NCBI RefSeq assembly: GCF_000013085.1
Contig: NC_007643.1
Span: forward strand, 1,473,001 to 1,537,000
Origin: Rhodospirillum rubrum ATCC 11170
GTDB lineage: Bacteria; Pseudomonadota; Alphaproteobacteria; Rhodospirillales; Rhodospirillaceae
Length of the DNA stretch: 64,000 nucleotides
Reading direction: 5' to 3'
Made by a program: the position numbers and the translations under genes. Positions within the stretch are counted from its first letter, which is position 1, and each line of letters begins with the position of its first letter. Under the pieces are notes generated by a model, which was given only the letters and a program-made list of their open reading frames with translations, ran no database searches and was not told the origin of the DNA. Of the stretch, positions 1 through 64,000 are shown piece by piece.

Positions 1-713
1 TTGAGCGCCACCTGACGCACCAGACGCTTGAACACCACCACCTGATCCGAGAGCGTGATCGGGTCGCCGTGAAGGAAATTGATCTCCAACTGGGCGGCGC
101 CGGCCTCATGGATCAGGGTATCGATCTGCAGGCCGGCGATTTCGGCGTGTTCGTAGATATTCTCGATCAGGTCTTCGAATTCGGTAATCGCTTCCAGACC
201 ATAGGGCTGGGGCGAGGTTTCGGGCCGTCCCGAACGGCCGGCGGGCGGCGATAGCGGCAGATCGGGATCGGCGTTGACCTGGGTCAGATAAAACTCGATC
301 TCGGGGGCGACGACCGGCTTCCAGCCCTGTTCAGAATAGAGCGCCAAAACCCGCTTCAGCACCTGTCTGGGCGAGAGATCAAGCGGGATGCCGTTGCTTT
401 TATAGGCGTCGACAACGACGAAGGCGGTGGGCGTGCGGTAGCCCGGCGCGACGCATAACGTGCGGAAATCGGGCCTGAGGTCGGCGTCGGGGTCGATGAC
501 GACGGTGTTGTTGTCATCGGCGAAGGGGTATTCGCCCGTCACTGTCACCAGAAACACGCTGCTTGGAATGCGCAGCGAGTTGTCTTCCAGCGAGCGCAGG
601 AATTTTCGGGCGGGCAGCACCTTTCCGCGGACGATGCCATTCATGTCCGAGAGCAGGCATTCGACTTCCGCGATGCCATGCTCGTTGATCCAGGCTTCGA
701 ACTCGTTGATCAA
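1..713 (-). CDS. Glutamine synthetase family protein (3'-truncated by window edge)
   Basis: The reading frame runs leftwards off the window, so about 237 N-terminal residues are visible. They contain the glutamine-synthetase beta-grasp region (LSDMNGIVRGKVLP) and the start of the catalytic domain (PEIEFYLTQV, then AAQLEINFLHGDP). I chose the TTG at 713 because an in-frame TAA lies just upstream and an AGG stands 6 nt before it. The GTG at 720 opens another frame. It lies next to a second glutamine-synthetase-like gene but is separated from it by a terminator, so it is probably its own transcript. Family members ATP-dependently amidate glutamate or gamma-glutamylate amines; the substrate cannot be read from the sequence. 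Confidence 0.85.
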   Translation of the reverse strand, partial: MINEFEAWINEHGIAEVECLLSDMNGIVRGKVLPARKFLRSLEDNSLRIPSSVFLVTVTGEYPFADDNNTVVIDPDADLRPDFRTLCVAPGYRTPTAFVVVDAYKSNGIPLDLSPRQVLKRVLALYSEQGWKPVVAPEIEFYLTQVNADPDLPLSPPAGRSGRPETSPQPYGLEAITEFEDLIENIYEHAEIAGLQIDTLIHEAGAAQLEINFLHGDPITLSDQVVVFKRLVRQVAL

Positions 714-786
714 AGTGCACCTATCGTCTTATGGTTGCCGCCGGGGACCGGAAGGACGCCGACGCCGGGCAGGACGGTTGGAGCCG

Positions 787-819
787 TCAAAAAAGAAGGG
801 GCCCTACAATGGGCCCCTT
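787..819 (-). terminator. Rho-independent terminator after the second glutamine synthetase-like gene
   Basis: On the minus strand a perfect 9-bp stem (AAGGGGCCC / GGGCCCCTT, 6-nt loop) starts 5 nt after the stop codon at 824 and is followed by TCTTTTTT. It should end the transcript that comes from the GntR/aminotransferase direction. Confidence 0.85.
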
Positions 820-823
820 GATG

Positions 824-2188
824 TCACAAATACCAGTCGTATTCCCGAGGACTGATCATCCCCAGGAAAGCCAGATGATCCTGGCGCTTCATGGTGGTGT
901 AGACGGTGACGAACTCATCGCCCAGGCGGGCGCGGAGTTCGGCGCTGGCGTCCATCGTGCGCAGGGCCTCGAGCATATCGCCGGGCAGGGCGACGCTGGC
1001 GCTTGGGGCCTCCTCGCGGGTGGGGCGGGGATCAAGGGCGCACTCAAGGCCGTAGTCCATCCCGGCAAGGATGGCGGCCAGCGCCAGATAGGGATTGGCG
1101 TCGGCCCCGGCCACCCGGTGTTCCAGGCGCAAAGCCGCCGGACCCGAGGGCGGGATGCGGATGCCCGCCGAGCGATCGTCCCAGCCCCAGCAGCCACCGG
1201 CCGCCGTATTGACCGCGCCGCTGGCCGAGCGGCGGAAGGCGTTGTGATTGGCCGAGAACAGGGCGACGCTGGCCGGCATCAGGGCCAGACAGCCGGCGAC
1301 GGCGCGCTTCAGGCCGAGCGCGTTCTCCGGGGCGAGCAGATTGGCGCCGCGCTCGTCGCACAGGCTGACATGCAGATGCATGCCGCTGCCCGCGCTCTGC
1401 AGATAGGGCTTGGACAGGAAGGTCGCCTGATAGCCATGGCGCATCGCCACGCCGCGCGTTGCTCGGCAAAACAGCGCCGACCAGTCGGCGGCGCGCAGCG
1501 GATCGGCGCAATGGGCGAAATTGATCTCGTATTGCCCCAGGCCGACTTCCGCGCTCATCGCCGTCGTCTCGATGCCCTGGGCCTGGGCGGCGTCGATGAT
1601 GGCGTGCAGCACGTCCGAAAAGCGGCTTAGCCGCTCGATATGCATGGCCGGATGCAGATCGGCCCGGCCCGACAGCGGGTCGCGCGGCGGGGCGATCAGG
1701 CCGTCGGGGCGGTCTTGGGACAGCAGATAGAATTCCAGCTCGAAGGCGACGGTGGGGAACAGACCCTTGGCGCGCAGCCGTTCGACGACGCCGTTCAGAA
1801 CCTCGCGCGGCTCGAAGCACACCGGGTGATCGGTGCCGCTGGAGGTCACCAGCATCTGGGCGGTCGGCCGGCTTTCCCAGGGCACGGGGGCCAGGGTGCC
1901 GGCGACCAGACGGCGCGGCGCATCGGGATCGCCGTCTTCCAAGGCATAGCGGCCGATCGGATAGACGCCGCCGGTGGCACCGAGGATAATGGCGTTTTGC
2001 GGCAGCTTGAGCGGCGCGCCGGCGGCGATATCGTCGAGCATGGCGATCGGCAGGCGCTTGCCATAGAAATGCCCGGGCAGATCCAGCGACAGCAGATCGA
2101 CATAGGCGATATCGGGATGGGCCTCGCGGAAACGCCGCACCTCTTCGCGCAACAAGGCGCCGCCATCGGCGGGGGGAAGAACCGTCAT
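824..2188 (-). CDS. Glutamine synthetase-like ligase, gamma-glutamylpolyamine synthetase type
   Basis: A 454-residue protein of the usual length for the PuuA/GlnA3-like branch. The N-terminal beta-grasp part (YVDLLSLDLPGHFYGKRLP) is followed by the catalytic barrel: FELEFYLLS supplies metal-binding glutamates, EVGLGQYEINF the second metal site, and GSGMHLHVSL the ATP/glutamate-binding histidine motif. SPREYDWYL is a typical C-terminus for this family. Its ATG overlaps the stop of the upstream aminotransferase by 4 bp (ATGA), implying translational coupling. Context with an omega-aminotransferase suggests gamma-glutamylation of putrescine or a similar amine. The substrate is inferred; ordinary nitrogen-assimilating GlnA is unlikely because the regulatory adenylylation region is absent. 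Confidence 0.85.
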   Translation of the reverse strand: MTVLPPADGGALLREEVRRFREAHPDIAYVDLLSLDLPGHFYGKRLPIAMLDDIAAGAPLKLPQNAIILGATGGVYPIGRYALEDGDPDAPRRLVAGTLAPVPWESRPTAQMLVTSSGTDHPVCFEPREVLNGVVERLRAKGLFPTVAFELEFYLLSQDRPDGLIAPPRDPLSGRADLHPAMHIERLSRFSDVLHAIIDAAQAQGIETTAMSAEVGLGQYEINFAHCADPLRAADWSALFCRATRGVAMRHGYQATFLSKPYLQSAGSGMHLHVSLCDERGANLLAPENALGLKRAVAGCLALMPASVALFSANHNAFRRSASGAVNTAAGGCWGWDDRSAGIRIPPSGPAALRLEHRVAGADANPYLALAAILAGMDYGLECALDPRPTREEAPSASVALPGDMLEALRTMDASAELRARLGDEFVTVYTTMKRQDHLAFLGMISPREYDWYL

Positions 2189-3579
2189 TTGGCCGTCTCG
2201 ATCAGGGGGCCGACATCGCGCAGGGTCAGATCGAAGCAGCGGCGGGCCAGACGAACCAGCTCATCGACCTCGTCACGGCTGATGATCAGCGGCGGGGCGC
2301 AGACCATGCGCGATCCCACCGCCCGCATCACCAACCCCTCGGCGAAGCAATGGTCGCGGCAGATCAGGCCGACCTCGTCGCCCTTTTCGAAAAAGCGTTT
2401 GGGCGATTTCGAGGCGACCAGGGCTATGCCGGCGATCAAGCCGACGCCATCGACCTTGCCGACCAGCGGGTGATCCTCCAGCGTGCGCAAGCGCTCTTGG
2501 AAATAGGGGCCGATATCGTCGTGAACGCGCTCGATGATCTTTTCATCGCGCAGAATTTCGATTGTGCGTTTGGCCACGGCGGCCGAGACCGGATGGCCCG
2601 AATAGGTGAAGCCGTGGGTGAATTCGCCCCCGCCATTGATCAACTCGTCGGCCACCCGGTTGCCCACGGCCACCGCCGAAATCGGCAGATAGCCCGACGA
2701 CAGCCCCTTGGCCATGGTCATGATATCGGGCGTGATGCCAAAGGTTTGCGAGCCGAACCAGGAGCCGGTGCGACCAAAGCCGCAGATGACCTCGTCGGCG
2801 ATCAGCAGCACATCGTATTTGCGGCAGATGCGCTCGATCTCGGGCCAATAGCTGGCCGGCGGCACGATGACGCCGCCCGCGCCCTGGATCGGCTCGCCGA
2901 TGAAGGCGGCGACGTTTTCGGCGCCCAGTTCCAGGATCTTGGCTTCAAGCAGGCGGGCGCGGGCCAGCCCGAAGGCCTCGGGGTCGGTCTCGGCCGCGTC
3001 GGCCTCGCCATACCAATAGGGCTGGGCGATATGGGCGATATCGGGCACCAAAGGCGCGCCATACTTCCACATGCCGCTCATGCCGCTGAGCGAGGCGCCG
3101 GCCAGGGTCGAGCCGTGATAGGCGTTCTTGCGGCCGATGACCCAGGTCTTGCTGGGCTTGCCGGCCACCACCCAATAGGCCCGGGCCATGCGCAGCGCCG
3201 TATCGACGGCTTCCGAACCGGAACTGGCGAAGAACACATGGTTGAGATCGCCCGGGGTGACCGAGGCGATCAGATGGGCCAGTTCGACGGCGGGGGTGTG
3301 GGTGGTCTGGAAGAAGGTGTTGTAAAAGGGCAAAGTGGCGAATTGCGCCGCCGCCGCCTCGGCCAGTTCGGTGCGGCCATAGCCCAGATTGACGCACCAC
3401 AGCCCGGCCATGCCGTCGAGAATGCGGTTGCCCTCGGAATCCCACAGATAAACGCCCTCGCCGCGCACGATGACCCGCGCGCCCTTCTGGTTGAGCGCTT
3501 TGGTGTTGGTGAAGGGATGCCAATGGTGATCGGCATCGAGCTTCTGCCAGTGGGCGGTTCCGCGGTCGACGACGGTCAT
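2185..3579 (-). CDS. Class-III pyridoxal-phosphate aminotransferase (omega-amino acid/putrescine type)
   Basis: A 464-residue PLP enzyme of fold type I. Visible landmarks are the N-terminal WHPFTNTKAL, the cofactor phosphate loop SSGSEAVDTALRMAR, the aromatic/histidine pair in KNAYHGST, LIADEVICGFGRTG with the aspartate that binds the pyridine nitrogen, and TMAKGLSSGYLPISAV with the Schiff-base lysine. It most resembles SpuC-like putrescine- or omega-amino-acid:pyruvate transaminases. The ATG at 3579 is preferred over a TTG 15 nt upstream because GGAG lies 7 nt before it. It heads the operon with the glutamine-synthetase-like gene, and two TGTGATCA-type sites sit in its promoter. Confidence 0.88.
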   Translation of the reverse strand: MTVVDRGTAHWQKLDADHHWHPFTNTKALNQKGARVIVRGEGVYLWDSEGNRILDGMAGLWCVNLGYGRTELAEAAAAQFATLPFYNTFFQTTHTPAVELAHLIASVTPGDLNHVFFASSGSEAVDTALRMARAYWVVAGKPSKTWVIGRKNAYHGSTLAGASLSGMSGMWKYGAPLVPDIAHIAQPYWYGEADAAETDPEAFGLARARLLEAKILELGAENVAAFIGEPIQGAGGVIVPPASYWPEIERICRKYDVLLIADEVICGFGRTGSWFGSQTFGITPDIMTMAKGLSSGYLPISAVAVGNRVADELINGGGEFTHGFTYSGHPVSAAVAKRTIEILRDEKIIERVHDDIGPYFQERLRTLEDHPLVGKVDGVGLIAGIALVASKSPKRFFEKGDEVGLICRDHCFAEGLVMRAVGSRMVCAPPLIISRDEVDELVRLARRCFDLTLRDVGPLIETAK

Positions 3580-3651
3580 GGGCCAACTCCGCAAAAAGAA
3601 AGGACGGGACAGGCAGGTCAGGGTTTAGGCAAGGATCTGGCATGCCTCAAT

Positions 3652-3675
3652 TGTGATCACAAAAATATGATCACA
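3652..3675. promoter_or_regulatory. Double TGATCACA operator in front of the aminotransferase operon
   Basis: A perfect 10-bp palindrome TGTGATCACA (3652-3661) is followed by a second TGATCA core (3668-3673). The two centres are 14 bp apart. The same TGATCACA occurs before the adjacent gntR gene, so this is most likely the binding site of that regulator. Confidence 0.65.
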
Positions 3676-3686
3676 TTTTTGGTCTG

Positions 3687-4421
3687 TCAACGGCCAAACG
3701 CCGTCTCCGTCCCCAGGGTGGCGCCGGCGGCGATATAGGCGTTGAGCAATTCGGTGGTTCCGACTTGCAAGATGCCGTCGCGGATATCGGCCTCGATGGC
3801 GACGCGCAGGGCCAAGGGGTTGCCCGAGCGCAGGGCGGCCAGGGCCTCGGAATGGCGGTCGACATGATAGAACTCGTCCAGGCGCGCGAGGGCGAGCCGG
3901 GTGAAGGGCCCCAGCTGCAGCCACACGCTTTCGATCAAGGGCAGCACCACCTGATGGGGGTTGGTCTCGTAAAGCGCCCGGTGGAAGGCCTGATTGTGCA
4001 AGGTGAGCGCATCGCGATCGCCCGCGGCCTGGGCGGCGTCGATCTGCGCGTCAAGGCCGGCGAGCAAGGCTAGGCGATCGGCGGTGATGAAGGGCAGGGC
4101 GCGCTCGGCGGCGTGGCATTCCAGGGCGATGCGCGCCTCGCAGAGCTCGCGGAATTTCAGGGCGGTCATCACCGGCACCTCGATCCGCCGGTTGTCGCGA
4201 ACCTCGAGCGCCCGTTCCGAGGCCAGCCGGCGCAGGGCCTCGCGCACCGGCATGGTGCTGACCTCAAGGGCGAGGGCGAGGTCGCGGATGGTCAAGGGCC
4301 GCCCCGGCGGAATTCGCCCGATCATCACCGCCAGCCGCAGCCGACGATAAACCCATTGATTGACGGTCTCGCGCGGCTGGCGGTCGATCTGCGGCAGGTC
4401 GAGCGGCGGGGGAGGTTTCAT
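3687..4421 (-). CDS. GntR-family (FCD/FadR subfamily) transcriptional regulator
   Basis: A 244-residue regulator. Residues about 20-85 form the winged helix-turn-helix (GRPLTIRDLALALEVSTMPVREALRRLASE), and residues about 95-225 form the all-helical FCD ligand domain with the usual histidines (HNQAFHRALYE and VDRHSEALAAL) that often bind a metal. It is divergent from nothing: the aminotransferase lies 107 bp downstream on the same strand and its promoter carries TGTGATCA sites also seen before gntR. That predicts autoregulation and control of the amine operon, with a pathway intermediate as effector. Confidence 0.88.
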   Translation of the reverse strand: MKPPPPLDLPQIDRQPRETVNQWVYRRLRLAVMIGRIPPGRPLTIRDLALALEVSTMPVREALRRLASERALEVRDNRRIEVPVMTALKFRELCEARIALECHAAERALPFITADRLALLAGLDAQIDAAQAAGDRDALTLHNQAFHRALYETNPHQVVLPLIESVWLQLGPFTRLALARLDEFYHVDRHSEALAALRSGNPLALRVAIEADIRDGILQVGTTELLNAYIAAGATLGTETAFGR

Positions 4422-4457
4422 GGGGACGGCTGTCTCTCCAGCGGACGGGGGAAAAGA

Positions 4458-4465
4458 TGATCACA
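4458..4465. promoter_or_regulatory. TGATCACA operator in front of gntR
   Basis: TGATCACA lies 37 bp upstream of the gntR start and repeats the core of the two sites before the aminotransferase. It is read as the autoregulatory site of the GntR protein. Confidence 0.5.
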
Positions 4466-4584
4466 TTTACGAACACATCTAATCCATCCGCCGCCCATGG
4501 TCCAGAGACGCCCGGTGGCGCGGGGCGGAGGGGGCGTTTATAAAAGGGACCGGCCCAGCGCCGTTTTTTCAGGAGGGGGAGGGA

Positions 4585-5109
4585 ATGACGACCGAGGTGT
4601 TTTTCCAACGCTGTCCGCGGGTTTTGTGGCAGGGCGACGCCCTGGCCCCCCCCTTGGCCCGTCTTCCCCTGCGGGCGGGCTACATCGTGTTTGGCGATCT
4701 GCGGGCCTGCCTGGATTTGGGGCCGGAGTTCTTCAAGGCCGCCCATGACCGTCTGGCCCAGGCGCTGGCCGTCCCGGGATTGTCGAAAGGCAAGACCCAC
4801 GAGGCGCGCTGCCGGGATTTCCTGGGCGAGCCCTATGACAGCTGGAACGTCGCCCACGGCACCGTCGATCGTTTCCTCAAGGCCCGCTTCAGCCTGATCG
4901 AGGTGATGGTCGCCCTGGTCGAGGATCAGGTGGCGACGGCCCGCCGCGCCGCCGAGGAGGCCAGTTTGCTATCCAAGCTGCTGCGCGCCCCCGACGGCGC
5001 CCTGGAAGAGGCCGTCCGCGCCCTGCCTTTGGCCATTGACGAACTCAACGCCCGTTTTGAAGACGCCAAGGCCGGGCTGATCTATCGCGACGGCGCCCTG
5101 CACGCGTAG
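4585..5109 (+). CDS. Conserved hypothetical protein, unknown function
   Basis: A 174-residue soluble protein preceded by a strong AGGAGG-type ribosome site, with GC content and codon use like the core genome. I do not recognise the family. The N-terminal half has a short hydrophobic strand region (LRAGYIVFGDLRACLDLG) and a motif SYDSWNVAHGT-like stretch around residues 85-95. The C-terminal half is helical and rich in Ala, Glu and Leu, probably a short coiled coil. There is no signal peptide or membrane segment. It is transcribed away from gntR and may share the 4.42-4.58 kb promoter region with it. Confidence 0.7.
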   Translation: MTTEVFFQRCPRVLWQGDALAPPLARLPLRAGYIVFGDLRACLDLGPEFFKAAHDRLAQALAVPGLSKGKTHEARCRDFLGEPYDSWNVAHGTVDRFLKARFSLIEVMVALVEDQVATARRAAEEASLLSKLLRAPDGALEEAVRALPLAIDELNARFEDAKAGLIYRDGALHA

Positions 5110-5431
5110 GGCAACAAATCCGAGTTACTGTGGATTTAATTCGATGATTGAGGCGAGATAGTCGAGGTTCTATCCGGCGACTTTTCGTCTTCGTTTGATG
5201 CTCTTTTGTCGGCGATGTTCACTCTCCGCACCCCCTATAATCTCATTCTACTTCCCATAATTTTAGCCGATACGGCGCTCATCAAACCCATGACCACAGC
5301 GGAAGAATCCACTATATTTTACGTAAGTTTCCGAAATCTGCTAAATGCTGTGGCAAAATGCTCACACTTCATTGTGCCTTTTAGTCTGTTTTATGCAAAT
5401 TTTTCACGCATAAAGCTTGAGGAGAAGAACA
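5110..5431. other. AT-rich intergenic stretch
   Basis: About 320 bp with much lower GC than its flanks. An open frame of 77 codons (5206-5439) has no ribosome site, has biased composition and runs into the next gene, so I do not call it. The stretch probably carries the promoter of the gene at 5432 and marks the left edge of a small acquired segment that extends to about 6.83 kb. Confidence 0.5.
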
Positions 5432-6505
5432 GTGAGTAAGCGGATTGGCCAAGTTGGCTTAAACCCCGAACAGATTAAGTCTCTCACCGAGTTTGCCAAC
5501 GGTCTCGTCTGGAAGAGTCCGGACCTTGAGATACTGAAGCCTAATGCCGGCATCGAATATAACGAGCTGGTGAAAATCATGCAGGACATGATTCAGAAGT
5601 CGCACCGTCGGGGAAGTTTGATTCTTCCCAACCTAACGGCCCATGGCAATGAGACAGTGGCAGTATTCTCCGACTATGCAGGCGAATCCTCGGGAGACTA
5701 TCACACCTACTCTTTCCTCACATGTGGCTGGAATACTTGTGGAGCCTTCCTAAGTAAGGTGAGGGATATTCGGGAACAATCGCGACTTGGCGACAAGGAG
5801 ATTGCGTTCAAAGATTTCCGCATGGGCCAGATGCAGCGGGCTTTGCCCGACTATCTCAAAGCTGCGGATATGCTACTGCATGGATTTTTGCTGACGATCG
5901 TCGTCGACAAGAAGCTGCTGACCCTCTTCGGTCCGAACGAGAAGAAGACGCAGACCAGCTTATCCAAAACCCTCCACCAAGCCGGCCTGGGTACCTGGAA
6001 GCCTGATAGCGCCGAAAAGCTACTCCGGGTGGTTCACAGTGTGGCATTTCTTGTGGCACTGCTTGCCCGATCAGGCCAGAAGGTATTTTGGATGTCCGAC
6101 AACGACACGGTCTGCGCCAACGAGGGCCTCCACCGGCAAGCCCTGGACCTTTTCGCGCGAGCCGTCGGAATCTACGCAAAAGACAGACGTTTTTCTGTTT
6201 TCGGTGGCGCCGCCCCGTTTAAGGATCGTAGTTTCGGGCATCTTGACCTTCTCAGTCTTGCCGATATCACAGCCAGTTCGGTGGAGCACTATCTGACCCG
6301 GAAAAACGCGAATGAAGCGGCCGATTTCGGGGTAAAAGCCGGTTCTCATGTCGTGCTTCAATGGCTTGCGCATGACGGGTTATCCTTGTCGAAAATGACA
6401 ATCATCGTGCGTCCAAGCGTCAACGGTGGGATCGAGACAGTCAATCTCAAATTCATGCTGGCCGAGAAGCCAGACAATGTTACAATTATTCCTATTTATA
6501 TCTAG
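5432..6505 (+). CDS. Hypothetical protein with DUF3800-like features
   Basis: A 357-residue protein starting at GTG 5432, with GAGGAG 7 nt upstream. Codon use and GC are clearly lower than in neighbouring genes, suggesting transfer. I do not recognise it firmly. The spacing of acidic motifs resembles the RNase H-like DUF3800 fold: an N-terminal VFSDYAGESS strand, EIAFKDFRMGQ, then VFWMSDNDTV and HLDLLSLADI, each placing an aspartate or glutamate at a strand end. If that holds it could be a nuclease of a mobile or defence module. There are no membrane segments. The adjacent transposase wreck supports a mobile origin. Confidence 0.6.
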   Translation: MSKRIGQVGLNPEQIKSLTEFANGLVWKSPDLEILKPNAGIEYNELVKIMQDMIQKSHRRGSLILPNLTAHGNETVAVFSDYAGESSGDYHTYSFLTCGWNTCGAFLSKVRDIREQSRLGDKEIAFKDFRMGQMQRALPDYLKAADMLLHGFLLTIVVDKKLLTLFGPNEKKTQTSLSKTLHQAGLGTWKPDSAEKLLRVVHSVAFLVALLARSGQKVFWMSDNDTVCANEGLHRQALDLFARAVGIYAKDRRFSVFGGAAPFKDRSFGHLDLLSLADITASSVEHYLTRKNANEAADFGVKAGSHVVLQWLAHDGLSLSKMTIIVRPSVNGGIETVNLKFMLAEKPDNVTIIPIYI

Positions 6506-6610
6506 CCTGAAAAATTCATGAATGCTGGCAGATCTAGAACAAGCCGTTGAGCGGACATGGGGTTTCGGTATCGAAGCCTTATCCTGCCGTTTTCGGAGGT
6601 TGACCCCTTC

Positions 6611-6795
6611 ATGGTTGAATGCGTCCTAAAGCTGCCCAGTCTGTCTCCCAATGGCGGCAAATCGATTGTCGCCCGGTTCGATGGGGGCTCATTATTGTCT
6701 GACGCGGTGTTCTGGTTTTGCGCGAAATTGAGTCCCGGTTGGGGGTGGCGGAGCGATTGGCGGAGTGTATCGTCGAACCTCTCACTTCAGCCTAG
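6611..6795 (+). pseudogene. Remnant of an IS1380-type transposase N-terminus (frameshifted)
   Basis: In one frame the sequence reads GGKSIVARFDGGSLLSDA, and after a shift at about 6705 it continues as GVLVLREIESRLGVAERLA and ECIVEPLTSA before a TAG at 6793. Joined, this matches the conserved N-terminal region of IS1380-family transposases (FDGG-x-SSDGG-x-LLLRE-x-(D/E)-x-RLG). The rest of the transposase is missing, so the element is dead. It lies beside the low-GC hypothetical gene at 5432. Confidence 0.75.
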
Positions 6796-6870
6796 ATAGT
6801 CCATTATACCTTATTTTGCGGCGCAAAAATCATAAATATACAATATGTGGAAGTTTGTGACTTAGTAAGA

Positions 6871-7569
6871 TTAGGCGTCGTTGTCGCCGGGCAAGTGGGC
6901 GGTGTGGCCGGCGGTGCGGCCGGCGTCGAAGGCTTCGGGGCTGAGGCGTTTGCCCGAGGCGCCGCCCTGGCGGAAGGTCAGGCCGAGGCGGGCGAATTCG
7001 GACTCGACCACCGAGTGGCGGATCTCGACCAGGGCGCCGCCGCCGCCGGGCAGATGGGCGCCATTGCGGGCGTGTTTCAAGGCGTCGAGCCGGTCGGCCA
7101 GCGAGACGGCGACGCCGATCAGGAACGAGCCCTTTTCGTCGACGGCATGGCGGATGAAGGATCGGCCCTGGGAATGGTTGGCCCAGGCGGCGCGCAGCGC
7201 GGCGGCGATCGCGTCGTGGACGAAGCCGGCGGTTTCCAGGGCGCCGGGCAGGCCGAACAGAACGAACACCGACTGGCCCTTGGCGTCGCGCTCGCGCCAC
7301 ACCTTGCAGTCGCAATAGGCGGCGATCGCCGGAATGCACAGGCCCATGGCGACGCGCAGTTTGCGGTCGGTCTCGAGAACCAGCCTTTCGCAGCGGCTGC
7401 GTCGCAGTTCCAACTCGCCCAGCGACAGGTGATAGAGGTCGAGCAATTCGGCGACCTTTTCCGCCGCCGCCAGGGCCTCTTCCTCGGTGCAGCCATTGGC
7501 CACCGTCTTGGCCTGCAAGGCTTGAAGGCGGGCGCGGACCTTGTCGCGATCGGGGCCGCCCTGGGTCAT
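6871..7569 (-). CDS. DUF2786-domain protein
   Basis: A 232-residue protein whose first 45 residues fit the DUF2786 pattern: helix, short loop and helix (RLQALQAKTVANGCTEEEALAAAEKVAELLDLY). The following region of about 130 residues (VAMGLCIPAIAAYCDCKVW, VFVLFGLPGALETAGFVHDAI) resembles the domain that usually accompanies it. The function is unknown; the family is often carried by phages and plasmids. The start overlaps the stop of the upstream DUF3572 gene by 4 bp, so the two are probably translated together. Confidence 0.8.
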   Translation of the reverse strand: MTQGGPDRDKVRARLQALQAKTVANGCTEEEALAAAEKVAELLDLYHLSLGELELRRSRCERLVLETDRKLRVAMGLCIPAIAAYCDCKVWRERDAKGQSVFVLFGLPGALETAGFVHDAIAAALRAAWANHSQGRSFIRHAVDEKGSFLIGVAVSLADRLDALKHARNGAHLPGGGGALVEIRHSVVESEFARLGLTFRQGGASGKRLSPEAFDAGRTAGHTAHLPGDNDA

Positions 7570-7865
7570 GGCGATCCCTCGGGGGTGGCGCCGGGCAGCA
7601 GGGAGCGGGCGGTGGCGAGTCGCCCCGGCGGCACATCAAGGGCCAGGGCGATGCGCGTGACCGTGGCGTCGCTTTCCAAGATGAAATCCAGCACGGCGCC
7701 CAGGAAGGCCGGATCGGTGATGCGCCGGCGCAGGGCGTCGGGGCCGCAGCCGGTCTGCACCAGGAAGCGACCCAGCAGGTCGTCGTCACCGGCGATCTCG
7801 GTCAGGGCGCGCAAGGCCAGGGCTTGGGCGGCGTCGGGGGGAGTAAGCGAAGAGCGGGGGGCCAT
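7566..7865 (-). CDS. DUF3572 family protein
   Basis: A protein of about 99 residues if the ATG at 7865 is used. The longer frame to 7931 has no better ribosome site and its extra N-terminus does not look conserved. The pattern LALRALTEIAGDDDLLGRFL, then DPAFLGAVLDFILESD and a C-terminal LDVPPGRLATARSLLPG, is the signature of DUF3572, a small helical family common in alphaproteobacteria. Its role is unknown. Confidence 0.8.
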   Translation of the reverse strand: MAPRSSLTPPDAAQALALRALTEIAGDDDLLGRFLVQTGCGPDALRRRITDPAFLGAVLDFILESDATVTRIALALDVPPGRLATARSLLPGATPEGSP

Positions 7866-7962
7866 GATCGGGCACCGGGTGTGAGAGAGGGGGCAGGGCG
7901 CAGCCTGCCCCTCCCGCCCGGTCATCGTCAAGGATCTCGCCGATCCGATGTCTTTGGCGGAG

Positions 7963-9081
7963 TCAGAGCGCCGGGCGAGTCAGGCATAAGGTGGTGGTTG
8001 GGTCGAACAGGTGGATCTTTGTGGTGTCATAGGAAAGGTCCAGACGCGCGCCCGGACGGATGGCAAGGGCGCTTTCGGTGCGCACGGCGATGTCCTTGGC
8101 GCAGCCGTCGACCCGCGAGACCAGAATCTGCTCGGGCCCCAGGGCCTCGACGGTTTCGACGGTGAGGCTGAGGCCGGCGGCCAGCGGTCCGGCGCGGCGG
8201 GCATCGGGGTGGAAATCCTCGGGCCGCAGACCAAGCACGACCTCGCGTCCGCTCAAAGGAGCATAGGCGGGCCGATAGGCCGGCGGAATCGGCAGGCGCA
8301 GCGCCCCGGCGACGGCGACCAGATCCTCGCCCACCGCCTCCAGCCGGCCGGGCAGCAGGTTCATCGGTGGCGTCGCCAGGAAGTCGGCGACGAACAGATT
8401 GGCCGGATTGCGATAAACCTCGAGCGGGGCGCCGACCTGCATGATCTCGCCGTCGCGCATGATGCAGATGCGTTGACCCATGGTCATCGCCTCCACCTGA
8501 TCATGGGTGACATGGATCATCGTCGTGCCCAGCCGGCGATGAAGCTTGATCAACTCGGTGCGCATGCTGGCGCGCAGCTTGGCGTCAAGATTGGACAGCG
8601 GTTCATCAAGCAGGAAGGCCTTGGGCTCGCGCACCAGGGCCCGCCCCAGGGCGACGCGCTGGCGCTGCCCCCCCGACAGATGGGCCGGCCGGCGATCGAG
8701 CAGCTGCGACAGCCCGAGGATCTCGCCGACATCCTGGATGCGCCGGGTGATCTCGGCCTCGGGGATATGGCGCAACCGCAGCCCGAAGGCGAGGTTTTTG
8801 CGCACCGACATATGGGGATAGAGCGCGTAGTTCTGAAAGACGATCGCCAGATCGCGCTTGGCCGGATCGAGATCGTTGACCACCGCCCCATCGATCCGCA
8901 CCTCGCCCGAGGTGACGGTTTCCAGCCCGGCGATCATGCGCAGGGTTGTTGATTTGCCGCATCCCGAGGGGCCGAGGAAGATCATGAACTCGCCGTCGGC
9001 GATCTCGAGGTTGATGGCGCGGACCACCGGCGGCGTTGGACCGTAAGCTTTTGACAGGTTACGCAGGTCTATGGATGCCAT
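7963..9081 (-). CDS. Sugar ABC transporter ATP-binding protein (MalK/UgpC type)
   Basis: A 372-residue ATPase. The nucleotide domain (1-235) has Walker A GPSGCGKST, the Q-loop at FQNYALYPHMSV, the signature LSGGQRQRVALGRALV, Walker B AFLLDEPLSNLDAKLR and the switch histidine in HVTHDQVEAMTMG. Residues about 240-370 form the MalK-type TOBE/OB regulatory domain (LGLRPEDF). It energises the two permeases and binding protein encoded upstream on the same strand. It is the last gene of the leftward sugar import operon. Confidence 0.92.
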   Translation of the reverse strand: MASIDLRNLSKAYGPTPPVVRAINLEIADGEFMIFLGPSGCGKSTTLRMIAGLETVTSGEVRIDGAVVNDLDPAKRDLAIVFQNYALYPHMSVRKNLAFGLRLRHIPEAEITRRIQDVGEILGLSQLLDRRPAHLSGGQRQRVALGRALVREPKAFLLDEPLSNLDAKLRASMRTELIKLHRRLGTTMIHVTHDQVEAMTMGQRICIMRDGEIMQVGAPLEVYRNPANLFVADFLATPPMNLLPGRLEAVGEDLVAVAGALRLPIPPAYRPAYAPLSGREVVLGLRPEDFHPDARRAGPLAAGLSLTVETVEALGPEQILVSRVDGCAKDIAVRTESALAIRPGARLDLSYDTTKIHLFDPTTTLCLTRPAL

Positions 9082-9166
9082 GGTCCCTCCCAGGGCCCGG
9101 GCGCGACACGCAGGCGCCCGCGCCGGGCAAATGGTGCAAAGAATCGCCCGGCGAACACGGGACCCG

Positions 9167-10063
9167 TCAGGCCTTGCGCATCAGCCGGTAGAGATAGGCG
9201 GTGATCCCCAGAACCGGGATCAGCAGCAAGCCGGCCATTGCCGTCGCCTGACCAAGGTTGAGGCCGACGAAGGCGGTGCGGTAGATCGAATAGCTGACCA
9301 GATCGGTGGCCGTGCCCGGGCCGCCCCGGGTCATGATGTAGACGAGGTCATAGGTTTTGACGGCGAAGATCATGCGGATCAGCAAGGTGACCAGGATCAC
9401 CCGGCGCATCAGCGGCAAGGTGATGTGCCAGAAGCGCTGGAAGACGCTGGCGCCATCGACGCGGGCCGCCTCATAGGGTTCGGCCGGCAGGGCCGAGAGG
9501 CCGGCGAGCAGCAGGACGATCATGAACGAGACCTGATGCCAGATATCGACGCCGACCAGGGTCCAGAAGGCGACGGTCACATCGCCCAGCCAATTGACCG
9601 GGGAAAGGCCGATCAGGCCGAGGGCGTAATTGGCCACCCCCAGCGTGGGGTGGAGAACCATGCGCCAGACCAGACCGACCACCACCGGATTGATCAGCAA
9701 GGGGCATAACAAGATGGCGTAATAGATCGGCTTGCCCCGCCGCACGCCGTTGAGCATCAGGGCGATGAGAAAGCCGATGGCGAATTCGATGAGAACGACG
9801 GCGACAACGAAGCCGACGGTCAGCCACGAGGCGTGGAGGAATTCCGTGTTGCCCAGGGCCAAGGCGTAATTATCAAGGCCGACGAAGGTGTCGTAGGTGG
9901 GGGCGATCAGCGTGAAATCAAACAGGCTGGTCGCCACCGCCCACAGCAGCGGAAAGGCGATGGTGGCCGCCAGCATAAGCACGCCGGGAAGGGTGAGGAA
10001 CCAGCCGAAACGGCGGTCCGCCCGTTCGAGAGCCGTCATCGGACGATCCGCCGCCCCGCTCAC
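9167..10063 (-). CDS. Sugar ABC transporter permease (MalF-like)
   Basis: A 298-residue inner-membrane protein with six predicted transmembrane helices, the first in GWFLTLPGVLMLAATIAFPLL. The EAA loop, which contacts the ATPase, is visible as EPYEAARVDGASVFQRFWHI. It starts at a GTG that overlaps the stop of the binding-protein gene by 4 bp. It pairs with the second permease at 11377 to form the membrane channel. Confidence 0.92.
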   Translation of the reverse strand: MSGAADRPMTALERADRRFGWFLTLPGVLMLAATIAFPLLWAVATSLFDFTLIAPTYDTFVGLDNYALALGNTEFLHASWLTVGFVVAVVLIEFAIGFLIALMLNGVRRGKPIYYAILLCPLLINPVVVGLVWRMVLHPTLGVANYALGLIGLSPVNWLGDVTVAFWTLVGVDIWHQVSFMIVLLLAGLSALPAEPYEAARVDGASVFQRFWHITLPLMRRVILVTLLIRMIFAVKTYDLVYIMTRGGPGTATDLVSYSIYRTAFVGLNLGQATAMAGLLLIPVLGITAYLYRLMRKA

Positions 10064-11334
10064 TTTTGCTTCCCGTCCTTGAGGGCGAGGGCGTCGAATT
10101 CGCTGGCGACGGTCGCCAAGGCGGCTTCGGAGGTCTTTTCCTTGGCGACGGCCAGTGACAGTTCCCGGCCAAGGATCTCGACGAACTGCGGGGTATAGGT
10201 GAAGGTCGGGAAGTTGTGGCTGCGCTCAAGCAGGCGCTTCAGGTCGCGGTAATAGGGGTATTTCGCCAGAACCTCGGCATCGTCGAAAACGTCCGAGCGC
10301 GTCGGCGCCCCGCCTTGGAGGGCGCGGGCCTTGGCGATGGGGAAGGACTCGACCCACGACAGGAATTTCCAGGCGGCATCGGGATTGGGGCTGGATTTGG
10401 GAATACCCCAGCCCCAGGCGCCGTTCAGGCTGCCGCTTGTCTCGGGCGTGACTCCGGGAACGGGCAGGATCTCGGCCTTGCCGACCACCGAGGACTGGCT
10501 GGGATTATCGAGCGAGGTGCGGAAAAAGTTATAGGTGATGTAGCTGTAGGCCTTGCCCTGGGCCATGACGTTGAAGGCCTCGTCGAAGCTGAAGCTGGCC
10601 GAGCCCAGGGGGCCGTATTTGTCGATCGACTCGATGTACTGGTCGAGGGCGGCCTTGGCCTCGGGGCTGTTCAGGGTCGATTTCCAATTGGCGTCATGGA
10701 AGCTGCCGCCATTGGCGAACAGGTAGTTCGACCATTCCATGGCGATCGGATCGGGGCGCAAGCCCTGGTTGACCACGCCGTTGAAGCCGTCCTTGGTGAA
10801 GAAGGCCACCTGTTTGCGGTATTCGTCCCAGGTTTCGGGGGCGCGCAAGGGGGCGTTGTTGGCCGCCTCATAGGCCTTCTGATTGGCCGGATCGGTCAGC
10901 AGATCGGTGCGATAGGTCAAGCCCATGGCGTAATTATAGAAGGGCAGCATATAGGTCGTGCCGTCGACCTTGCCGACCAGATCCATCAGCGCCGGGATAT
11001 AGGGCGCCGTATCGAAGTGATCGGCGCCGATGCGCTCGTCCAGCGGCTGAAGCCAGCCGGCCTTGATGAACTCGCCGACCCAATAAAAGTCGACGACGAT
11101 CGCCGAATAGCCGCCTTTGCGCGAGACCAACTGGGGAACCAGCTTGGTGTGCATTTCGGCGTAATTCACCACCTCCAGATTGACGGTGATGCCGGTGGCT
11201 TTTTCGAAGTCCGGGACCAGCGTTTTGACGTACTGGGTGTCAGGGACGCTTTCCATGAGAATGGTGATGGTTTCTGCTCTCGCAGTAGTTGCAATCAAGG
11301 CGGACGCACAGAGGCCATAAACCAGGTATCGCAT
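10060..11334 (-). CDS. Extracellular sugar-binding protein of the ABC importer
   Basis: A 424-residue family-1 solute-binding protein with a Sec signal peptide (MRYLVYGLCASALIATTARA, cleavage about residue 20). The mature part shows the typical pattern VPDFEKATGITVNLEVVNY. The ATG at 11334 is preferred over a TTG 15 nt upstream because GGGGAG precedes it at good distance. Clustering with polyol-type catabolic genes (SDR, FGGY kinase) suggests a polyol, pentose or sugar-alcohol ligand, but the sequence does not reveal which. Confidence 0.9.
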   Translation of the reverse strand: MRYLVYGLCASALIATTARAETITILMESVPDTQYVKTLVPDFEKATGITVNLEVVNYAEMHTKLVPQLVSRKGGYSAIVVDFYWVGEFIKAGWLQPLDERIGADHFDTAPYIPALMDLVGKVDGTTYMLPFYNYAMGLTYRTDLLTDPANQKAYEAANNAPLRAPETWDEYRKQVAFFTKDGFNGVVNQGLRPDPIAMEWSNYLFANGGSFHDANWKSTLNSPEAKAALDQYIESIDKYGPLGSASFSFDEAFNVMAQGKAYSYITYNFFRTSLDNPSQSSVVGKAEILPVPGVTPETSGSLNGAWGWGIPKSSPNPDAAWKFLSWVESFPIAKARALQGGAPTRSDVFDDAEVLAKYPYYRDLKRLLERSHNFPTFTYTPQFVEILGRELSLAVAKEKTSEAALATVASEFDALALKDGKQK

Positions 11335-11376
11335 CTTCGCACTCCCCAATGAGACGGATGACGAAACGACGGCAGG

Positions 11377-12186
11377 CTACTTCAGGGCTCCCAGGGAAAG
11401 CCCCTTGATCAGGTACTTCCGCAATAATGGCAGGAGGATGAGGACGGGCGCCAGCGCTAGTAGCGCTGCGGCGGCGAGCGAGGCGATTTCGACGCCGGCG
11501 TGGGTTTCAAGCCCGGCCAGACCGACGGGCAGCGTCTGGCTGGAATAATCGCCAAGGACCAGGGCGTAGAGAAACTCGTTCCAGCTCAGGATGAAGCCGA
11601 GCAGGGCGGCGGCCAGGATGCCGGGGGCGGCGACGGGCAGGGCGATGCGGACCAGAGCCTGCAAGCGGCTGGCGCCATCGACCCGGGCGGCTTCTTCAAG
11701 CGAGCGGATGTCGCCTTCGAAGAAGCTGGTCATCATCCAGGCCATGAACGGCAGATTGAGCGCGACATGGGCGACGATGATGGCGATGCGGCCATCCAGG
11801 CTGAGCACGGTGCCAAACAGCATGAACATCGGCAGAACCAGGATGATCGGCGGCAGCATCTGGCCGGCCAGAACGCCGATCCACAAGACCGGGCCGCCGG
11901 TGCGGAAGCGGGCGCTGGCATAGGCCATGGTGGCGGCGGCGGGCAGGGATATCAGGGTCGCCGCCAGGGCGACGGTCATCGAATTGGTGAACCAACCGGC
12001 GAAGGAATAATCCTGGAAGACGGCGAGGTAGTTTTCAAAGGTCAGGGCGCTGAATTCGGGGGGCAGGCGGTAGGCGGTGCGTTTGTCGGTCAGGCTGACG
12101 CGCAGCACCCAGAGCAAGGGAACAAGGATGACCGCCGAGAAGGTCACCAAGATGAGATGGGGGAGCAGGGAACGAAGACGCCTCAT
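11377..12186 (-). CDS. Carbohydrate ABC transporter permease (MalG-like)
   Basis: A 269-residue membrane protein with six predicted helices and the EAA loop SLEEAARVDGASRLQALVRI. It begins with a hydrophobic anchor (LLPHLILVTFSAVILVPLLW). Gene order binding protein, permease and ATPase downstream and an SDR gene upstream on the same strand define one operon. Confidence 0.92.
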   Translation of the reverse strand: MRRLRSLLPHLILVTFSAVILVPLLWVLRVSLTDKRTAYRLPPEFSALTFENYLAVFQDYSFAGWFTNSMTVALAATLISLPAAATMAYASARFRTGGPVLWIGVLAGQMLPPIILVLPMFMLFGTVLSLDGRIAIIVAHVALNLPFMAWMMTSFFEGDIRSLEEAARVDGASRLQALVRIALPVAAPGILAAALLGFILSWNEFLYALVLGDYSSQTLPVGLAGLETHAGVEIASLAAAALLALAPVLILLPLLRKYLIKGLSLGALK

Positions 12187-12290
12187 CGGCGGTGACCTTT
12201 CCTGATCTTTCGGGGCCTGATCGCACCGATCGCTCGGCTCAGTCTAATCCAACCTCTCCGTGATCATCCTTTTTTGATCGCTCCCCGCGC

Positions 12291-13073
12291 TTAATCCATT
12301 TTGATTCCACCGGTCACATTGATGCCCTGGCCGGTCATGAAGCGCGACAGATCCGAGGCGAGGAACAAGATGACATCGGCCACATCCTCGGGCTCCTCGA
12401 TCCGGCCGAGCGGGGTCAGGGCGACGTATTCCTTGCGAACATCCTCGGGCGTCATGCCGCGCAATTCGCCTTCCCAGATGATTTCACGGTCTTGCATGGG
12501 CGTGCGCACGAAGCCCGGGCAGACGGCGTTGACGCGGATGCCCTCGGGCGCCAGCTCGCGGGCCAGCGACTGGGTCCAGCCGAGCACGGCGAATTTGCTG
12601 GCGGCGTAATGGGCCAGCAGGGGGGCGCCGACCTTGGCGGCCAGCGAGGCGGTGTTGACGATCACCCCCTTGCGCCCCGTCGCCAGGAAATGGCGGACGA
12701 CCAGTTGGTTGGCGAGGAAAACCCCCTTGGCGTTGACATCGAAATTGAAGGCCCAGTCCTCGTCGGTCAGCTCGACCGCCTTGCGCATCGACGACACCCC
12801 GGCATTGGCCACCAGGATGTCGATGCCGCCGCACGAGGCGATGGCACGGTCGACACAGGTTTGCATCGATGTGCGATCGCGAACATCGACGGGCAGGCCC
12901 AGCACATCGCCGCCCATGGCCTCGGCGGCGCGTTCCGCCGCCATCTGGTCGAGGTCGGCGATCACCACCCGGGCTCCCGCCCCGTACAGAGCGCGGGCGG
13001 CGGCGCGGCCGATGCCGTTGGCCCCCCCCGTCACCAGCGCGACCTTGTCACGCAGCAGTCCCTGAACGCCCAT
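12291..13073 (-). CDS. Short-chain dehydrogenase/reductase (polyol dehydrogenase candidate)
   Basis: A 260-residue classical SDR. TGGANGIG is the cofactor glycine motif, IADLD at the end of the second strand suggests NAD preference, NAG follows, and the catalytic set includes the serine of VNTASLAAK and YAASK. The ATG at 13073 with upstream GGAAAGG is preferred; the longer frame to 13169 crosses the promoter region. First gene of the import operon and divergent from the DeoR regulator, it probably oxidises the imported polyol or sugar. Confidence 0.88.
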   Translation of the reverse strand: MGVQGLLRDKVALVTGGANGIGRAAARALYGAGARVVIADLDQMAAERAAEAMGGDVLGLPVDVRDRTSMQTCVDRAIASCGGIDILVANAGVSSMRKAVELTDEDWAFNFDVNAKGVFLANQLVVRHFLATGRKGVIVNTASLAAKVGAPLLAHYAASKFAVLGWTQSLARELAPEGIRVNAVCPGFVRTPMQDREIIWEGELRGMTPEDVRKEYVALTPLGRIEEPEDVADVILFLASDLSRFMTGQGINVTGGIKMD

Positions 13074-13177
13074 CGCTCGCCCTTTCCGGTTCGATCCATC
13101 GCCCACCAGGGTCCCACCGCCGTGGGCGGGACCGTCGATCACCGTCCCATGTTTGCGAACCAAATGCAATCTTCCAA

Positions 13178-13211
13178 GTTCGATTTTGTTCTGCTATGTT
13201 TGATATCGAAC
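13178..13211. promoter_or_regulatory. Inverted repeat in the SDR/deoR divergent promoter
   Basis: GTTCGATTTTG (13178-13188) faces TTTGATATCGAAC (13199-13211), whose complement starts GTTCGATATC. A further TTTGCGAAC lies at 13152-13160. TTCG-type repeats are common DeoR-family operators, so this is a candidate site for the adjacent regulator and could control both directions. Confidence 0.45.
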
Positions 13212-13266
13212 AGATGCGGGGCTTATCGAGCCGACGTGTGAGGATAAACGATCACAGGGGGACGAT

Positions 13267-14124
13267 GTGGATAAGGGGTCCGAGGAACTGCAAGGTCAGG
13301 ATGGCGGGCAGGGACGGCGCCCCGGCGCGGCGCGGCGCGCCGCGGTTCAAGAAGTTTTGCAAGAAAGCGGCTATGCCACCGTCGCCGATCTCGCCCGCCG
13401 GCTTGAGGTCTCGGAGATGACGATCCGCCGCGATCTTTCGGTGATGGAAGAGGACGGCGCCGTGGTGCGCACCCATGGTGGGGCGCTGTCGGTCAGCGTC
13501 GAGCGCGAAGGGGCCTTCGACCGCGAAGAGCCGGCCTTCGAGCAACGCCGCCGCCAGCGCGCCGATGTCAAGCAACGCATCGCCCAGGCTGCGGCCAGAT
13601 TGGCCTATCCGCGCGGCATCATCGGCCTCGATTCGGGGACCTCGTCGCTGGCCCTGGCCGAAGAGCTGGCCCAAGAATCCGATCTTCGCGTGTTCACCAA
13701 TAATATACGGGCGTCTACGGCCCTGGTTGAATCGAGGAATTTGGTCTACCTGCTTGGTGGGCAAGTTCGCCATCCTGAAATGTCGGTCATCGGGCCGATG
13801 ACGGTCAATCAGATCAGGGGGTATTACTTCGATCAGTTCTTTGTTGGGTTGTCTGGGTGTGGTCCTGCCGGGATTTTTGATTATTCCCTGGAAGATACCG
13901 AGGTCAAGCAGGCGTTCATCGAACGCTCGGGCACGGTGATCGCGCTGTGCGATTCCAGCAAGTTCGGCCGTCACGCCCTTGCCCAGATCTGTCCCCTCGA
14001 CCGTATCGACATCCTGGTGACCGATGCGCCGCCGCCGCCGCCCTTGGCCCAGGCCCTGGTTTTGGCCGAGGTGCGGGTGATTCTCGCCGACCCCGCCGAG
14101 GGGCCCGACCTGCCGCCCAACTGA
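13267..14124 (+). CDS. DeoR-family transcriptional regulator
   Basis: A 285-residue regulator starting at GTG 13267, with AGGGGG 7 nt upstream (a nearer ATG is out of frame). Residues about 22-80 contain the DeoR helix-turn-helix (GYATVADLARRLEVSEMTIRRDLSVME) followed by GAVVRTHGGAL. Residues 90-260 form the DeoR sensor domain, with the phosphosugar-binding GLDSGTSSLALA and FVGLSGCGPAG motifs. It is the first gene of the rightward operon and divergent from SDR/transport. The effector is expected to be a phosphorylated sugar made by the FGGY kinase. Confidence 0.9.
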   Translation: MDKGSEELQGQDGGQGRRPGAARRAAVQEVLQESGYATVADLARRLEVSEMTIRRDLSVMEEDGAVVRTHGGALSVSVEREGAFDREEPAFEQRRRQRADVKQRIAQAAARLAYPRGIIGLDSGTSSLALAEELAQESDLRVFTNNIRASTALVESRNLVYLLGGQVRHPEMSVIGPMTVNQIRGYYFDQFFVGLSGCGPAGIFDYSLEDTEVKQAFIERSGTVIALCDSSKFGRHALAQICPLDRIDILVTDAPPPPPLAQALVLAEVRVILADPAEGPDLPPN

Positions 14125-14175
14125 CCTTATCGCCGGCCGCCGGCCCGTCGGCGGTTTCCCTGTCTGGAGACGACC

Positions 14176-14979
14176 ATGATTTTTGATTTCCTCGGTCCCC
14201 GTAAAAAAGCGGTTATCGCCATGGCCCATATCGGCGCCTTGCCCGGCACGCCGCTTTATGACGCCGATGGCGGCATGATGAAGCTGATCGACGATGTGGT
14301 CGGCGATATCGAGAAGCTCCAGAAGGGCGGCGTTCACGCCATCATGTTCGGCAACGAGAATGATCGGCCCTATCAGTTCGAGGCGCCGATCGCCAGCGTC
14401 GCGGCGATGACCGCGATCATCAGCGCGGTGCGGCCGATGCTCAGCGTGCCCTTTGGCGTCAACTACCTGTGGGATCCGGCGGCTTCGGTCGCCATCGCGG
14501 TTGCCACCGGCGCCTCCTTCGCCCGCGAGATCTTCACTGGGGTTTTCGCCTCCGACATGGGCGTGTGGTCGCCCAATGCCGCCGAGGCCCTGCGCCTGCG
14601 CCGCAATCTGCACCGCCCCGATCTGAAGCTGTTGTTCAACATCAATGCCGAATTCGCCTCCTCGCTTGATAGCCGGAGCATCGGCTTGCGGGCGCGCAGC
14701 GCCATCTTCTCGTCGCTGGCCGATGCCATCTTGGTCTCGGGTCCGCTGACCGGTCAGCCGGCCCAGGCCTCGGATCTGCGCGAGGTCCGCGAGGCGATTG
14801 GTACCGAGGTGCCGCTGTTTGCCAATACGGGCGTGCGTTTGGAGAACGTCGACGATGTGCTGTCGATCGCCGATGGCTGCGTGATCGGCACCCATTTCAA
14901 GGTTGACGGCTCGACCTGGAATCGGGTGGACGGGGGGCGCGTCTCGCGCTTCATGGACAAGGTCGCGACCCTGGTCTGA
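14176..14979 (+). CDS. BtpA/SgcQ family protein
   Basis: A 267-residue TIM-barrel-like protein. MAHIGALPGTPLYD near the N-terminus and GVNYLWDPAASVAIAVATGA in the middle are characteristic of the BtpA family, as is the late VRLENVDDVLSIADGCVIGTHFK. BtpA was named for photosystem I biogenesis in cyanobacteria, but most bacterial members, such as SgcQ, sit in sugar clusters and are probably aldolase- or epimerase-like enzymes. Here it lies between a DeoR regulator and a sugar kinase, so a metabolic role is more likely. No assigned reaction. Confidence 0.88.
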   Translation: MIFDFLGPRKKAVIAMAHIGALPGTPLYDADGGMMKLIDDVVGDIEKLQKGGVHAIMFGNENDRPYQFEAPIASVAAMTAIISAVRPMLSVPFGVNYLWDPAASVAIAVATGASFAREIFTGVFASDMGVWSPNAAEALRLRRNLHRPDLKLLFNINAEFASSLDSRSIGLRARSAIFSSLADAILVSGPLTGQPAQASDLREVREAIGTEVPLFANTGVRLENVDDVLSIADGCVIGTHFKVDGSTWNRVDGGRVSRFMDKVATLV

Positions 14980-15037
14980 CCCGCGCCCCGGCGCCGCCGT
15001 CTGGAGGTCCTTCTGGGGGCCCTTCTGGAGAATTGTC

Positions 15038-16543
15038 ATGTCCGCTGCCCAAGGTCGTCAGGTGATCGGTCTCGATATCGGGACCACCTCGACCATCGCC
15101 ATCCTGGTCCGCCTGCCCGATACCGTGGTCGCCGTCGCCTCGCGGCCGACCACCTTGTCTTCGCCCCATCCCGGATGGGCCGAGGAGGATCCGGCCCAAT
15201 GGTGGGACAACGCCCGCGCCGTGCTCGCCGAATTGAAGACGACGGCCGGCGAAAGCGACTGGCGGCCCGGCGGGATCTGCGTGACCGGCATGTTACCCGC
15301 CGTGGTGCTGCTCGACGACCGGGGCGCGGTGCTCCGCCCGTCGATCCAGCAAAGCGACGGGCGTTGTGGCGACGAGGTGGCCGAATTGCGGGCCGAGGTC
15401 GATAGCGAGGCCTTTCTCGCCCGCACCGGCAACGGCGTGACCCAACAATTGGTCACCGCCAAGCTGCGCTGGATCGAGCGTCACGAGCCGGCGGTTTTTG
15501 GCGCCATCGCCACCGTCTGCGGCTCTTACGATTACATCAACATGCTGCTGACCGGGGAGCGGGTCGTTGACCGCAACTGGGCCCTGGAAGGCGGCTTCAT
15601 CGATCTTGCGAGCGGCACCGTCGAAGCCGATCTGGTGGCGCTCGCCCATATCCCCCCCTCGGCCGTGCCGCCTGCCCACCCCACCCATAGGGTGCTGGGG
15701 GCGGTCACCGCCGAGGCCGCCGCCCTGACCGGCCTGCCCACCGGCCTCCCGGTGTACGGCGGGGCGGCGGACCACATCGCCTCGGCCCTGGCCGCTGGCA
15801 TCACCCGGCCCGGCGATGTGCTTTTGAAGTTCGGCGGCGCCGGCGACATCATCGTCGCTTCGGCCACCGCCAAAAGCGATCCCCGGCTTTACCTGGATTA
15901 CCACCTTGTGCCCGGGCTCTATGCCCCCAACGGCTGCATGGCGGCGACCGGTTCGGCGCTGAACTGGCTGGCCAAGCTGCTGGCCCCCGAAGCCGGCGAG
16001 GCGGCCCATGCCCAGCTTGATGCCCTGGCGGCCGAGGTGCCGGCCGGAGCCGATGGTCTGGTCTGTCTGCCCTATTTCCTGGGCGAGAAAACGCCGATCC
16101 ATGATCCCTTCGCCTCGGGAACCTTCACTGGGCTTAGCCTCAGCCATACCCGGGGCCATCTGTGGCGTGCCCTGCTGGAAGCCGTGGCCCTGGCCTTTCG
16201 CCACCATGTCGCGGTTTTGGACGATATCGGCCACGCCCCGCAGCGCTTCTTCGCCTCCGATGGCGGCACGCGCAGCCGGGTGTGGATGGGGATCATGGCC
16301 GATGTTTTGCAGCGGCCCGTCCAGCTTCTGGCCAATCCTTTGGGCTCGGCGGTCGGGGCGGCCTGGGTTGCGGCGATCGGCGGCGGTGACGATCTAGGGT
16401 GGGACGACGTGACGGCTTTGGTGCGCACGGGCGAGAAAATAACACCCGATCCGGCCAAGGCCGAGGTTTATGATCGCCTGTACCGGGACTTCTCGGCCCT
16501 TTATGCCACTCTTCATCCCTTCTTTCATCGGAGTAGACCATGA
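15038..16543 (+). CDS. FGGY-family carbohydrate kinase
   Basis: A 501-residue kinase. The N-terminal phosphate loop IGLDIGTTSTIAILV and the second-domain GGAADHIASALAAG, FGGAGDIIVAS and FFASDGGTRSRVWMGIMADV mark the ATPase fold and the FGGY C-terminal domain. The ATG at 15038 follows GGAG at 7 nt. It should phosphorylate the sugar or ketose produced by the SDR. Substrate unknown; the xylulose, ribulose and erythritol kinases are all in this family. Its stop overlaps the next start by 4 bp. Confidence 0.9.
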   Translation: MSAAQGRQVIGLDIGTTSTIAILVRLPDTVVAVASRPTTLSSPHPGWAEEDPAQWWDNARAVLAELKTTAGESDWRPGGICVTGMLPAVVLLDDRGAVLRPSIQQSDGRCGDEVAELRAEVDSEAFLARTGNGVTQQLVTAKLRWIERHEPAVFGAIATVCGSYDYINMLLTGERVVDRNWALEGGFIDLASGTVEADLVALAHIPPSAVPPAHPTHRVLGAVTAEAAALTGLPTGLPVYGGAADHIASALAAGITRPGDVLLKFGGAGDIIVASATAKSDPRLYLDYHLVPGLYAPNGCMAATGSALNWLAKLLAPEAGEAAHAQLDALAAEVPAGADGLVCLPYFLGEKTPIHDPFASGTFTGLSLSHTRGHLWRALLEAVALAFRHHVAVLDDIGHAPQRFFASDGGTRSRVWMGIMADVLQRPVQLLANPLGSAVGAAWVAAIGGGDDLGWDDVTALVRTGEKITPDPAKAEVYDRLYRDFSALYATLHPFFHRSRP

Positions 16544-17187
16544 CGCCTCCCAAGGCCATCGCCTGGGATATCGACGGAACCCTGATCGATAGCGAACCCA
16601 CCCACCTGCGTGCCCTGATAACCGTTTCCGCCGCCCATGGGGTCGATCTGACCTCGGGCCCCGAGGATCGCTTCCTGGGCGTGCATATGGCCGATGTCTG
16701 GACGCTTTTGCGCCCCCGCTATACCGGGGGGCTGACTTACGAGCGGTGGCTGGCCGAGATCATCGCCTGTTATGGTGACGACCGCGCCACCTTGGCGCCG
16801 ATGCCGGGCGCGCTCGATACCGTGGCCGCCTTCGCCGCCGCCGGCATTCCCCAGGCCTGCGTGTCGAATTCCCTGCGCGAGATCGTCGACGCCAATCTGG
16901 CCGTTCTCGGCATCGCCCCGCAGCTCGCCTTTTCGCTGTCGTTTGAGGACGTGCCGGCGGGCAAGCCCGATCCCGCCCCCTATCGGCTGGCCGCCCGGCG
17001 TTTCGGCGTCGATCCCGCTAGCGTCTGGGCGATCGAAGACAGCCTGACCGGCGCCCGCTCGGCCCTGGATGCCGGGCTGACCCTGTTCCTGCTCGGCGAC
17101 CACCCCGGCCGCCCCATCCCCCCGGGCGCCATCCGCATCTCCTCGGTCAGCGAGGTGCTGACGGCCTTTCAGAAGCTGGCGGCTTAA
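16540..17187 (+). CDS. HAD-superfamily phosphatase (beta-phosphoglucomutase-like)
   Basis: A 215-residue HAD hydrolase. Motif I is WDIDGTLIDSEPTH with both catalytic aspartates, motif II is the serine in CVSNSLRE, motif III the lysine in AGKPDPAPY and motif IV IEDSLTGARSA. The cap is the small helical type. It is translationally coupled to the kinase (ATGA overlap). It could dephosphorylate or isomerise a sugar phosphate intermediate, or remove an inhibitory by-product. Confidence 0.88.
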   Translation: MTPPKAIAWDIDGTLIDSEPTHLRALITVSAAHGVDLTSGPEDRFLGVHMADVWTLLRPRYTGGLTYERWLAEIIACYGDDRATLAPMPGALDTVAAFAAAGIPQACVSNSLREIVDANLAVLGIAPQLAFSLSFEDVPAGKPDPAPYRLAARRFGVDPASVWAIEDSLTGARSALDAGLTLFLLGDHPGRPIPPGAIRISSVSEVLTAFQKLAA

Positions 17188-17270
17188 AGGAAAGGCTCGG
17201 TGAGCAAGCCGTTGTCCCTAAGGGAGCGCAAGGGTAGAATTCCATAGCTCTTGGTAGAATGGTGGCGATG

Positions 17271-17519
17271 ATGAGCCTTACCATCAAAGACCCCGAAGCC
17301 CATCGGCTGGCCCAGGCCATCGCGCGCGCCACCGGAAAGAGTATGGCGCGCGTGGTTACCGAAGCTTTGCGCGAACGCTATGCGGAAATCGAGCACCGCC
17401 AGGCAAAAGCCAGCGTAGAAGAACTGCTGGCCATCGCCGATCGGGCGGCCGCCCAGGGGAACCGCCCCCGTGTCGATCATGCCGACCTGCTTTATGATGA
17501 GCATGGCCTGCCAAAATGA
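17271..17519 (+). CDS. vapB: VapB-type antitoxin
   Basis: An 82-residue protein. MSLTIKDPEAHRLAQAIA and TGKSMARVVTEALRERYAEI form the ribbon-helix-helix DNA-binding part of PSK/VapB antitoxins; the C-terminal tail (DHADLLYDEHGLPK) is the toxin-wrapping segment. The start could be any of three close in-frame ATGs; I prefer 17271. It overlaps the ATG of the following vapC by 4 bp, as in intact vapBC operons, but that toxin is wrecked, so this antitoxin is an orphan here. Confidence 0.8.
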   Translation: MSLTIKDPEAHRLAQAIARATGKSMARVVTEALRERYAEIEHRQAKASVEELLAIADRAAAQGNRPRVDHADLLYDEHGLPK

Positions 17520-17610
17520 TCGTCGACACCTCGGCCATGGTCGCCATAAGGCGGGGTTGATCTTTGGCGCCTGCTTTGATTTCAGCCAGACCGATATCGC
17601 CGCCGCCTGA
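17516..17610 (+). pseudogene. vapC toxin remnant with internal deletions
   Basis: The frame opens with MIVDTSAMVAI, the first strand and catalytic aspartate of PIN-domain VapC toxins, but hits a stop after 14 codons. In another frame AGLIFGACF is directly followed by DFSQTDIAAA and a TGA at 17608. In VapC those correspond to the LNFGDCF motif and the C-terminal DF-x-x-TDI end, normally some 20 residues apart, and over 90 residues lie between the N-terminal strand and LNFGDCF. So about 80% of the toxin is gone. Confidence 0.8.
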
Positions 17611-17628
17611 TGCCCTTGGCGGGCTTGT

Positions 17629-20600
17629 CTAGCCCAAGGCGTGGATGCGCAGGCTGTCGGCGGGCAGGGTGGCGCGGGCGGCGTCGACCACGTGGCGGTG
17701 GTGGGTGAACAGCAGGACCTGGGTGCGCGTCGCCAGGGTCGCCAGGGTCTGGAGGCCGGGGATCGTGCGCGCCTCGTCGCTGGTCACGAACAGGTCATCG
17801 GCGATGAAGGGCAGGGGCTCGCCGCTGTCCAGGCGGCGTTCGACGGTGGCGATGCGCAGGGCGAGATAAAGCTGATCGCGCGTTCCTTCGCTCATCCCCG
17901 TGACCGGGCATTCCCCGCCATCGGCGCGGATGCCGACCAGCGTCGGGCGGTCCTCGTCGCCGTAATGAACGCCAAGGGAGACGATGGGATTGGCCGAGCC
18001 GGCGACCATGGCGCCAAACAGCGCGTCGGCGCGGTCGATCACCGGATGGCGGTTGGCGGCGCGATAGCGTTCGACGGCGCGGGTTAGGATCAGGCCGGCG
18101 GCGTGCAGTTGCAGCCAGCGGCCGAGGATGTCGGCCCCGTCGGCCAGGGCGTCGCTGGCCGCCTGGGCGGCGGGACCGATGCCCACCCCGCCTTCCAGAC
18201 CACGCAGACGGCCGCCGGCCTCGGTCTGCTCCTGGGCGGCCTCTTGGGCGTCGCGCTGCAGGCTCTCGGTCTGGCTGACCAGGGCGGCGATCTCGGCGGC
18301 GGCGGCGTCGGCCGAAATCGACGAGGCTTCGGCGCGCAGGGCCGCTTCGTCCAAACCATCCCCCTGATCAAGGCATTGCCGGCGCAGGGCGTCGATCTGC
18401 CGATCAAGCTCGGCCGCCTCCCGCGACAGACGGGCCAGGGCCAGGGCGTCGGCGCCCTCGGCGATCGCATGGCTGGCGGCCAGGGCGCGCAGGGCGGCGG
18501 CGGCGTCGAGGGCGGCCTTGCCGGCGGTTTCGGCCTCGGCTTGCGCCTTTTTGACCGCCTGGGCGGCGTCGGTGATGCGGGCGGCGCGGACCTCGGCCGC
18601 CGACACGCGCTTGGCCAGGGTGGCGATCGCCGCCGCCGGGTCGTTAGCGGGCAGATCGCTGGCCTCGGCGCCAAGGTCGGCGAGCAGGGCGGCGACCCTG
18701 GCTTCGAAGTCGCCGAGGGCGTCGGCGATCTGGTCGCGGCGTTTGATCGTCTGCTCGCACTCTTGATCAAGCAGGGCGATCTGCCCCCACAGATCAAGCG
18801 CCGCTTCGGCCTCGGCGATCGTCGCCGTCGGCGACAGGCCGATGGCGGGCATATCGGCCGACCACGCCGCCTGCCAGTCGGCCAGGGTTTGGGCGGCCGT
18901 TTCGCGTTCGGCGGCCCGCGCCGCCCGGCGTTGGATCGCCGCCTGCTCCTCGGCCGCCAGCTTGCGGCTTTCGGCGCTGCGCTCTTCGGCCTGAAGGCAG
19001 GCCAACCTGACGCGGTCGCGCAAGGCGGCGGTGTCAAGGGCTTGGCTGTCGGCAAGCCCCAGGCTGGCGGCGGCGCGCAGCAGATGGCCGCGGCGTTGAG
19101 TCTCCTGCTCCTCCAAGACGGCGATCGTCACATCGCTTTGCCGCAGGGCGGCGTGGTCGGCCAGGATCGCGGCGCGGGCGGCCAGCCAGGGGCGCATCTC
19201 GGCCGGCGTGCCGGGGTCGATGGCACAGGCCCGCCAGGAGGCGACCCAGGCGTCGCGGGCTTTGCGGGTTTTGAGGCGGCGCGCCTCCAAGTCAGCGCGC
19301 AGCGCCGTCAAACTGGCGATCTTGGCGGCGTGCTGGCCGGTCAGATCGGCGAAGCGGGCGATGCGCGCGGCTTCGCGTTCGCGGTCGTCGGCTAGGTGAT
19401 CGGCGGTGGTCAGGGCGGCTTCAAAGTGATCGGCGACCCGCCCGTCGGGGGCGAAGGCGGCCAGCGCGTCGTCCTCCCGGGCCGTCTTCTCCACGTAATG
19501 CCGGCGGATCAACCGCCAGCCGTTGGCGCGCGATTCGCGGGCCCGGGCCACAGCGTCGGCCGTGGGCACGGGGCCGGTCGCCGTCAGGCTGGCCAAGGCG
19601 CCTTCGATTCGGCACAGGTCCTCGGTGGTGGTTTCAACGCTGCGGCTGGCGGCGGCCTCGGCGGCTTCGCTTTCCAGGGCGTGGCGTTCGGCTTGGGCGA
19701 TGCTTTCGGCGCTGGGAACGGCCAGGGCGGCCAGGGCATCGGCTTCGCCCCGCCAGCGGCCAAGGGCGGCCAGGGCCTGGGCCAGACGGGCGGCCAGGTC
19801 GGCGCGTTCAAGCTTGGCCCGCGCCAGCTTGCCCAGACCTTCGCCACCCAGGGCCTGGGCGGCCTCGAAGGCGGCGCGGGCCTCGGCGGGCGAGGGGGTG
19901 GCCTCGCCCTGGGCCAAGCGGGCGGCTTGGGCGGCGCGTAGGGCGATTTCGGCTTCGTCATAGGCGGCCCTGGCGGCCTCAAGGGTCGCTTGCACCCCCG
20001 CCCCCTGGCGGATCTGGGCGCGCACCCGGGCCAACAACGGCGCGGTGGGCACGGCTTTGGGCGCCGCGTCCTGGGCGCTTAGACCCAGATGGGTCAAAAG
20101 CGCCTTGCGGCGGCGCAGGGCGTCGTCCAGATCGCGCTGGCGGTGGGGATGGTCGGTGGCATTCTTGCGGTAAACCCCCAGACCATCGGTCAATGCGCCG
20201 ATGCGGTTGGCCAACCCCGGCAAAGGCCCGGCCTCGCCCAGATCGGCACGCTCCTGGCGGCGGCCGGCCAAGGCGGTTTCGCGATGGGTCGCGGTGTCTT
20301 GGGCCAAACGCGCCTGATGATCGGCGGCGCGCCAGCGATCCTCGAAATCGGCGGGAAGGGGCAGGGGGGAGCCCAGGGCGGCGCGGCGGGCCAGGGCGTC
20401 GTCAAGGCGCCCGAGCAAGGGCGCGATCCTGCGGATGCGTTCCAGGGCGCTGCGCCGCGTCACCAAGGCGCGCAAGGCCTCATCCAGGGCGGCCCGCCGC
20501 TCGCCCGCCGCACTCACCGCCTGCACGGCGGCGCTCCAGGCCTCGACCTTCAGGCCATCGCCATGCATCGTCGCCCGCGCCGTGTCATAGCGTTCAAGGG

Positions 20601-21174
20601 CCTGCCAATAGGGCTTCGCCGCCAGCTTGCGCCCCGGATTTCCCAAGACATCGGCCTCGGCTTGCAGGCTGGCGAGCAGAGAGGCCAGTCCGACGGTGCC
20701 GCCGGCGGCTTCGAACAGGCTTTGGGCAAGTTCGCCGCCGGTCGCCAGCATGGCCTCGCCGCCTTCGCGCAGGCGGGCATGGTCAAGGGCGAACAGGGTT
20801 TCAAAGGTCGAGCGATCGACGCCGCCAAGAAAAGGATCAAGGCTGTTATCGGGCAGATCGCCGCTTTCCGCGCCCGTCGCATCGACGGCCAGCAGGGTCT
20901 TCTTGGTGCCCTTGCGGCGTTTGAACGCCAAGACCCGGCCATCGGCGGCGCGCAGGCTGGCGCCAAGGCGCAGTTTCGGGTTGTCGTGACGGAAATTATA
21001 GGGGGTGCGGGCCGGAAAGCCGAACAACAGGTCGCTGAGTGCGGCCAGCACCGTTGATTTGCCCGCCTCGTTCGGGCCGTGAATGATCTCCAGCCGGGGG
21101 CCATCGCCGGAAAAGTCGAAGCTGTGGTCTGCGAAATGGCCGTAGCGTTCCAGGACCAGCCGATCGATGCGCAT
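17629..21174 (-). CDS. AAA ATPase, YhaN/SbcC-like
   Basis: An 1181-residue SMC-type protein. Walker A is GPNEAGKSTVLAALSDLLFG near residue 33. Between about residues 170 and 950 the protein is a long Ala/Glu/Arg-rich region with the character of a coiled coil. The C-terminus holds the ABC signature MSEGTRDQLYLALRIA and Walker B LPFIADDLFVTSDEART. This layout matches YhaN, the partner of the YhaO nuclease. With the exonuclease gene just upstream (11-bp gap) it probably forms an SbcCD-like complex for DNA-end processing. I see no clear CxxC zinc hook. Confidence 0.88.
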   Translation of the reverse strand: MRIDRLVLERYGHFADHSFDFSGDGPRLEIIHGPNEAGKSTVLAALSDLLFGFPARTPYNFRHDNPKLRLGASLRAADGRVLAFKRRKGTKKTLLAVDATGAESGDLPDNSLDPFLGGVDRSTFETLFALDHARLREGGEAMLATGGELAQSLFEAAGGTVGLASLLASLQAEADVLGNPGRKLAAKPYWQALERYDTARATMHGDGLKVEAWSAAVQAVSAAGERRAALDEALRALVTRRSALERIRRIAPLLGRLDDALARRAALGSPLPLPADFEDRWRAADHQARLAQDTATHRETALAGRRQERADLGEAGPLPGLANRIGALTDGLGVYRKNATDHPHRQRDLDDALRRRKALLTHLGLSAQDAAPKAVPTAPLLARVRAQIRQGAGVQATLEAARAAYDEAEIALRAAQAARLAQGEATPSPAEARAAFEAAQALGGEGLGKLARAKLERADLAARLAQALAALGRWRGEADALAALAVPSAESIAQAERHALESEAAEAAASRSVETTTEDLCRIEGALASLTATGPVPTADAVARARESRANGWRLIRRHYVEKTAREDDALAAFAPDGRVADHFEAALTTADHLADDREREAARIARFADLTGQHAAKIASLTALRADLEARRLKTRKARDAWVASWRACAIDPGTPAEMRPWLAARAAILADHAALRQSDVTIAVLEEQETQRRGHLLRAAASLGLADSQALDTAALRDRVRLACLQAEERSAESRKLAAEEQAAIQRRAARAAERETAAQTLADWQAAWSADMPAIGLSPTATIAEAEAALDLWGQIALLDQECEQTIKRRDQIADALGDFEARVAALLADLGAEASDLPANDPAAAIATLAKRVSAAEVRAARITDAAQAVKKAQAEAETAGKAALDAAAALRALAASHAIAEGADALALARLSREAAELDRQIDALRRQCLDQGDGLDEAALRAEASSISADAAAAEIAALVSQTESLQRDAQEAAQEQTEAGGRLRGLEGGVGIGPAAQAASDALADGADILGRWLQLHAAGLILTRAVERYRAANRHPVIDRADALFGAMVAGSANPIVSLGVHYGDEDRPTLVGIRADGGECPVTGMSEGTRDQLYLALRIATVERRLDSGEPLPFIADDLFVTSDEARTIPGLQTLATLATRTQVLLFTHHRHVVDAARATLPADSLRIHALG

Positions 21175-21185
21175 GGTCGGTTTCC

Positions 21186-22421
21186 TTACTCGGGACTGTC
21201 GAGCAGGCGCCGACGCAAGGTCGCCTCGGCCGCCGCCAGCAGCCCGGCCAGGGCTTGCTCGTCAAGGGGGGTGAGGCCGGCGGCTTGGCGGATCGTCGGC
21301 GGAACCCGGGTCAGGGCCTGTTCAAGATCGGCGCGCAAGACAGCGCGTTCCTCGGGCGTCTCAAGGATGCGGGCGATCACCGCGAAAAGCTCGTCCGCCG
21401 CCGGGGCGCCGTCCTGGCGCGGCGGGGTGGTTGCCACGGCCACTTTTTCAAGCCAGACCTCGCCGCCGGCCCGTTCGGTCAGGGCCAGACATTCGGCGGT
21501 GGTGCGTTCCGGGTCGCCGGCCAAAAGGTCGTGAACGGCGGTGGCGCCGCTGAGCGTCAGGCGGACGGCCAAAGCCCGGCCCTCGGCCTGGGTCAGCGCC
21601 TCGGCCAGGGCGGTCTCGATCCGCCCATAGGCCTGCTGGGGCGAGGCGCAACCGCCCAGATCGACCTCCAGGCGGACCCAGCGCAAGACATCAAAGGCCA
21701 GGGCCTCAAGGGCGGTGACCTCGCCGCCGTCGATGGTGAGCAGCGTCGCTCCCTTGGCCCCGGGTTCGTTGACGTGGCGGGCCTGGAGATTGCCCGGAAA
21801 CACCACCCAGGGCCGTTCGTGCAGGATGGCCCGGCCATGAACGTGACCGAGGGCCCAATAATCATAGCCCTTGCCAACCAGGGTCGGCACGTCGCAGGGC
21901 GCGTAGGGGGTATGGCCAAGGCGGCCGTCGGCGGCGGTGTGGAGCAGGCCGATGTTGAACAGCCCGGCCACCGGCGGCGGGTAGCCGGCCGACAGATCCT
22001 CGGTCACGTCGCGGCGCGGGAAGCTGCGGCCATGGATCGCCACTTCCAGCCCCTCGGGGATCCAGGTCTCGGCCCGATCAGAGCGAAAGACCTTGACCGT
22101 GGGCGGCCAGCGCAGCGAGCGGGTCATGCGGTTTTCGGCGTCGTGATTGCCCTGGACCACGGCGACGCGGATCCCCTGGCGTTCAAGGCGGGCCATCTGC
22201 GAGAGGAAAAACAGCCCCGTCGAAAAATCCCGCCAGTCGCCATCGTAAAGATCGCCGGCGATCAGCACGAGGTCGACCCCGGCCTCAAGGGCGTAATCGA
22301 TCATCGCGGTGAAGGCGCGGCGCGTCGCCGTCGTCAAATCGCCCACCTGGCCGCCGGCTCGGGCGATCAGTCCGGAAAGCGGGCTGTCGAGGTGGATATC
22401 GGCGGCGTGAAGAATGCGCAT
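21186..22421 (-). CDS. Mre11/SbcD-like metallophosphoesterase (YhaO type)
   Basis: A 411-residue nuclease starting at ATG 22421. The five phosphodiesterase motifs are visible: HAADIHLDSPL, LIAGDLYDGDW, VVQGNHDAENR, the histidine of IGLLHTAADG and LGHVHGRAIL, giving a two-metal site. The C-terminal region lacks recognisable domains and presumably docks on the ATPase. Together with the downstream gene it forms a DNA repair exonuclease pair. Confidence 0.9.
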   Translation of the reverse strand: MRILHAADIHLDSPLSGLIARAGGQVGDLTTATRRAFTAMIDYALEAGVDLVLIAGDLYDGDWRDFSTGLFFLSQMARLERQGIRVAVVQGNHDAENRMTRSLRWPPTVKVFRSDRAETWIPEGLEVAIHGRSFPRRDVTEDLSAGYPPPVAGLFNIGLLHTAADGRLGHTPYAPCDVPTLVGKGYDYWALGHVHGRAILHERPWVVFPGNLQARHVNEPGAKGATLLTIDGGEVTALEALAFDVLRWVRLEVDLGGCASPQQAYGRIETALAEALTQAEGRALAVRLTLSGATAVHDLLAGDPERTTAECLALTERAGGEVWLEKVAVATTPPRQDGAPAADELFAVIARILETPEERAVLRADLEQALTRVPPTIRQAAGLTPLDEQALAGLLAAAEATLRRRLLDSPE

Positions 22422-22735
22422 GGAAGATCCGAAAAACGGCGGTTGTCGGCGATAGGCGGCCCCTCCCGGGATAGGGGGACTCGACGGTCGCACGGGCGGG
22501 GGGCGGCTTCAAGCCCTTCGGGCGTTTTCCCCGGAGGTCCGCGGTTTTTCGCGAAATCGTCAGGGGCCGGTGGCGCGGGGTGTTAAGGCGGTCTCTTAAC
22601 CACCACTTCCTTGGATATCGGGTGATAGGGGTTTGAGAAAAAGATGGTCGCCCCCCTCTCCTTATTGTCCAGTTTTCGGCTCTCCGGCGAGGGTGGTTTG
22701 GAAGGTCTCGGTGGTCAGTGGCCGTCGGAGGTGGA
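22422..22735. other. Divergent intergenic region
   Basis: About 310 bp between the leftward exonuclease operon and the rightward diguanylate cyclase. The only structure I see is an inverted repeat GTTAAG-N7-CTTAAC at 22582-22600, which could be an operator. No RNA gene recognised. Confidence 0.5.
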
Positions 22736-24634
22736 ATGAAACGCGTTCCATGGGTGGTCGGTGGCCTGATCCTGATCATGGCATATAATGCGGCGCTCGG
22801 GACCTTGGCTTATTGGCAGCGGCGCGACATTATCGATGAATCCTTGCGGGAAGCGGTTGTCGTCGCCGATATTCTTGTCCGCGAGGTCGAAGCCAACCTG
22901 GATCGGATTGATCGTACTTTATCGGGGCTGACCGAGGTCTTGCGGGCTTATCCGAGCGCGATCGATGTCCATGATCCGTTTACCCACCGCCTGCTGTTGC
23001 GTCGTCACGCCATCACGCCGTCTTTGGCGGCGCTGTTTCTGATCGGTGGCGACGGCAGGCTGCGCAACGCCTCGCTGACGGATAAGGTCTCGGAAATCGA
23101 TGTGTCGGGCGAAGATTATTTCGCCTTCCATCTGTCCAATGTGGACGATGAGTTTTTCATCGGCGCGGTCACCACCAATCGTCTCGATAAAAGCTGGGTC
23201 ATCCCGGTGAGCCGGGCGGTGAGGGATTCCTTTGGTCGGCTGACCGGGGTGGTCGCCGCGACGATCACCACCGATTCCATCGATCAGATGATCCACTCCC
23301 ATCAGCTTTCCGAAGGTTTCGCGGTGACGATCACCCAGCGCGACGCCGGGATGATCGGCTGCCTTGGCTTTACGCGGTGTTGGGGCGAGGGCGCGCCGCA
23401 CAGGGGCGACGAGGGGCTTGCTGAAAGCGGAGGCAGCGGCGAGGAGGTCCATTACCTGCCCAATGGGCCGGGAGTCGGCGCCTTCCTTCGGGGTCCGACT
23501 TACGGCGTCGAGGTGACCGTTCAGGCCAGCGATCGGACGCTTCTTCAGCCTTGGCGGGAAAAACTGGCCTTTATCCTGGTGCTGCAGGTCTTTGGCACCC
23601 TCGGCCTCGGGTTCGGCATCACCTCGCTTTATTATCAGATGCATCATCGCCGCGTATCGCTGTTGGATCTGGAACGCGCCAATGCGTCGCTGGAAAGCAA
23701 GGTGGCCGAGCGCACGCGGCAATTGGCCGAAGGCGAGGAGCGGATGCGCGGCTTCATCATGGCGGCCCGCGACGCCGTGGTCATCATCGATCAAAAGGGC
23801 ATCATCAGCGAATTCAACCCCTCGGCGACCGAACTATTCGGCTATGACGTCGAGGAGGTGCGCGGTCAAAGCGTCAATATGCTGATGCCCGCGACCTACG
23901 CGCGCGATCACGACGGCCACCTGCGCAAGGGCAAGCCCTCCGGCCAGCGCGCCATTGGGCGGGGGCGCGAAATGATCGGCCGACGCAAGAACGGCAGCGA
24001 ATTTCCGATCGAATTGACGGTCGGCACCCAGTCCTTCGATGGAACCCGGGTTCATATCGGGGTGATCCGCGATATCACCGAACGCAAGGCCACCGAGGAA
24101 ACCCTGCGGCGGCTGGCCAATATCGACGGTTTGACGGGGGTGCTCAATCGCCGCTCCTTCACCGAGGAAAGCGAATTATTGTTGTCGCTGGCCAACCGCC
24201 ATGGCCGCCGTCTGTCGATGATGATCGTCGATGCCGATCACTTCAAAGGGGTCAACGATACCTATGGTCACGACGCCGGCGACAGGGTGCTGAAGGCCCT
24301 GACCGGGGAAATCGCCGGCGTCTTGCGCAAAACCGATCTGCTGGGACGCATCGGCGGCGAGGAATTCGCCATCCTGCTGCCCGAAACCGACCAGGAGGGC
24401 GCCGAGGGACTGGCTTGGCGGGTGGTTCTAGCCATTCGCGCCCTGGAGGTTCCCTTGCCCGAGGGCGGGGTGTTGAAGGTCACCGTCAGCGTGGGGGTCA
24501 GTTGCCGGAACACCGAGGCGGCGACCTTCGATTGGATGCTCAAGGAGGCCGACACGGCCCTGTACGCCGCCAAGCATGGCGGCCGGGATCGCGTGGCCTG
24601 CTTTGGGCAAACCCAATCGGTGGCCAGATCCTGA
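22736..24634 (+). CDS. Membrane-bound diguanylate cyclase with dCache-like and PAS domains
   Basis: A 632-residue protein starting at ATG 22736 after GGAGG. A first transmembrane helix (residues 5-26) is followed by a periplasmic sensor of about 250 residues with dCache character (SGEDYFAFHL, SWVIPVSRAVRDSFGRLTG), a second helix (LAFILVLQVFGTLGLGFGIT), a short coiled coil, a PAS domain (VVIIDQKGIISEFNPSATEL) and a GGDEF domain. The active site reads GGEEF and an RKTD inhibitory site lies 5 residues upstream, so an active, product-inhibited c-di-GMP synthase is predicted. No EAL domain. Confidence 0.92.
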   Translation: MKRVPWVVGGLILIMAYNAALGTLAYWQRRDIIDESLREAVVVADILVREVEANLDRIDRTLSGLTEVLRAYPSAIDVHDPFTHRLLLRRHAITPSLAALFLIGGDGRLRNASLTDKVSEIDVSGEDYFAFHLSNVDDEFFIGAVTTNRLDKSWVIPVSRAVRDSFGRLTGVVAATITTDSIDQMIHSHQLSEGFAVTITQRDAGMIGCLGFTRCWGEGAPHRGDEGLAESGGSGEEVHYLPNGPGVGAFLRGPTYGVEVTVQASDRTLLQPWREKLAFILVLQVFGTLGLGFGITSLYYQMHHRRVSLLDLERANASLESKVAERTRQLAEGEERMRGFIMAARDAVVIIDQKGIISEFNPSATELFGYDVEEVRGQSVNMLMPATYARDHDGHLRKGKPSGQRAIGRGREMIGRRKNGSEFPIELTVGTQSFDGTRVHIGVIRDITERKATEETLRRLANIDGLTGVLNRRSFTEESELLLSLANRHGRRLSMMIVDADHFKGVNDTYGHDAGDRVLKALTGEIAGVLRKTDLLGRIGGEEFAILLPETDQEGAEGLAWRVVLAIRALEVPLPEGGVLKVTVSVGVSCRNTEAATFDWMLKEADTALYAAKHGGRDRVACFGQTQSVARS

Positions 24635-24661
24635 AGGAGGAAGGGCGGGCTGGAGCGGCTT

Positions 24662-25438
24662 TCAGGCGGCGAAGGGGCGCAGGCGGTGGAGGGCTTCAAG
24701 CACGGCGTCGGGCCGTTCGTCCATCACCATGTGGCCGGCGTTGGTGACCAGCAGGGCGTGGCCGTGGGGCAGGATCTCGACAAGCATCAGGGCGCCGCGC
24801 AGCGAGACCATGCGGTCTTGCTCGCCGTGAACGACCAGGGCCGGGCAGGGAATGCGCGCCGCCGCCGCCGCCCCCTCGCCATAGCCGTCGCAGACCATGA
24901 GGTCGGTATGGAGCAGGCCCGGCGCCGTCGTCGCCCATTGGCTTTTGCGGGCTTCGACCAGGGTGGGGTCGGCCTGCGCGGTGTATCCCCAGCGGCTGAT
25001 CATCGTCGCCGCGCGCGGCAGATCGTGATCGGCGGCCTTGAGGAGATCCAGGTGAACGGGCAGGGCGGCGGCGGTGCCGATCAAGGCCAGTCCAGCGCTG
25101 CGCACGCAATGATGGCGGGCGAATTCCAGGGCGATCAGCCCGCCCAGCGAATGCCCGCTGACCACCGCCCGATAAAGGCCCAGGGCATCGAAAACGCCAA
25201 GCAGCCAGTCGGAAAGGTCGGAAACGCTGGTCAGCGGCGGACCTTCGGATTGCCCATGGCCGGGCAGATCGGGGGCGATGACCGCCCAGCCGTCGGCCGC
25301 CAGGGCGGCCGATTGTTTATCCCAGGCGCTATGGGTCATGCCCGCGCCATGGATCAGAACCACGACCGGTCGCGATAAATCGACGCCGTCGGTTCCGGTT
25401 TCGATGAAAACCAGACGATTCTCAAGGGTCAGACGCAT
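24662..25438 (-). CDS. Alpha/beta hydrolase
   Basis: A 258-residue hydrolase. VLIHGAGMTHSAWD provides the oxyanion region, VSGHSLGGLIALEF carries the nucleophilic serine, the acid is probably the aspartate in HGEQDRMVSL and the histidine is in TNAGHMVMDE. No signal peptide. Convergent with the diguanylate cyclase (27-bp gap). Substrate unknown. Confidence 0.85.
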   Translation of the reverse strand: MRLTLENRLVFIETGTDGVDLSRPVVVLIHGAGMTHSAWDKQSAALAADGWAVIAPDLPGHGQSEGPPLTSVSDLSDWLLGVFDALGLYRAVVSGHSLGGLIALEFARHHCVRSAGLALIGTAAALPVHLDLLKAADHDLPRAATMISRWGYTAQADPTLVEARKSQWATTAPGLLHTDLMVCDGYGEGAAAAARIPCPALVVHGEQDRMVSLRGALMLVEILPHGHALLVTNAGHMVMDERPDAVLEALHRLRPFAA

Positions 25439-25583
25439 GGGGCCCTCTTTTCGGAACGCCGGTCAAGGTTGACCGTCCTTCCAAGCCTCTCTCGCGCCTC
25501 CCCCCAGGCCTTACAAGGGAGCCAGGGCTTGGCTGACAAGTCAAGGGGGTGAAGAGGGTGTTTTTGCCCCGATGGCGATCGCC

Positions 25584-26282
25584 CTATCCCACCCGGACGC
25601 AAAACCGCGGAAAGGCCGCCTGAGCCTGGGCCGATAGGGTTGGCATCGCCAGGCCGCGGGCACTGCGCGCCAGATCGGCATCGGCGCAGCCTTCGGCGCG
25701 GAAGGGCTGGAGCACGTAAGAGGCGACGCCCAGGGCCGCCAGTTCGGCCGCCAGGGCGTCCAGCGCCGCCTCATCGATCAAGGCGGGGTGAAGGGTGGTG
25801 CGAACTTCGTAGGCAATCCCCGAGGCCAGCAGCAGGTCCAGGCTGTCGCGGGCCCGGGCGCCGCTGTCGGCCGCGCCGGTGATCGCCCCATAGGCGTCAA
25901 AGGGCGCCTTGACGTCGAAGCCCACCCAGTCGAGGTGGGGTAACAGGGCCGCCAAGCGGTCGGGAAAGGCGCCGCCCGTATGCAGGCCGACCCGAAATCC
26001 CAATCCCCGCGCCGCATCGATCGCCGCGCCCAATCCGCCCTGGGTGGTCGGCTCGCCGCCGGAAAAAACCACGCCATCAAGCAGGCCGCGCCGGCTTTGC
26101 AGAAAGCCGAACACGTCCTCCCAGGCCGGATCGGAGGGGTCGCGGGCGCCGAGCAATCCCGGGTTATGGCAATAGGGGCAACGCCAGGGGCAGCCGCGTA
26201 GGAAGACGGTGGCGACCAGCTCGCCCGGCCAGTCGCAAAGCGACAGCCGGGCCAGCCCGCCGATGCGCAGATCCGGGATCAC
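25584..26282 (-). CDS. nrdG: Anaerobic ribonucleotide reductase activating protein (radical SAM)
   Basis: A 232-residue radical-SAM enzyme. GCPWRCPYCHNPGL carries the CxxxCxxC cluster that binds the 4Fe-4S and S-adenosylmethionine, and FSGGEPTTQGG is the SAM-binding GGE motif. The start is GTG at 26282, with GAGGGGG 8 nt upstream. It is the last gene of the operon and generates the glycyl radical on the reductase. Here its target glycine appears to be carried by the small protein encoded 25 bp upstream. Confidence 0.9.
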   Translation of the reverse strand: MIPDLRIGGLARLSLCDWPGELVATVFLRGCPWRCPYCHNPGLLGARDPSDPAWEDVFGFLQSRRGLLDGVVFSGGEPTTQGGLGAAIDAARGLGFRVGLHTGGAFPDRLAALLPHLDWVGFDVKAPFDAYGAITGAADSGARARDSLDLLLASGIAYEVRTTLHPALIDEAALDALAAELAALGVASYVLQPFRAEGCADADLARSARGLAMPTLSAQAQAAFPRFCVRVG

Positions 26283-26307
26283 CGGGTAGACCCCCTCAGC
26301 GGGCTTC

Positions 26308-26484
26308 TCACTCGGGCAGGGCGCATTCGACGAAGGCCTTGCGCTGGGCGAATTCGCCCTTCTTGCCCGTGTTGAACGAGGTGACCGGGCGGTGATAGCC
26401 CATCACCCGCGTCCAGATCTCGCAGGGCTGGCGCTCGTCATCGGTAAGCTCGATGGGCAGGGAAACGGCGGAAAGATGAGTCAT
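26308..26484 (-). CDS. Separate glycyl-radical domain of anaerobic ribonucleotide reductase
   Basis: A 58-residue protein. ERQPCEIWTRVMGYHRPV followed by FNTGKKGEFAQR matches the extreme C-terminus of full-length NrdD proteins, where RxxGY holds the glycyl radical (Gly681 in E. coli). Here that would be Gly29. It has its own ATG with AAAGGA 9 nt upstream, lies 32 bp after the stop of the large NrdD frame and is in a different frame, so it is a separate polypeptide and not a simple stop-codon split. It presumably docks on the large subunit in trans, as the spare-part protein GrcA does with pyruvate formate-lyase. Confidence 0.8.
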   Translation of the reverse strand: MTHLSAVSLPIELTDDERQPCEIWTRVMGYHRPVTSFNTGKKGEFAQRKAFVECALPE

Positions 26485-26516
26485 GGAAGAGGTCCTTTCA
26501 GAGCTAATCAAAGGGG

Positions 26517-28538
26517 TTAGCAGCAGGCGCTTTTGGCGCGCTTGCGGGCGATGATGTCCTCGTCGCATTTGGGGCAGAAGGCGTGCTCGCCTTCGATGTA
26601 GCCATGCGTCGGACAGATCGAGAAGGTCGGGGTGACGGTGATATAGGGCAGGCGGAAGCGTTCGAGCGCCCGGCGGACCAGACGTTTGCAAGCCTCGGCC
26701 GAGGAGACCCGGCTGCCCATGTACAGATGGACGACGGTGCCGCCGGTATATTTCGCCTGAAGCTCTTCCTGGCGTTCCAGGGCCTCGAAGGGATCATCGG
26801 TGAAGCCGACGGGCAGCTGCGAGGAATTGGTGTAATAGGGCTGGTCCGGGGTGCCGGCCTGCAAGATGTCGGGAAAGCGCTTCTGGTCCTCGCGGGCGAA
26901 GCGATAGGTCGTGCCCTCGGCCGGGGTGGCCTCCAGGTTATAAAGATGGCCGGTTTCCTCTTGGAAGCCGACGATGCGGGCGCGCACGTGATCGAGGAAG
27001 CGCACGGCGAGGGCGTGACCATAGGGCGTGGTGATATCCTCGGCCCCTGCGGTGAAGTTGCGGATCATCTCGTTGATGCCGTTGACGCCCAGGGTCGAGA
27101 AGTGATTGCGCAAGGTTCCCAGATAGCGCTTGGTATAGGGGAACAGCCCGTGGTCCATGTGGCGCTGGATGACCTTGCGCTTGATCTCCAGACTGTTGCG
27201 GCCAAGATCAAGCAAGGTGTCGAGACGGGCGAACAGCCCGGCCTCGTCGCCTTGGTGGATATACCCCAGGCGGGCGCAATTGAGGGTGACGACGCCGAGC
27301 GAGCCGGTTTGCTCGGCGCTGCCGAACAGGCCGTTGCCGCGCTTGAGCAATTCGGTCAGATCAAGCTGCAGGCGGCAGCACATCGAGCGGATCATCGACG
27401 GGTTGAGTTCGGAATTCACGAAGTTCTGGAAATAGGGCAGGCCGTATTTGGCCGTCATCTCGAACAGGCGATCGGCGTTCTCGCTGTCCCAGGGGAAATC
27501 CTTGGTGATGTTGTAGGTGGGGATGGGGAAGGTGAAAACCCGGCCCTTGGCGTCGCCCTCGGTCATCACCTCCATATAGGCGCGGTTGATCAGGTCCATT
27601 TCGACCTGAAGATCGCCATAGGTGAAATCGACCTCGACCCCGCCGATGACCGGCACCTGATCGCGCAGGTCCTCCGGGCAGGTCCAGTCGAAGGTCAGAT
27701 TGGTAAAGGGCGTCTGGGTGCCCCAGCGCGAGGGGACGTTGAGATTATAGACCAGTTCCTGAATGAACTGCCGGACCTCGGCATAGCTCAGGCGGTCGGC
27801 GCGCACGAAAGGTGCCAGATAGGTATCGAAGGAACTGAAGGCCTGGGCCCCGGCCCATTCGTTTTGCAAGGTGCCGAGGAAATTGACGATCTGGCCGACG
27901 GCGCTCGACAGATGCTTGGGCGGGCCGGCTTCGACCTTGCCGGGAACGCCGTTCAGGCCCTCGGTCAGCAAGGTGCGCAGCGACCAGCCGGCGCAATAGC
28001 CCGCCAGCATGTCAAGATCATGGATGTGAAGATCGCCCTGGCGGTGGGCATTGCCGATCTCGGGGGGGTAAACATGGGAAAGCCAGTAATTGGCCACCAC
28101 CTTGCCCGATACGTTCAAGATCAGGCCGCCCAGCGAATAGCCTTGATTGGCATTGGCGTTCACCCGCCAGTCGGCACGGTCCAGATATTCATTGATCGAG
28201 GATTCGACATCGACAACGGTCTTGCGGTCGATGCGCAGGCGGGCGTGCTGTTCGCGGTAGACGATATAGGCGCGCGCCGTGGCGAAGTGATTGGCCGAAA
28301 TCAGCACCTGTTCGACCACGTCTTGGATTTGTTCGATATGCGGGGCGTCTTCGGTGAAGCGGTGACTGAGCACCTTGACCGCCTGGATCGCCAGAAGCTG
28401 GGCCTCGATGGGATCGAAATCGCCCGTCGCCTTGCCGGCCCGTTCGATGGCCGAGCGGATCTTGACCGCGTCAAAGGGAACCGTTCGTCCACTGCGCTTG
28501 ACGACGCCAGGGGGCGGGGAGACGATTTCGGGGATCAC
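26517..28538 (-). CDS. nrdD: Anaerobic ribonucleoside-triphosphate reductase, large subunit lacking the glycyl loop
   Basis: A 673-residue class III reductase that makes deoxyribonucleotides without oxygen. An ATP cone lies at residues 12-100 (VKRSGRTVPFDAVKIRSAI). HIHDLDMLAGYCAGW holds one active-site cysteine (about residue 182) and RSMCCRLQLDL the thiyl-radical loop (about residue 385). The C-terminus has a zinc-type cluster (ICPTHGY, FCPKCDED) and ends at SACC without any RxxGY glycyl motif. That motif is encoded by the next gene. Start is GTG at 28538. A cobalamin riboswitch precedes it. Confidence 0.92.
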   Translation of the reverse strand: MIPEIVSPPPGVVKRSGRTVPFDAVKIRSAIERAGKATGDFDPIEAQLLAIQAVKVLSHRFTEDAPHIEQIQDVVEQVLISANHFATARAYIVYREQHARLRIDRKTVVDVESSINEYLDRADWRVNANANQGYSLGGLILNVSGKVVANYWLSHVYPPEIGNAHRQGDLHIHDLDMLAGYCAGWSLRTLLTEGLNGVPGKVEAGPPKHLSSAVGQIVNFLGTLQNEWAGAQAFSSFDTYLAPFVRADRLSYAEVRQFIQELVYNLNVPSRWGTQTPFTNLTFDWTCPEDLRDQVPVIGGVEVDFTYGDLQVEMDLINRAYMEVMTEGDAKGRVFTFPIPTYNITKDFPWDSENADRLFEMTAKYGLPYFQNFVNSELNPSMIRSMCCRLQLDLTELLKRGNGLFGSAEQTGSLGVVTLNCARLGYIHQGDEAGLFARLDTLLDLGRNSLEIKRKVIQRHMDHGLFPYTKRYLGTLRNHFSTLGVNGINEMIRNFTAGAEDITTPYGHALAVRFLDHVRARIVGFQEETGHLYNLEATPAEGTTYRFAREDQKRFPDILQAGTPDQPYYTNSSQLPVGFTDDPFEALERQEELQAKYTGGTVVHLYMGSRVSSAEACKRLVRRALERFRLPYITVTPTFSICPTHGYIEGEHAFCPKCDEDIIARKRAKSACC

Positions 28539-28688
28539 GGTTCTTTGGACTCCGGTCAGAAGCGGCGTAGGGAAAGGCGGGGATGCAGGAAGGGGACGCG
28601 TGGCAAGCCAAACCTACGCGCAAGCGCGTACCGGTCGGCCCCATGCCATGCACCCTTCGGGAACCCCCGCCCGAGGACGTTGCGGCCA

Positions 28689-28886
28689 TTACGGCAGGTC
28701 TCCTGGCTTGCGGGTCACAGCCCCCGTCCGGCCTTCCCGGGGCCGGTTCCGAAGGACCGGCGCACCAGTGGCAGTCTTGGACGCGGGCTCGCCGCTCACA
28801 GTTGCGGGGGCAGCGCCGGCATTGCCCTTCAAGGGCGCACCGTCTTCCCTCTTCACCCTAGATATTGCATACCCAAGGAACCGTAA
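28689..28886 (-). ncRNA. Cobalamin riboswitch upstream of nrdD
   Basis: On the minus strand the hallmarks appear in order: GCCGGCGCTGCCCCCGCAAC with ACTGTGA (conserved core), then the B12 box AGCCAGGAGACCTGCC. The closing helix P1 forms between TTACGG (28881-28886) and CCGTAA (28689-28694). It is followed by a 150-nt leader to the nrdD start. Adenosylcobalamin should turn the operon off, leaving a B12-dependent reductase elsewhere in the genome to do the job. Confidence 0.9.
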
Positions 28887-29000
28887 CGCTAAATACGGTA
28901 GCTCTGACCGCTATGGGAAGTCAAGCGGCCATCGGTCGACGCTGGTGCGCCGGGGGCGTATGGCTGCTAAGCTGGGCTTTGGCCCGCAAAGGATTTCGCC

Positions 29001-31436
29001 ATGATTGCGCTTGAAAAATTGCTGCGCGAGAACGAGGACTGGCTGGTTCGCCGTGTCATCGACTACGCCCGGGAGCAGGGGTATATGGCTTATACCTCGA
29101 CTCTGGAAGAGGCGTGGCGGGCGGGGATGGTCGGGTTGATCGACGCCTTCCTGGCCGCCGAGGCCGATGGCACGCCGGCCGCGCCGCCGCGGGCGTCGCT
29201 TTCCTATACGGAAGATCCCGTCGCCGGCTATGGCATCGAGACCGCCAATCGTCACCGCGCCCGGGGGATCCCGCTGGCGCTGTTTCTCGGCCTGCTGAAA
29301 TACAACCGTCGCGCCCTGCTTGATCTGGCGGCGCGCGATCCCCGCCCGGCGGCTGATCAGGCCGAGATCAAGAACCGGATCGACAATTACTTCGACCGGG
29401 TGGAGCTGGGGTTGTGCGCGGCGTGGTCGCGTTTCGAGCGCGAGCAGGAGGTGGGAAAGCTGCGCGAGCGTAATCGCGATCTGGTCAATGAAAAGAACAA
29501 ATATCTGACGGCTTTCGAAAGCCTGACCGATCCGGTTTTCCTGATCAACGACGCGGGCGGCCTGGAAAACCTCAATCGCAGCGCCGGAATTCTGATCGGC
29601 TTTGGTCCCAGCCCCGGTGCGGGCTATTACGGCAGCGGCATTCCCCCCAGCGCCCAACGTCTGGTTGACGATCTGCTGGCGCGGTTTGCCCAGAAAGCCG
29701 CCGAGGCCGAAGGCGCCGAGAGCGATCGCATCGATTACCGGATGGACACGGTCGAGGGCCCGCGCGACTTCGAGGTGCGCCGTCAGGCCATGCTCGATGT
29801 CAGCGAGCGCTACAGCGGGCAGGTGCTGATCTTTTCCGATATCACCGCCTATAAGCGGGCCTCCGACCGCGCCGAGGAGGCCAATCAGGCCAAATCGACC
29901 TTTCTGGCGACGATGAGCCACGAGATCCGCACGCCGATCAACGGCATCCTCGGCCTTTCGACCCTGATGCGCGACGAGTTGCGCGACGAGCGCCTGCGCC
30001 ACCACGCCGACGCCATCGCCCTGTCGGCCGAGATGCTGCTGTCGATGGTCAACGACGTGCTCGATTTCACCAAGATCGAGGCCGGCATCTTGGATCTCGA
30101 TCCGGTCGATTTCTCGGTCGAGGAATTGCTCAACGGCGTCTTCGCCCTGGTCGCCCCCTCGGCCCACCGCAAGGGGCTAGAGGTCTATCGCAGCGTTTCG
30201 CCCGCCGTTCCCGAGCGGTTGCACGGCGATCTGGCCAAGCTGCGTCAGGTGCTGCTGAATTTGTTCTCCAACGCCGTGAAGTTCACCCATGCCGGGGCGC
30301 TGTCGATCCATATCGACCGCCTTGCCGAGGCGCCCGAGGGCAAGGTGATCCTTCATATCACCGTCGATGATACGGGCATCGGCATCGCGCCCTCGGCGCT
30401 CAAGGCGATTTTCGAGCCCTTCGCCCAGGCCGACGGATCGATCTCGCGGCGCTTTGGCGGCACCGGCATGGGCTTGGCGATCAATCGCCGGCTGGCCGAG
30501 GTCATGGGCGGCGAAGTCTGGGCCGAAAGCCGCGAGGGCGAGGGCAGCCGCTTTCACGTCACCGCCCTGCTTGAAGCGGCACGCCTGCCGCCGCCGCCGC
30601 CCGATACGGCCAATGGCCAGCCCCCGGCGTTTTTGGCCGATCGGCCGCTTTCGGTGCTGGTCGTCGATGACAACGACGTCAACCTGATGGTGGCCGAGGG
30701 GTTCCTGAAACGCTTCGGCCATGACGTCGTCTTGGCGCGCAATGGTCGCGAGGCCCGCGCCCTGCTTGAACACCGGCGCTTCGACGCCGCCTTGCTTGAT
30801 ATCAATCTTCCCGATGCCAACGGCCTGGATCTGCTGGCCGAGGTGCGGCGCCACGAGGCGGCGGTCGGTTTGCGTTCCATGCCGATCATCGTGCTGTCGG
30901 CCCATGTGATGCAGGCCGATATCGCCCGCTCGGCCCGTTTGGACGTGCGGTTCTTGGGCAAACCCTTCAACCCGGAGCGCCTGCGCCGCATGCTGCGCGA
31001 CCTGACCCGTCAGGACGACGACCCGAGGGCGGGGGAGGGCGACGGCGAGGGGCCGGTCGCCGAGGATTTCACCGCCGGACCGGTGCTGGTCGATCCCGCC
31101 GTGCTGCGCGGCCATGTGGAGATGCTGGGGGCGACGGCGGCGGGCAAGATCCTGGCCGCCTTCCACGGCTCGGCGCCGCGCACCCTGGCCACGCTGTGCT
31201 CCCATGTCGAGGCCGGCCGGATCGCCGAGGCGGAGGACGACGCCCATCGCCTGAAAAGCGCATCGGCCAATCTTGGCCTGGAGTGCCTGCGTCGGCGGGC
31301 GGCCGAACTGGAAGCCGCCTGCGGCCAGGGCGAAAGCGCCGCGGTCGGCGTGCTGGTCGAGCATCTGCCGACGCTGTTTGACTCGTCGCTGCGCGATCTT
31401 GATCGGCTGTGGGACGAGATCACCGCCAAGGGGTGA
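29001..31436 (+). CDS. Hybrid histidine kinase, DorS/TorS-like
   Basis: An 811-residue kinase. Residues 1-150 are an all-helical sensor resembling the RsbRD N-terminal domain (RENEDWLVRRVIDYAREQGY), then a PAS-like region (about 165-290), HisKA with phospho-His 307 in MSHEIRTPINGI, HATPase, a receiver domain (VLVVDDNDVNLM, ALLDINLPDANG) and a C-terminal HPt domain with DAHRLKSASANLGLE. Kinase-receiver-HPt order fits TorS/DorS phosphorelays. No membrane segment is visible, unlike E. coli TorS, so it must sense a cytosolic cue. Its likely partner DorR lies beyond the lasso island. Confidence 0.85.
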   Translation: MIALEKLLRENEDWLVRRVIDYAREQGYMAYTSTLEEAWRAGMVGLIDAFLAAEADGTPAAPPRASLSYTEDPVAGYGIETANRHRARGIPLALFLGLLKYNRRALLDLAARDPRPAADQAEIKNRIDNYFDRVELGLCAAWSRFEREQEVGKLRERNRDLVNEKNKYLTAFESLTDPVFLINDAGGLENLNRSAGILIGFGPSPGAGYYGSGIPPSAQRLVDDLLARFAQKAAEAEGAESDRIDYRMDTVEGPRDFEVRRQAMLDVSERYSGQVLIFSDITAYKRASDRAEEANQAKSTFLATMSHEIRTPINGILGLSTLMRDELRDERLRHHADAIALSAEMLLSMVNDVLDFTKIEAGILDLDPVDFSVEELLNGVFALVAPSAHRKGLEVYRSVSPAVPERLHGDLAKLRQVLLNLFSNAVKFTHAGALSIHIDRLAEAPEGKVILHITVDDTGIGIAPSALKAIFEPFAQADGSISRRFGGTGMGLAINRRLAEVMGGEVWAESREGEGSRFHVTALLEAARLPPPPPDTANGQPPAFLADRPLSVLVVDDNDVNLMVAEGFLKRFGHDVVLARNGREARALLEHRRFDAALLDINLPDANGLDLLAEVRRHEAAVGLRSMPIIVLSAHVMQADIARSARLDVRFLGKPFNPERLRRMLRDLTRQDDDPRAGEGDGEGPVAEDFTAGPVLVDPAVLRGHVEMLGATAAGKILAAFHGSAPRTLATLCSHVEAGRIAEAEDDAHRLKSASANLGLECLRRRAAELEAACGQGESAAVGVLVEHLPTLFDSSLRDLDRLWDEITAKG

Positions 31437-31757
31437 CGAGCGATGACTGATTTTGGTAAGGGCATGATCAGGCGGCGAACTGGGGGGCGGACCCCTCGAT
31501 GCCGTACCGGAAGCGGCCTTGGGGGACGCCGCTTAGACCAAGCGAGCGTTCGGGGAGCCGGTCGAGTTGAAGACGATAGGGGCGCATTCCTCGACGGCTT
31601 CTCTTATCCGAGGGAACGATGGTCGGCTTTGGGCTAAAAAACCTTATCCCGCTCGATGCCGCTGCGTGAAAGCGAGCAAATAACTCTCTGTTTCTCCAGG
31701 GAAAATTCAATGTTTTCAACGTCATCGGCAGCGGCCGATTCAAGTTTGTTTTGACGA
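31437..31757. other. Left boundary of the lasso island, no clear gene
   Basis: About 320 bp. A minus-strand frame (31468-31785) encodes GLSGVPQGRFRYGIEGSAP near its end but has no ribosome site and overlaps the sulfotransferase start; it may be a gene remnant. I recognise no promoter or terminator with confidence. Confidence 0.4.
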
Positions 31758-32591
31758 ATGCGGGGGATCTACTGGTTGGCCTCATATCCCCGTTCGGGAA
31801 ATACGTGGCTGAGGCTGATGTTGAACAGTTATGAACGGGGCGGGAAGCCCGTCAATATCAACAACCTGCCCATTTCAAATCTGATGTACAATCGGTCCTT
31901 TGCGGACACTGTGCTGGGTCAGGCGATGGGCGATCTGCTGCCGGCCGAGATTCTGGCGCTACGGCCAACGGTCATGCGGGCTGTGCGTGACAGCAGAAAC
32001 AATCCGGTAATGTTGAAAACCCATGATATGCGGCTGCGGCTTGCCGATGGGGAATGGCAATTGCCTGCCGATGTCAGCCTGGGTGGTGTTTATCTTGTTC
32101 GAGATCCCCGGGACGTGGCTTTGTCATTGGCTAGATTTATGGATTTATCCATCGACAAAACGATTGATGTCATGGGCAATTCTGAACAAATGCTAGCGAA
32201 TTCGATCACACGACAAAATATTCATTTGGTTAATATTCTAGGGGGGTGGAGCGAACATGTTCTGAGCTGGATGTCGCCTGTGCCCTTCCCTGTCCATGTT
32301 GTACGGTATGAAGATATGCGCCGCGACCCGGTTTCAACGCTGGCCGGCGTTCTGCCGGCCCTGGGTTATGCGGTGGATATGGACAAGATCAGGGCGGCCG
32401 TGGCCGAAACCTCGCTAGAGACCCTGCGCCGTCAGGAAGAGGCCAACGGCTTCGTCGAATATCCCAGCCCAAACCGGTTCTTTGGCGAAGGTCGGGTTGG
32501 CGGGTGGTCCGCCCGTCTTGGTTCCGCGCAGGCCGAGCGCATTTGCGCCGATCATCGGTTCGTCATGCAACAGCTTGGTTATCTGGATTGA
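31758..32591 (+). CDS. Sulfotransferase, probable lasso-peptide tailoring enzyme
   Basis: A 277-residue PAPS-dependent sulfotransferase. WLASYPRSGNTWLRLML is the 5'-phosphosulfate loop, GVYLVRDPRDVALSLARFMD the 3'-phosphate motif, and VVRYEDMRRDP and GRVGGWSARL typical later motifs. No good ribosome site precedes the ATG. GC and codon use are lower than in the core genome. It ends 11 bp from the convergent lasso cyclase gene. Sulfotransferases occur in some lasso clusters, so the precursor (one Tyr, several Ser/Thr in the core) is the proposed acceptor. Nothing in the sequence proves this. Confidence 0.8.
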   Translation: MRGIYWLASYPRSGNTWLRLMLNSYERGGKPVNINNLPISNLMYNRSFADTVLGQAMGDLLPAEILALRPTVMRAVRDSRNNPVMLKTHDMRLRLADGEWQLPADVSLGGVYLVRDPRDVALSLARFMDLSIDKTIDVMGNSEQMLANSITRQNIHLVNILGGWSEHVLSWMSPVPFPVHVVRYEDMRRDPVSTLAGVLPALGYAVDMDKIRAAVAETSLETLRRQEEANGFVEYPSPNRFFGEGRVGGWSARLGSAQAERICADHRFVMQQLGYLD

Positions 32592-32602
32592 GGCGGTGAC
32601 CG

Positions 32603-34531
32603 TTACTGGTTGCCGCCATTGGCCCAGCGCACGAAGCGCCCCATCTGCATCGCATTGGCGAAGACGAAACCATGGGAAAGGCGCATGGTTTCATGCGGGT
32701 GATCGGTTTTCGGCCATGTGGCGAGCATGTGGCGCATCTTTGGCAGATCCAGCATCTCGGCAATCAACCCATCCTGGCTGAAACTGTCGAGATCCGCGGC
32801 ATATGCCTCAAGCTGCGGGGTCATGCGGTGATTCCAGTCGACGCGCTGTTGCCCGATCGCGCGTTCATTGACGATGCTGTCTGGAACCCCGCGCATGGCG
32901 AGAAGGCGCCGGGCCAGACTACGGTTGCGTCCATCCAGAATGAACTGGTCGCGCGGGATGGCCAAAATGAATTCCAACAGATCACGGTCGGCGTAAACAT
33001 CGCGGTAATGCGTGCCGCGCACCGTTTCCAATGCGTGGGCGTTCGGCAATGTCATGGCGCGGCGTTTCAGCATGAAATGGATGATCTGCTGTCGGGATCG
33101 GCTATCGCGCTCTTGAAAGGGCTGTTCGCCATGATCGGCCAAATAGTCGTCAAGCCCCACCTTTTCCCGCCACCCCGGTCTGGTCAATGTGCGGTCCGCC
33201 AAGGGGTGTGGCCGACCACGCCAGCGCCTTTGACCGTAATAAAATGCGTCCGGCAGAAGCGGAACAACGACACGGTGGCGCACCATGGGCGCAAATCCTT
33301 GCTGCTTGTAGCGCGCTACTTGTGCCAGCAACCGCAGCGCGGTAAGCGGGCGTCCTTCCCGTATCAGATCGGCAAAGCAGAGATTGCCATCATAGCTGAA
33401 GGTGAAATTACCGCTCTGACCCGACAGAACCGCATCATGCCCGGCCTGTTGCATCTGCTGAAAGGCGATGTCCAGCCAACCGATCTGGTTGGCGATCATA
33501 CAAGGCAGCCCCGTCGCCATGAACAGATGCGCGGGGTTGGTTTCCAGGGGGGACGGGACAAGGCTGTGGCACAGCCTTATATCCAGATTGGTATGGCTCG
33601 CCGCCAGATCCGCCACCTTGGCCCTTTCGTCTCCATACCAGCCGCGATCGGCTGTAACGCACAGGCCAGGGGACGGGACGATCGTATAGGAGCGAACCTT
33701 CCGGTCTCCGGCCAGACGGGAGGCCGTGGTAAGCATGGCCGCGCTGTCTAGTCCGCCACTGCTTAGAAAGGCCGGGGCGTGGGCCGCCTGCAGGCGACGG
33801 GCGACAGCGCGTTCCAGCAACTCATCGGCCGCCTCCAGATACTCCCTCTCATTGGCCAGCCGCAGGCGCCGCTCGGCATCGGGGCGCCAGAGCGGGACAT
33901 ATCTGTTCGCGTTGACATCGGCGACCAGCATGTCGCCGGGCACTATCTGATGGATATCCTTATAGACGGTCCGAGTCGGATCTCCGACCATGGCGGAGAA
34001 GCGGGCCGTCAGATGCAACGGATCAACGACGCGGGGAATGTCGGGAATACGGTGAAGCCCCGCCACCGTGGTGGCAAAATGGCATATCGTGCCGACGCGA
34101 TGCCAGTATAGCAGGCGGCTGCCCATCGGGGCCACGGCCAAGAACAGTCGCCGTGCCCCGGGGTCCCAGTGAGATAGGGCATAATCGCCCGCCAGATCGG
34201 CCAGTCGATCGAGGCCGTGATGGGCGATCCAGGCAGCGGCCAGCCTGACATCGGGCCAGGAATGGTCACCCCCTAGCTTGCGGGCCAGCCTTTCCCGGTC
34301 AAAAAGATAGCCGCTGAACAACGTGACGCGTCCGGCGCCATCGTACTCTGGAGGCGGGCCTTTGCCGCCGGATCGCGGTACCGACAAAAAACAGGCTTTG
34401 TCATCCGACAGAGCCGCGCCCTTATTCCGGCGAGAGGGGTAATAGAGTCGATCCGTCACCCCTGGACTGAGAGGGGTTGTCCCAAAGGCCACGGACCCCG
34501 TGAGATCGGTCAGACCCCCGTTCTGCTTCAA
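32603..34531 (-). CDS. Lasso peptide cyclase (asparagine synthetase-like, protein C)
   Basis: A 642-residue protein with an N-terminal glutamine-amidotransferase-like domain lacking an initiating cysteine nucleophile (DLAGDYALSHWDPGARRLFLA region) and a C-terminal ATP-pyrophosphatase domain with the PP-loop FLSSGGLDSAAML near residue 257. Such enzymes adenylate the Asp/Glu side chain of the core and close the macrolactam with the N-terminal amine. The start is taken as TTG 34531, 38 nt after the precursor stop. Closest alternative, a true asparagine synthetase, is disfavoured by the missing Cys1 and the neighbours. Confidence 0.85.
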   Translation of the reverse strand: MKQNGGLTDLTGSVAFGTTPLSPGVTDRLYYPSRRNKGAALSDDKACFLSVPRSGGKGPPPEYDGAGRVTLFSGYLFDRERLARKLGGDHSWPDVRLAAAWIAHHGLDRLADLAGDYALSHWDPGARRLFLAVAPMGSRLLYWHRVGTICHFATTVAGLHRIPDIPRVVDPLHLTARFSAMVGDPTRTVYKDIHQIVPGDMLVADVNANRYVPLWRPDAERRLRLANEREYLEAADELLERAVARRLQAAHAPAFLSSGGLDSAAMLTTASRLAGDRKVRSYTIVPSPGLCVTADRGWYGDERAKVADLAASHTNLDIRLCHSLVPSPLETNPAHLFMATGLPCMIANQIGWLDIAFQQMQQAGHDAVLSGQSGNFTFSYDGNLCFADLIREGRPLTALRLLAQVARYKQQGFAPMVRHRVVVPLLPDAFYYGQRRWRGRPHPLADRTLTRPGWREKVGLDDYLADHGEQPFQERDSRSRQQIIHFMLKRRAMTLPNAHALETVRGTHYRDVYADRDLLEFILAIPRDQFILDGRNRSLARRLLAMRGVPDSIVNERAIGQQRVDWNHRMTPQLEAYAADLDSFSQDGLIAEMLDLPKMRHMLATWPKTDHPHETMRLSHGFVFANAMQMGRFVRWANGGNQ

Positions 34532-34569
34532 GGCAGGCCCCGATTGCGGATGGCGGTCCGAAGCGGCAT

Positions 34570-34725
34570 TCAGGATGACGTATAGGTGCCAGAACCGTCA
34601 TCGCCGGAACTTATATTGCCGCCCGTGAACTCGTTCACGGTAAGGGCGGTCAGCGTCTCAAGGGGAGGGATCCAGGCGGGCTTCGTGGCGGGGGGGCGGG
34701 TGATTTCCTGAAAAGTCTTTTCCAT
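34570..34725 (-). CDS. Lasso peptide precursor (51 residues)
   Basis: A short frame that starts MEKTFQEITRPP. The leader carries PAWIPPLETLTAL, which fits the aromatic-x-P-P-L recognition motif bound by lasso B1 proteins. It ends NEFTG, giving the required threonine at position -2. The proposed core is GNISSGDDGSGTYTSS: Gly1 can form an isopeptide ring with Asp8 (or Asp7), Tyr13 could act as plug and the C-terminus is Ser. The gene lies between the leader-peptidase gene and the cyclase on the same strand. Ribosome site weak (AAGAG). The core boundary is inferred. Confidence 0.72.
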   Translation of the reverse strand: MEKTFQEITRPPATKPAWIPPLETLTALTVNEFTGGNISSGDDGSGTYTSS

Positions 34726-34776
34726 GGAGGTTCAAACTCTTGTTTGAAGGTTTCGCATCGCATCCGCACTAAGTTA

Positions 34777-34819
34777 GAGTAGTCATACTCCCTGGGGAAA
34801 TGGGTTGTCCACTTTCCCC
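34777..34819. repeat. Two inverted repeats in front of the lasso precursor
   Basis: GGGGAAA (34794-34800) pairs with TTTCCCC (34813-34819), and GAGTA (34777-34781) with TACTC (34786-34790). They occupy the 96 bp between the leader-peptidase stop and the precursor start, so they could be an attenuator, an operator or an mRNA hairpin that sets the high precursor-to-enzyme ratio. Confidence 0.5.
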
Positions 34820-34821
34820 GG

Positions 34822-35298
34822 TCACCCGCTCTTGTGAGTGCGGATGGGCTCTGCGATGAACATCGCCAGCGGCTTATAATCACCGGCAATAGCGCCGCCC
34901 GTGATGTCGATCCCCAGGGAAAGCAGCCAGGCATGGGCGGGGTCTTCCTCCGGCCCCCTCGGGGTTCTTAGACCGAGAAAGGTCAAGCTCGGCAATCGAC
35001 GGCGTCGTAACATCAATCGCCCGGCCAGGGCTCGCATCAGGCAGGTGCTGGTCCAGGGCAGGCGGGACGCGGCCGATATCAGGGCGGCGCGAATGGCCGT
35101 GGCCTGCGCGCGCCCGCTTGTGTCCGCTGCTGGATCAGTCATGGGGAAGGCTGGAACCGGCATCGGCCGCCCCAACAGGAGGGCGGTGAACCGGAAGGGC
35201 AGAAAACGGATGCAAAACCAAGCGATAGCGAGCAGTGCCAAGGCTTCGACAACCCTGCGCCGGTGGGCAAACTGGGGTCGCATCCCCCTATCGCGCAT
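34822..35298 (-). CDS. Lasso peptide leader peptidase (B2, transglutaminase-like)
   Basis: A 158-residue protein of the transglutaminase-like B2 family that cuts off the leader. The catalytic cysteine is in STCLMRALAGRLML and the histidine in AHAWLLSLG; GDYKPLAMF is the typical C-terminal part. ATG 35298 follows GGAGGG and lies 1 bp after the kinase stop. A helical, hydrophobic N-terminus (VVEALALLAIAWFCIRFLPF) may anchor it to the membrane or to B1. Confidence 0.85.
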   Translation of the reverse strand: MRDRGMRPQFAHRRRVVEALALLAIAWFCIRFLPFRFTALLLGRPMPVPAFPMTDPAADTSGRAQATAIRAALISAASRLPWTSTCLMRALAGRLMLRRRRLPSLTFLGLRTPRGPEEDPAHAWLLSLGIDITGGAIAGDYKPLAMFIAEPIRTHKSG

Positions 35299-35299
35299 G

Positions 35300-36271
35300 T
35301 CAGTCCCTCCGCTCGTCGCGCGCCAGTCTGATAACGTGATCGGCCAAATCGGGTAATGCTCCCAAATCGTCACGCCGGTTCAACTGGATAATCGGAGCAG
35401 ATCTGACCAGGGGGGCCAAGGCCGTGAGCATGGTGCTTTGATATCCGAGCGCTATGCCAAGGCGGAAACGATGGATCAGATCGTAACACAGAGCCTCCGC
35501 CCCCAGCAGAGGTCGGGTTCCAACCTGTTCCGCCCGGGTAACCCGTTTCAGCCTGATGATGGTCCCTGGCCCCAAGGGGGCGTCGCTCGCCGATCGCACG
35601 GGTATTCTGAACTTATCGAGATGCCGGCGAACGGGTGTCATACCGTCTGTGGCGATGCCCAGCCGCGCGGCGGCGTCTCCCCAGAGCTTCAGATGGGCGG
35701 TACAGGGTAAAATCATCGGCTTATCCGGACAAGAGACGTCCAGGGCGCACAGATCATCGGACAGCAGCGGGTAACCGCGCGCCAGCAGGGCGGCGGCCAG
35801 GGTGGATTTCCCCGTCCCGGATTCCCCCGACAGCAGCAGCGCGCGCCCGTCAAGCGCCACCGCACTGGCATGCAAAGGGATCAGCCCACGCCGGAAACAA
35901 AGCACGGCCAACACCGTACCGAAGAAAAACAATCGGATCTCCGGGGCGTCGGCCGCGATACCGCGAGCGGCTTCGATGGTGACAAGATGTCCGCCATCGA
36001 CCCGGTAGCGGGCCACGTCGGGGACATCGAAGCAGAGGGTGGCTTCTATGAAACGGATCCGGGGGCTGAACACCTGCGCCCCGTCGTCCAGGGGGGAGAC
36101 AGCGGCAACGCGGATCAGAATATCGGGGGCGCGTCCATCGCCCGCCCAGACCGGCAATTCCGGCAGAGGCAGGTCCGCTCGCACACGCCAGCCGAACAGG
36201 TCGCGGTCACCGTCAGGTGAAGGCGCATCGACGGGCGGAGCGGGAGTGGGCTGGACAGGCATTTCATTCAT
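35300..36271 (-). CDS. HPr kinase-like protein, probable lasso-peptide kinase
   Basis: A 323-residue protein whose C-terminal half is HprK-like: LIPLHASAVALDGRALLLSG and GESGTGKSTLAAALL (Walker A), then PLLSDDLCALDV with the catalytic aspartates. The N-terminal 140 residues are unlike HprK. Homologues in lasso clusters (ThcoK from the paeninodin-type family) phosphorylate the C-terminal serine of the precursor, and the precursor here ends SS, so that is the predicted reaction. The start (36271 or 36262) lacks a clear ribosome site. Confidence 0.82.
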   Translation of the reverse strand: MNEMPVQPTPAPPVDAPSPDGDRDLFGWRVRADLPLPELPVWAGDGRAPDILIRVAAVSPLDDGAQVFSPRIRFIEATLCFDVPDVARYRVDGGHLVTIEAARGIAADAPEIRLFFFGTVLAVLCFRRGLIPLHASAVALDGRALLLSGESGTGKSTLAAALLARGYPLLSDDLCALDVSCPDKPMILPCTAHLKLWGDAAARLGIATDGMTPVRRHLDKFRIPVRSASDAPLGPGTIIRLKRVTRAEQVGTRPLLGAEALCYDLIHRFRLGIALGYQSTMLTALAPLVRSAPIIQLNRRDDLGALPDLADHVIRLARDERRD

Positions 36272-36354
36272 AATTTAGCATTGTGGCGATGCTTCCATAG
36301 GCATCAGAATTACTCTGATTCAAGTTGAAATCCATAGTGTCTACGAGGCTGACA

Positions 36355-36630
36355 ATGGTCGATTTGATGAGCACGGTGTCTCGGAATAAAAATATAATTT
36401 CTGCTGTTGTTCACGAAGAGACTGTCGCTTTAAGTGTAGAAAACGGTATGTACTATACGTTTTCTATTACAAGTCATGAAATTTGGCGGCGTCTGTCCAG
36501 CCCCGTCCAAGTCGACGACCTATGCGCTGATCTGGCGGAGGCTTATGCCGCTGATCGGACCATCATTGAAGCAGATACGGTCGCTTTCCTAAACCATCTT
36601 TTTAGCCTGGGATTGATACACGTTTCCTGA
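36355..36630 (+). CDS. PqqD-like leader-recognition protein (lasso B1)
   Basis: A 91-residue PqqD-fold protein starting at ATG 36355, with GAGG 6 nt upstream. VALSVENGMYYTFSITSHEIWRR has the strand-turn pattern and G-x-Y-x-x-N/S-x-x-(G/S)-xx-IW core of recognition elements that bind RiPP leaders. It is divergent from the HprK-like gene, sharing the 36.27-36.35 kb promoter region, and clearly AT-rich. Split B1/B2 proteins are usual outside the enterobacterial McjB type. Confidence 0.82.
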   Translation: MVDLMSTVSRNKNIISAVVHEETVALSVENGMYYTFSITSHEIWRRLSSPVQVDDLCADLAEAYAADRTIIEADTVAFLNHLFSLGLIHVS

Positions 36631-36709
36631 TATCCGGCCGCTGCCATCCGCTCACGGATGACCCGGCCATTCAGCGAAGACGACATCAAGCAGCCGGGGC
36701 GGGCGAGGA

Positions 36710-37459
36710 TCAGCCGCCCTGGCGCGCGGCCGATTTCTCGGGCGATCCCGGTTCGATATGGCGGCTGTCGGCGAACACATAGCCGATGCCGTGGACGGTG
36801 ATGATATGGCGCGGCGCCTTGGGATCGGCTTCGATCTTGCGGCGCAGGCGGCCGACCAGAACGTCGACCGTGCGGTCACTGGGCGCCCAGTCGCGGTGGC
36901 TGACGTAATCAAGCAGGTTGTCGCGGGTCATCACCCGGCCCGGGCGGCTGGCGAAGCAGCACAACAGCTCGAATTCCCCGCGCGTCAGCCGCACGTCGCT
37001 GCCATCGGGGGCGAACAGGCAGCGCCTGGGAATATCAAGCGTCCAGCCGGCGAAGGATTTCTGGTTCTCGTCCTCGGAGGCTTCGCGGGCGCTTAACGTC
37101 CGGCGCAACAGGTTCTTGGCGCGGGCGAGCAGCTCGCGGACGTTGAAGGGTTTCGTCACATAATCATCGGCGCCCATTTCCAGGGCGACGATGCGATCGA
37201 CCTCGTCGTCCTTGCCGGTGACCATGATCACCCCAACCTCGGACTGATGACGAATTTCCCTTAAAAGCTGTAGTCCGTCGACGCCGGGCAGGCGGATGTC
37301 GAGCAAGATCAGATCAACGGTCTGCTGCGAAAACACTTTGCGCATGCTATCGCCGTCTTCAACGTCGCTTACCTTGTATCCCTCTTTACGCAAATAGGCG
37401 GCGAGGGTTTCGCGGCCGACGGGATCGTCCTCTACCACGAGAATATGATGGTTTGCCAT
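36710..37459 (-). CDS. dorR: TorR/DorR-type response regulator
   Basis: A 249-residue OmpR-family regulator starting at MANHHILVVEDDPV, nearly superposable on E. coli TorR (MPHHIVIVEDEPV). Receiver: acidic pair EDD, phospho-acceptor in LILLDIRLPGVDG, then MVTGKDDEVDRIVALEMGADDYVTKPF. The winged-helix domain is at the C-terminus (LTRGEFELLCCFASRPGRVMTRDNLLDYV, TVDVLVGRLRRKIE). It is divergent from dorC. Phosphorylated by the hybrid kinase, it should activate dorC and dorA via the TTCACATCATT elements. Confidence 0.88.
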   Translation of the reverse strand: MANHHILVVEDDPVGRETLAAYLRKEGYKVSDVEDGDSMRKVFSQQTVDLILLDIRLPGVDGLQLLREIRHQSEVGVIMVTGKDDEVDRIVALEMGADDYVTKPFNVRELLARAKNLLRRTLSAREASEDENQKSFAGWTLDIPRRCLFAPDGSDVRLTRGEFELLCCFASRPGRVMTRDNLLDYVSHRDWAPSDRTVDVLVGRLRRKIEADPKAPRHIITVHGIGYVFADSRHIEPGSPEKSAARQGG

Positions 37460-37505
37460 CATTAAGAGCATTCCCCCTTGCTGGTCCGTTTTTGTTTACG
37501 CACGG

Positions 37506-37557
37506 TTCACATCATTCTACAGCGTATTCATTTTTGCGCGGAAGCGGGTTTACAGCG
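37506..37557 (+). promoter_or_regulatory. Candidate DorR-responsive promoter element of dorC
   Basis: TTCACATCATT at 37506-37516, a second TTCAT element about 18 bp on and GTTTACAGCG at 37548-37557. The same three pieces recur, with the same spacing, upstream of dorA (45017-45068). TTCA-type repeats are the known TorR/DorR recognition pattern. The element lies 130 bp before dorC and 47 bp from the dorR start, so it could also serve dorR. Confidence 0.65.
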
Positions 37558-37691
37558 GGGCTCTATGGATAGGCCCGGGTGGCGGATCCGTTTGCTCCCC
37601 CCAGGGGTCGTTCCGGGACCCCGATCTCAGCTCCCAAATCTTGGGCTCAAGATATGATCTGACCTGCCCCAAGCAGGCACGAGAGGCTGTA

Positions 37692-38870
37692 ATGATTAAG
37701 CGCATCTGGACTGTTGTATGGAAGCCCAGCGCCCGCTGGGGATTGGGTGTTCTTCTGATCGTTGGCGCGGTGGGCGGCGTGGTGGGCTGGAACGTGTTCC
37801 ATGGCGCGCTTGAACACACGAATTCGATCGAATTCTGTATTTCCTGCCATACGATGGAGAATACGGTTTTCCAGGAATACAAACAAAGCCCCCACTATAA
37901 GAACGCCTCGGGCGTGCGCGCCGGCTGTCCGGATTGCCACGTGCCCAAGGAAGGTCTGCCGCTGTACGCAGCCAAGTTGAGGGCGTCGAAGGACGTTTAC
38001 CACGAGATCCTGGGGACGATTGACACCCCCCAGAAATTCGAGGATCGCCGCCTGGAGATGGCCCAAAGGGTTTGGGCGCGCATGGAAGAGACCGATTCGC
38101 GCGAATGCCGGTCGTGCCATTCCTACGACTCGATGGACTTCCACGCTCAGAAGCCCAAGGCGGCGGCGATGATGGAAAAGGCCATGGGCGAGGGGGAAAC
38201 CTGCATCGCCTGCCACAAGGGCATCGCCCACAAGCTTCCCGATATGTCGGCGGGCTACAAGAAGACTTTCGCCAATTTGCAAGCCCTGGCGGCCAAGGAA
38301 GGCGCCAAGGCCAAGACCCTGATCAATCTTGATACCAAGCCGCTGTTTCTTGACCGCGCCACGGCGAGCGCCGGCGGCAAGGGCGATGGCAAGCTGCTGT
38401 CGGGCAGCGAGGTCGCCGTTGCCGAGCGGGATGGCGACTGGCTGAAGGTGACGGTGTCGGGCTGGCAGCAGGAAGGCGCCGAGCGGGTGATCTACGCCCT
38501 CAAGGGCCAGCGCATCTTCACCGCCGCGCTTGACGCCTCGGCCACGGCGGCGGTCACCGTCACCGAAACCGTCGTCGATGCCGATACCGAGCTGACCTGG
38601 AAAAAGGTGACGCTGCAGGCTTGGCTGTCGAAGGACGCCATGTTGGGCGATAGCGACAAGCTGTGGGCCTATGGCAAGGAGATGTACGGCGCCGCCTGCG
38701 GCACCTGCCATTCCCTGCGCGCCCCCGATCACTTCCTGGCCAACCAGTGGATCGGCACCCTGAAGGCGATGAAGCGCTTCGTCAGCCTTGATGATGAGCA
38801 GTACCGCTTCTTGCAGAAGTACCTCCAGCTTAACGCCAAGGATACTGGCGGGGCCGGGGCCCATGGGTAA
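37692..38870 (+). CDS. dorC: Pentahaem cytochrome c, quinol dehydrogenase of DMSO/TMAO respiration
   Basis: A 392-residue membrane-anchored NapC/NirT-type cytochrome. The N-terminal helix (WGLGVLLIVGAVGGVVGWNVF) anchors it, followed by four haem motifs CISCH, CPDCH, CRSCH, CIACH and a fifth, CGTCH, in a C-terminal extension typical of TorC/DorC. It takes electrons from the quinol pool and passes them to the periplasmic reductase. ATG 37692 has GAGAGG 5 nt upstream. Its stop overlaps the start of dorD. Confidence 0.92.
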   Translation: MIKRIWTVVWKPSARWGLGVLLIVGAVGGVVGWNVFHGALEHTNSIEFCISCHTMENTVFQEYKQSPHYKNASGVRAGCPDCHVPKEGLPLYAAKLRASKDVYHEILGTIDTPQKFEDRRLEMAQRVWARMEETDSRECRSCHSYDSMDFHAQKPKAAAMMEKAMGEGETCIACHKGIAHKLPDMSAGYKKTFANLQALAAKEGAKAKTLINLDTKPLFLDRATASAGGKGDGKLLSGSEVAVAERDGDWLKVTVSGWQQEGAERVIYALKGQRIFTAALDASATAAVTVTETVVDADTELTWKKVTLQAWLSKDAMLGDSDKLWAYGKEMYGAACGTCHSLRAPDHFLANQWIGTLKAMKRFVSLDDEQYRFLQKYLQLNAKDTGGAGAHG

Positions 38871-39492
38871 GATCAGCGCGATGACGTCCCCCGCCGATGA
38901 GGCCGATGTCGGTCAGGCCGCGCTTTTCCTGTGGTTCGCCAAGGCCTTTGGCTGGCCCGACGCCGAACTGGTGGCGAGTTTGCGCGGAGCGCCGCGCGGC
39001 CGTCCGGCCCTGCCCGAGCTGTTGGGCGATCTGCCCGGCGCCGAGATGGCGGTGGCGCGGATCAAGGAGATCCTTGATGCCGAAGCCGACGACGCGGCCC
39101 TGCTCGCCCAGCTTCAGCGGGCCCATGGGGCGCTGTTCGAGGGCTTCGGCGGGCTGATCACCGTGCCGCCCTATGAATCCGCCTTCGCCGGCGGCGAGGC
39201 CCGGCTGTTCGGCGCGCCGACCCGGGCGATCGAGGAGATCCTCGCCCGCCTCGACCTGCGGGTGGCCGAAGCCACCTCGGAGCCGGCCGATCATATCTGC
39301 GTTGAGCTCAACCTGCTGGCCCATCTGACGCTTTCGGGCAAGGACGCCGCCAACGACCGCCAGGGGCTGCTTGACGATCACCTGCGGCGCTGGCTGCCCG
39401 ACTTCGTCACCGCCCTGCACGGCAGCGACCGCCTGGGCTTCCACGCCGCTTGCGGCGATCTGCTGATCTTGCTGATCGACGTCGAAGCCTGA
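38866..39492 (+). CDS. dorD: TorD/DorD-like molybdoenzyme chaperone
   Basis: A 208-residue all-helical cytosolic chaperone. VPPYESAFAGGEARLFG, DHICVELNLLAHL (the conserved E-x-x-L-x-x-L motif) and a C-terminal LGFHAACGDLLILL are typical of the TorD/DmsD/NarJ family. It should keep the molybdenum enzyme folded and hold its Tat signal until cofactor is inserted. The ATG at 38866 overlaps the dorC stop; an ATG at 38881 is an alternative. Its client, dorA, now lies 5.7 kb downstream behind the STAND island. Confidence 0.85.
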   Translation, partial: GKISAMTSPADEADVGQAALFLWFAKAFGWPDAELVASLRGAPRGRPALPELLGDLPGAEMAVARIKEILDAEADDAALLAQLQRAHGALFEGFGGLITVPPYESAFAGGEARLFGAPTRAIEEILARLDLRVAEATSEPADHICVELNLLAHLTLSGKDAANDRQGLLDDHLRRWLPDFVTALHGSDRLGFHAACGDLLILLIDVEA

Positions 39493-39519
39493 CCCTCCGC
39501 CGGGGACGTCCCCCCCAAA

Positions 39520-39558
39520 AACCAGCCCCGCCGGCTTTTGTCCCCGGCGGGGCTGGTT
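39520..39558. terminator. Strong hairpin after dorD
   Basis: A 15-bp perfect stem (AACCAGCCCCGCCGG / CCGGCGGGGCTGGTT, 9-nt loop) 27 bp after the dorD stop. No T-run follows on the plus strand, but on the minus strand TTTT follows, so it may terminate both ways or merely protect the dorCD mRNA. Confidence 0.7.
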
Positions 39559-39944
39559 GCGTTCAAGGGGGGGTGATGATCGTCCTCGTGCGGTCTTTTG
39601 GTTTTTGGCGGGATTAGGTGGGGAAAATGGATCGGGCGGCCAGCGCAAGAGTTGCCCTTCCAACGCCAAAGCGGCTGACGGACAGATCGAAGAAGCGTTT
39701 TTTCATCCTCGATCGCCACCTACGAGAATCCGACCTCATCCCCGCCCGCCAGGGGGGGGGGCCGCTTGTCCTGTCTGCCCTATGACGAGATCAAGGCTCG
39801 GCTCCCTCGCATGCTGCGCCGCGTGATCGACACGGCGGGTTGGGGCTAGGCCGCGCATTAAATAAACGAATAAATTTATTCGTTTATAAGTTGAAATAAT
39901 CACGTATTTCTGGCACTACTAATGGTAGCAATTGGTGGGGCAAT
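39559..39944. other. Left boundary of the STAND island, possible gene remnant
   Basis: About 385 bp. Around 39680-39850 a broken frame reads FFILDRHLRESDLIPARQ and, after a shift in a run of nine G, YDEIKARLPRMLRRVIDTAG before a stop at 39847. It looks like the C-terminal end of a decayed gene that I cannot identify. From 39850 the composition drops sharply to AT-rich, which continues through the STAND gene. Confidence 0.45.
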
Positions 39945-42900
39945 ATGATGGATCCACTGCAAGGGTGCTTGCTGCGCCTGCTGCGTTCAGATGGTGAAAG
40001 CGATATCATCGTTGGTACTGGTTTTTTATCCCTTGGTGCTGATGGGCGGCCTTATGTCTTGACGTGCGCCCATGTTGTGAACGCTGCTTTAGGGCGGGAC
40101 AAAACGGAGACAAGCCACCCGGGTTCATGCGTTGTGATGGCAAATCAGCAAGGGGGAAAGCCAATTCCCTTGGATTTGCAGGCGTGGAACGCGCCAATTT
40201 CCGGGGCTTCTGGGAACTCTGATATCGCGGATATCGCCATCCTGACGCCGCTTCAATCCCTGAGTGCGTCCTGGCTCCCAAGACTGCGAGCCGAACCGCC
40301 TAGTCGGGTGGTGCCGCATAATAGTAAAGTTCCATTCCATAGCTTTGGCTTCATGGTAACCTCCGATGGAAATCCGGCCCGAGGATCTCTGACTGCCGTT
40401 GATTTCGCGAATCGGTTTGTTGCGCACGGTGACCACACCTTCCGCCGTTTTATTGAGGAAGGATTAAGTGGGGCGCCTGTTTTCTCAGACGATAGTCGTG
40501 TCCTTGGCATGGTGGCGCGCCGGCTTGCGGTCGAAGACAAACAAGGCTTGGTGATTTCCGCCTTCGCCTTAGCGCAAGCTTGGCCGCTGCTGGCTATGCC
40601 TTATCCGGGATTACCTTCCTTTGAGGCGTCTAACGCCCATCTTTTTTTTGGCCGAGGGCGTCCTGTAAACGGGGAGGTTCCGACTGGCAAGCTGAAGGAG
40701 TTGCTGGAGCGCCTACAAAAGCAGCGTCTCGTGGCGCTTGTTGGTGCATCCGGTAGTGGTAAATCATCGCTAGCTAATGCCGGGGTGGCAGAATATTATC
40801 GTCAACGTAATTGGCGCGTTGTTAGCTTTCGGCCTGGTCTCGCGCCATTGCGCAATCTTTCTGAAGCCATTTTTGAAGTAATAGAAGAAGGAGAGACCGT
40901 CTTATCGAGACTACAGACCGTAAGCTATTGGGAGAGTCTCCTGAAAAGAGGCATGCTGAGGGATGCCTTTGACTGTATAAATAGAGCTGGGGCCGATGGC
41001 ACTCTGGTTATCGTGGATCAATTTGAAGAGTTTTTCCCAGGACGAGAAGCCTCTTCTTATGATAATGGCGATCTTTCCGTTGACTTAGATCCTATAGCCC
41101 AGGAAAGGTCGTTGATTCTGAAGCAATTGCGTCAAGCTGAGGATCGTGCTGATGTGCACTGTCTTCTGACAGTGCGCCTTGATCTATTGGAATCCATAAT
41201 TAAAGGAGGAAAAGACGCGGCCAGATTGTTATCTGATCCTTATCCAATCTTTATGCTGACAGCTATGACCGCCAGCGAAGTGCGGGAAGCTATCGTGGGG
41301 CCGGCTCAAGTTTTTGGTGTCGAAACAGACACCAATTTTGCCACCAACTTGGCTGCCGAAGTTACCAAGGGCGAAGGTCGTCTGCCCCTTTTGCAGGAAG
41401 CGTTGCGTCAATGCTGGGCTCGCATAAGGTTTGGAGAGCAAGGCTGGAATTTGTATCAACCAGAAGATCTTTCTGAAGGAAAAGAAATCCTTTTGCTTGA
41501 AGAGTCGGTTGGGCGGCGTGGCGATGAAGCGATGGGGGAAATAGAAAGGCATTACAAGCCAGTCGAGGTTAATCGCATGTTGCTGTCCCTGGTCCGGTGG
41601 GTGGACGGTCGCCCGCTCCGGCGCATTCTATCCATGATGGAGAGTGATGAATCTGACGTTCCCATGATTGCGATGCTGGCTAATCAACGCTTGGTGATTC
41701 TAAGCGGGGATGGGTCCCGCCGGACTGCCGAGTTAGTGCACGAGGCACTGATGACCCGTTGGGCACGGTTGGCGAGTTTGATTAGCAACCACCACGTCTT
41801 TCTAGAGTGGCGCGATCGGTTTGATCGAGAGTTTATCGTATGGGAACGTGGCAGGTGTGAGGAAAAGGACCTTCTACGTCGCCATGATGTACAATTGGCG
41901 ATGAGTTGGAAAGAGAATGTTGATGGTTTTTTTATCGCTCCCACATCTCGTCAATTAAAATTTATTGATGAAAGTTATTTATTTTATGAAAAAGAAGAAA
42001 TAAGACGAGAGGAGGATTTTAGACAAAAAGAGAAACAAAATAGACGCATTCGAAAATGGTTGCTGTTATCTATTTTTGCACTATTTTTATTTTTTATATT
42101 TTTATGTCTAAGTATATTTACTTTTAAAAAAGCTCAAGATGAAACTTATTCCGCTCAGATGCAGGAATCCAGGGCTCTGGCCGTACTCGCTCGCCAAGAG
42201 AGCGAAAAGGGAGATCAAGGGACAGCCATACTCTTAGCCTTGGAGGGCTTGCCTGACCCCGGGTTTGGCGGGAAGCGGCCTTTATCTCCCGAGGCAGCTA
42301 CCATGCTGCGCCAAGCTTGGTTGCGAAATAGGGAGGTGACCACGGTGGGGTATGATGGTCCGGTGCGTGTCGCAAGCTTGAGTTCCGATGGCCAGCGTGT
42401 GGTTGTGGCATCTGACGACGAAATAGTGCGGGTGTGGGATTTGTCAGCACCAAAATCACCAGGAATCAACTTGGGGGAGCATCAAGGATCAGTGTTTTCT
42501 GCCAATCTGAGCCCTGATGGCCAGCGTGCGGTCACCGCATCCTATGATGGAATAGTGCTGGTGTGGGATCTTTCGGCACCGAAATTTCCGGCGATTACTT
42601 TGGCGGGGTCTTCAGGTTCAGTGCTTTCTGGCAGGGAATCTGTCAGTTTTAGTCCTGATGGTCAGCGTGTACTCAAGACATCAGAAGATGGAACCGCGCA
42701 GGTGTGGGACCTGTCGTCATCCAAAATCCAAGCGATCACTCTGGGGGAGCGGGGACATTACGTGCAGTCCGCCAGTTTCAGTCCCGATGGCCGGCGTGTG
42801 GTCACTGCATCAAGTGACGGAGCAGCACAAGTGTGGGATCTATCAGCACCAAAAACTCAGGCGATTCTTCTTGAGGGACACGAGCAACCAGTGCAGTCCG

Positions 42901-44420
42901 CTAGTTTCAGCCCCGATGGCCAGAAGGTGGTTACTGTATCAAGTGACGGAACAGCACGAGTTTGGAATCTTTCAGAGCCCAAACCTCAAGCGCTTTTACT
43001 TGATGGACACAAAGGTCTTGTACAATTAGCCAGCTTCAGTCCCGATGGGCAACATGTGGTCACGGCATCAGGTGATACAGCACGGGTTTGGGACTTGTCG
43101 GCACCAAAGTCTCAGGCATTTCTCCTCGAGGGACATGAGGGGTCAATACAATCCGCGAGCTTCAGCCCCGACGGTCGACGCGTGGTTACCGGCTCAGGTG
43201 AAGGTACGGTACGAGTGTGGGATCTATCGGCACCCAAATCTCAACCGATCCTCTTGAGAGGGCATCTGAGAGCGACGTTTTTTGCCAGATTTAGCGCCGA
43301 CGGCAGGTCTGTCGTTACAGCTTCTTATGACGGAACAGCGCGAGTATGGGCTGTGCCGGCGGTTGAGCCAGGGGAACTTTTCTTGGAAGGATCCGATGAC
43401 TCAGTGCGGTCCGCCAGCTTCAGTCCTGATGGCGAGCATTTGGTTACGATATCTGACGATAAAACGGTGCGGGTGTGGGATCTCTCGGTACCTAAGCCTC
43501 GATCGCTTCTCCTGGAGGGATATGAAGGTTCGGTGCAATCCGCGAGCTTTAGCCCCGATGGGCAGCGTTTGGTCACGGTATCGGATGACAAAACCGCACG
43601 CGTGTGGGACCTCGCAGAACCTAAAGCTAAGGCGCTTATTCTTGAGGGGGACGATGCTTCGGTAGGCTCCGCTAGCTTTAGTCCGGACGGTCGGCGTGTG
43701 GTCACAGCTTCTTATGACAAAACGGCACGTGTGTGGGACCTATCGGCACTTAAACCCCGGGCGATCACCTTGGAGAGTAGTCTTGGTTGGGTGGGATCGG
43801 CCAACTTTAGCCCGGACGGTCAGCGTGTGGTCGGGGCCTCTTATGGCGGAGCGCAGATATGGGATCTTTCAGTCCCTGAACGACCAAAATTGTGCATGCG
43901 TCTCAAGCAGCTAAACGCAGGATTGCTACAATCTGCTAGCTTCAGCCCCGACGGTGGACGCGTGGTCACAGTATCTGATGGTGGGACAAGAGTTGTGGAT
44001 CTATCGACACCAAAATCCCCACCGATCACGTTAGGGGGGCGTCTGGATCGAGCGCGATCCGCCAGCTTTAGCCCCGACGGTCAGCGCGTACTCACTGCGT
44101 CCTATGATGGGACGGCACGGGTTTGGGACTTGGCCGGTTCTCAGGCCTCCGCCCTCGTCCTTGGTGAATACTCTAGCTCTATGCTCTACGCCAACTTCAG
44201 TCGTGATGGACGCAGGGTATTAACCTTTTCTTCGCCAAATAAGCTGCGCGTTTGGGATGTTTATCCGGATATTAGGGAGCTCTCTTCTCTCGTAAGAAAG
44301 CGGTTAACGCGGTGCCTATCCACTGCTCAGCGGGAGGAGTTTGGTTTGCGGGTGGAAGATAGAAAGCGGAACCGTGATGCCATTCCAATTCCCGATTCTG
44401 AAGGAAACTGTCCCCGTTGA
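39945..44420 (+). CDS. Trypsin-like protease/STAND NTPase/WD40 protein, predicted defence effector
   Basis: A 1491-residue protein. Residues 1-215 are a trypsin-fold peptidase with His43 in LTCAHVV, an aspartate in SDIADIAIL (93 or 96) and Ser175 in EEGLSGAPVF. Residues 255-640 are a STAND NTPase (Walker A VGASGSGKSS at 267, Walker B LVIVDQFEEFF at 354, VHEALMTRW near 600). A single membrane helix lies around 704-727, and from 800 to about 1445 there are 15 WD40 repeats. Low GC, in a likely transferred island. Recognition by the WD40 array is expected to trigger oligomerisation and proteolysis. The function as anti-phage defence is inferred from architecture. Confidence 0.88.
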   Translation: MMDPLQGCLLRLLRSDGESDIIVGTGFLSLGADGRPYVLTCAHVVNAALGRDKTETSHPGSCVVMANQQGGKPIPLDLQAWNAPISGASGNSDIADIAILTPLQSLSASWLPRLRAEPPSRVVPHNSKVPFHSFGFMVTSDGNPARGSLTAVDFANRFVAHGDHTFRRFIEEGLSGAPVFSDDSRVLGMVARRLAVEDKQGLVISAFALAQAWPLLAMPYPGLPSFEASNAHLFFGRGRPVNGEVPTGKLKELLERLQKQRLVALVGASGSGKSSLANAGVAEYYRQRNWRVVSFRPGLAPLRNLSEAIFEVIEEGETVLSRLQTVSYWESLLKRGMLRDAFDCINRAGADGTLVIVDQFEEFFPGREASSYDNGDLSVDLDPIAQERSLILKQLRQAEDRADVHCLLTVRLDLLESIIKGGKDAARLLSDPYPIFMLTAMTASEVREAIVGPAQVFGVETDTNFATNLAAEVTKGEGRLPLLQEALRQCWARIRFGEQGWNLYQPEDLSEGKEILLLEESVGRRGDEAMGEIERHYKPVEVNRMLLSLVRWVDGRPLRRILSMMESDESDVPMIAMLANQRLVILSGDGSRRTAELVHEALMTRWARLASLISNHHVFLEWRDRFDREFIVWERGRCEEKDLLRRHDVQLAMSWKENVDGFFIAPTSRQLKFIDESYLFYEKEEIRREEDFRQKEKQNRRIRKWLLLSIFALFLFFIFLCLSIFTFKKAQDETYSAQMQESRALAVLARQESEKGDQGTAILLALEGLPDPGFGGKRPLSPEAATMLRQAWLRNREVTTVGYDGPVRVASLSSDGQRVVVASDDEIVRVWDLSAPKSPGINLGEHQGSVFSANLSPDGQRAVTASYDGIVLVWDLSAPKFPAITLAGSSGSVLSGRESVSFSPDGQRVLKTSEDGTAQVWDLSSSKIQAITLGERGHYVQSASFSPDGRRVVTASSDGAAQVWDLSAPKTQAILLEGHEQPVQSASFSPDGQKVVTVSSDGTARVWNLSEPKPQALLLDGHKGLVQLASFSPDGQHVVTASGDTARVWDLSAPKSQAFLLEGHEGSIQSASFSPDGRRVVTGSGEGTVRVWDLSAPKSQPILLRGHLRATFFARFSADGRSVVTASYDGTARVWAVPAVEPGELFLEGSDDSVRSASFSPDGEHLVTISDDKTVRVWDLSVPKPRSLLLEGYEGSVQSASFSPDGQRLVTVSDDKTARVWDLAEPKAKALILEGDDASVGSASFSPDGRRVVTASYDKTARVWDLSALKPRAITLESSLGWVGSANFSPDGQRVVGASYGGAQIWDLSVPERPKLCMRLKQLNAGLLQSASFSPDGGRVVTVSDGGTRVVDLSTPKSPPITLGGRLDRARSASFSPDGQRVLTASYDGTARVWDLAGSQASALVLGEYSSSMLYANFSRDGRRVLTFSSPNKLRVWDVYPDIRELSSLVRKRLTRCLSTAQREEFGLRVEDRKRNRDAIPIPDSEGNCPR
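42340..44270 (+). repeat. Fifteen tandem WD40 repeat units in the STAND gene
   Basis: Units of about 43 codons (129 bp) recur with a strongly conserved core, S-F-S-P-D-G-Q/R-R-V-V-T-A-S, then D-G-T-A-R-V-W-D-L-S. Several units differ at only a few positions. Two seven-bladed propellers plus one spare unit would fit. Confidence 0.9.
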
Positions 44421-44460
44421 CATTGGGTTATCACTCATCAGCGTTAGAAAGGGGTCTATC

Positions 44461-44793
44461 ATGCCTATCCGTCTCGTTCCCTATGACCTTGCAGCTGGCG
44501 GTCGTATCATTGTCGAGGAAAACGTTGTCGATCAGGGTGATCTGGTCGCCGGCGGGATGGGAGGGCTTGCTCAAAAAGCCAAGCAGACGTTTGAGGAGGC
44601 TTTGGCTGGCATTCGTCCCGCTGTGTCGGCGGTTCTTGAGGAAATCACCTCTTTGTCTAACGGGCCACACAAGGTAAATGTTGAAGTCGGTTTCGTTCTG
44701 AAAGGTCAAGTCGGAGCCGTTATTGCTAGTTCAGCGACAGAGGCGAGCATAAAGTTGTCTGTAACGTGGGATCGTAAGGAAAGTAATTTATAA
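44461..44793 (+). CDS. Trypsin-co-occurring domain protein (Trypco1/CU044_2847-like)
   Basis: A 110-residue protein starting at ATG 44461 after AAAGGGG, 40 bp behind the STAND gene, so in its operon. A strand-rich N-terminus with VEENVVD, a helix ([23 protein letters not shown]) and C-terminal strands (VNVEVGFVLKGQVGAVIAS, SIKLSVTW) match the Trypco1 family, named for occurring beside trypsin-like peptidase NTPases. It may regulate or be cleaved by the protease. No catalytic motif is visible. Confidence 0.75.
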   Translation: MPIRLVPYDLAAGGRIIVEENVVDQGDLVAGGMGGLAQKAKQTFEEALAGIRPAVSAVLEEITSLSNGPHKVNVEVGFVLKGQVGAVIASSATEASIKLSVTWDRKESNL

Positions 44794-44924
44794 ATACCTG
44801 AGAAATATTTTATGCTGAATGATGAAGTCGGCTTAGATCGCTGATCTGGCAGGCTTGCTTACTAAAGTCTTCGGTGGCGATTGATGTGGGGAAGGGGCCG
44901 ACTTCGCTCGACGATTCCCGGGTA

Positions 44925-44958
44925 ACAAGAGGTGTACACTTAAGTGTACACCTCTTGT
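44925..44958. repeat. Perfect 34-bp palindrome at the right edge of the STAND island
   Basis: The arm ACAAGAGGTGTACACTT (44925-44941) is followed without spacer by its exact reverse complement, ending at 44958. It can form a cruciform or an RNA hairpin. It lies 59 bp upstream of the dorA promoter element, at the transition from AT-rich to GC-rich sequence. Confidence 0.85.
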
Positions 44959-45016
44959 GTTGGGTTTGGTTGAACTTGCCGTTTCTGGCCACGCCTCGCC
45001 CCGGTTTCACAATCCA

Positions 45017-45068
45017 TTCACATCATTGAACAACCCGTTCAATTACAGGCGAAACGGCGTTTACAGCG
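45017..45068 (+). promoter_or_regulatory. Candidate DorR-responsive promoter element of dorA
   Basis: TTCACATCATT (45017-45027), a second TTCAAT about 20 bp on and GTTTACAGCG (45059-45068). Element spacing is identical to the copy before dorC. A separate promoter for dorA is needed here because the STAND island separates it from dorCD. Confidence 0.65.
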
Positions 45069-45207
45069 TCCTGTTAGGTCTGGTGGTCATCGGGGTCGGC
45101 TTCGCGGCGCTTTGTCTGGGCGGTCGCGGGGTCCGGTTCCCGCTTCTGGGGGCCGTCGCACGCGGCTTTCAGGGACTTCCCGAGATGAACAACAAGGATC
45201 GCAACCC

Positions 45208-47679
45208 ATGTCCAAGATGTCTCCCCCGACCGCCTTCGCCGCACAAACCCGGCGCACCTTCCTGAAAGCGAGCGCCGCCGCCGGTGCCCTTGGATTGGTC
45301 GCCCCCTCGCTGTTGTCTGCGGGCGTGGCGCGGGCGGCCGAGGATGGCGAGGTCCTGACCGGGTCGCATTGGGGCGCCTTCCGCGCCACCGTGAAGGGCG
45401 GCAAGATGACCGCCATCAAGCCCTGGGAAAAGGATCCCCATCCCAGCCATCAGCTGACCGGCGTGATGGATTCGATCTATTCGCCCACCCGCATCAAATA
45501 CCCGATGGTCCGCCGCGCCTTCCTTGAAAAGGGTCCGGGCGCCTCGCCGGAAACCCGCGGCGCCGGCGATTTCGTGCGCGTGACCTGGGATCAGGCGCTT
45601 GATCTGGTGGCCAAGGAACTGACCCGGGTGCGCAAGGACCATGGGCCGACCTCGATCTTCGCCGGATCCTATGGCTGGATGAGCCCGGGCAAGCTGCATA
45701 ACTGCCGCAGTCTGGTGCGCCGCCTTCTCAATCAGACCGGCGGCTTCGTCAGCAGCTCGGGCGATTATTCGACTGGCGCGTCCCAGGTGATCATGCCCCA
45801 TGTCATGGGCACGCTTGAGGTCTATGAGCAGCCGACCGTTTGGCCGGTGGTGGTCGAGCATTCCGATCTGGTCGTCTTCTGGGGCGCCGATCCGATGACC
45901 ACCAACCAGATCGGTTGGCTGATCCCCGATCACGGCGCCTATGTCGGCCTCAAGGCCCTCAAGGAGTCCGGCAAGAAGGTGATCTGCATCGATCCGGTGC
46001 GCACCGAAACCTGCGACTATCTGGGCGCCGAATGGATCGCCCCCAAGCCGCAGACCGATATGGCGATGATGCTGGGCGTCGCCCACACGCTTTATACCGA
46101 GAAGCTCCACGATCAGAGCTTCCTTGATGATTACACCTTCGGCTTCGATCGCTTCTTGCCCTATCTGACTGGCGAAAGCGACAAGACGCCCAAGAGCGCC
46201 GAATGGGCTTCGGCGATCTGCGGCATTCCGGCCGAGGTGATCAAGGATCTCGCCCGCCGTATCGTCAAGGGCCGCACCATGCTGGCCTCGGGCTGGTCGA
46301 TGCAGCGCCAGCACCATGGCGAGCAGATTCACTGGATGTTGGTGACTCTCGCCTCGATGGTCGGTCAGATCGGCCTGCCGGGCGGCGGCTTTGGCCTTAG
46401 CTACCATTACGCCAACGGCGGCTCGCCCAGCGCCACCGGTCCCGTGCTGCCCGCCATCAGCGACGGCAGCGCCGCGGTGAAGGGGGCGGCTTGGCTGGCC
46501 GCCGGCGGTGCGGCCAGCATTCCCGTCGCCCGCGTCGTCGACATGCTGATGAATCCGGGCAAGGAGTTCGATTTCAACGGCACCAAGGCGATTTATCCCG
46601 ATACCAAGCTGATCTACTGGACCGGCGGCAATCCCTTCGCCCACCACCAGAACCGTAACCGCATGGTCGAGGCCTTCCGCAAGGTCGAGACCTTCATCGT
46701 CCATGACTTCCAGTGGACGGCGACGGCCCGCCACGCCGATATCGTGCTGCCCGCCACCACCAGCTACGAGCGCAATGATATCGAGCAGATCGGCGATTAT
46801 GCGCTCAGCTCGGTTCTGGCGATGAAGAAGGTGGTCGAGCCGGTGTTCGAGGCCCGCTCCGATTTCGATATCCTGGCCGCGGTGGCCGAGCGCCTGGGCA
46901 CGCGCGACGCCTTCACCGAAGGCAAGGACGAAATGGGCTGGATCAAGGAGTTCTATGACAACGCCCTGGGTCAGGCCAAGGCCAAGGGTGTGACGATGCC
47001 CGACTTCGAGACCTTCTGGAAGGGCGAGGGCGTGGTCAGCTTCCCGATCTCCGATGAAGCCAAGGCCTTCGTCCGTTACAGCGCCTTCCGCGAGGACCCG
47101 CTGCTCGAGCCGCTGGGCACTCCGACCGGCAAGATCGAGATCTATTCCAAGAACATCGAAAAGATGGGCTATGACGATTGCCCGGCCCATCCGACCTGGA
47201 TGGAACCGGTCGAGCGCCTGGACGGCCCGGGGGCGAAGTTCCCGCTGCATATCACGACCAGCCACCCGAAAAGCCGTCTGCATTCCCAGCTCTGCGGTAC
47301 CAAGCTGCGCGACAGCTACACGGTGGCCGGGCGCGAACCCTGCCTGATCAACGAGGCCGATGCCAAGGCGCGCGGCATCAGCAATGGCGATGTGGTGCGG
47401 GTGTTCAATGATCGCGGCCAGATCCTGGCCGGGGCCGTCGTCACCAATGCCATCCGCCCGGGCGTGATCCGGGTCAACGAGGGCGGTTGGTACGACCCGA
47501 CCGAGCCGACCAAGCCGGGCAGCCTGTGCAAATACGGCGACGTCAACGTGCTGACCGTTGATATCGGCACCTCCAAACTGGCCCAGGGCAACTGCGGCCA
47601 TACCGCGATCGGCGATGTCGAGAAATACGCCGAGGCCGCGCCCGCCGTCACCGTCTTCGCCGCGCCGAAGAACGCCTGA
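45208..47679 (+). CDS. dorA: Periplasmic DMSO/TMAO reductase, molybdenum subunit
   Basis: An 823-residue Mo-bis-MGD enzyme, the terminal reductase. The N-terminal Tat signal reads QTRRTFLKASAAAGALGLV. GSYGWMSPGKLHNCRS contains the molybdenum-ligand serine and the tyrosine-glycine-tryptophan triad; that tyrosine is kept in DMSO reductases and missing in E. coli TorA, which favours S-oxide activity (dorA). No N-terminal iron-sulfur cysteines, as expected for this type. ATG 45208 follows AAGGA at 9 nt. Receives electrons from DorC. Confidence 0.92.
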   Translation: MSKMSPPTAFAAQTRRTFLKASAAAGALGLVAPSLLSAGVARAAEDGEVLTGSHWGAFRATVKGGKMTAIKPWEKDPHPSHQLTGVMDSIYSPTRIKYPMVRRAFLEKGPGASPETRGAGDFVRVTWDQALDLVAKELTRVRKDHGPTSIFAGSYGWMSPGKLHNCRSLVRRLLNQTGGFVSSSGDYSTGASQVIMPHVMGTLEVYEQPTVWPVVVEHSDLVVFWGADPMTTNQIGWLIPDHGAYVGLKALKESGKKVICIDPVRTETCDYLGAEWIAPKPQTDMAMMLGVAHTLYTEKLHDQSFLDDYTFGFDRFLPYLTGESDKTPKSAEWASAICGIPAEVIKDLARRIVKGRTMLASGWSMQRQHHGEQIHWMLVTLASMVGQIGLPGGGFGLSYHYANGGSPSATGPVLPAISDGSAAVKGAAWLAAGGAASIPVARVVDMLMNPGKEFDFNGTKAIYPDTKLIYWTGGNPFAHHQNRNRMVEAFRKVETFIVHDFQWTATARHADIVLPATTSYERNDIEQIGDYALSSVLAMKKVVEPVFEARSDFDILAAVAERLGTRDAFTEGKDEMGWIKEFYDNALGQAKAKGVTMPDFETFWKGEGVVSFPISDEAKAFVRYSAFREDPLLEPLGTPTGKIEIYSKNIEKMGYDDCPAHPTWMEPVERLDGPGAKFPLHITTSHPKSRLHSQLCGTKLRDSYTVAGREPCLINEADAKARGISNGDVVRVFNDRGQILAGAVVTNAIRPGVIRVNEGGWYDPTEPTKPGSLCKYGDVNVLTVDIGTSKLAQGNCGHTAIGDVEKYAEAAPAVTVFAAPKNA

Positions 47680-47699
47680 CGCCTGAGCGCTCCATGCTT

Positions 47700-47730
47700 C
47701 GGGACCGCCGCTTGCCTCCCGGCGGTCCCG
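47700..47730 (+). terminator. Hairpin between dorA and moaA
   Basis: An 11-bp stem (CGGGACCGCCG / CGGCGGTCCCG) lies 20 bp after the dorA stop without a T-run. It probably stabilises or partly attenuates the dorA transcript before moaA. Confidence 0.5.
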
Positions 47731-47772
47731 GAGCCCTTCTCTCCGGCCTTCCCCCCTTTTCCGGAGTCTGCG

Positions 47773-48765
47773 ATGCGCGATTCCTTTGGCCGTTTGATCA
47801 CCTATCTGCGCCTATCGGTTACCGACCGCTGCGATCTGCGCTGCCGCTATTGCATGGGACCCCATCCGGTCTTCATTCCCAAGCGCGACGTTCTCAGTCT
47901 GGAGGACCTGGGCGCCATCGCCGGCGCCTTCGTCGATCTGGGCGTACGCAAGATCCGCCTGACCGGCGGCGAGCCCCTGGTGCGCCGGGGCCTGCCCACG
48001 CTGATCGCCGCCCTGGCCGTCCATAAGGCCGAGGGCCGCCTTGACGAGATCGCGCTTAGCACCAACGGCAGCCTACTTGATCGCCACGCCCAGGCCTTGG
48101 CCGAGGCGGGCATCGCCCGCGTCAATGTGTCGCTTGATACCCTTGATCCGCAGGTCTATTCCCGGGTGACCGGGGGCGGCGGTCTTGACCGGGTGATGGG
48201 GGGGCTGATGGCCGCCCGTCAGGCGGGGATGGCGGTCAAGCTCAATTGCGTCGCCGCCAAGGGCCTGAACGACGGCGCCCATGTCGGGCTGGTCGATTGG
48301 GCGCACGGCAACGGCTTTGATATCACCTTCATCGAACTAATGCCGGTGGGCGACGGCGAAAGCCGCAAGGAGTTCGGCTTCCTGCCCCTTGAGAGCGTGC
48401 GCGCGGCCCTGGCGGCGCGCTGGACCCTGCTGGCCGACGACCATTGCTCGGGCGGTCCGGCGCGCTATCTGCGGGTGGCCGAAACCGGGCGGCGCGTCGG
48501 CTTCATCACGGCGATGAGCGCCGAGTTCTGCGGCTCGTGCAACCGGGTGCGCGTCGATTGCCGGGGGCGTTTGCACACCTGCCTGGGACGGAGCGGCCAC
48601 CACGGCCTGAAGGCCGCCCTTGATCAGGGACCCGAGGCCCTGCGCGCCGCCATCTTGGGCGCCATCACCGCCAAGCCGCGCGCCCACGCCTTCCAAGAGG
48701 CCGCCTCGCCAACCCCGACCCCGGGGGCCTTGCCCGAGCGCACGATGAACGCCACCGGCGGCTAA
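47773..48765 (+). CDS. moaA: GTP 3',8-cyclase MoaA (molybdopterin biosynthesis)
   Basis: A 330-residue radical-SAM enzyme, first step of molybdenum-cofactor synthesis. VTDRCDLRCRYCMGP gives the N-terminal CxxxCxxC cluster, RLTGGEPLVRRGL the SAM site, FCGSCNRVRVDCRGRLHTCL the second, C-terminal 4Fe-4S cluster, and the protein ends in MNATGG with the conserved Gly-Gly tail. It lies 93 bp after dorA, so cofactor supply is likely co-induced with the molybdoenzyme. Confidence 0.92.
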   Translation: MRDSFGRLITYLRLSVTDRCDLRCRYCMGPHPVFIPKRDVLSLEDLGAIAGAFVDLGVRKIRLTGGEPLVRRGLPTLIAALAVHKAEGRLDEIALSTNGSLLDRHAQALAEAGIARVNVSLDTLDPQVYSRVTGGGGLDRVMGGLMAARQAGMAVKLNCVAAKGLNDGAHVGLVDWAHGNGFDITFIELMPVGDGESRKEFGFLPLESVRAALAARWTLLADDHCSGGPARYLRVAETGRRVGFITAMSAEFCGSCNRVRVDCRGRLHTCLGRSGHHGLKAALDQGPEALRAAILGAITAKPRAHAFQEAASPTPTPGALPERTMNATGG

Positions 48766-48809
48766 AGCGGTTGGCTTGGGGCTTGCGCTTTTTTGGTCGC
48801 TTGCTCAAA

Positions 48810-48845
48810 AACGCCCGCGTATCCCGGAAAGGGATCGCGGGCGTT
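48810..48845. terminator. Hairpin terminator after moaA
   Basis: AACGCCCGCG pairs with CGCGGGCGTT and inner ATCCC with GGGAT, giving a long stem with one bulge 45 bp after the moaA stop. A T-run follows only on the minus strand, so it may act bidirectionally. Confidence 0.6.
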
Positions 48846-49106
48846 GTCGTGATCATTTGATGACGAATAGAAGAAGTTTTCGTTACAAAGCGGGTCTTGT
48901 AAGAGATAATGGTAAGTAAGGTATCGATAAAAAACTGTTATGTTATATAATAACGCAATTAAAGCTTGACATATTTAAGACACGTCATTCGTTTCTTGAC
49001 CGTCGTGGGGTATTGGTTTTACTCCCAGCGCCAAGGGAACCGGAATGATCTGTACGAATTTTTCCGCGATCCCGTCAGAGCCCCTTTTGCTCCCGAGGAG
49101 ATCTCC
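48846..49106 (+). promoter_or_regulatory. AT-rich leader and promoter region of the alkaline phosphatase
   Basis: From 48850 to 48990 the sequence is unusually AT-rich. GTTAT-ATA-ATAAC (48942-48954) is a short inverted repeat and TTGACAT at 48966-48972 could be a -35 element. A Pho box of the standard spacing is not recognisable. Confidence 0.45.
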
Positions 49107-50849
49107 ATGCGGACCCTTTGCGCGACCTTGATGCTCACCACCTGCCTGGGCACCGCCGCCCAGGCCGCCACCGTCTATCCGCTCGATCGGGCGACGATCC
49201 TCGCCGGCTCGCCCTTCGATCTGAAAGTCGAGTTCGACGGGGCCGTCAAAGCCGCCGACGTGACGGTGACCATCAATGGTCAGCCCGCCGCCAAGGTGTT
49301 GGGCAAGGACGTTCAGTTCGTCGAAAAGGAAGCGGGCACCGAGGCCTCGGCCGTACTGATCCGCGCCGCCACCCTGGCCAAGCCGGGCTCCTATACCCTG
49401 ACCGCCAGCGCCGGGGCGGACACCAAAAGCGTCACCTGGGATGTTTACGGCACGCCGGCGACGGCCAAGGCCAAGAACGTCATCTTCTTCCTGGGCGACG
49501 GCCTGTCGGTGGCCCACCGCACCGGCGCCCGCCTGATGTCCAAGGGCATGACCGAGGGCAAGGCCAACGGCCGCCTGAACATGGACGACCTCGACCATAT
49601 GGCCTTCATCGGCACCTCGGCGACCAATGCCGTCGCCACCGATAGCGCCAATACCATGTCGGCCTATATGACCGGCCACAAGACGGCGGTGAACGCCCTT
49701 GGCGTCTATGCCGACCGCACCGAGGACAGCCTGGACGATCCCCGCGTCGAGACCATTGCCGAGGCCCTGCGCCGCACCACCACGAAGTCGATCGGCGTCG
49801 TGGCGATGTCCGAGCTTGAAGACGCCACCCCGGCCGCCGTTTTCGCCCATACCCGCAAGCGGGCCGATAAGGCCAAGATCACCGAGATGATCTTCGATCT
49901 GAAACCCGACGTGCTGCTCGGCGGCGGCTCGGCCTTCTTCCTGCCCAAAAGCGTCCCCGGTTCCAAGCGCAAGGACGACAAGGACTATGTCGCCGCGTTC
50001 AAGGACGCGGGCTATACCGTGGCGACCTCGGCCAGCGAACTGGAAGCCGCCAAGGGCACCAATAGCGGCAAGATCCTGGGCCTTTTCCACACCGGCAATA
50101 TGGATACCTATCTCGATCGCGTGCAGTTGAAGAAGGGCACCGTCGGCAAGTTCCCCGACCAGCCCGGTCTGGTCGAGATGACCACCGTCGCCCTGGGCCA
50201 GCTTGCCAAGAACCCGGACGGCTTCTTCCTGATGGTCGAAGGCTCGTCGATCGACAAGATGGCCCATCCGATGGATTGGGAACGCTCGATGGTCGAGACC
50301 ATCGAATTCGATCAGGCGATCGGCGTCGCCCGCGAGTTCGTCAAAACCCATCCCGATACGCTGATCGTCGTCACCGGCGACCATACCCACGGCGTGTCGA
50401 TCATCGGCACCATCGACGATAACAAGCCCGGTGCCGAGATGCGCGACAAGGTCGGCACCTATGCCGATGCCGGTTTCCCCAATTACACCGACGAAAACAA
50501 GGACGGCTATCCCGACCGCGTCGATGTCTCGCGCCGTCTGGCGATCTTCTCGAGCAATTTCCCCGATTACTACGAAACCTTCCAGCCCAAGCTCGATGGC
50601 CCCTTCGTTCCCGCCATTCAGAACGAGAAGAAGGAATACGTCGCCAACGAGGCCTATAAGTCGGTTCCCGGCGCCGTGTTGCGCATCGGCAATCTGCCGC
50701 GCAGCGAAGACACCGCCGTCCATGCCGTCGACGATGTCGTTCTCCAGGCCACCGGCCCCGGCGCCGAGGGCTTCAAGGGCTATATGGAGGAAAGCGACGT
50801 CTATCGCGTGCTGGCCGAAACCCTGGCGCTCGCTCCGGCGAAAAAGTAA
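49107..50849 (+). CDS. Periplasmic alkaline phosphatase
   Basis: A 580-residue protein starting at ATG 49107 with GAGGAG at 6 nt; the longer frame from 48966 covers the promoter. Signal peptide LCATLMLTTCLGTAAQA. An N-terminal beta-sandwich of about 100 residues precedes the phosphatase domain: NVIFFLGDGLSVAHR (first metal site), ATDSANTMSAYMTGHKT with the phosphorylated serine, FLMVEGSSIDKMAH and TGDHTHGVS (zinc ligands). Releases phosphate from phosphomonoesters in the periplasm. Confidence 0.9.
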   Translation: MRTLCATLMLTTCLGTAAQAATVYPLDRATILAGSPFDLKVEFDGAVKAADVTVTINGQPAAKVLGKDVQFVEKEAGTEASAVLIRAATLAKPGSYTLTASAGADTKSVTWDVYGTPATAKAKNVIFFLGDGLSVAHRTGARLMSKGMTEGKANGRLNMDDLDHMAFIGTSATNAVATDSANTMSAYMTGHKTAVNALGVYADRTEDSLDDPRVETIAEALRRTTTKSIGVVAMSELEDATPAAVFAHTRKRADKAKITEMIFDLKPDVLLGGGSAFFLPKSVPGSKRKDDKDYVAAFKDAGYTVATSASELEAAKGTNSGKILGLFHTGNMDTYLDRVQLKKGTVGKFPDQPGLVEMTTVALGQLAKNPDGFFLMVEGSSIDKMAHPMDWERSMVETIEFDQAIGVAREFVKTHPDTLIVVTGDHTHGVSIIGTIDDNKPGAEMRDKVGTYADAGFPNYTDENKDGYPDRVDVSRRLAIFSSNFPDYYETFQPKLDGPFVPAIQNEKKEYVANEAYKSVPGAVLRIGNLPRSEDTAVHAVDDVVLQATGPGAEGFKGYMEESDVYRVLAETLALAPAKK

Positions 50850-50930
50850 GGCGCGCCGCGTTTCGATCTTCGGGCGTCCGGCGGCCTTCGCCGCCGGGCG
50901 TCGCCCTCCTGGCCGAAAGGGGTTCGTTTC

Positions 50931-51395
50931 ATGACCACAGGGCCGCTGTTTCCCCGCCGCCGCCTGCTGCGTCTGGCCTGTCTCCTCCCGCTTGCCGCCC
51001 TGGCGCGCCCCCTGCGGGCCTTTGCCGGAGAAGCCTTGGCGTTCAAGGAGTTGTATGGCTCAATTGGCGTGCTGGGGTTGACTTTTTCGGACAAGGTCAA
51101 GGCCCTGGCCGGTCAAACGGTGACCATGCGCGGCTTCATGGCGCCGCCCTTGAAGGCCGAGGCCAAGTTTTTTGTCTTAAGCGAAATCCCGATGTCGATC
51201 TGCCCCTTTTGTTCGTCGGATGCCGATTGGCCCGACACGATCGTCGTCGTCACCCTCGATCACGCCCAAACCTTCACCCAGGCCAATGCGCCGATCGAGG
51301 TGACCGGGCGGCTTGACGTCGGCTCGTGGACCGATCCCGAGACCGGCTTTGTCAGCCTGCTGCGGCTGACCGGCGCCTCCTTTCGCAAGGTTTGA
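50931..51395 (+). CDS. Periplasmic protein of an ABC/FtsX system, unknown function
   Basis: A 154-residue protein with a twin-arginine-like signal (FPRRRLLRLACLLPLAALARP). The mature part is a small beta-rich domain with a single CxxC-like motif, SICPFCSSDADWPD, which could bind metal. The stop is 2 bp before the next start, so it is co-transcribed with an ABC ATPase and an FtsX-like permease. I do not recognise a named family; a metal- or lipoprotein-related role is possible. Confidence 0.75.
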   Translation: MTTGPLFPRRRLLRLACLLPLAALARPLRAFAGEALAFKELYGSIGVLGLTFSDKVKALAGQTVTMRGFMAPPLKAEAKFFVLSEIPMSICPFCSSDADWPDTIVVVTLDHAQTFTQANAPIEVTGRLDVGSWTDPETGFVSLLRLTGASFRKV

Positions 51396-51397
51396 TC

Positions 51398-52063
51398 ATG
51401 CCGCTGCTGACCATCCGTGATCTTGACGTGCGCTTTCCCGGCCTGGGCCGACCGGCGCTTTTCCTGCCCGCCCTGACCCTGGAGGCCGGGCAGGCCCTGG
51501 TCGTCACCGGCCCCTCGGGATCGGGCAAGACCACCTTTCTCAATCGCATCACCGGGCTGGAAGCGTCCGCCGCCGGCGCCATCACCTGGCAGGGCACCGA
51601 TCTGGGCGCCCTGTCGGAAGGGGCGCGCGACCGCTGGCGGGCCCGCACCATCGGGCTGGTGATGCAGGAGTTTCACCTGTTCCCCGGGCTCTCGGCGCTT
51701 GAAAACGTCGTCCTGCCCCAGCGGCTTGCCCATTTTCGCCTGCCACCCGCCGTTCTGGCCGAGGCCGAAGGCCTGCTTGCCCGGGTGGGGATCGAGCGGC
51801 CGGATCAACGAATCGAGACCCTGTCGCGCGGCCAGATGCAGCGGGTGGCGGTCGCCCGCGCCCTAGTCGGACGGCCCGGCGTCATCGTCGCCGACGAACC
51901 GACGGCCAGTCTTGATGACGAGGCCGGGACGGCGGTGGCCGATCTGCTGGTCAATCTGGCCAAGGATGCCGGGGCCAGTTTGATCGTCGCCAGCCACGAC
52001 CCGGTGTTCTTCGCCCGCATTCCCCGTTTGCTCCGGCTTGAAGCCGGGCGTCAGAGGGCCTGA
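51398..52063 (+). CDS. ABC transporter ATP-binding protein (LolD/MacB-like)
   Basis: A 221-residue ATPase starting at ATG 51398. Walker A GPSGSGKTTFLNR, Q-loop MQEFHLFPGLSALENV, signature LSRGQMQRVAVARAL (Arg replaces the usual second Gly), Walker B VIVADEPTASLDDEAG and switch His in ASHDPVFFARIPR. The FtsX-type permease follows immediately, so the unit is mechanotransmission-like and probably not an importer. Confidence 0.88.
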   Translation: MPLLTIRDLDVRFPGLGRPALFLPALTLEAGQALVVTGPSGSGKTTFLNRITGLEASAAGAITWQGTDLGALSEGARDRWRARTIGLVMQEFHLFPGLSALENVVLPQRLAHFRLPPAVLAEAEGLLARVGIERPDQRIETLSRGQMQRVAVARALVGRPGVIVADEPTASLDDEAGTAVADLLVNLAKDAGASLIVASHDPVFFARIPRLLRLEAGRQRA

Positions 52064-52064
52064 C

Positions 52065-53327
52065 ATGCTGCGCTTCGTCTTCGCCGATCTCGCCACCCGC
52101 CGCTGGGGCGCCGCCGCCCTGGTGGTGATCATCGCCTTGGCCACCGGCCTTGGCGTCATGGTGACCTTGCAAGAACGCGCCCTGCGCCTGGGCAGCGCCC
52201 GGGCGGCGGCGGCCTTCGATCTGGTGATCGGGGCGCCGGGCAGCGAAACCCAATTGGTGCTGTCTTCGGTGTTCCTTCAGGCCGCGCCGCTGACCCTGAT
52301 GCCCGGAAATGTGCTGGCCAAGCTGGCGGCCGATCCCCGCGTCGCCTATGCCGCCCCCGTCGGCTTTGGCGATTTCGTCGGCGATCACCCGATCGTCGGC
52401 ACCACCCTTGATCTGGTCAGCGGCCTGGGCGGCGTGACGGAGGGCCGGGGCTTTGAAAAACTGAGCGAGGCGGTGATCGGCGCCAAGGTGGAGATATCCC
52501 TTGGTCAGCAGATCCAGCCGATGCATGGCCACGCCGAAGAGGGCGGCGAAGCCCATGCCGGGGTGAGCTACCGCGTGGTCGGCCGGCTGGCGGCCAGCGG
52601 CACGCCCTGGGACCGGGCGGTTCTGGTGCCGATCGAGGCGGTCTGGCGCGTCCATGGCCATTGGGCCCCCGATCATGACCACGAGCATGAGGAGGAACAC
52701 GGCCATGGGGCGGACGAGCACGATCACGATCACGCGGGGGAAAGCGACCTTGACGATCCGCTGCGCCCAGAGGCGATCTTCGACGCCCTGGCGCCCGGCG
52801 TGCCGGCCATCCTGGTCAAGCCGCGCGGCATCGCCGAGGCCTATAAGTTGCGCCAGGAGTACCGCGCCGCGCCGACGATGGCCGTCTTTCCCGCCGAGGT
52901 GTTGACCCGGCTTTATGGCACGATGGGCGATGCCCGGAGGATTTTGGCGATGGTGGCGGCCGGGGCCCAGGCCCTGGTCGGCGCGGCGATCTTGCTGGTC
53001 ATCACCGTCGAGGTGTTGCAACGCCGCCGCCAGATCGGTGCCCTGCGCGCCTTTGGCGCGCCGCGCCGGGCGATCTTCGCCCTGGTCTGGGTCGAGGCCT
53101 TCGCGCTTTTGCTGGCTGGACTGCTGGGCGGCTTCGCTTTGGGCTACGGCGGCTCGCTGGCTTTGGCGCGGGGGCTGGAACGGACCGGCGGCATCGATCT
53201 GCCGGTGGTTTTCGAAGCCGGCGACGCGGTTTACGGCTTGATCTTGTTGGGGGTGGGCGCGCTGTTCGCCCTGTTGCCGGCGGCTTTGGCCTATCGGCAG
53301 TCGCCGCTGGCGGCCCTGCGCGGCTAG
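52065..53327 (+). CDS. FtsX-like ABC permease with a histidine-rich loop
   Basis: A 420-residue membrane protein with an N-terminal helix, a large periplasmic domain and three C-terminal helices (LVGAAILLVITVEVLQRR, LVWVEAFALLLAGLLGGFALG, LILLGVGALFALLPAALAY) typical of FtsX/MacB permeases. About residues 202-228 of the periplasmic domain are almost all Asp, Glu and His (HDHEHEEEHGHGADEHDHDH), suggesting binding of zinc, nickel or another metal. Preceded by the ATPase gene with a 1-bp gap. Confidence 0.85.
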   Translation: MLRFVFADLATRRWGAAALVVIIALATGLGVMVTLQERALRLGSARAAAAFDLVIGAPGSETQLVLSSVFLQAAPLTLMPGNVLAKLAADPRVAYAAPVGFGDFVGDHPIVGTTLDLVSGLGGVTEGRGFEKLSEAVIGAKVEISLGQQIQPMHGHAEEGGEAHAGVSYRVVGRLAASGTPWDRAVLVPIEAVWRVHGHWAPDHDHEHEEEHGHGADEHDHDHAGESDLDDPLRPEAIFDALAPGVPAILVKPRGIAEAYKLRQEYRAAPTMAVFPAEVLTRLYGTMGDARRILAMVAAGAQALVGAAILLVITVEVLQRRRQIGALRAFGAPRRAIFALVWVEAFALLLAGLLGGFALGYGGSLALARGLERTGGIDLPVVFEAGDAVYGLILLGVGALFALLPAALAYRQSPLAALRG

Positions 53328-53341
53328 AGCAAGCCGCGCAG

Positions 53342-53410
53342 GTCTTTCTTCACGCGCTGCGCACGTCTTTGTTTACGCGCTGCGCCGGTCTTTATTTACG
53401 CGCTGCGCAC
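53342..53410. repeat. Three tandem 23-bp repeats at the end of the chemoreceptor gene
   Basis: Units at 53342-53364, 53365-53387 and 53388-53410 follow the pattern GTCTTT-N-TT-(C/T)-ACGCGCTGCGC-NN. The third contains the chemoreceptor stop codon at 53396-53398. The second and third units look like tandem duplications of the gene's own 3' end. Confidence 0.8.
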
Positions 53411-55084
53411 GTCGCGCAAAAAGTGATCGACCATCTCCTTCAACTCGGCGGATTCGCGCGAGAGCGATTGGGCGGCCGAGAGGACCTGCTGGGCGGCGCC
53501 GCCGGTTTCGTCGGCGGCCTGGGTCACGCCGCCGATGCTGGCCGAAACCTCTTGGGTTCCGGCGGCCACCCTTTGCACATTCTGGGCGATTTCATTGGTG
53601 GCGGCGGCCTGTTCCTCGACCGCCGAGGCGATGGCCGTCGAGATATGGGTGGTTTCCTCGATGCGTCGGACGATGGTGGCGATGGCTTCGACCGCCTGTT
53701 GGGTCGCCTGCTGGACGGCGCCGATCTGGGCGCTGATTTCCTCGGTGGCCTTGGCCGTCTGATTGGCCAGGGATTTCACTTCGCCGGCGACCACGGCGAA
53801 GCCCTTGCCGGCATCGCCGGCCCGGGCCGCCTCGATGGTGGCGTTGAGCGCCAGAAGATTGGTTTGATTGGCGATATGGGTGATTAGACCGACGACGGTG
53901 CCAATGCGCGTCGAGGTCTCGGCCAGACCCGAAACGGTGACGCTGGCGCGGGCGGCCTCCTCGGAGGCGAGACGCGAGGCGGCATTCGATTGTTCGACCT
54001 GACGGCCGATCTCGCTGATCGAGGCGGCCAGTTCCTCCGAGGCCGAGGCCACTGTCTGCACCCCGGCCGAGGCTTCTTCGGTGGCGGACGAGACGGCGAT
54101 CGCCTGACGACTGGTCTGCTCGGCGTTCGAGGTCATCGCCTGGGCGGTGCTTTCCATTTCGGTCGCCGCTCCGGCCACCACCGCCAACACATTGCCCACC
54201 GCCCGGTCGAAGGTCCCCATCAGGGTCTCGATGGTCTGGCTGCGTTTCTCCCGATTGGCGCGCTCGGCCCGCTGTTCGTTTTCAAGCTGTTCGGCGCGGA
54301 TGGCGTTATCCTTGAACACCTCCACCGCCCCGGCCATGTCGCCGATTTCGTCCTTGCGGTCGCGGGCGGGGATGTCGATCGTCCTTTCGCCCTCGGCCAG
54401 CCGCCGCATGATGGTGGTGATCGAAACGATCGGCTTGGCGATGGCGGCGCGCAGCAGCAAGGTGAAGAAAACCACCAAGCCGAGGATGACGACGGTGACG
54501 GTGATGATCAAGACCTGGGCGTCGGAGTCGCTCTGATAGGCCTCTTCCGCCGCTTTTTTGGCGCCCTTGTTATTGAGGTCGATCGCTTCGACGAGCGCCG
54601 CGCGCATTTGGTTGAAAGCGGCGCGGCTCTCGCCCAACTGCATGTCGCGGGCCTCGGTGTTCTTATTGGTCCGCGACAGCTCGATGACCTGCTCGGTCAG
54701 GGCCAGATAGGTGGTCCATTGCGTCGCGAACCGATCGTAAATCGCCCGCTCTTCCGCGCTGTTGATCAGTTTTTCATAGGTCGCCTGGGTCTTGGCGATC
54801 AACTCCCGCTGTTTGCGAATCCGCTCGTCCTCGGCGGCCATGCCCGGGGCGTCGGTGGTCATGATATGGGACATCTCAAACCGTCGGTGTTCGATGACCT
54901 GGAGTTCAAGGGCGGCCAGGGCTCTGATCGAGGGCAACCAGTTTTCGACGATGATCTCGGTCGCGCCCGAAACGGCGCGAAGCTGGACCAACGAGATGAT
55001 GCCGGCGCCGACGAACAGCAGCGCGAGGCTGCAAAAGGCGATCAGCAGCTTTTGCGGGATGCGCAGATTATTGATGAATGACAT
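53396..55084 (-). CDS. Methyl-accepting chemotaxis protein
   Basis: A 562-residue receptor starting at [12 protein letters not shown] (ATG 55084; the longer frame covers the divergent promoter). First membrane helix [20 protein letters not shown], a periplasmic four-helix-bundle sensor of about 150 residues, second helix [21 protein letters not shown], then HAMP and the signalling domain with the conserved hairpin tip ([42 protein letters not shown]). The ligand is not readable. Divergent from hutC; the C-terminus DVRSA falls in a triplicated 23-bp repeat. Confidence 0.9.
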
Positions 55085-55233
55085 GCCCCTCGTCCTCGCG
55101 TTAGGCGGGTGTGGCCAGGGAGGTGGTCCCCGGGCCAGAGTGTCCAGACCTAGACTTAGGGGTACGATTATAGGGATACGACATTTCGGCGCAAGCGGGA
55201 AAACCGGGGGAAGGGGTGTCTCCGCCTGTAATG

Positions 55234-55247
55234 TCCTGTATAGACAA
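55234..55247. promoter_or_regulatory. HutC-like operator before hutC
   Basis: CCTGTATAGACAAG matches the HutC consensus CTTGTATATACAAG at 12 of 14 positions. It lies 28 bp before the hutC start, where repressor binding would block transcription, suggesting autorepression relieved by urocanate. Confidence 0.6.
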
Positions 55248-55274
55248 GAGGGCATGCTTGTGGGAGAGCCCAGG

Positions 55275-56009
55275 ATGTGGAAAAGCGGGCCGGTGCCCCT
55301 GTATGAGGCGGTGAAGCGCGACCTTTTGCGCAAGATCGACGAAGGGCTCTATGCGCCCGATGCCAGACTGCCCTCGGAGAACGAGCTGGTGGCCGCCTAT
55401 GGCGTATCGCGGATGACCGTTCACCGCGCCTTGCGCGAGTTGTCCCAGCAAGGCGTTCTGGTGCGCCTGCAGGGGGTTGGAACCTTCGTCCGCCGGCCGC
55501 GCCCGCAGGCGGCGTTGATGGAGGTGCGCGATATCACCGAGGAGATCCGGGGGCGGGGGCATCGTCATGACGCCACCCTGGTGACCCTGGAACGGCTGGG
55601 CGCCCCGCCCTTGGTCGCCCATGCCCTTGACCTCGCCGAGGGCGCCCCGTTGTTCCATTCGCTGATCGTTCACCGCGAGGAGGGTGTTCCGGTGCAGGTC
55701 GAGGAGCGCTTCGTTCTGCCGGCCTTCGCCCCGGACTATCTGGAGCAGGATTTCCTCGCCACCGTCGGCACTTCGACCTATCTGCTGTCGCGCGGACCGA
55801 TCAGCGAGCTTGAGCACGTCATCCAGGCCGAATGCCCCGACGAGGCCACCCGTGCCCTGCTCGACCTTGGCGGCGGCGAGCCCTGCCTGCGGCTGGTGCG
55901 CCGCACCTGGACCGGCGATCGCCCGGTCACCTACAGCCTGCTCACCTATCCCGGATCGCGTTACAGCCTGGGCAGTCGCCAGCGCCTGGAAAGAGGGCGT
56001 CCCGCCTAA
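55275..56009 (+). CDS. hutC: Histidine utilisation repressor
   Basis: A 244-residue GntR/HutC-family repressor. The N-terminal winged helix ([58 protein letters not shown]) and the UTRA effector domain ([54 protein letters not shown]) match HutC. The effector of known HutC proteins is urocanate. Start at ATG 55275 or the in-frame ATG 55254. A HutC-like operator lies upstream. Adjacent histidine genes support the assignment. Confidence 0.88.
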
Positions 56010-56242
56010 TAATCGGGCGTTTTTTCAAAGTGCTGTCGCTTGTGGCAAAGCGCATTGACAGGGGCGGAGGGCGATCCATAATCCGCGACGGGCCGGGGTC
56101 TCGTCCTCTTGCCTCGCTGGCCCGCTTCCGCTCGCCTGGGGAAACCCCTACACTGCGCCGCCGCCCGGCGGTCGTTGGGTGGGGGAGTGGAACGCGGGTT
56201 GTTCCAGGGATGGCCCTTCAAGAAAAACCGGAGATTTCAGAG

Positions 56243-57088
56243 ATGGCGATGATGACGACCAAGGCGAGCTGGAAGGCGATGGTGGCCGGAGCGGCCGCGC
56301 TGATGACGATGGTGGCCGCGAGCCTGCCGGCGAACGCCGATACCCTGGAGGATATCAAGAAGGCCGGGGTGATCAAGGCCGCCACCGAGATGCAGTTCCC
56401 GCCCTTCGATTTCCTTGAGGGCGACAAATACGTCGGCGTCGATCGCGATCTGATGGACGAGGTGGCCAAGGAACTGGGCGTGAAGGTCGAATACATCGAT
56501 CTGCCGTGGACCAGCGTTCTGCCCGGGCTGGAAGCGGGCAAGTTCGATCTGGTGATCGCCCCGGTGACCATCACCAAGGAACGTCTGGCCCGCTACGCCT
56601 TCACCCTGCCGATCTCGGAAGGCACGGCGGCGCTGATGAAGCGCGCCGATGATGACTCGATCACCAAGCCCGAGGACATCGCCGGCAAAACCATCGGCGG
56701 CGGCAAGGGCACCTCGCAGCTTGGCCAGATCAAGGAATACGCCGCCGCTTTGCCCGGCAAGGTCGAGTTCAAGGAATACGTCGACAGCAACCAGTCTTAT
56801 GCCGATCTCGCCGCCGGCCGGGTCGACGCTTCGGTCAATTCCTATCCCAATCTCGCCTATGCCGCCGCGCAGCGCCCCGAAACCTTCGCCGTCGTCCTGC
56901 CGCCGTTCGGCAAGACCACCTATTTCTCGTGGGTCTCGCGCCTGGGCGAAAAGGACGCCTCGCTGGTCGAAGCGGTGAACGCCGCCCTGCTCAAGCTTGG
57001 CGAGGACGGCCGGATGTCGGCCATCCATGAAAAGTGGTTCGGCAAGGGCGTCGATCTGCCCAAGACCATTCCCGAGCCCTCCTTCTAG
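56243..57088 (+). CDS. Amino-acid ABC transporter substrate-binding protein
   Basis: A 281-residue family-3 binding protein. Signal peptide WKAMVAGAAALMTMVAASLPANA, then IKAATEMQFPPFDFLEGDKYVGVDRDLMDEVA and EAGKFDLVIAPVTITKERLARYAFT, the motifs that hold polar amino acids. The start was chosen at ATG 56243, downstream of CGGAG (9 nt). Given hutC upstream and hutH nearby, histidine or urocanate is the most likely ligand, but the binding site does not prove it. Confidence 0.88.
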   Translation: MAMMTTKASWKAMVAGAAALMTMVAASLPANADTLEDIKKAGVIKAATEMQFPPFDFLEGDKYVGVDRDLMDEVAKELGVKVEYIDLPWTSVLPGLEAGKFDLVIAPVTITKERLARYAFTLPISEGTAALMKRADDDSITKPEDIAGKTIGGGKGTSQLGQIKEYAAALPGKVEFKEYVDSNQSYADLAAGRVDASVNSYPNLAYAAAQRPETFAVVLPPFGKTTYFSWVSRLGEKDASLVEAVNAALLKLGEDGRMSAIHEKWFGKGVDLPKTIPEPSF

Positions 57089-57109
57089 GACCGGTCCCGG
57101 TTCTTTTCC

Positions 57110-57137
57110 GTCGCGCCCCCCGCTCCGGGGGCGCGAC
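57110..57137 (+). repeat. Stable hairpin between binding protein and permease genes
   Basis: An 11-bp perfect stem GTCGCGCCCCC / GGGGGCGCGAC with a 6-nt loop. Such intra-operonic hairpins after binding-protein genes often protect the upstream mRNA and raise binding-protein level relative to permeases. Confidence 0.65.
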
Positions 57138-57159
57138 CCGTTTGCCCGGACGCCGGTTG

Positions 57160-57816
57160 ATGAAGTTTCAGGTTATCCTTGCCAATCTGCCGTTCCTGCT
57201 CAAGGGGGCGGGATCGACGATCGCCATCTCCCTGGTCGGCATCCTGCTTGGGCAGGTCATCGGCGCCCTGGTCTGCGTCGGCCGGCTTTCGGGAAACCGG
57301 CTGATCGATGCGATCGGCGCCCTTTACGTCAGCTTCTTTCGCGGCGTGCCGCTGCTCATCCAGTTGCTGCTGATCTATTACATGCTGCCGCTGATTGGCA
57401 TCGATGTGCCGGCCCTGATGGCGGCGATCGGCGCCCTGGGGCTGGCCTCGGGGGCCTATGTGTCGGAAATCTATCGCGGGTCGCTCAACGCCATTCCCCG
57501 GGGACAGGGCGAGGCGGCTTTGGCTTTGGGCTTTTCCGGGGGCTCGATCTGGCGGCGCATCCTGTTGCCCCAGGCCTTCCGGCTGTCGGTGCCGGCCCTG
57601 GTCAATGAGCTGATCTTGCTGCTCAAGGCCTCGTCGCTGATTTCGGTGATCGGGGTGGCCGAGCTGACCCGGGTCAGCCAAACCGTATCGGCGAGCACCT
57701 ATCGGGCGCTGGAGATCTATATGGCCGCCGGCGTGATCTATTTTCTTATCAATGGCTGTCTGGCCATTCTGGGCGCCCTGGTCGAGCGCCACCTGCGGCT
57801 TCAGGGGCGGGGATGA
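57160..57816 (+). CDS. Amino-acid ABC transporter permease 1
   Basis: A 218-residue His/Glu-type permease with about five membrane helices. SFFRGVPLLIQLLLIYYMLP and SEIYRGSLNAIPRGQGEAALALGFS (EAA loop) are diagnostic for polar amino-acid transporters. Its stop overlaps the ATG of permease 2. Confidence 0.9.
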   Translation: MKFQVILANLPFLLKGAGSTIAISLVGILLGQVIGALVCVGRLSGNRLIDAIGALYVSFFRGVPLLIQLLLIYYMLPLIGIDVPALMAAIGALGLASGAYVSEIYRGSLNAIPRGQGEAALALGFSGGSIWRRILLPQAFRLSVPALVNELILLLKASSLISVIGVAELTRVSQTVSASTYRALEIYMAAGVIYFLINGCLAILGALVERHLRLQGRG

Positions 57817-58496
57817 TGGAGAATTCCTCGCTGCTGGTCCATTACGGACCGTCGATCCTGCGCGGCTTTGGCGTGACCGTGCTGTGCTGGTCGGCGGGCT
57901 GCGCCCTGGGCATCGTTTTCGGCTTCGCCCTGGCCTTGCTGCGCCGCTTGCCCTTCGCCCCCTTGCGCTGGGTGGTGCGCGCCTATATCGAAGTCATCCG
58001 CGGTACGCCCTTCCTGATCCAGCTTTTCCTGCTCTATTCCGGCGGCCCGTTCATCGGCCTGCGGCTGGAGGCGACGACGGCGGGCATTCTGGGCCTGGGG
58101 ATCTATGGCAGCGCCTATTTCGCCGAGATCTTCCGCGGCGGCTTCGAGGCCGTGCCCAAGGGCTATGTGGAAGCCGGCGAAAGCCTGTCGATGTCGCCCT
58201 TGGTGATCTTGCGCCGCATCGTCGTGCCGACCATGCTGGTGGCGATCTTGCCGGCCATCGTCAATATGATGATCATCCTGACCAAGGAAACGGTGGTGCT
58301 GTCGATCATCACCGTGCCCGAACTGATGTATGAGATGCAGACCATGGCGGCGGAAACCTTCGCCGTCTTCGAAGTCATTTTTGGTCTCGCCCTGTTCTAT
58401 TGGCTGCTTGTCGAGGTGGTGTCGCGCCTTGGCCGCCGGGTCGAGGCCCGTCTTACCCGTTTCCTGACCGATAACAAGCCGGGGGTCCGCGCCTGA
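57813..58496 (+). CDS. Amino-acid ABC transporter permease 2
   Basis: A 227-residue homologue of permease 1. [20 protein letters not shown] and [23 protein letters not shown] (EAA loop) are present. Overlaps the upstream gene by 4 bp and the ATPase gene by 1 bp (TGATG). The two permeases form a heterodimer. Confidence 0.9.
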
Positions 58497-59287
58497 TGCC
58501 TACCCAGTCCGCCCCTTCGCCGCTGATCACCATGGACAACGTCAGCAAGTCCTTTGGCGCCTTGCAGGTGCTCAAGGGAATCACCTTGGCGGTCAACCGC
58601 TCGGAAGTGGTTTGCCTGATCGGTCCCAGCGGCTCGGGCAAAAGCACCTTGCTGCGCTGTATCAATTTCCTCGAACCCTATGACGCTGGCGAGGTCCGCA
58701 TCGAAGGCCGGCTGGTCGGCTATACGGAAAGCTTCCCCAGGCGGCGCCAGTCGAACCGCGAGTTGCGCGATCTGCGGCGCAACGTTGGCATGGTGTTCCA
58801 GCATTTCAATCTGTGGCCGCATATGACCGCCCTGGAGAACGTCCGCGAGGCCCTGGTCCAGGTGCGCAAGATGTCCTTGGCGCAGGCGACGGCGCGGGCC
58901 GAGGAGGTGCTGACCCGGGTTGGCCTGTCCGACCGCATGCATGTCCATCCGGCGCGGTTGTCGGGTGGCCAGCAGCAGCGCGTCGCCATCGCCCGGGTGG
59001 TGGCGATGGAACCCCATGTGATGCTGTTTGACGAGCCGACCTCGGCCCTTGATCCCGAATTGGTCGGCGAGGTGCTTCAGGTGATGCGCGATCTGGCGAC
59101 CGAGGGCATGACCATGGTGGTCGTCACCCACGAAATGGGCTTCGCCGCCAATGTCGCCGACCGCGTGGCCTTTTTGGATGGCGGGCGCATCGTCGCTTGC
59201 GGCCCGCCGCGCGCCGTCTTCCACGAAAGCCCCGAACCCCGCCTGCGCCAGTTCCTTCAGACCTACCATGAGCGCAATAGTTTTTAA
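58496..59287 (+). CDS. Amino-acid ABC transporter ATP-binding protein
   Basis: A 263-residue ATPase of the HisP/GlnQ type. Walker [20 protein letters not shown]-loop [16 protein letters not shown], signature [17 protein letters not shown], Walker [21 protein letters not shown], switch His in [16 protein letters not shown]. Completes the importer. Confidence 0.92.
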
Positions 59288-59307
59288 GCTTTTCAAGGTT
59301 TTATTCC

Positions 59308-60678
59308 ATGTCCCTGTCCGCTGCCGCCCTGTCTGATCTGTCCGCCCTATTGGGAGAGCGGCTGGTGCTGTCACAGGCGGTGCGCGACCACCACGGTCAT
59401 GGCGAGTCCTGGCATGGCGTTCAGGCGCCCGAGGCCGTCGCCTTTCTGAAAACCGCTGAGGAAGCCCAGGCGGTGGTGGCGCTGTGCGCCGCCCATGGCG
59501 TGCCGATGGTGCCCTTTGGCGCCGGGTCTTCGATGGAGGGGCAGGTTCAGGCCACGGCCGGTGGCTTGTGCCTGGATATGAGCGCGATGACGGCGATCCT
59601 GGCGGTGCGCCCCGAGGATATGGATTGCACCGTCCAGCCCGGGGTGACGCGCCAGCAATTGAACGAGCATCTGCGGGCTCAAGGGTTGTTCTTCCCCATC
59701 GATCCCGGGGCCGAGGCGACCCTGGGCGGCATGGCGTCGACCCGGGCCTCGGGCACCAATGCCGTGCGCTACGGCACCATGCGCGACGTGGTGCTGGCGC
59801 TTGAGGTGGTGTTGGCCGATGGCCGGCGTCTTCGCACCGGCAGCCGGGCGCGCAAATCGGCGGCCGGTTATGATCTGACCCGGCTGATGATCGGCGCCGA
59901 GGGAACCCTGGGGCTGATCACCGAACTGACCCTGCGGCTGTTCCCGATCCCGGAAAAACAGGCTGCGGCCATTTGTTCGTTTCCCAGCCTGGAGCAGGCG
60001 GTGGCCTGCGTCGTGGCGACCGCGCAATGCGGGGTGGGGATGTCGCGGATTGAATTCGCCGATCGTTTGCAGATGCGGGCGATCAACGCCTATTCCCACA
60101 CCAACTTTCCCGAAAGCCCGATGCTGTTCCTGGAATTCGCCGGATCGGCGGCGGCCGTCGAGGCCGAGATCGCCACCGTGCGCGCCTTGGCCGATGAGCA
60201 TGGCGGCGGTGGCTTCGCCTGGGCCGAAAGCGAAGAGGACCGCCGCGCCCTGTGGAAGGCCCGCCACAGCGCCGCTTATGCCGCGCTTGCCCTGCGTCCG
60301 GGGTGCAAGGGGCTGGCGACCGATGTCTGCGTGCCGATTTCTCGCCTGGTCGACTGCTTGGTCGAAACCCAGAAGGATCTGGCGACCAGCCCCTTGCCGG
60401 CGCCGATCGCCGGCCATGTCGGCGATGGCAATTTCCATCTGATGATCGTTTTTGATCCCGCCGATCCGGCCGAGGTGGCCGAAGCCAAACGCCTCGACGA
60501 TGCCCTTGGTCGCCGCGCCCTGGCGATGGAGGGGACCTGCACCGGCGAACATGGCATCGGCCTGGGCAAACGCGGCCTGTTGGCCCTTGAGGCTGGCGAG
60601 GGCGTCGATGTCATGCGTCAGATCAAGGCGGCGCTTGATCCAAAGGGCCTGATGAACCCGGGAAAGATTTTCCTGTAA
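59308..60678 (+). CDS. FAD-linked oxidase, GlcD/D-lactate dehydrogenase-like
   Basis: A 456-residue flavoprotein. The PCMH FAD-binding domain shows VPFGAGSSMEGQVQATAGG, PIDPGAEATLGGMASTRASG and RYGTMRDVVLALEVVLADG; the C-terminal FAD-oxidase domain has GHVGDGNFHLMI and GEHGIGLGKRG, where histidines act in substrate oxidation. Family members oxidise D-lactate, glycolate or other 2-hydroxy acids. Position right after the amino-acid importer is unusual. Imidazole-lactate or a hydroxy acid from histidine is a speculative substrate. Confidence 0.85.
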   Translation: MSLSAAALSDLSALLGERLVLSQAVRDHHGHGESWHGVQAPEAVAFLKTAEEAQAVVALCAAHGVPMVPFGAGSSMEGQVQATAGGLCLDMSAMTAILAVRPEDMDCTVQPGVTRQQLNEHLRAQGLFFPIDPGAEATLGGMASTRASGTNAVRYGTMRDVVLALEVVLADGRRLRTGSRARKSAAGYDLTRLMIGAEGTLGLITELTLRLFPIPEKQAAAICSFPSLEQAVACVVATAQCGVGMSRIEFADRLQMRAINAYSHTNFPESPMLFLEFAGSAAAVEAEIATVRALADEHGGGGFAWAESEEDRRALWKARHSAAYAALALRPGCKGLATDVCVPISRLVDCLVETQKDLATSPLPAPIAGHVGDGNFHLMIVFDPADPAEVAEAKRLDDALGRRALAMEGTCTGEHGIGLGKRGLLALEAGEGVDVMRQIKAALDPKGLMNPGKIFL

Positions 60679-60683
60679 CCCTT

Positions 60684-61478
60684 TTAGGGCCGCCACGCGA
60701 TCAGTTGGTCCAGCAGGCGGTGGAGCAGCGGGCGCAGGCGATCGGCGCGCTCGGGCAGATAGGCGTAGCTTTCCTCGTCCATATAGCGCTGCTGAACCAG
60801 TTCCATCTGCAGGGCATGGATGTTGTCGGCCGGCTGACCATAGGCGCGGGTGATATGGCCGCCGATGAAGCGGCCGTTGAGCACGGTGGTGAACCCCGCC
60901 GCCTCGGCCTCGCCGCGCCAGTCGTCGAGCAAGGGGGCAAAGGCCGGGCTTAGGCTGGCGCCGCCGGCGGTTCCCAGGTTGAGGTCGGGCAGGCGGCCCT
61001 CGAACAGCCGGGGAACCTCGGCCCGGATCGAATGGGCGTCATACAAAATCGCATGGCCGTGACGGGCCTTGAGGCGGGCCAGTTCGCCGGCCAGGGCCCG
61101 GTGATAGGGTCGCCAGTAGTTTTCCACCCGGGCGGCGATCTCGGTCGGCGTCGGCTCGGCGCCCGGCAGATAGAGCGGCACGCCGCTAAACAAGGTGGTC
61201 GGGCATAATCCGGTCGTCGCCTGACCGGGATAAAGGCTGGCGCCATCGGCCGGGCGGTTGAGGTCGATGACGAAGCGCGACAAGCGGGCGGCGATCACCG
61301 TCGCCCCCAGGCCACGGGCGAAATCATAAAGCCGCTCCACATGCCAATCCGTATCGGGCAACAGGCGGGCAGGCGGCGAAAGCCGGTCGATCAGCCCCGG
61401 CGGCAAGGTGGTGCCGCAATGGGGAATGCTGACGATCAGCGGGCTCTCGCCTTCGATCAGATCATAGACGGCGGTCAC
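60684..61478 (-). CDS. hutG: N-formylglutamate amidohydrolase
   Basis: A 264-residue member of the HutG/N-formylglutamate deformylase family. VSIPHCGTTLPPGL, DTDWHVERLYDF, FVIDLNRPADG and ILYDAHSIRAEVPRLFEG supply the metal-binding residues. It gives glutamate plus formate as the last step of the formylglutamate route. The presence of hutF, not a one-step HutG, agrees with this five-step pathway. Separated from hutH by 16 bp, so one operon. Confidence 0.9.
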   Translation of the reverse strand: MTAVYDLIEGESPLIVSIPHCGTTLPPGLIDRLSPPARLLPDTDWHVERLYDFARGLGATVIAARLSRFVIDLNRPADGASLYPGQATTGLCPTTLFSGVPLYLPGAEPTPTEIAARVENYWRPYHRALAGELARLKARHGHAILYDAHSIRAEVPRLFEGRLPDLNLGTAGGASLSPAFAPLLDDWRGEAEAAGFTTVLNGRFIGGHITRAYGQPADNIHALQMELVQQRYMDEESYAYLPERADRLRPLLHRLLDQLIAWRP

Positions 61479-61494
61479 GGGGGGAGGTTCCTTT

Positions 61495-63039
61495 TCAGAC
61501 CGATCCCAGGGTCGACAGATCGACCGGGACCAGGGCGTCGAAGCGGCCTTCGCCGATCAGGTGGGCGATGGCTTCCAGGTCGGGGGCGAAATAGCGGTCG
61601 ACGCGATAGGAGGGCACCCGCTCGCGGATCATCGCCATGGCCGTTTCCAGGGTTTGGCTCGAGCGCAAGGGGCGGTGGAATTCCAGACCCTGGGCGGCGG
61701 CGAGCAGTTCGATGCCGACGATGCCCGTGACATTGGCGGCGATGTCGCCCAGGCGGCGGGCGGCGAAGGTCGCCATGCTGACGTGGTCTTCCTGATTGGC
61801 CGAGGTTGGCAAGCTGTCGACGCTGGCGGGATGGGCCAGGGATTTGTTCTCGGAGGCCAGGGCGGCGGCCGTCACATGGGCGATCATGAAGCCCGAATTC
61901 AACCCCGGTTCGGCGACCAGGAAGGGCGGCAGGCCGCTGATCGTGCTGTCGATCAGCATGGCGATGCGCCGTTCCGACAAGGCGCCGATCTCCGAGGCGG
62001 CGATCGCCAACTGATCGGCGGCCATCGCCACCGGCTCGGCATGGAAGTTGCCCCCCGACAGCACCTCGCCCGTATCGACCAGCACCAGCGGATTATCGGT
62101 CACGCCATTGGCTTCGATGGTCAGGGTGCGCGCGGCGAAGCGCATCTGATCAAGCACCGCCCCCATCACCTGGGGCTGACAGCGCAGGGAATAGGGGTCT
62201 TGAACCCGCTCGCACGACGGTCCCTGATGGGCGGCGTTCAGCGGGCTGCCATCGAGCAGCAGGCGGAAAAGGGCGGCGACATCAATCTGGCCGAACTGGC
62301 CGCGCAGGGCGCTGATCCGCGGGTCGAAGGGGCGGTGGCTGCCCATCACCGCCTCGACCGACAGCGCCCCGGCCAGGATGGCGGCGGCGAAGGCGCGCTC
62401 GATCTCGAACAAGCCGGCCAAGGCCAGGGCGGTTGACACCTGGGTGCCGTTGATCAGCGCTAGACCTTCCTTGGCCCGCAGGGTGATCGGGGACAGGCCG
62501 GCGATCGCCAGACCTTCGCCGGCCGGCAGCACCGCGCCCTTATGGCGAACCGAGCCGATGCCAAGCAGGGCGCAGCACAGATGGGCGAGCGGCGCCAGAT
62601 CGCCCGAGGCGCCGACCGAGCCCTTTGACGGGATCACCGGTAGCACATCGGCATTGGCCAGGGCGAGCAGGGCGTCGACGATCTCGGCGCGGATGCCCGA
62701 GGCGCCAACCGCCAGACTGGCGGCTTTGATCGCCAGGATCAGCCGCACCGTGGCATCGGCGATCGGCGCCCCCATGCCGGTGGCGTGCGACAAGATCAGA
62801 TTGGTCTGCAGGGCTTCAAGATCGGCCGGGGCGATGCGCTTGTGGGCGAGCTTGCCAAAGCCGGTGTTGATGCCATAAACGGCGCTTTCGCCACCGGCGA
62901 TCGCCGCCACCACCGCCTGCGAGGCGGCCATCGCCGCGTAAGAGCGCGGATCGAGCGTCAACGGCGGCGCCTCGCGATGGATACGGCGCAATACATCCAG
63001 GCTGAGTCCGCCGGGGGTGAGGCAAAGCGGCTCGGTCAT
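61495..63039 (-). CDS. hutH: Histidine ammonia-lyase
   Basis: A 514-residue lyase that makes urocanate and ammonia from histidine. [15 protein letters not shown] contains the Ala-Ser-Gly triad that cyclises to the MIO prosthetic group; [11 protein letters not shown] and the later [14 protein letters not shown] and [11 protein letters not shown] are active-site motifs. Length and order are typical. The start overlaps the hutF stop by 4 bp. Confidence 0.95.
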
Positions 63040-64000
63040 GCGAGAAGTCTCCCAAGGGTGGATGCGAAACGCCGGGCCACGGCCTCTTCGGCCCGATGGC
63101 GGCCATTTTCAACGACAAGGGCGCCGCCAACCACCACCGAATGGACGGTCGGGGCATTGCCCGAAAAAATCCAGGCATCAAGGGCGCCATCGCCCGAGCG
63201 CCCGCACAGCACGGGCGCCTCGCCATCCAGCACGACGATATCGGCGCGCTGGCCGACCGCCAGCCGCCCGGCCTTGATCGCGCAGGCCGTCGCCCCCGAG
63301 ATCTGGGCCTGTTCGATCAGGGCGCGGCCGGTCGAACGGTCGATGCCGCCGGCCAGCACGGTGCGCCGGCGGGTGGTCAACCGCTGGCCGTATTCCAGCC
63401 AGCGCAATTCCTCGACCGGATTGACCGAGATATGGCTGTCCGAGCCGATGCCGAACCGCCCGCCAAGCCCCAGGAACCGATCGGCCGGGAACAGGCCGTC
63501 GCCAAGATTGGCCTCGGTCGTTGGGCAAAGGCCGACGACGGCGCGGCTGGCGGCGATACCGGCCAGTTCCTGGTCGGTGACATGGGTGGCATGGATCAGG
63601 CACCAGCGCGGGTCAAGATCGACATGGTCAAGCAGCCACTCCACCGGGCGCTGGCCGGTATGGGCAAGGCAATCAGTAACCTCGATCGTCTGTTCGGCGA
63701 TATGCAGGTGGATCGGGCCTTCCGGGTGGGCGCCGATCACCTCGGCCAGCAGCGGCGCGGGAACGGCGCGCAGGGAATGCGGCGCGATGCCAAGCATGAT
63801 GGCGCCGTCGCGGCCATAGTCGCGCTTCAGGCGCTCGACCAGGGCGCCAAAGGACGATCCGGTGGTGTGAAAGCGTTTCTGGCCTTCCGTGGGCGGGGCG
63901 CCATCAAAGCCCGAGGCGCTGTAGAGAACGGGAAGCAGGGTCAGCGCGATCCCCGCCGTGCGGGCGGCGGCGACCAGACGATGGCTCATCTCGGCCGGAT
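63036..64000 (-). CDS. hutF: N-formimino-L-glutamate deiminase (5' end outside the window)
   Basis: About 321 C-terminal residues of an amidohydrolase. [28 protein letters not shown] (metal histidine) and [25 protein letters not shown] are characteristic of HutF, which converts formiminoglutamate to formylglutamate and ammonia. Full-length proteins have about 450 residues, so some 130 N-terminal residues lie to the right of the window. hutU and hutI are not seen here and are expected upstream. Confidence 0.88.

Follow-up and report, generated by a model that had tools for sequence, protein, structure and literature searches.

The lasso-type genes in this part of the Rhodospirillum rubrum chromosome raise the question of whether a 51-codon frame lying among them is a true peptide precursor, and what a gene set that joins a kinase and a sulfotransferase to lasso enzymes would make of it. 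Within the window, a stretch of 64,000 nucleotides (positions 1473001-1537000 of the chromosome contig, G000:C2), six genes at 31758-36630 stand in the order sulfotransferase (ST, +), asparagine-synthetase-like macrolactam synthetase (C, -), precursor (A, -), leader peptidase (B2, -), HprK-like kinase (K, -), and PqqD-type leader-binding protein (B1, +). The genes for C, B2, B1, and the kinase were every one present where the first-pass annotation had put them; the ST gene falls inside the same interval, yet had gone unnamed there. K, B2, A, and C are co-directional with short gaps, the B2 ATG lying one base past the K stop and the C start 38 bases after the A stop. ST is convergent with C, their stops being 11 bases apart, and B1 is divergent from K.

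On one side of the block lies a hybrid histidine kinase gene (29001-31436); on the other, an OmpR-type regulator gene (36710-37471) precedes a NapC/TorD/molybdopterin-reductase set (NapC-type cytochrome and TorD-like genes). Over positions 29001-39492, the arrangement looks like a TMAO/DMSO reductase regulon into which the lasso block was inserted. ST, C, and K have a third-position G+C of 0.61-0.71, against the 0.8 typical of neighbouring genes, which suggests that the block is acquired DNA. Further along, between a TorD-like gene (38788-39492) and a molybdopterin oxidoreductase gene (45112-47679), a gene at 39945-44420 (+) encodes a protein of 1491 aa that combines an nSTAND1 NTPase domain with many WD40 repeats; its third-position G+C is low (0.49), and it seems to be an acquired STAND-type gene with a role in signalling or defence.

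The precursor frame (34570..34725, -) encodes 51 aa with the leader MEKTFQEITRPPATKPAWIPPLETLTALTVNEFTG and the core peptide GNISSGDDGSGTYTSS (34573..34620, -), for which a Gly1-Asp8 ring and an 8-residue tail with Ser as its last residue are predicted; conservation, a spacing test, and a motif scan all bear on it. When the short frames of the window were scanned with the family motif W..P-x(9-13)-T-x8-[DE]-x(3-14)-end, A was the single match, and random 64-kb sequences of the same composition gave 0.2 matches each, none of them with a final Ser. The cyclases closest to C are those of G020 (64% identical), G013 (52%), G214, and G479, and each of these four orthologues has an A-like short frame upstream, reading KHLTE before GNISAGDDGSGTYTLS in G020, TEFTA before GNISAGDDGSGTYTLS in G013, AEFTQ before SDSSPGDDGLGVFTQS in G214, and AEFTQ before SSLSPGNDGSGINTAS in G479. 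The orthologous cores follow GNIS[SA]GDDGSGTYTxS or a relative of it, being near-identical in G020 and G013 and related in G214 and G479. From Thr(-2) to the end, the window precursor differs from that of G020 at 14 codons (11 synonymous, 3 non-synonymous) and from that of G013 at 11 codons (8 synonymous, 3 non-synonymous), a surplus of synonymous differences which argues that A is a translated, selected peptide whose core, as judged from these codons, is under purifying selection. The first-pass annotation, which had proposed this frame as a lasso precursor and named the absence of a conserved frame in relatives as the outcome that would speak against it, is thus matched by orthologues in four other genomes, and by sequence comparison we regard the frame as a genuine lasso-type precursor. 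The leader motif, proposed there as aromatic-x-P-P-L, is corrected to W-x-x-P-L at -18 to -14. The textbook lasso leader motif is YxxPxL, which is not quite the same. Since precursors of the A family escape the standard models, the family is probably under-counted.

Precursors of class II lasso peptides carry Thr, or rarely Ile, Val, or Ala, at -2 and an acid at +7 to +9 of the core. The geometry of the core was examined across about 30 precursors adjoining homologous cyclases, which carry Thr(-2) and an Asp or Glu at +8 with fixed spacing. In a sample of 20 such precursors, picked regardless of their Thr-acid spacing and related (hence not independent) with very diverse cores, a Thr stands nine positions ahead of an Asp or Glu in 16, against a shuffle mean of 5.7 (p<=0.0005), and among the spacings from 4 to 15 that were scanned, only 9 was enriched. 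L027 (QTADGWSPGND) is a 17th precursor that fits, outside the script's count, and the 15 least similar precursors show the spacing in 11 cases against 4.0 expected (p=0.0002). These alignments point to an 8-residue ring defined by Thr(-2) and the acid at +8, and the Thr that had been claimed at -2 is conserved in the window and all four orthologues. Between the two acceptors offered earlier, Asp7 and Asp8, the latter was upheld: Asp7 was ruled out by the spacing test and by the Asn at residue 7 in the G479 orthologue (locus L122), which leaves Asp8 as the predicted acceptor. Residue 1 varies among G, S, T, K, E, and D and is non-Gly in many relatives, so that Gly1 is no family rule.

Of the enzymes around the precursor, B1 and B2 match lasso-specific models or solved structures. 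B1 (36325..36630, +; PF05402, E=1.7e-15) matches the lasso PqqD chaperone structure 9x90 (1.2e-9) and TbiB1 (5v1u/5v1v), and it scores 55 bits against NF033536, under the cut-off of 80. B2 (34822..35298, -), a transglutaminase-like leader peptidase (PF13471, E=3.9e-17), reaches about 58.3-58.8 bits against NF033537, for which the cut-off is 33, and keeps its aligned catalytic residues, the Cys of TCLM and the His of AHAW. C (32603..34531, -; PF00733, E=9e-18) has the Asn_synthase fold and an SGGLDS motif and no N-terminal Cys, while its score for the curated lasso cyclase model stays far short of the cut-off, which, like the low B1 score, counts against the lasso reading. The conserved precursor, the B1 match to lasso leader-binding structures, and a B2 above the curated cut-off together support the first-pass reading of a lasso biosynthetic cluster. 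The orthologous clusters of G020, G013, and G214 are without B2 and each of these genomes encodes one elsewhere, which argues that B2 can probably act in trans; in G479, B2 and an ABC exporter adjoin the cluster. In G019, which also has such gene sets, no B2 could be recognised anywhere in the genome, and because pseudomycoidin, going by a title cited in PMC9266682, is synthesized without leader and leader peptidase, B2-less gene sets need not be fatal to the lasso reading.

The kinase (35300..36271, -) matches sequence models weakly (TIGR04352, E=1.9e-12, under cut-off), and its profile finds HPr kinases as the best PDB matches. Its active-site set His-Lys-Asp-Asp is present (PLHAS/GTGKST/LLSDD), and these residues are reported to be essential in lasso kinases (PMC9266682). 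Known lasso kinases target the precursor's C-terminal Ser (PMC8498205, PMC9266682), though BsfK phosphorylates Ser3 instead (PMC10368454). By using a motif blind to the last residue, so that a final Ser was not presupposed, we found one in 31 of 32 motif-bearing precursors, one of the 32 (L019) being possibly spurious, and the window precursor itself ends in TYTSS. This conservation fits an HprK-type kinase; by analogy, the expected target of K is the final Ser of A, and the peptide product is probably phosphorylated.

The PAPS-dependent sulfotransferase (31758..32591, +; PF00685, E=2.4e-20) is found in all four orthologous clusters. Its PAPS-binding motifs are intact (5'-PSB, YPRSGNTWL; 3'-PB, VRDPRDVALS; and GGW) and conserved in 9 homologues, and its profile finds the glycopeptide-antibiotic sulfotransferases Teg14 and Teg12, together with SULT1A1, as the best structural matches. 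Across the tabulated loci, ST is present in 29 of the 45 that bear a cyclase, and 31 of 38 ST copies stand immediately downstream of a kinase gene with the same orientation; the window cluster and its two nearest orthologues retain ST as well, but with C between it and K. Judged by this linkage, ST belongs to the lasso system, and the same linkage indicates that the peptide product may be sulfated. Three hydroxyl residues, Ser4, Thr14, and Ser16, are shared by the five orthologous cores. Position 13 is Tyr in R. rubrum, Phe in L065, and Asn in L122, and Tyr13 was thereby ruled out as a general sulfation site. Sulfotransferase genes near lasso genes have been noted before (PMC4289311, PMC8498205), and a table in PMC10040529 holds, uncommented, neighbouring B2, sulfotransferase, PqqD, and Asn-synthase gene clusters in Pontixanthobacter; no sulfated lasso peptide was found in the literature searched. 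Because the lasso kinase of this alphaproteobacterial family normally has a sulfotransferase as its tandem partner, sulfation can be tested in a laboratory strain, R. rubrum.

Taken as a whole, the locus is probably a kinase-type lasso-peptide cluster, a reading that we favour with good though not full confidence. The precursor, the Thr(-2)-Asp8 geometry, the C-terminal Ser conservation, the active-site motifs, and the gene sets are established by comparison, and from there we infer the chemical steps, their order, threading, and export. B1 would bind the W-x-x-P-L leader of A, and K would phosphorylate Ser16 at the C-terminus, probably ahead of ring closure, as in paeninodin. ST, normally the tandem partner of K, would sulfate most likely the linear precursor at Ser4, Thr14, or Ser16; sulfation at Tyr13 may be possible in R. 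rubrum, though the position is not conserved. B2 would then cut the leader off after Gly(-1), and C would close an 8-residue macrolactam from the Gly1 amine to Asp8, through which the 8-residue tail probably threads. The calculated [M+H]+ of this macrolactam is 1486.593, against 1504.603 for the linear core; phosphate would add 79.966 and sulfate 79.957, two values 9.5 mDa apart, and a product bearing both would lie at 1646.516. Export would proceed via a transporter encoded outside the cluster: the first-pass view that the cluster holds no exporter was borne out, and a search for the R. rubrum exporter with the ABC protein of a relative returned many ABC transporters at 30-35% identity, none of which could be singled out. 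The accompanying view that no isopeptidase is present holds for the whole R. rubrum genome, in which no match to the lasso isopeptidase model NF033523 was obtained at E<=0.001.

Most characterised lasso peptides vary far less at residue 1 than the A family does. With residue 1 often non-Gly and the aromatic at position 13, which might plug the ring, replaced by Asn in G479, a threaded form is not assured, and the product could instead be an unthreaded branched-cyclic peptide, in which Gly1 and Asp8 form a macrolactam and the modified tail stays free. Short tails, often without bulky residues (GNGSTS in L023, TFSLS in L028, GSGINTAS in L122), lean the same way, but in B1, B2, and precursor grammar the family agrees with lasso clusters, and to our knowledge all characterised members of that grammar thread, so that we regard the unthreaded form as rather unlikely. 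Another alternative is that C is not a macrolactam synthetase and amidates Asp8 of the phospho/sulfo-peptide or joins Asp8 to another amine. C does fall far under the cut-off of the curated lasso cyclase model NF033535 (110.9 bits against 525, E=6.5e-32), and among solved structures it is nearest to a hydroxyamidotransferase and beta-lactam synthetase; the acid is nevertheless kept exactly at +8 from the Thr(-2) cleavage site, which is what ring closure on the freed alpha-amine needs, and this makes such a role for C very improbable.

A further alternative to the lasso-cluster reading is partial decay: the copy in R. rubrum may be a paralogue left stranded and no longer yielding a product. Among the five B2 copies of R. 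rubrum that exceed the NF033537 cut-off, the one here has the lowest score, there is no exporter in the cluster, the codon composition is unlike that of the surroundings, and a neighbourhood of phage tail collar genes seen in the orthologues of G013, G214, and G479 has been lost. All six frames are nevertheless open with intact active-site motifs, and the core is under purifying selection, so that decay seems improbable.

The collar linkage itself extends over much of the family. Many such clusters adjoin a run of three phage tail collar genes (PF07484), in most cases accompanied by an acetyltransferase gene. Of 314 genomes sampled from the order of R. rubrum, 104 have collar genes; among the 18 genomes of that order with a close cyclase, 17 do, and 15 have a collar run no more than about 10 kb from cyclase, kinase, ST, B1, or B2 genes. 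R. rubrum is among the 15: its collar genes are at C2:1717746-1719047, and its paralogous cyclase at 1725209 has a precursor that reads EKTR before GASVGNIETFSLS; the window cluster is not itself collar-linked, unlike three of its four orthologues. As controls, 11 genomes have triplets and no close cyclase, and there the triplets (nine with the acetyltransferase gene) stand without lasso-type genes. Rough probabilities are 3.5e-8 for co-occurrence and about 1e-21 for placement; neither takes relatedness into account, and they say no more than that the pattern is far from random. Outside the order, the same linkage appears in 3 of 10 further genomes with a cyclase match (G479, G584, and G667). 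Triplets with the acetyltransferase gene stand beside lasso-type sets at L094, L095, L018, L065, L069, L072-L074, L089, L090, L092, L093, L122, L135, and L136, and PF07484 copies sometimes number 6 to 12. No description of a link between lasso peptides and tail collar or tail fiber genes was found in the literature searched. The collar-triplet linkage provides a first hint of where such peptides may act, and we tentatively raise the idea, itself doubtful, that the kinase-sulfotransferase pair makes lasso peptides both phosphorylated and sulfated, which act jointly with the neighbouring collar fibre triplet and its acetyltransferase in a surface function; the peptide may, for example, be carried on a surface fibre or regulate it. 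If so, the RiPP would be part of a cell-surface system rather than a free antibiotic.

The R. rubrum genome holds four more gene sets of the family with their own precursors, L020, L023, L026, and L028, at about 1018, 3485, 975, and 1725 kb of C2, two of them with extra kinase or 2OG-oxygenase genes. A strict motif search of the paralogous clusters returned the precursor of L028 alone, and a cyclase-anchored search recovered the remainder. Two or three kinases and two sulfotransferases per cluster occur at L066, L020, L021, and L022, and the predicted cores of L020-L022 start with Lys-Lys (ERTN before KK). At L123:7419-8100, three tandem precursors with cores starting IKGGSATD, AKGTTITE, and GKGSVFND lie upstream of a single cyclase. 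L127 (G631:C3:1-19000), with three cyclases, several K-ST pairs, B2, and 2OG-oxygenase genes in 19 kb, is perhaps a hot spot for such clusters.

By comparison with known systems, this is a kinase-type (paeninodin) lasso cluster with a sulfotransferase, and its general kind is therefore not new, whereas its composition and context are. Paeninodin-type clusters (PadeK, ThcoK, SyanK; Zhu et al. 2016, as relayed in PMC8498205 and PMC9266682) likewise combine A, B1, B2, and C with an HprK-like kinase, a precursor with C-terminal Ser, and the kinase residues His-Lys-Asp-Asp. In the R. rubrum type, by contrast, a sulfotransferase is regularly included, the cluster lacks an ABC exporter, B1 and ST are encoded on the opposite strand, the ring is predicted to have 8 residues and to close on Asp8, and orthologous clusters can lack B2. 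The bsf cluster of Bradymonas sediminis (PMC10368454) is also of the kinase type, with split B1/B2, a Gly1-Asp8 ring, and an aromatic-x-x-P leader motif; however, its kinase acts on Ser3, its precursor has Ile at -2, and it carries nucleotidyltransferase and exporter genes and no sulfotransferase. Firmicute and anaerobe lasso clusters (PMC8498205, PMC4289311) share an HPr kinase and a sulfotransferase near the lasso genes, but the sulfotransferase gene is mentioned there in passing, without a product, and neither the K-ST tandem nor the alphaproteobacterial precursor family is described for them. The glycopeptide sulfotransferases Teg12, Teg14, and StaL, finally, provide the best solved-structure matches to ST and tailor peptide antibiotics; they act on non-ribosomal glycopeptide aglycones, whereas the presumed substrate of ST is a ribosomal precursor.
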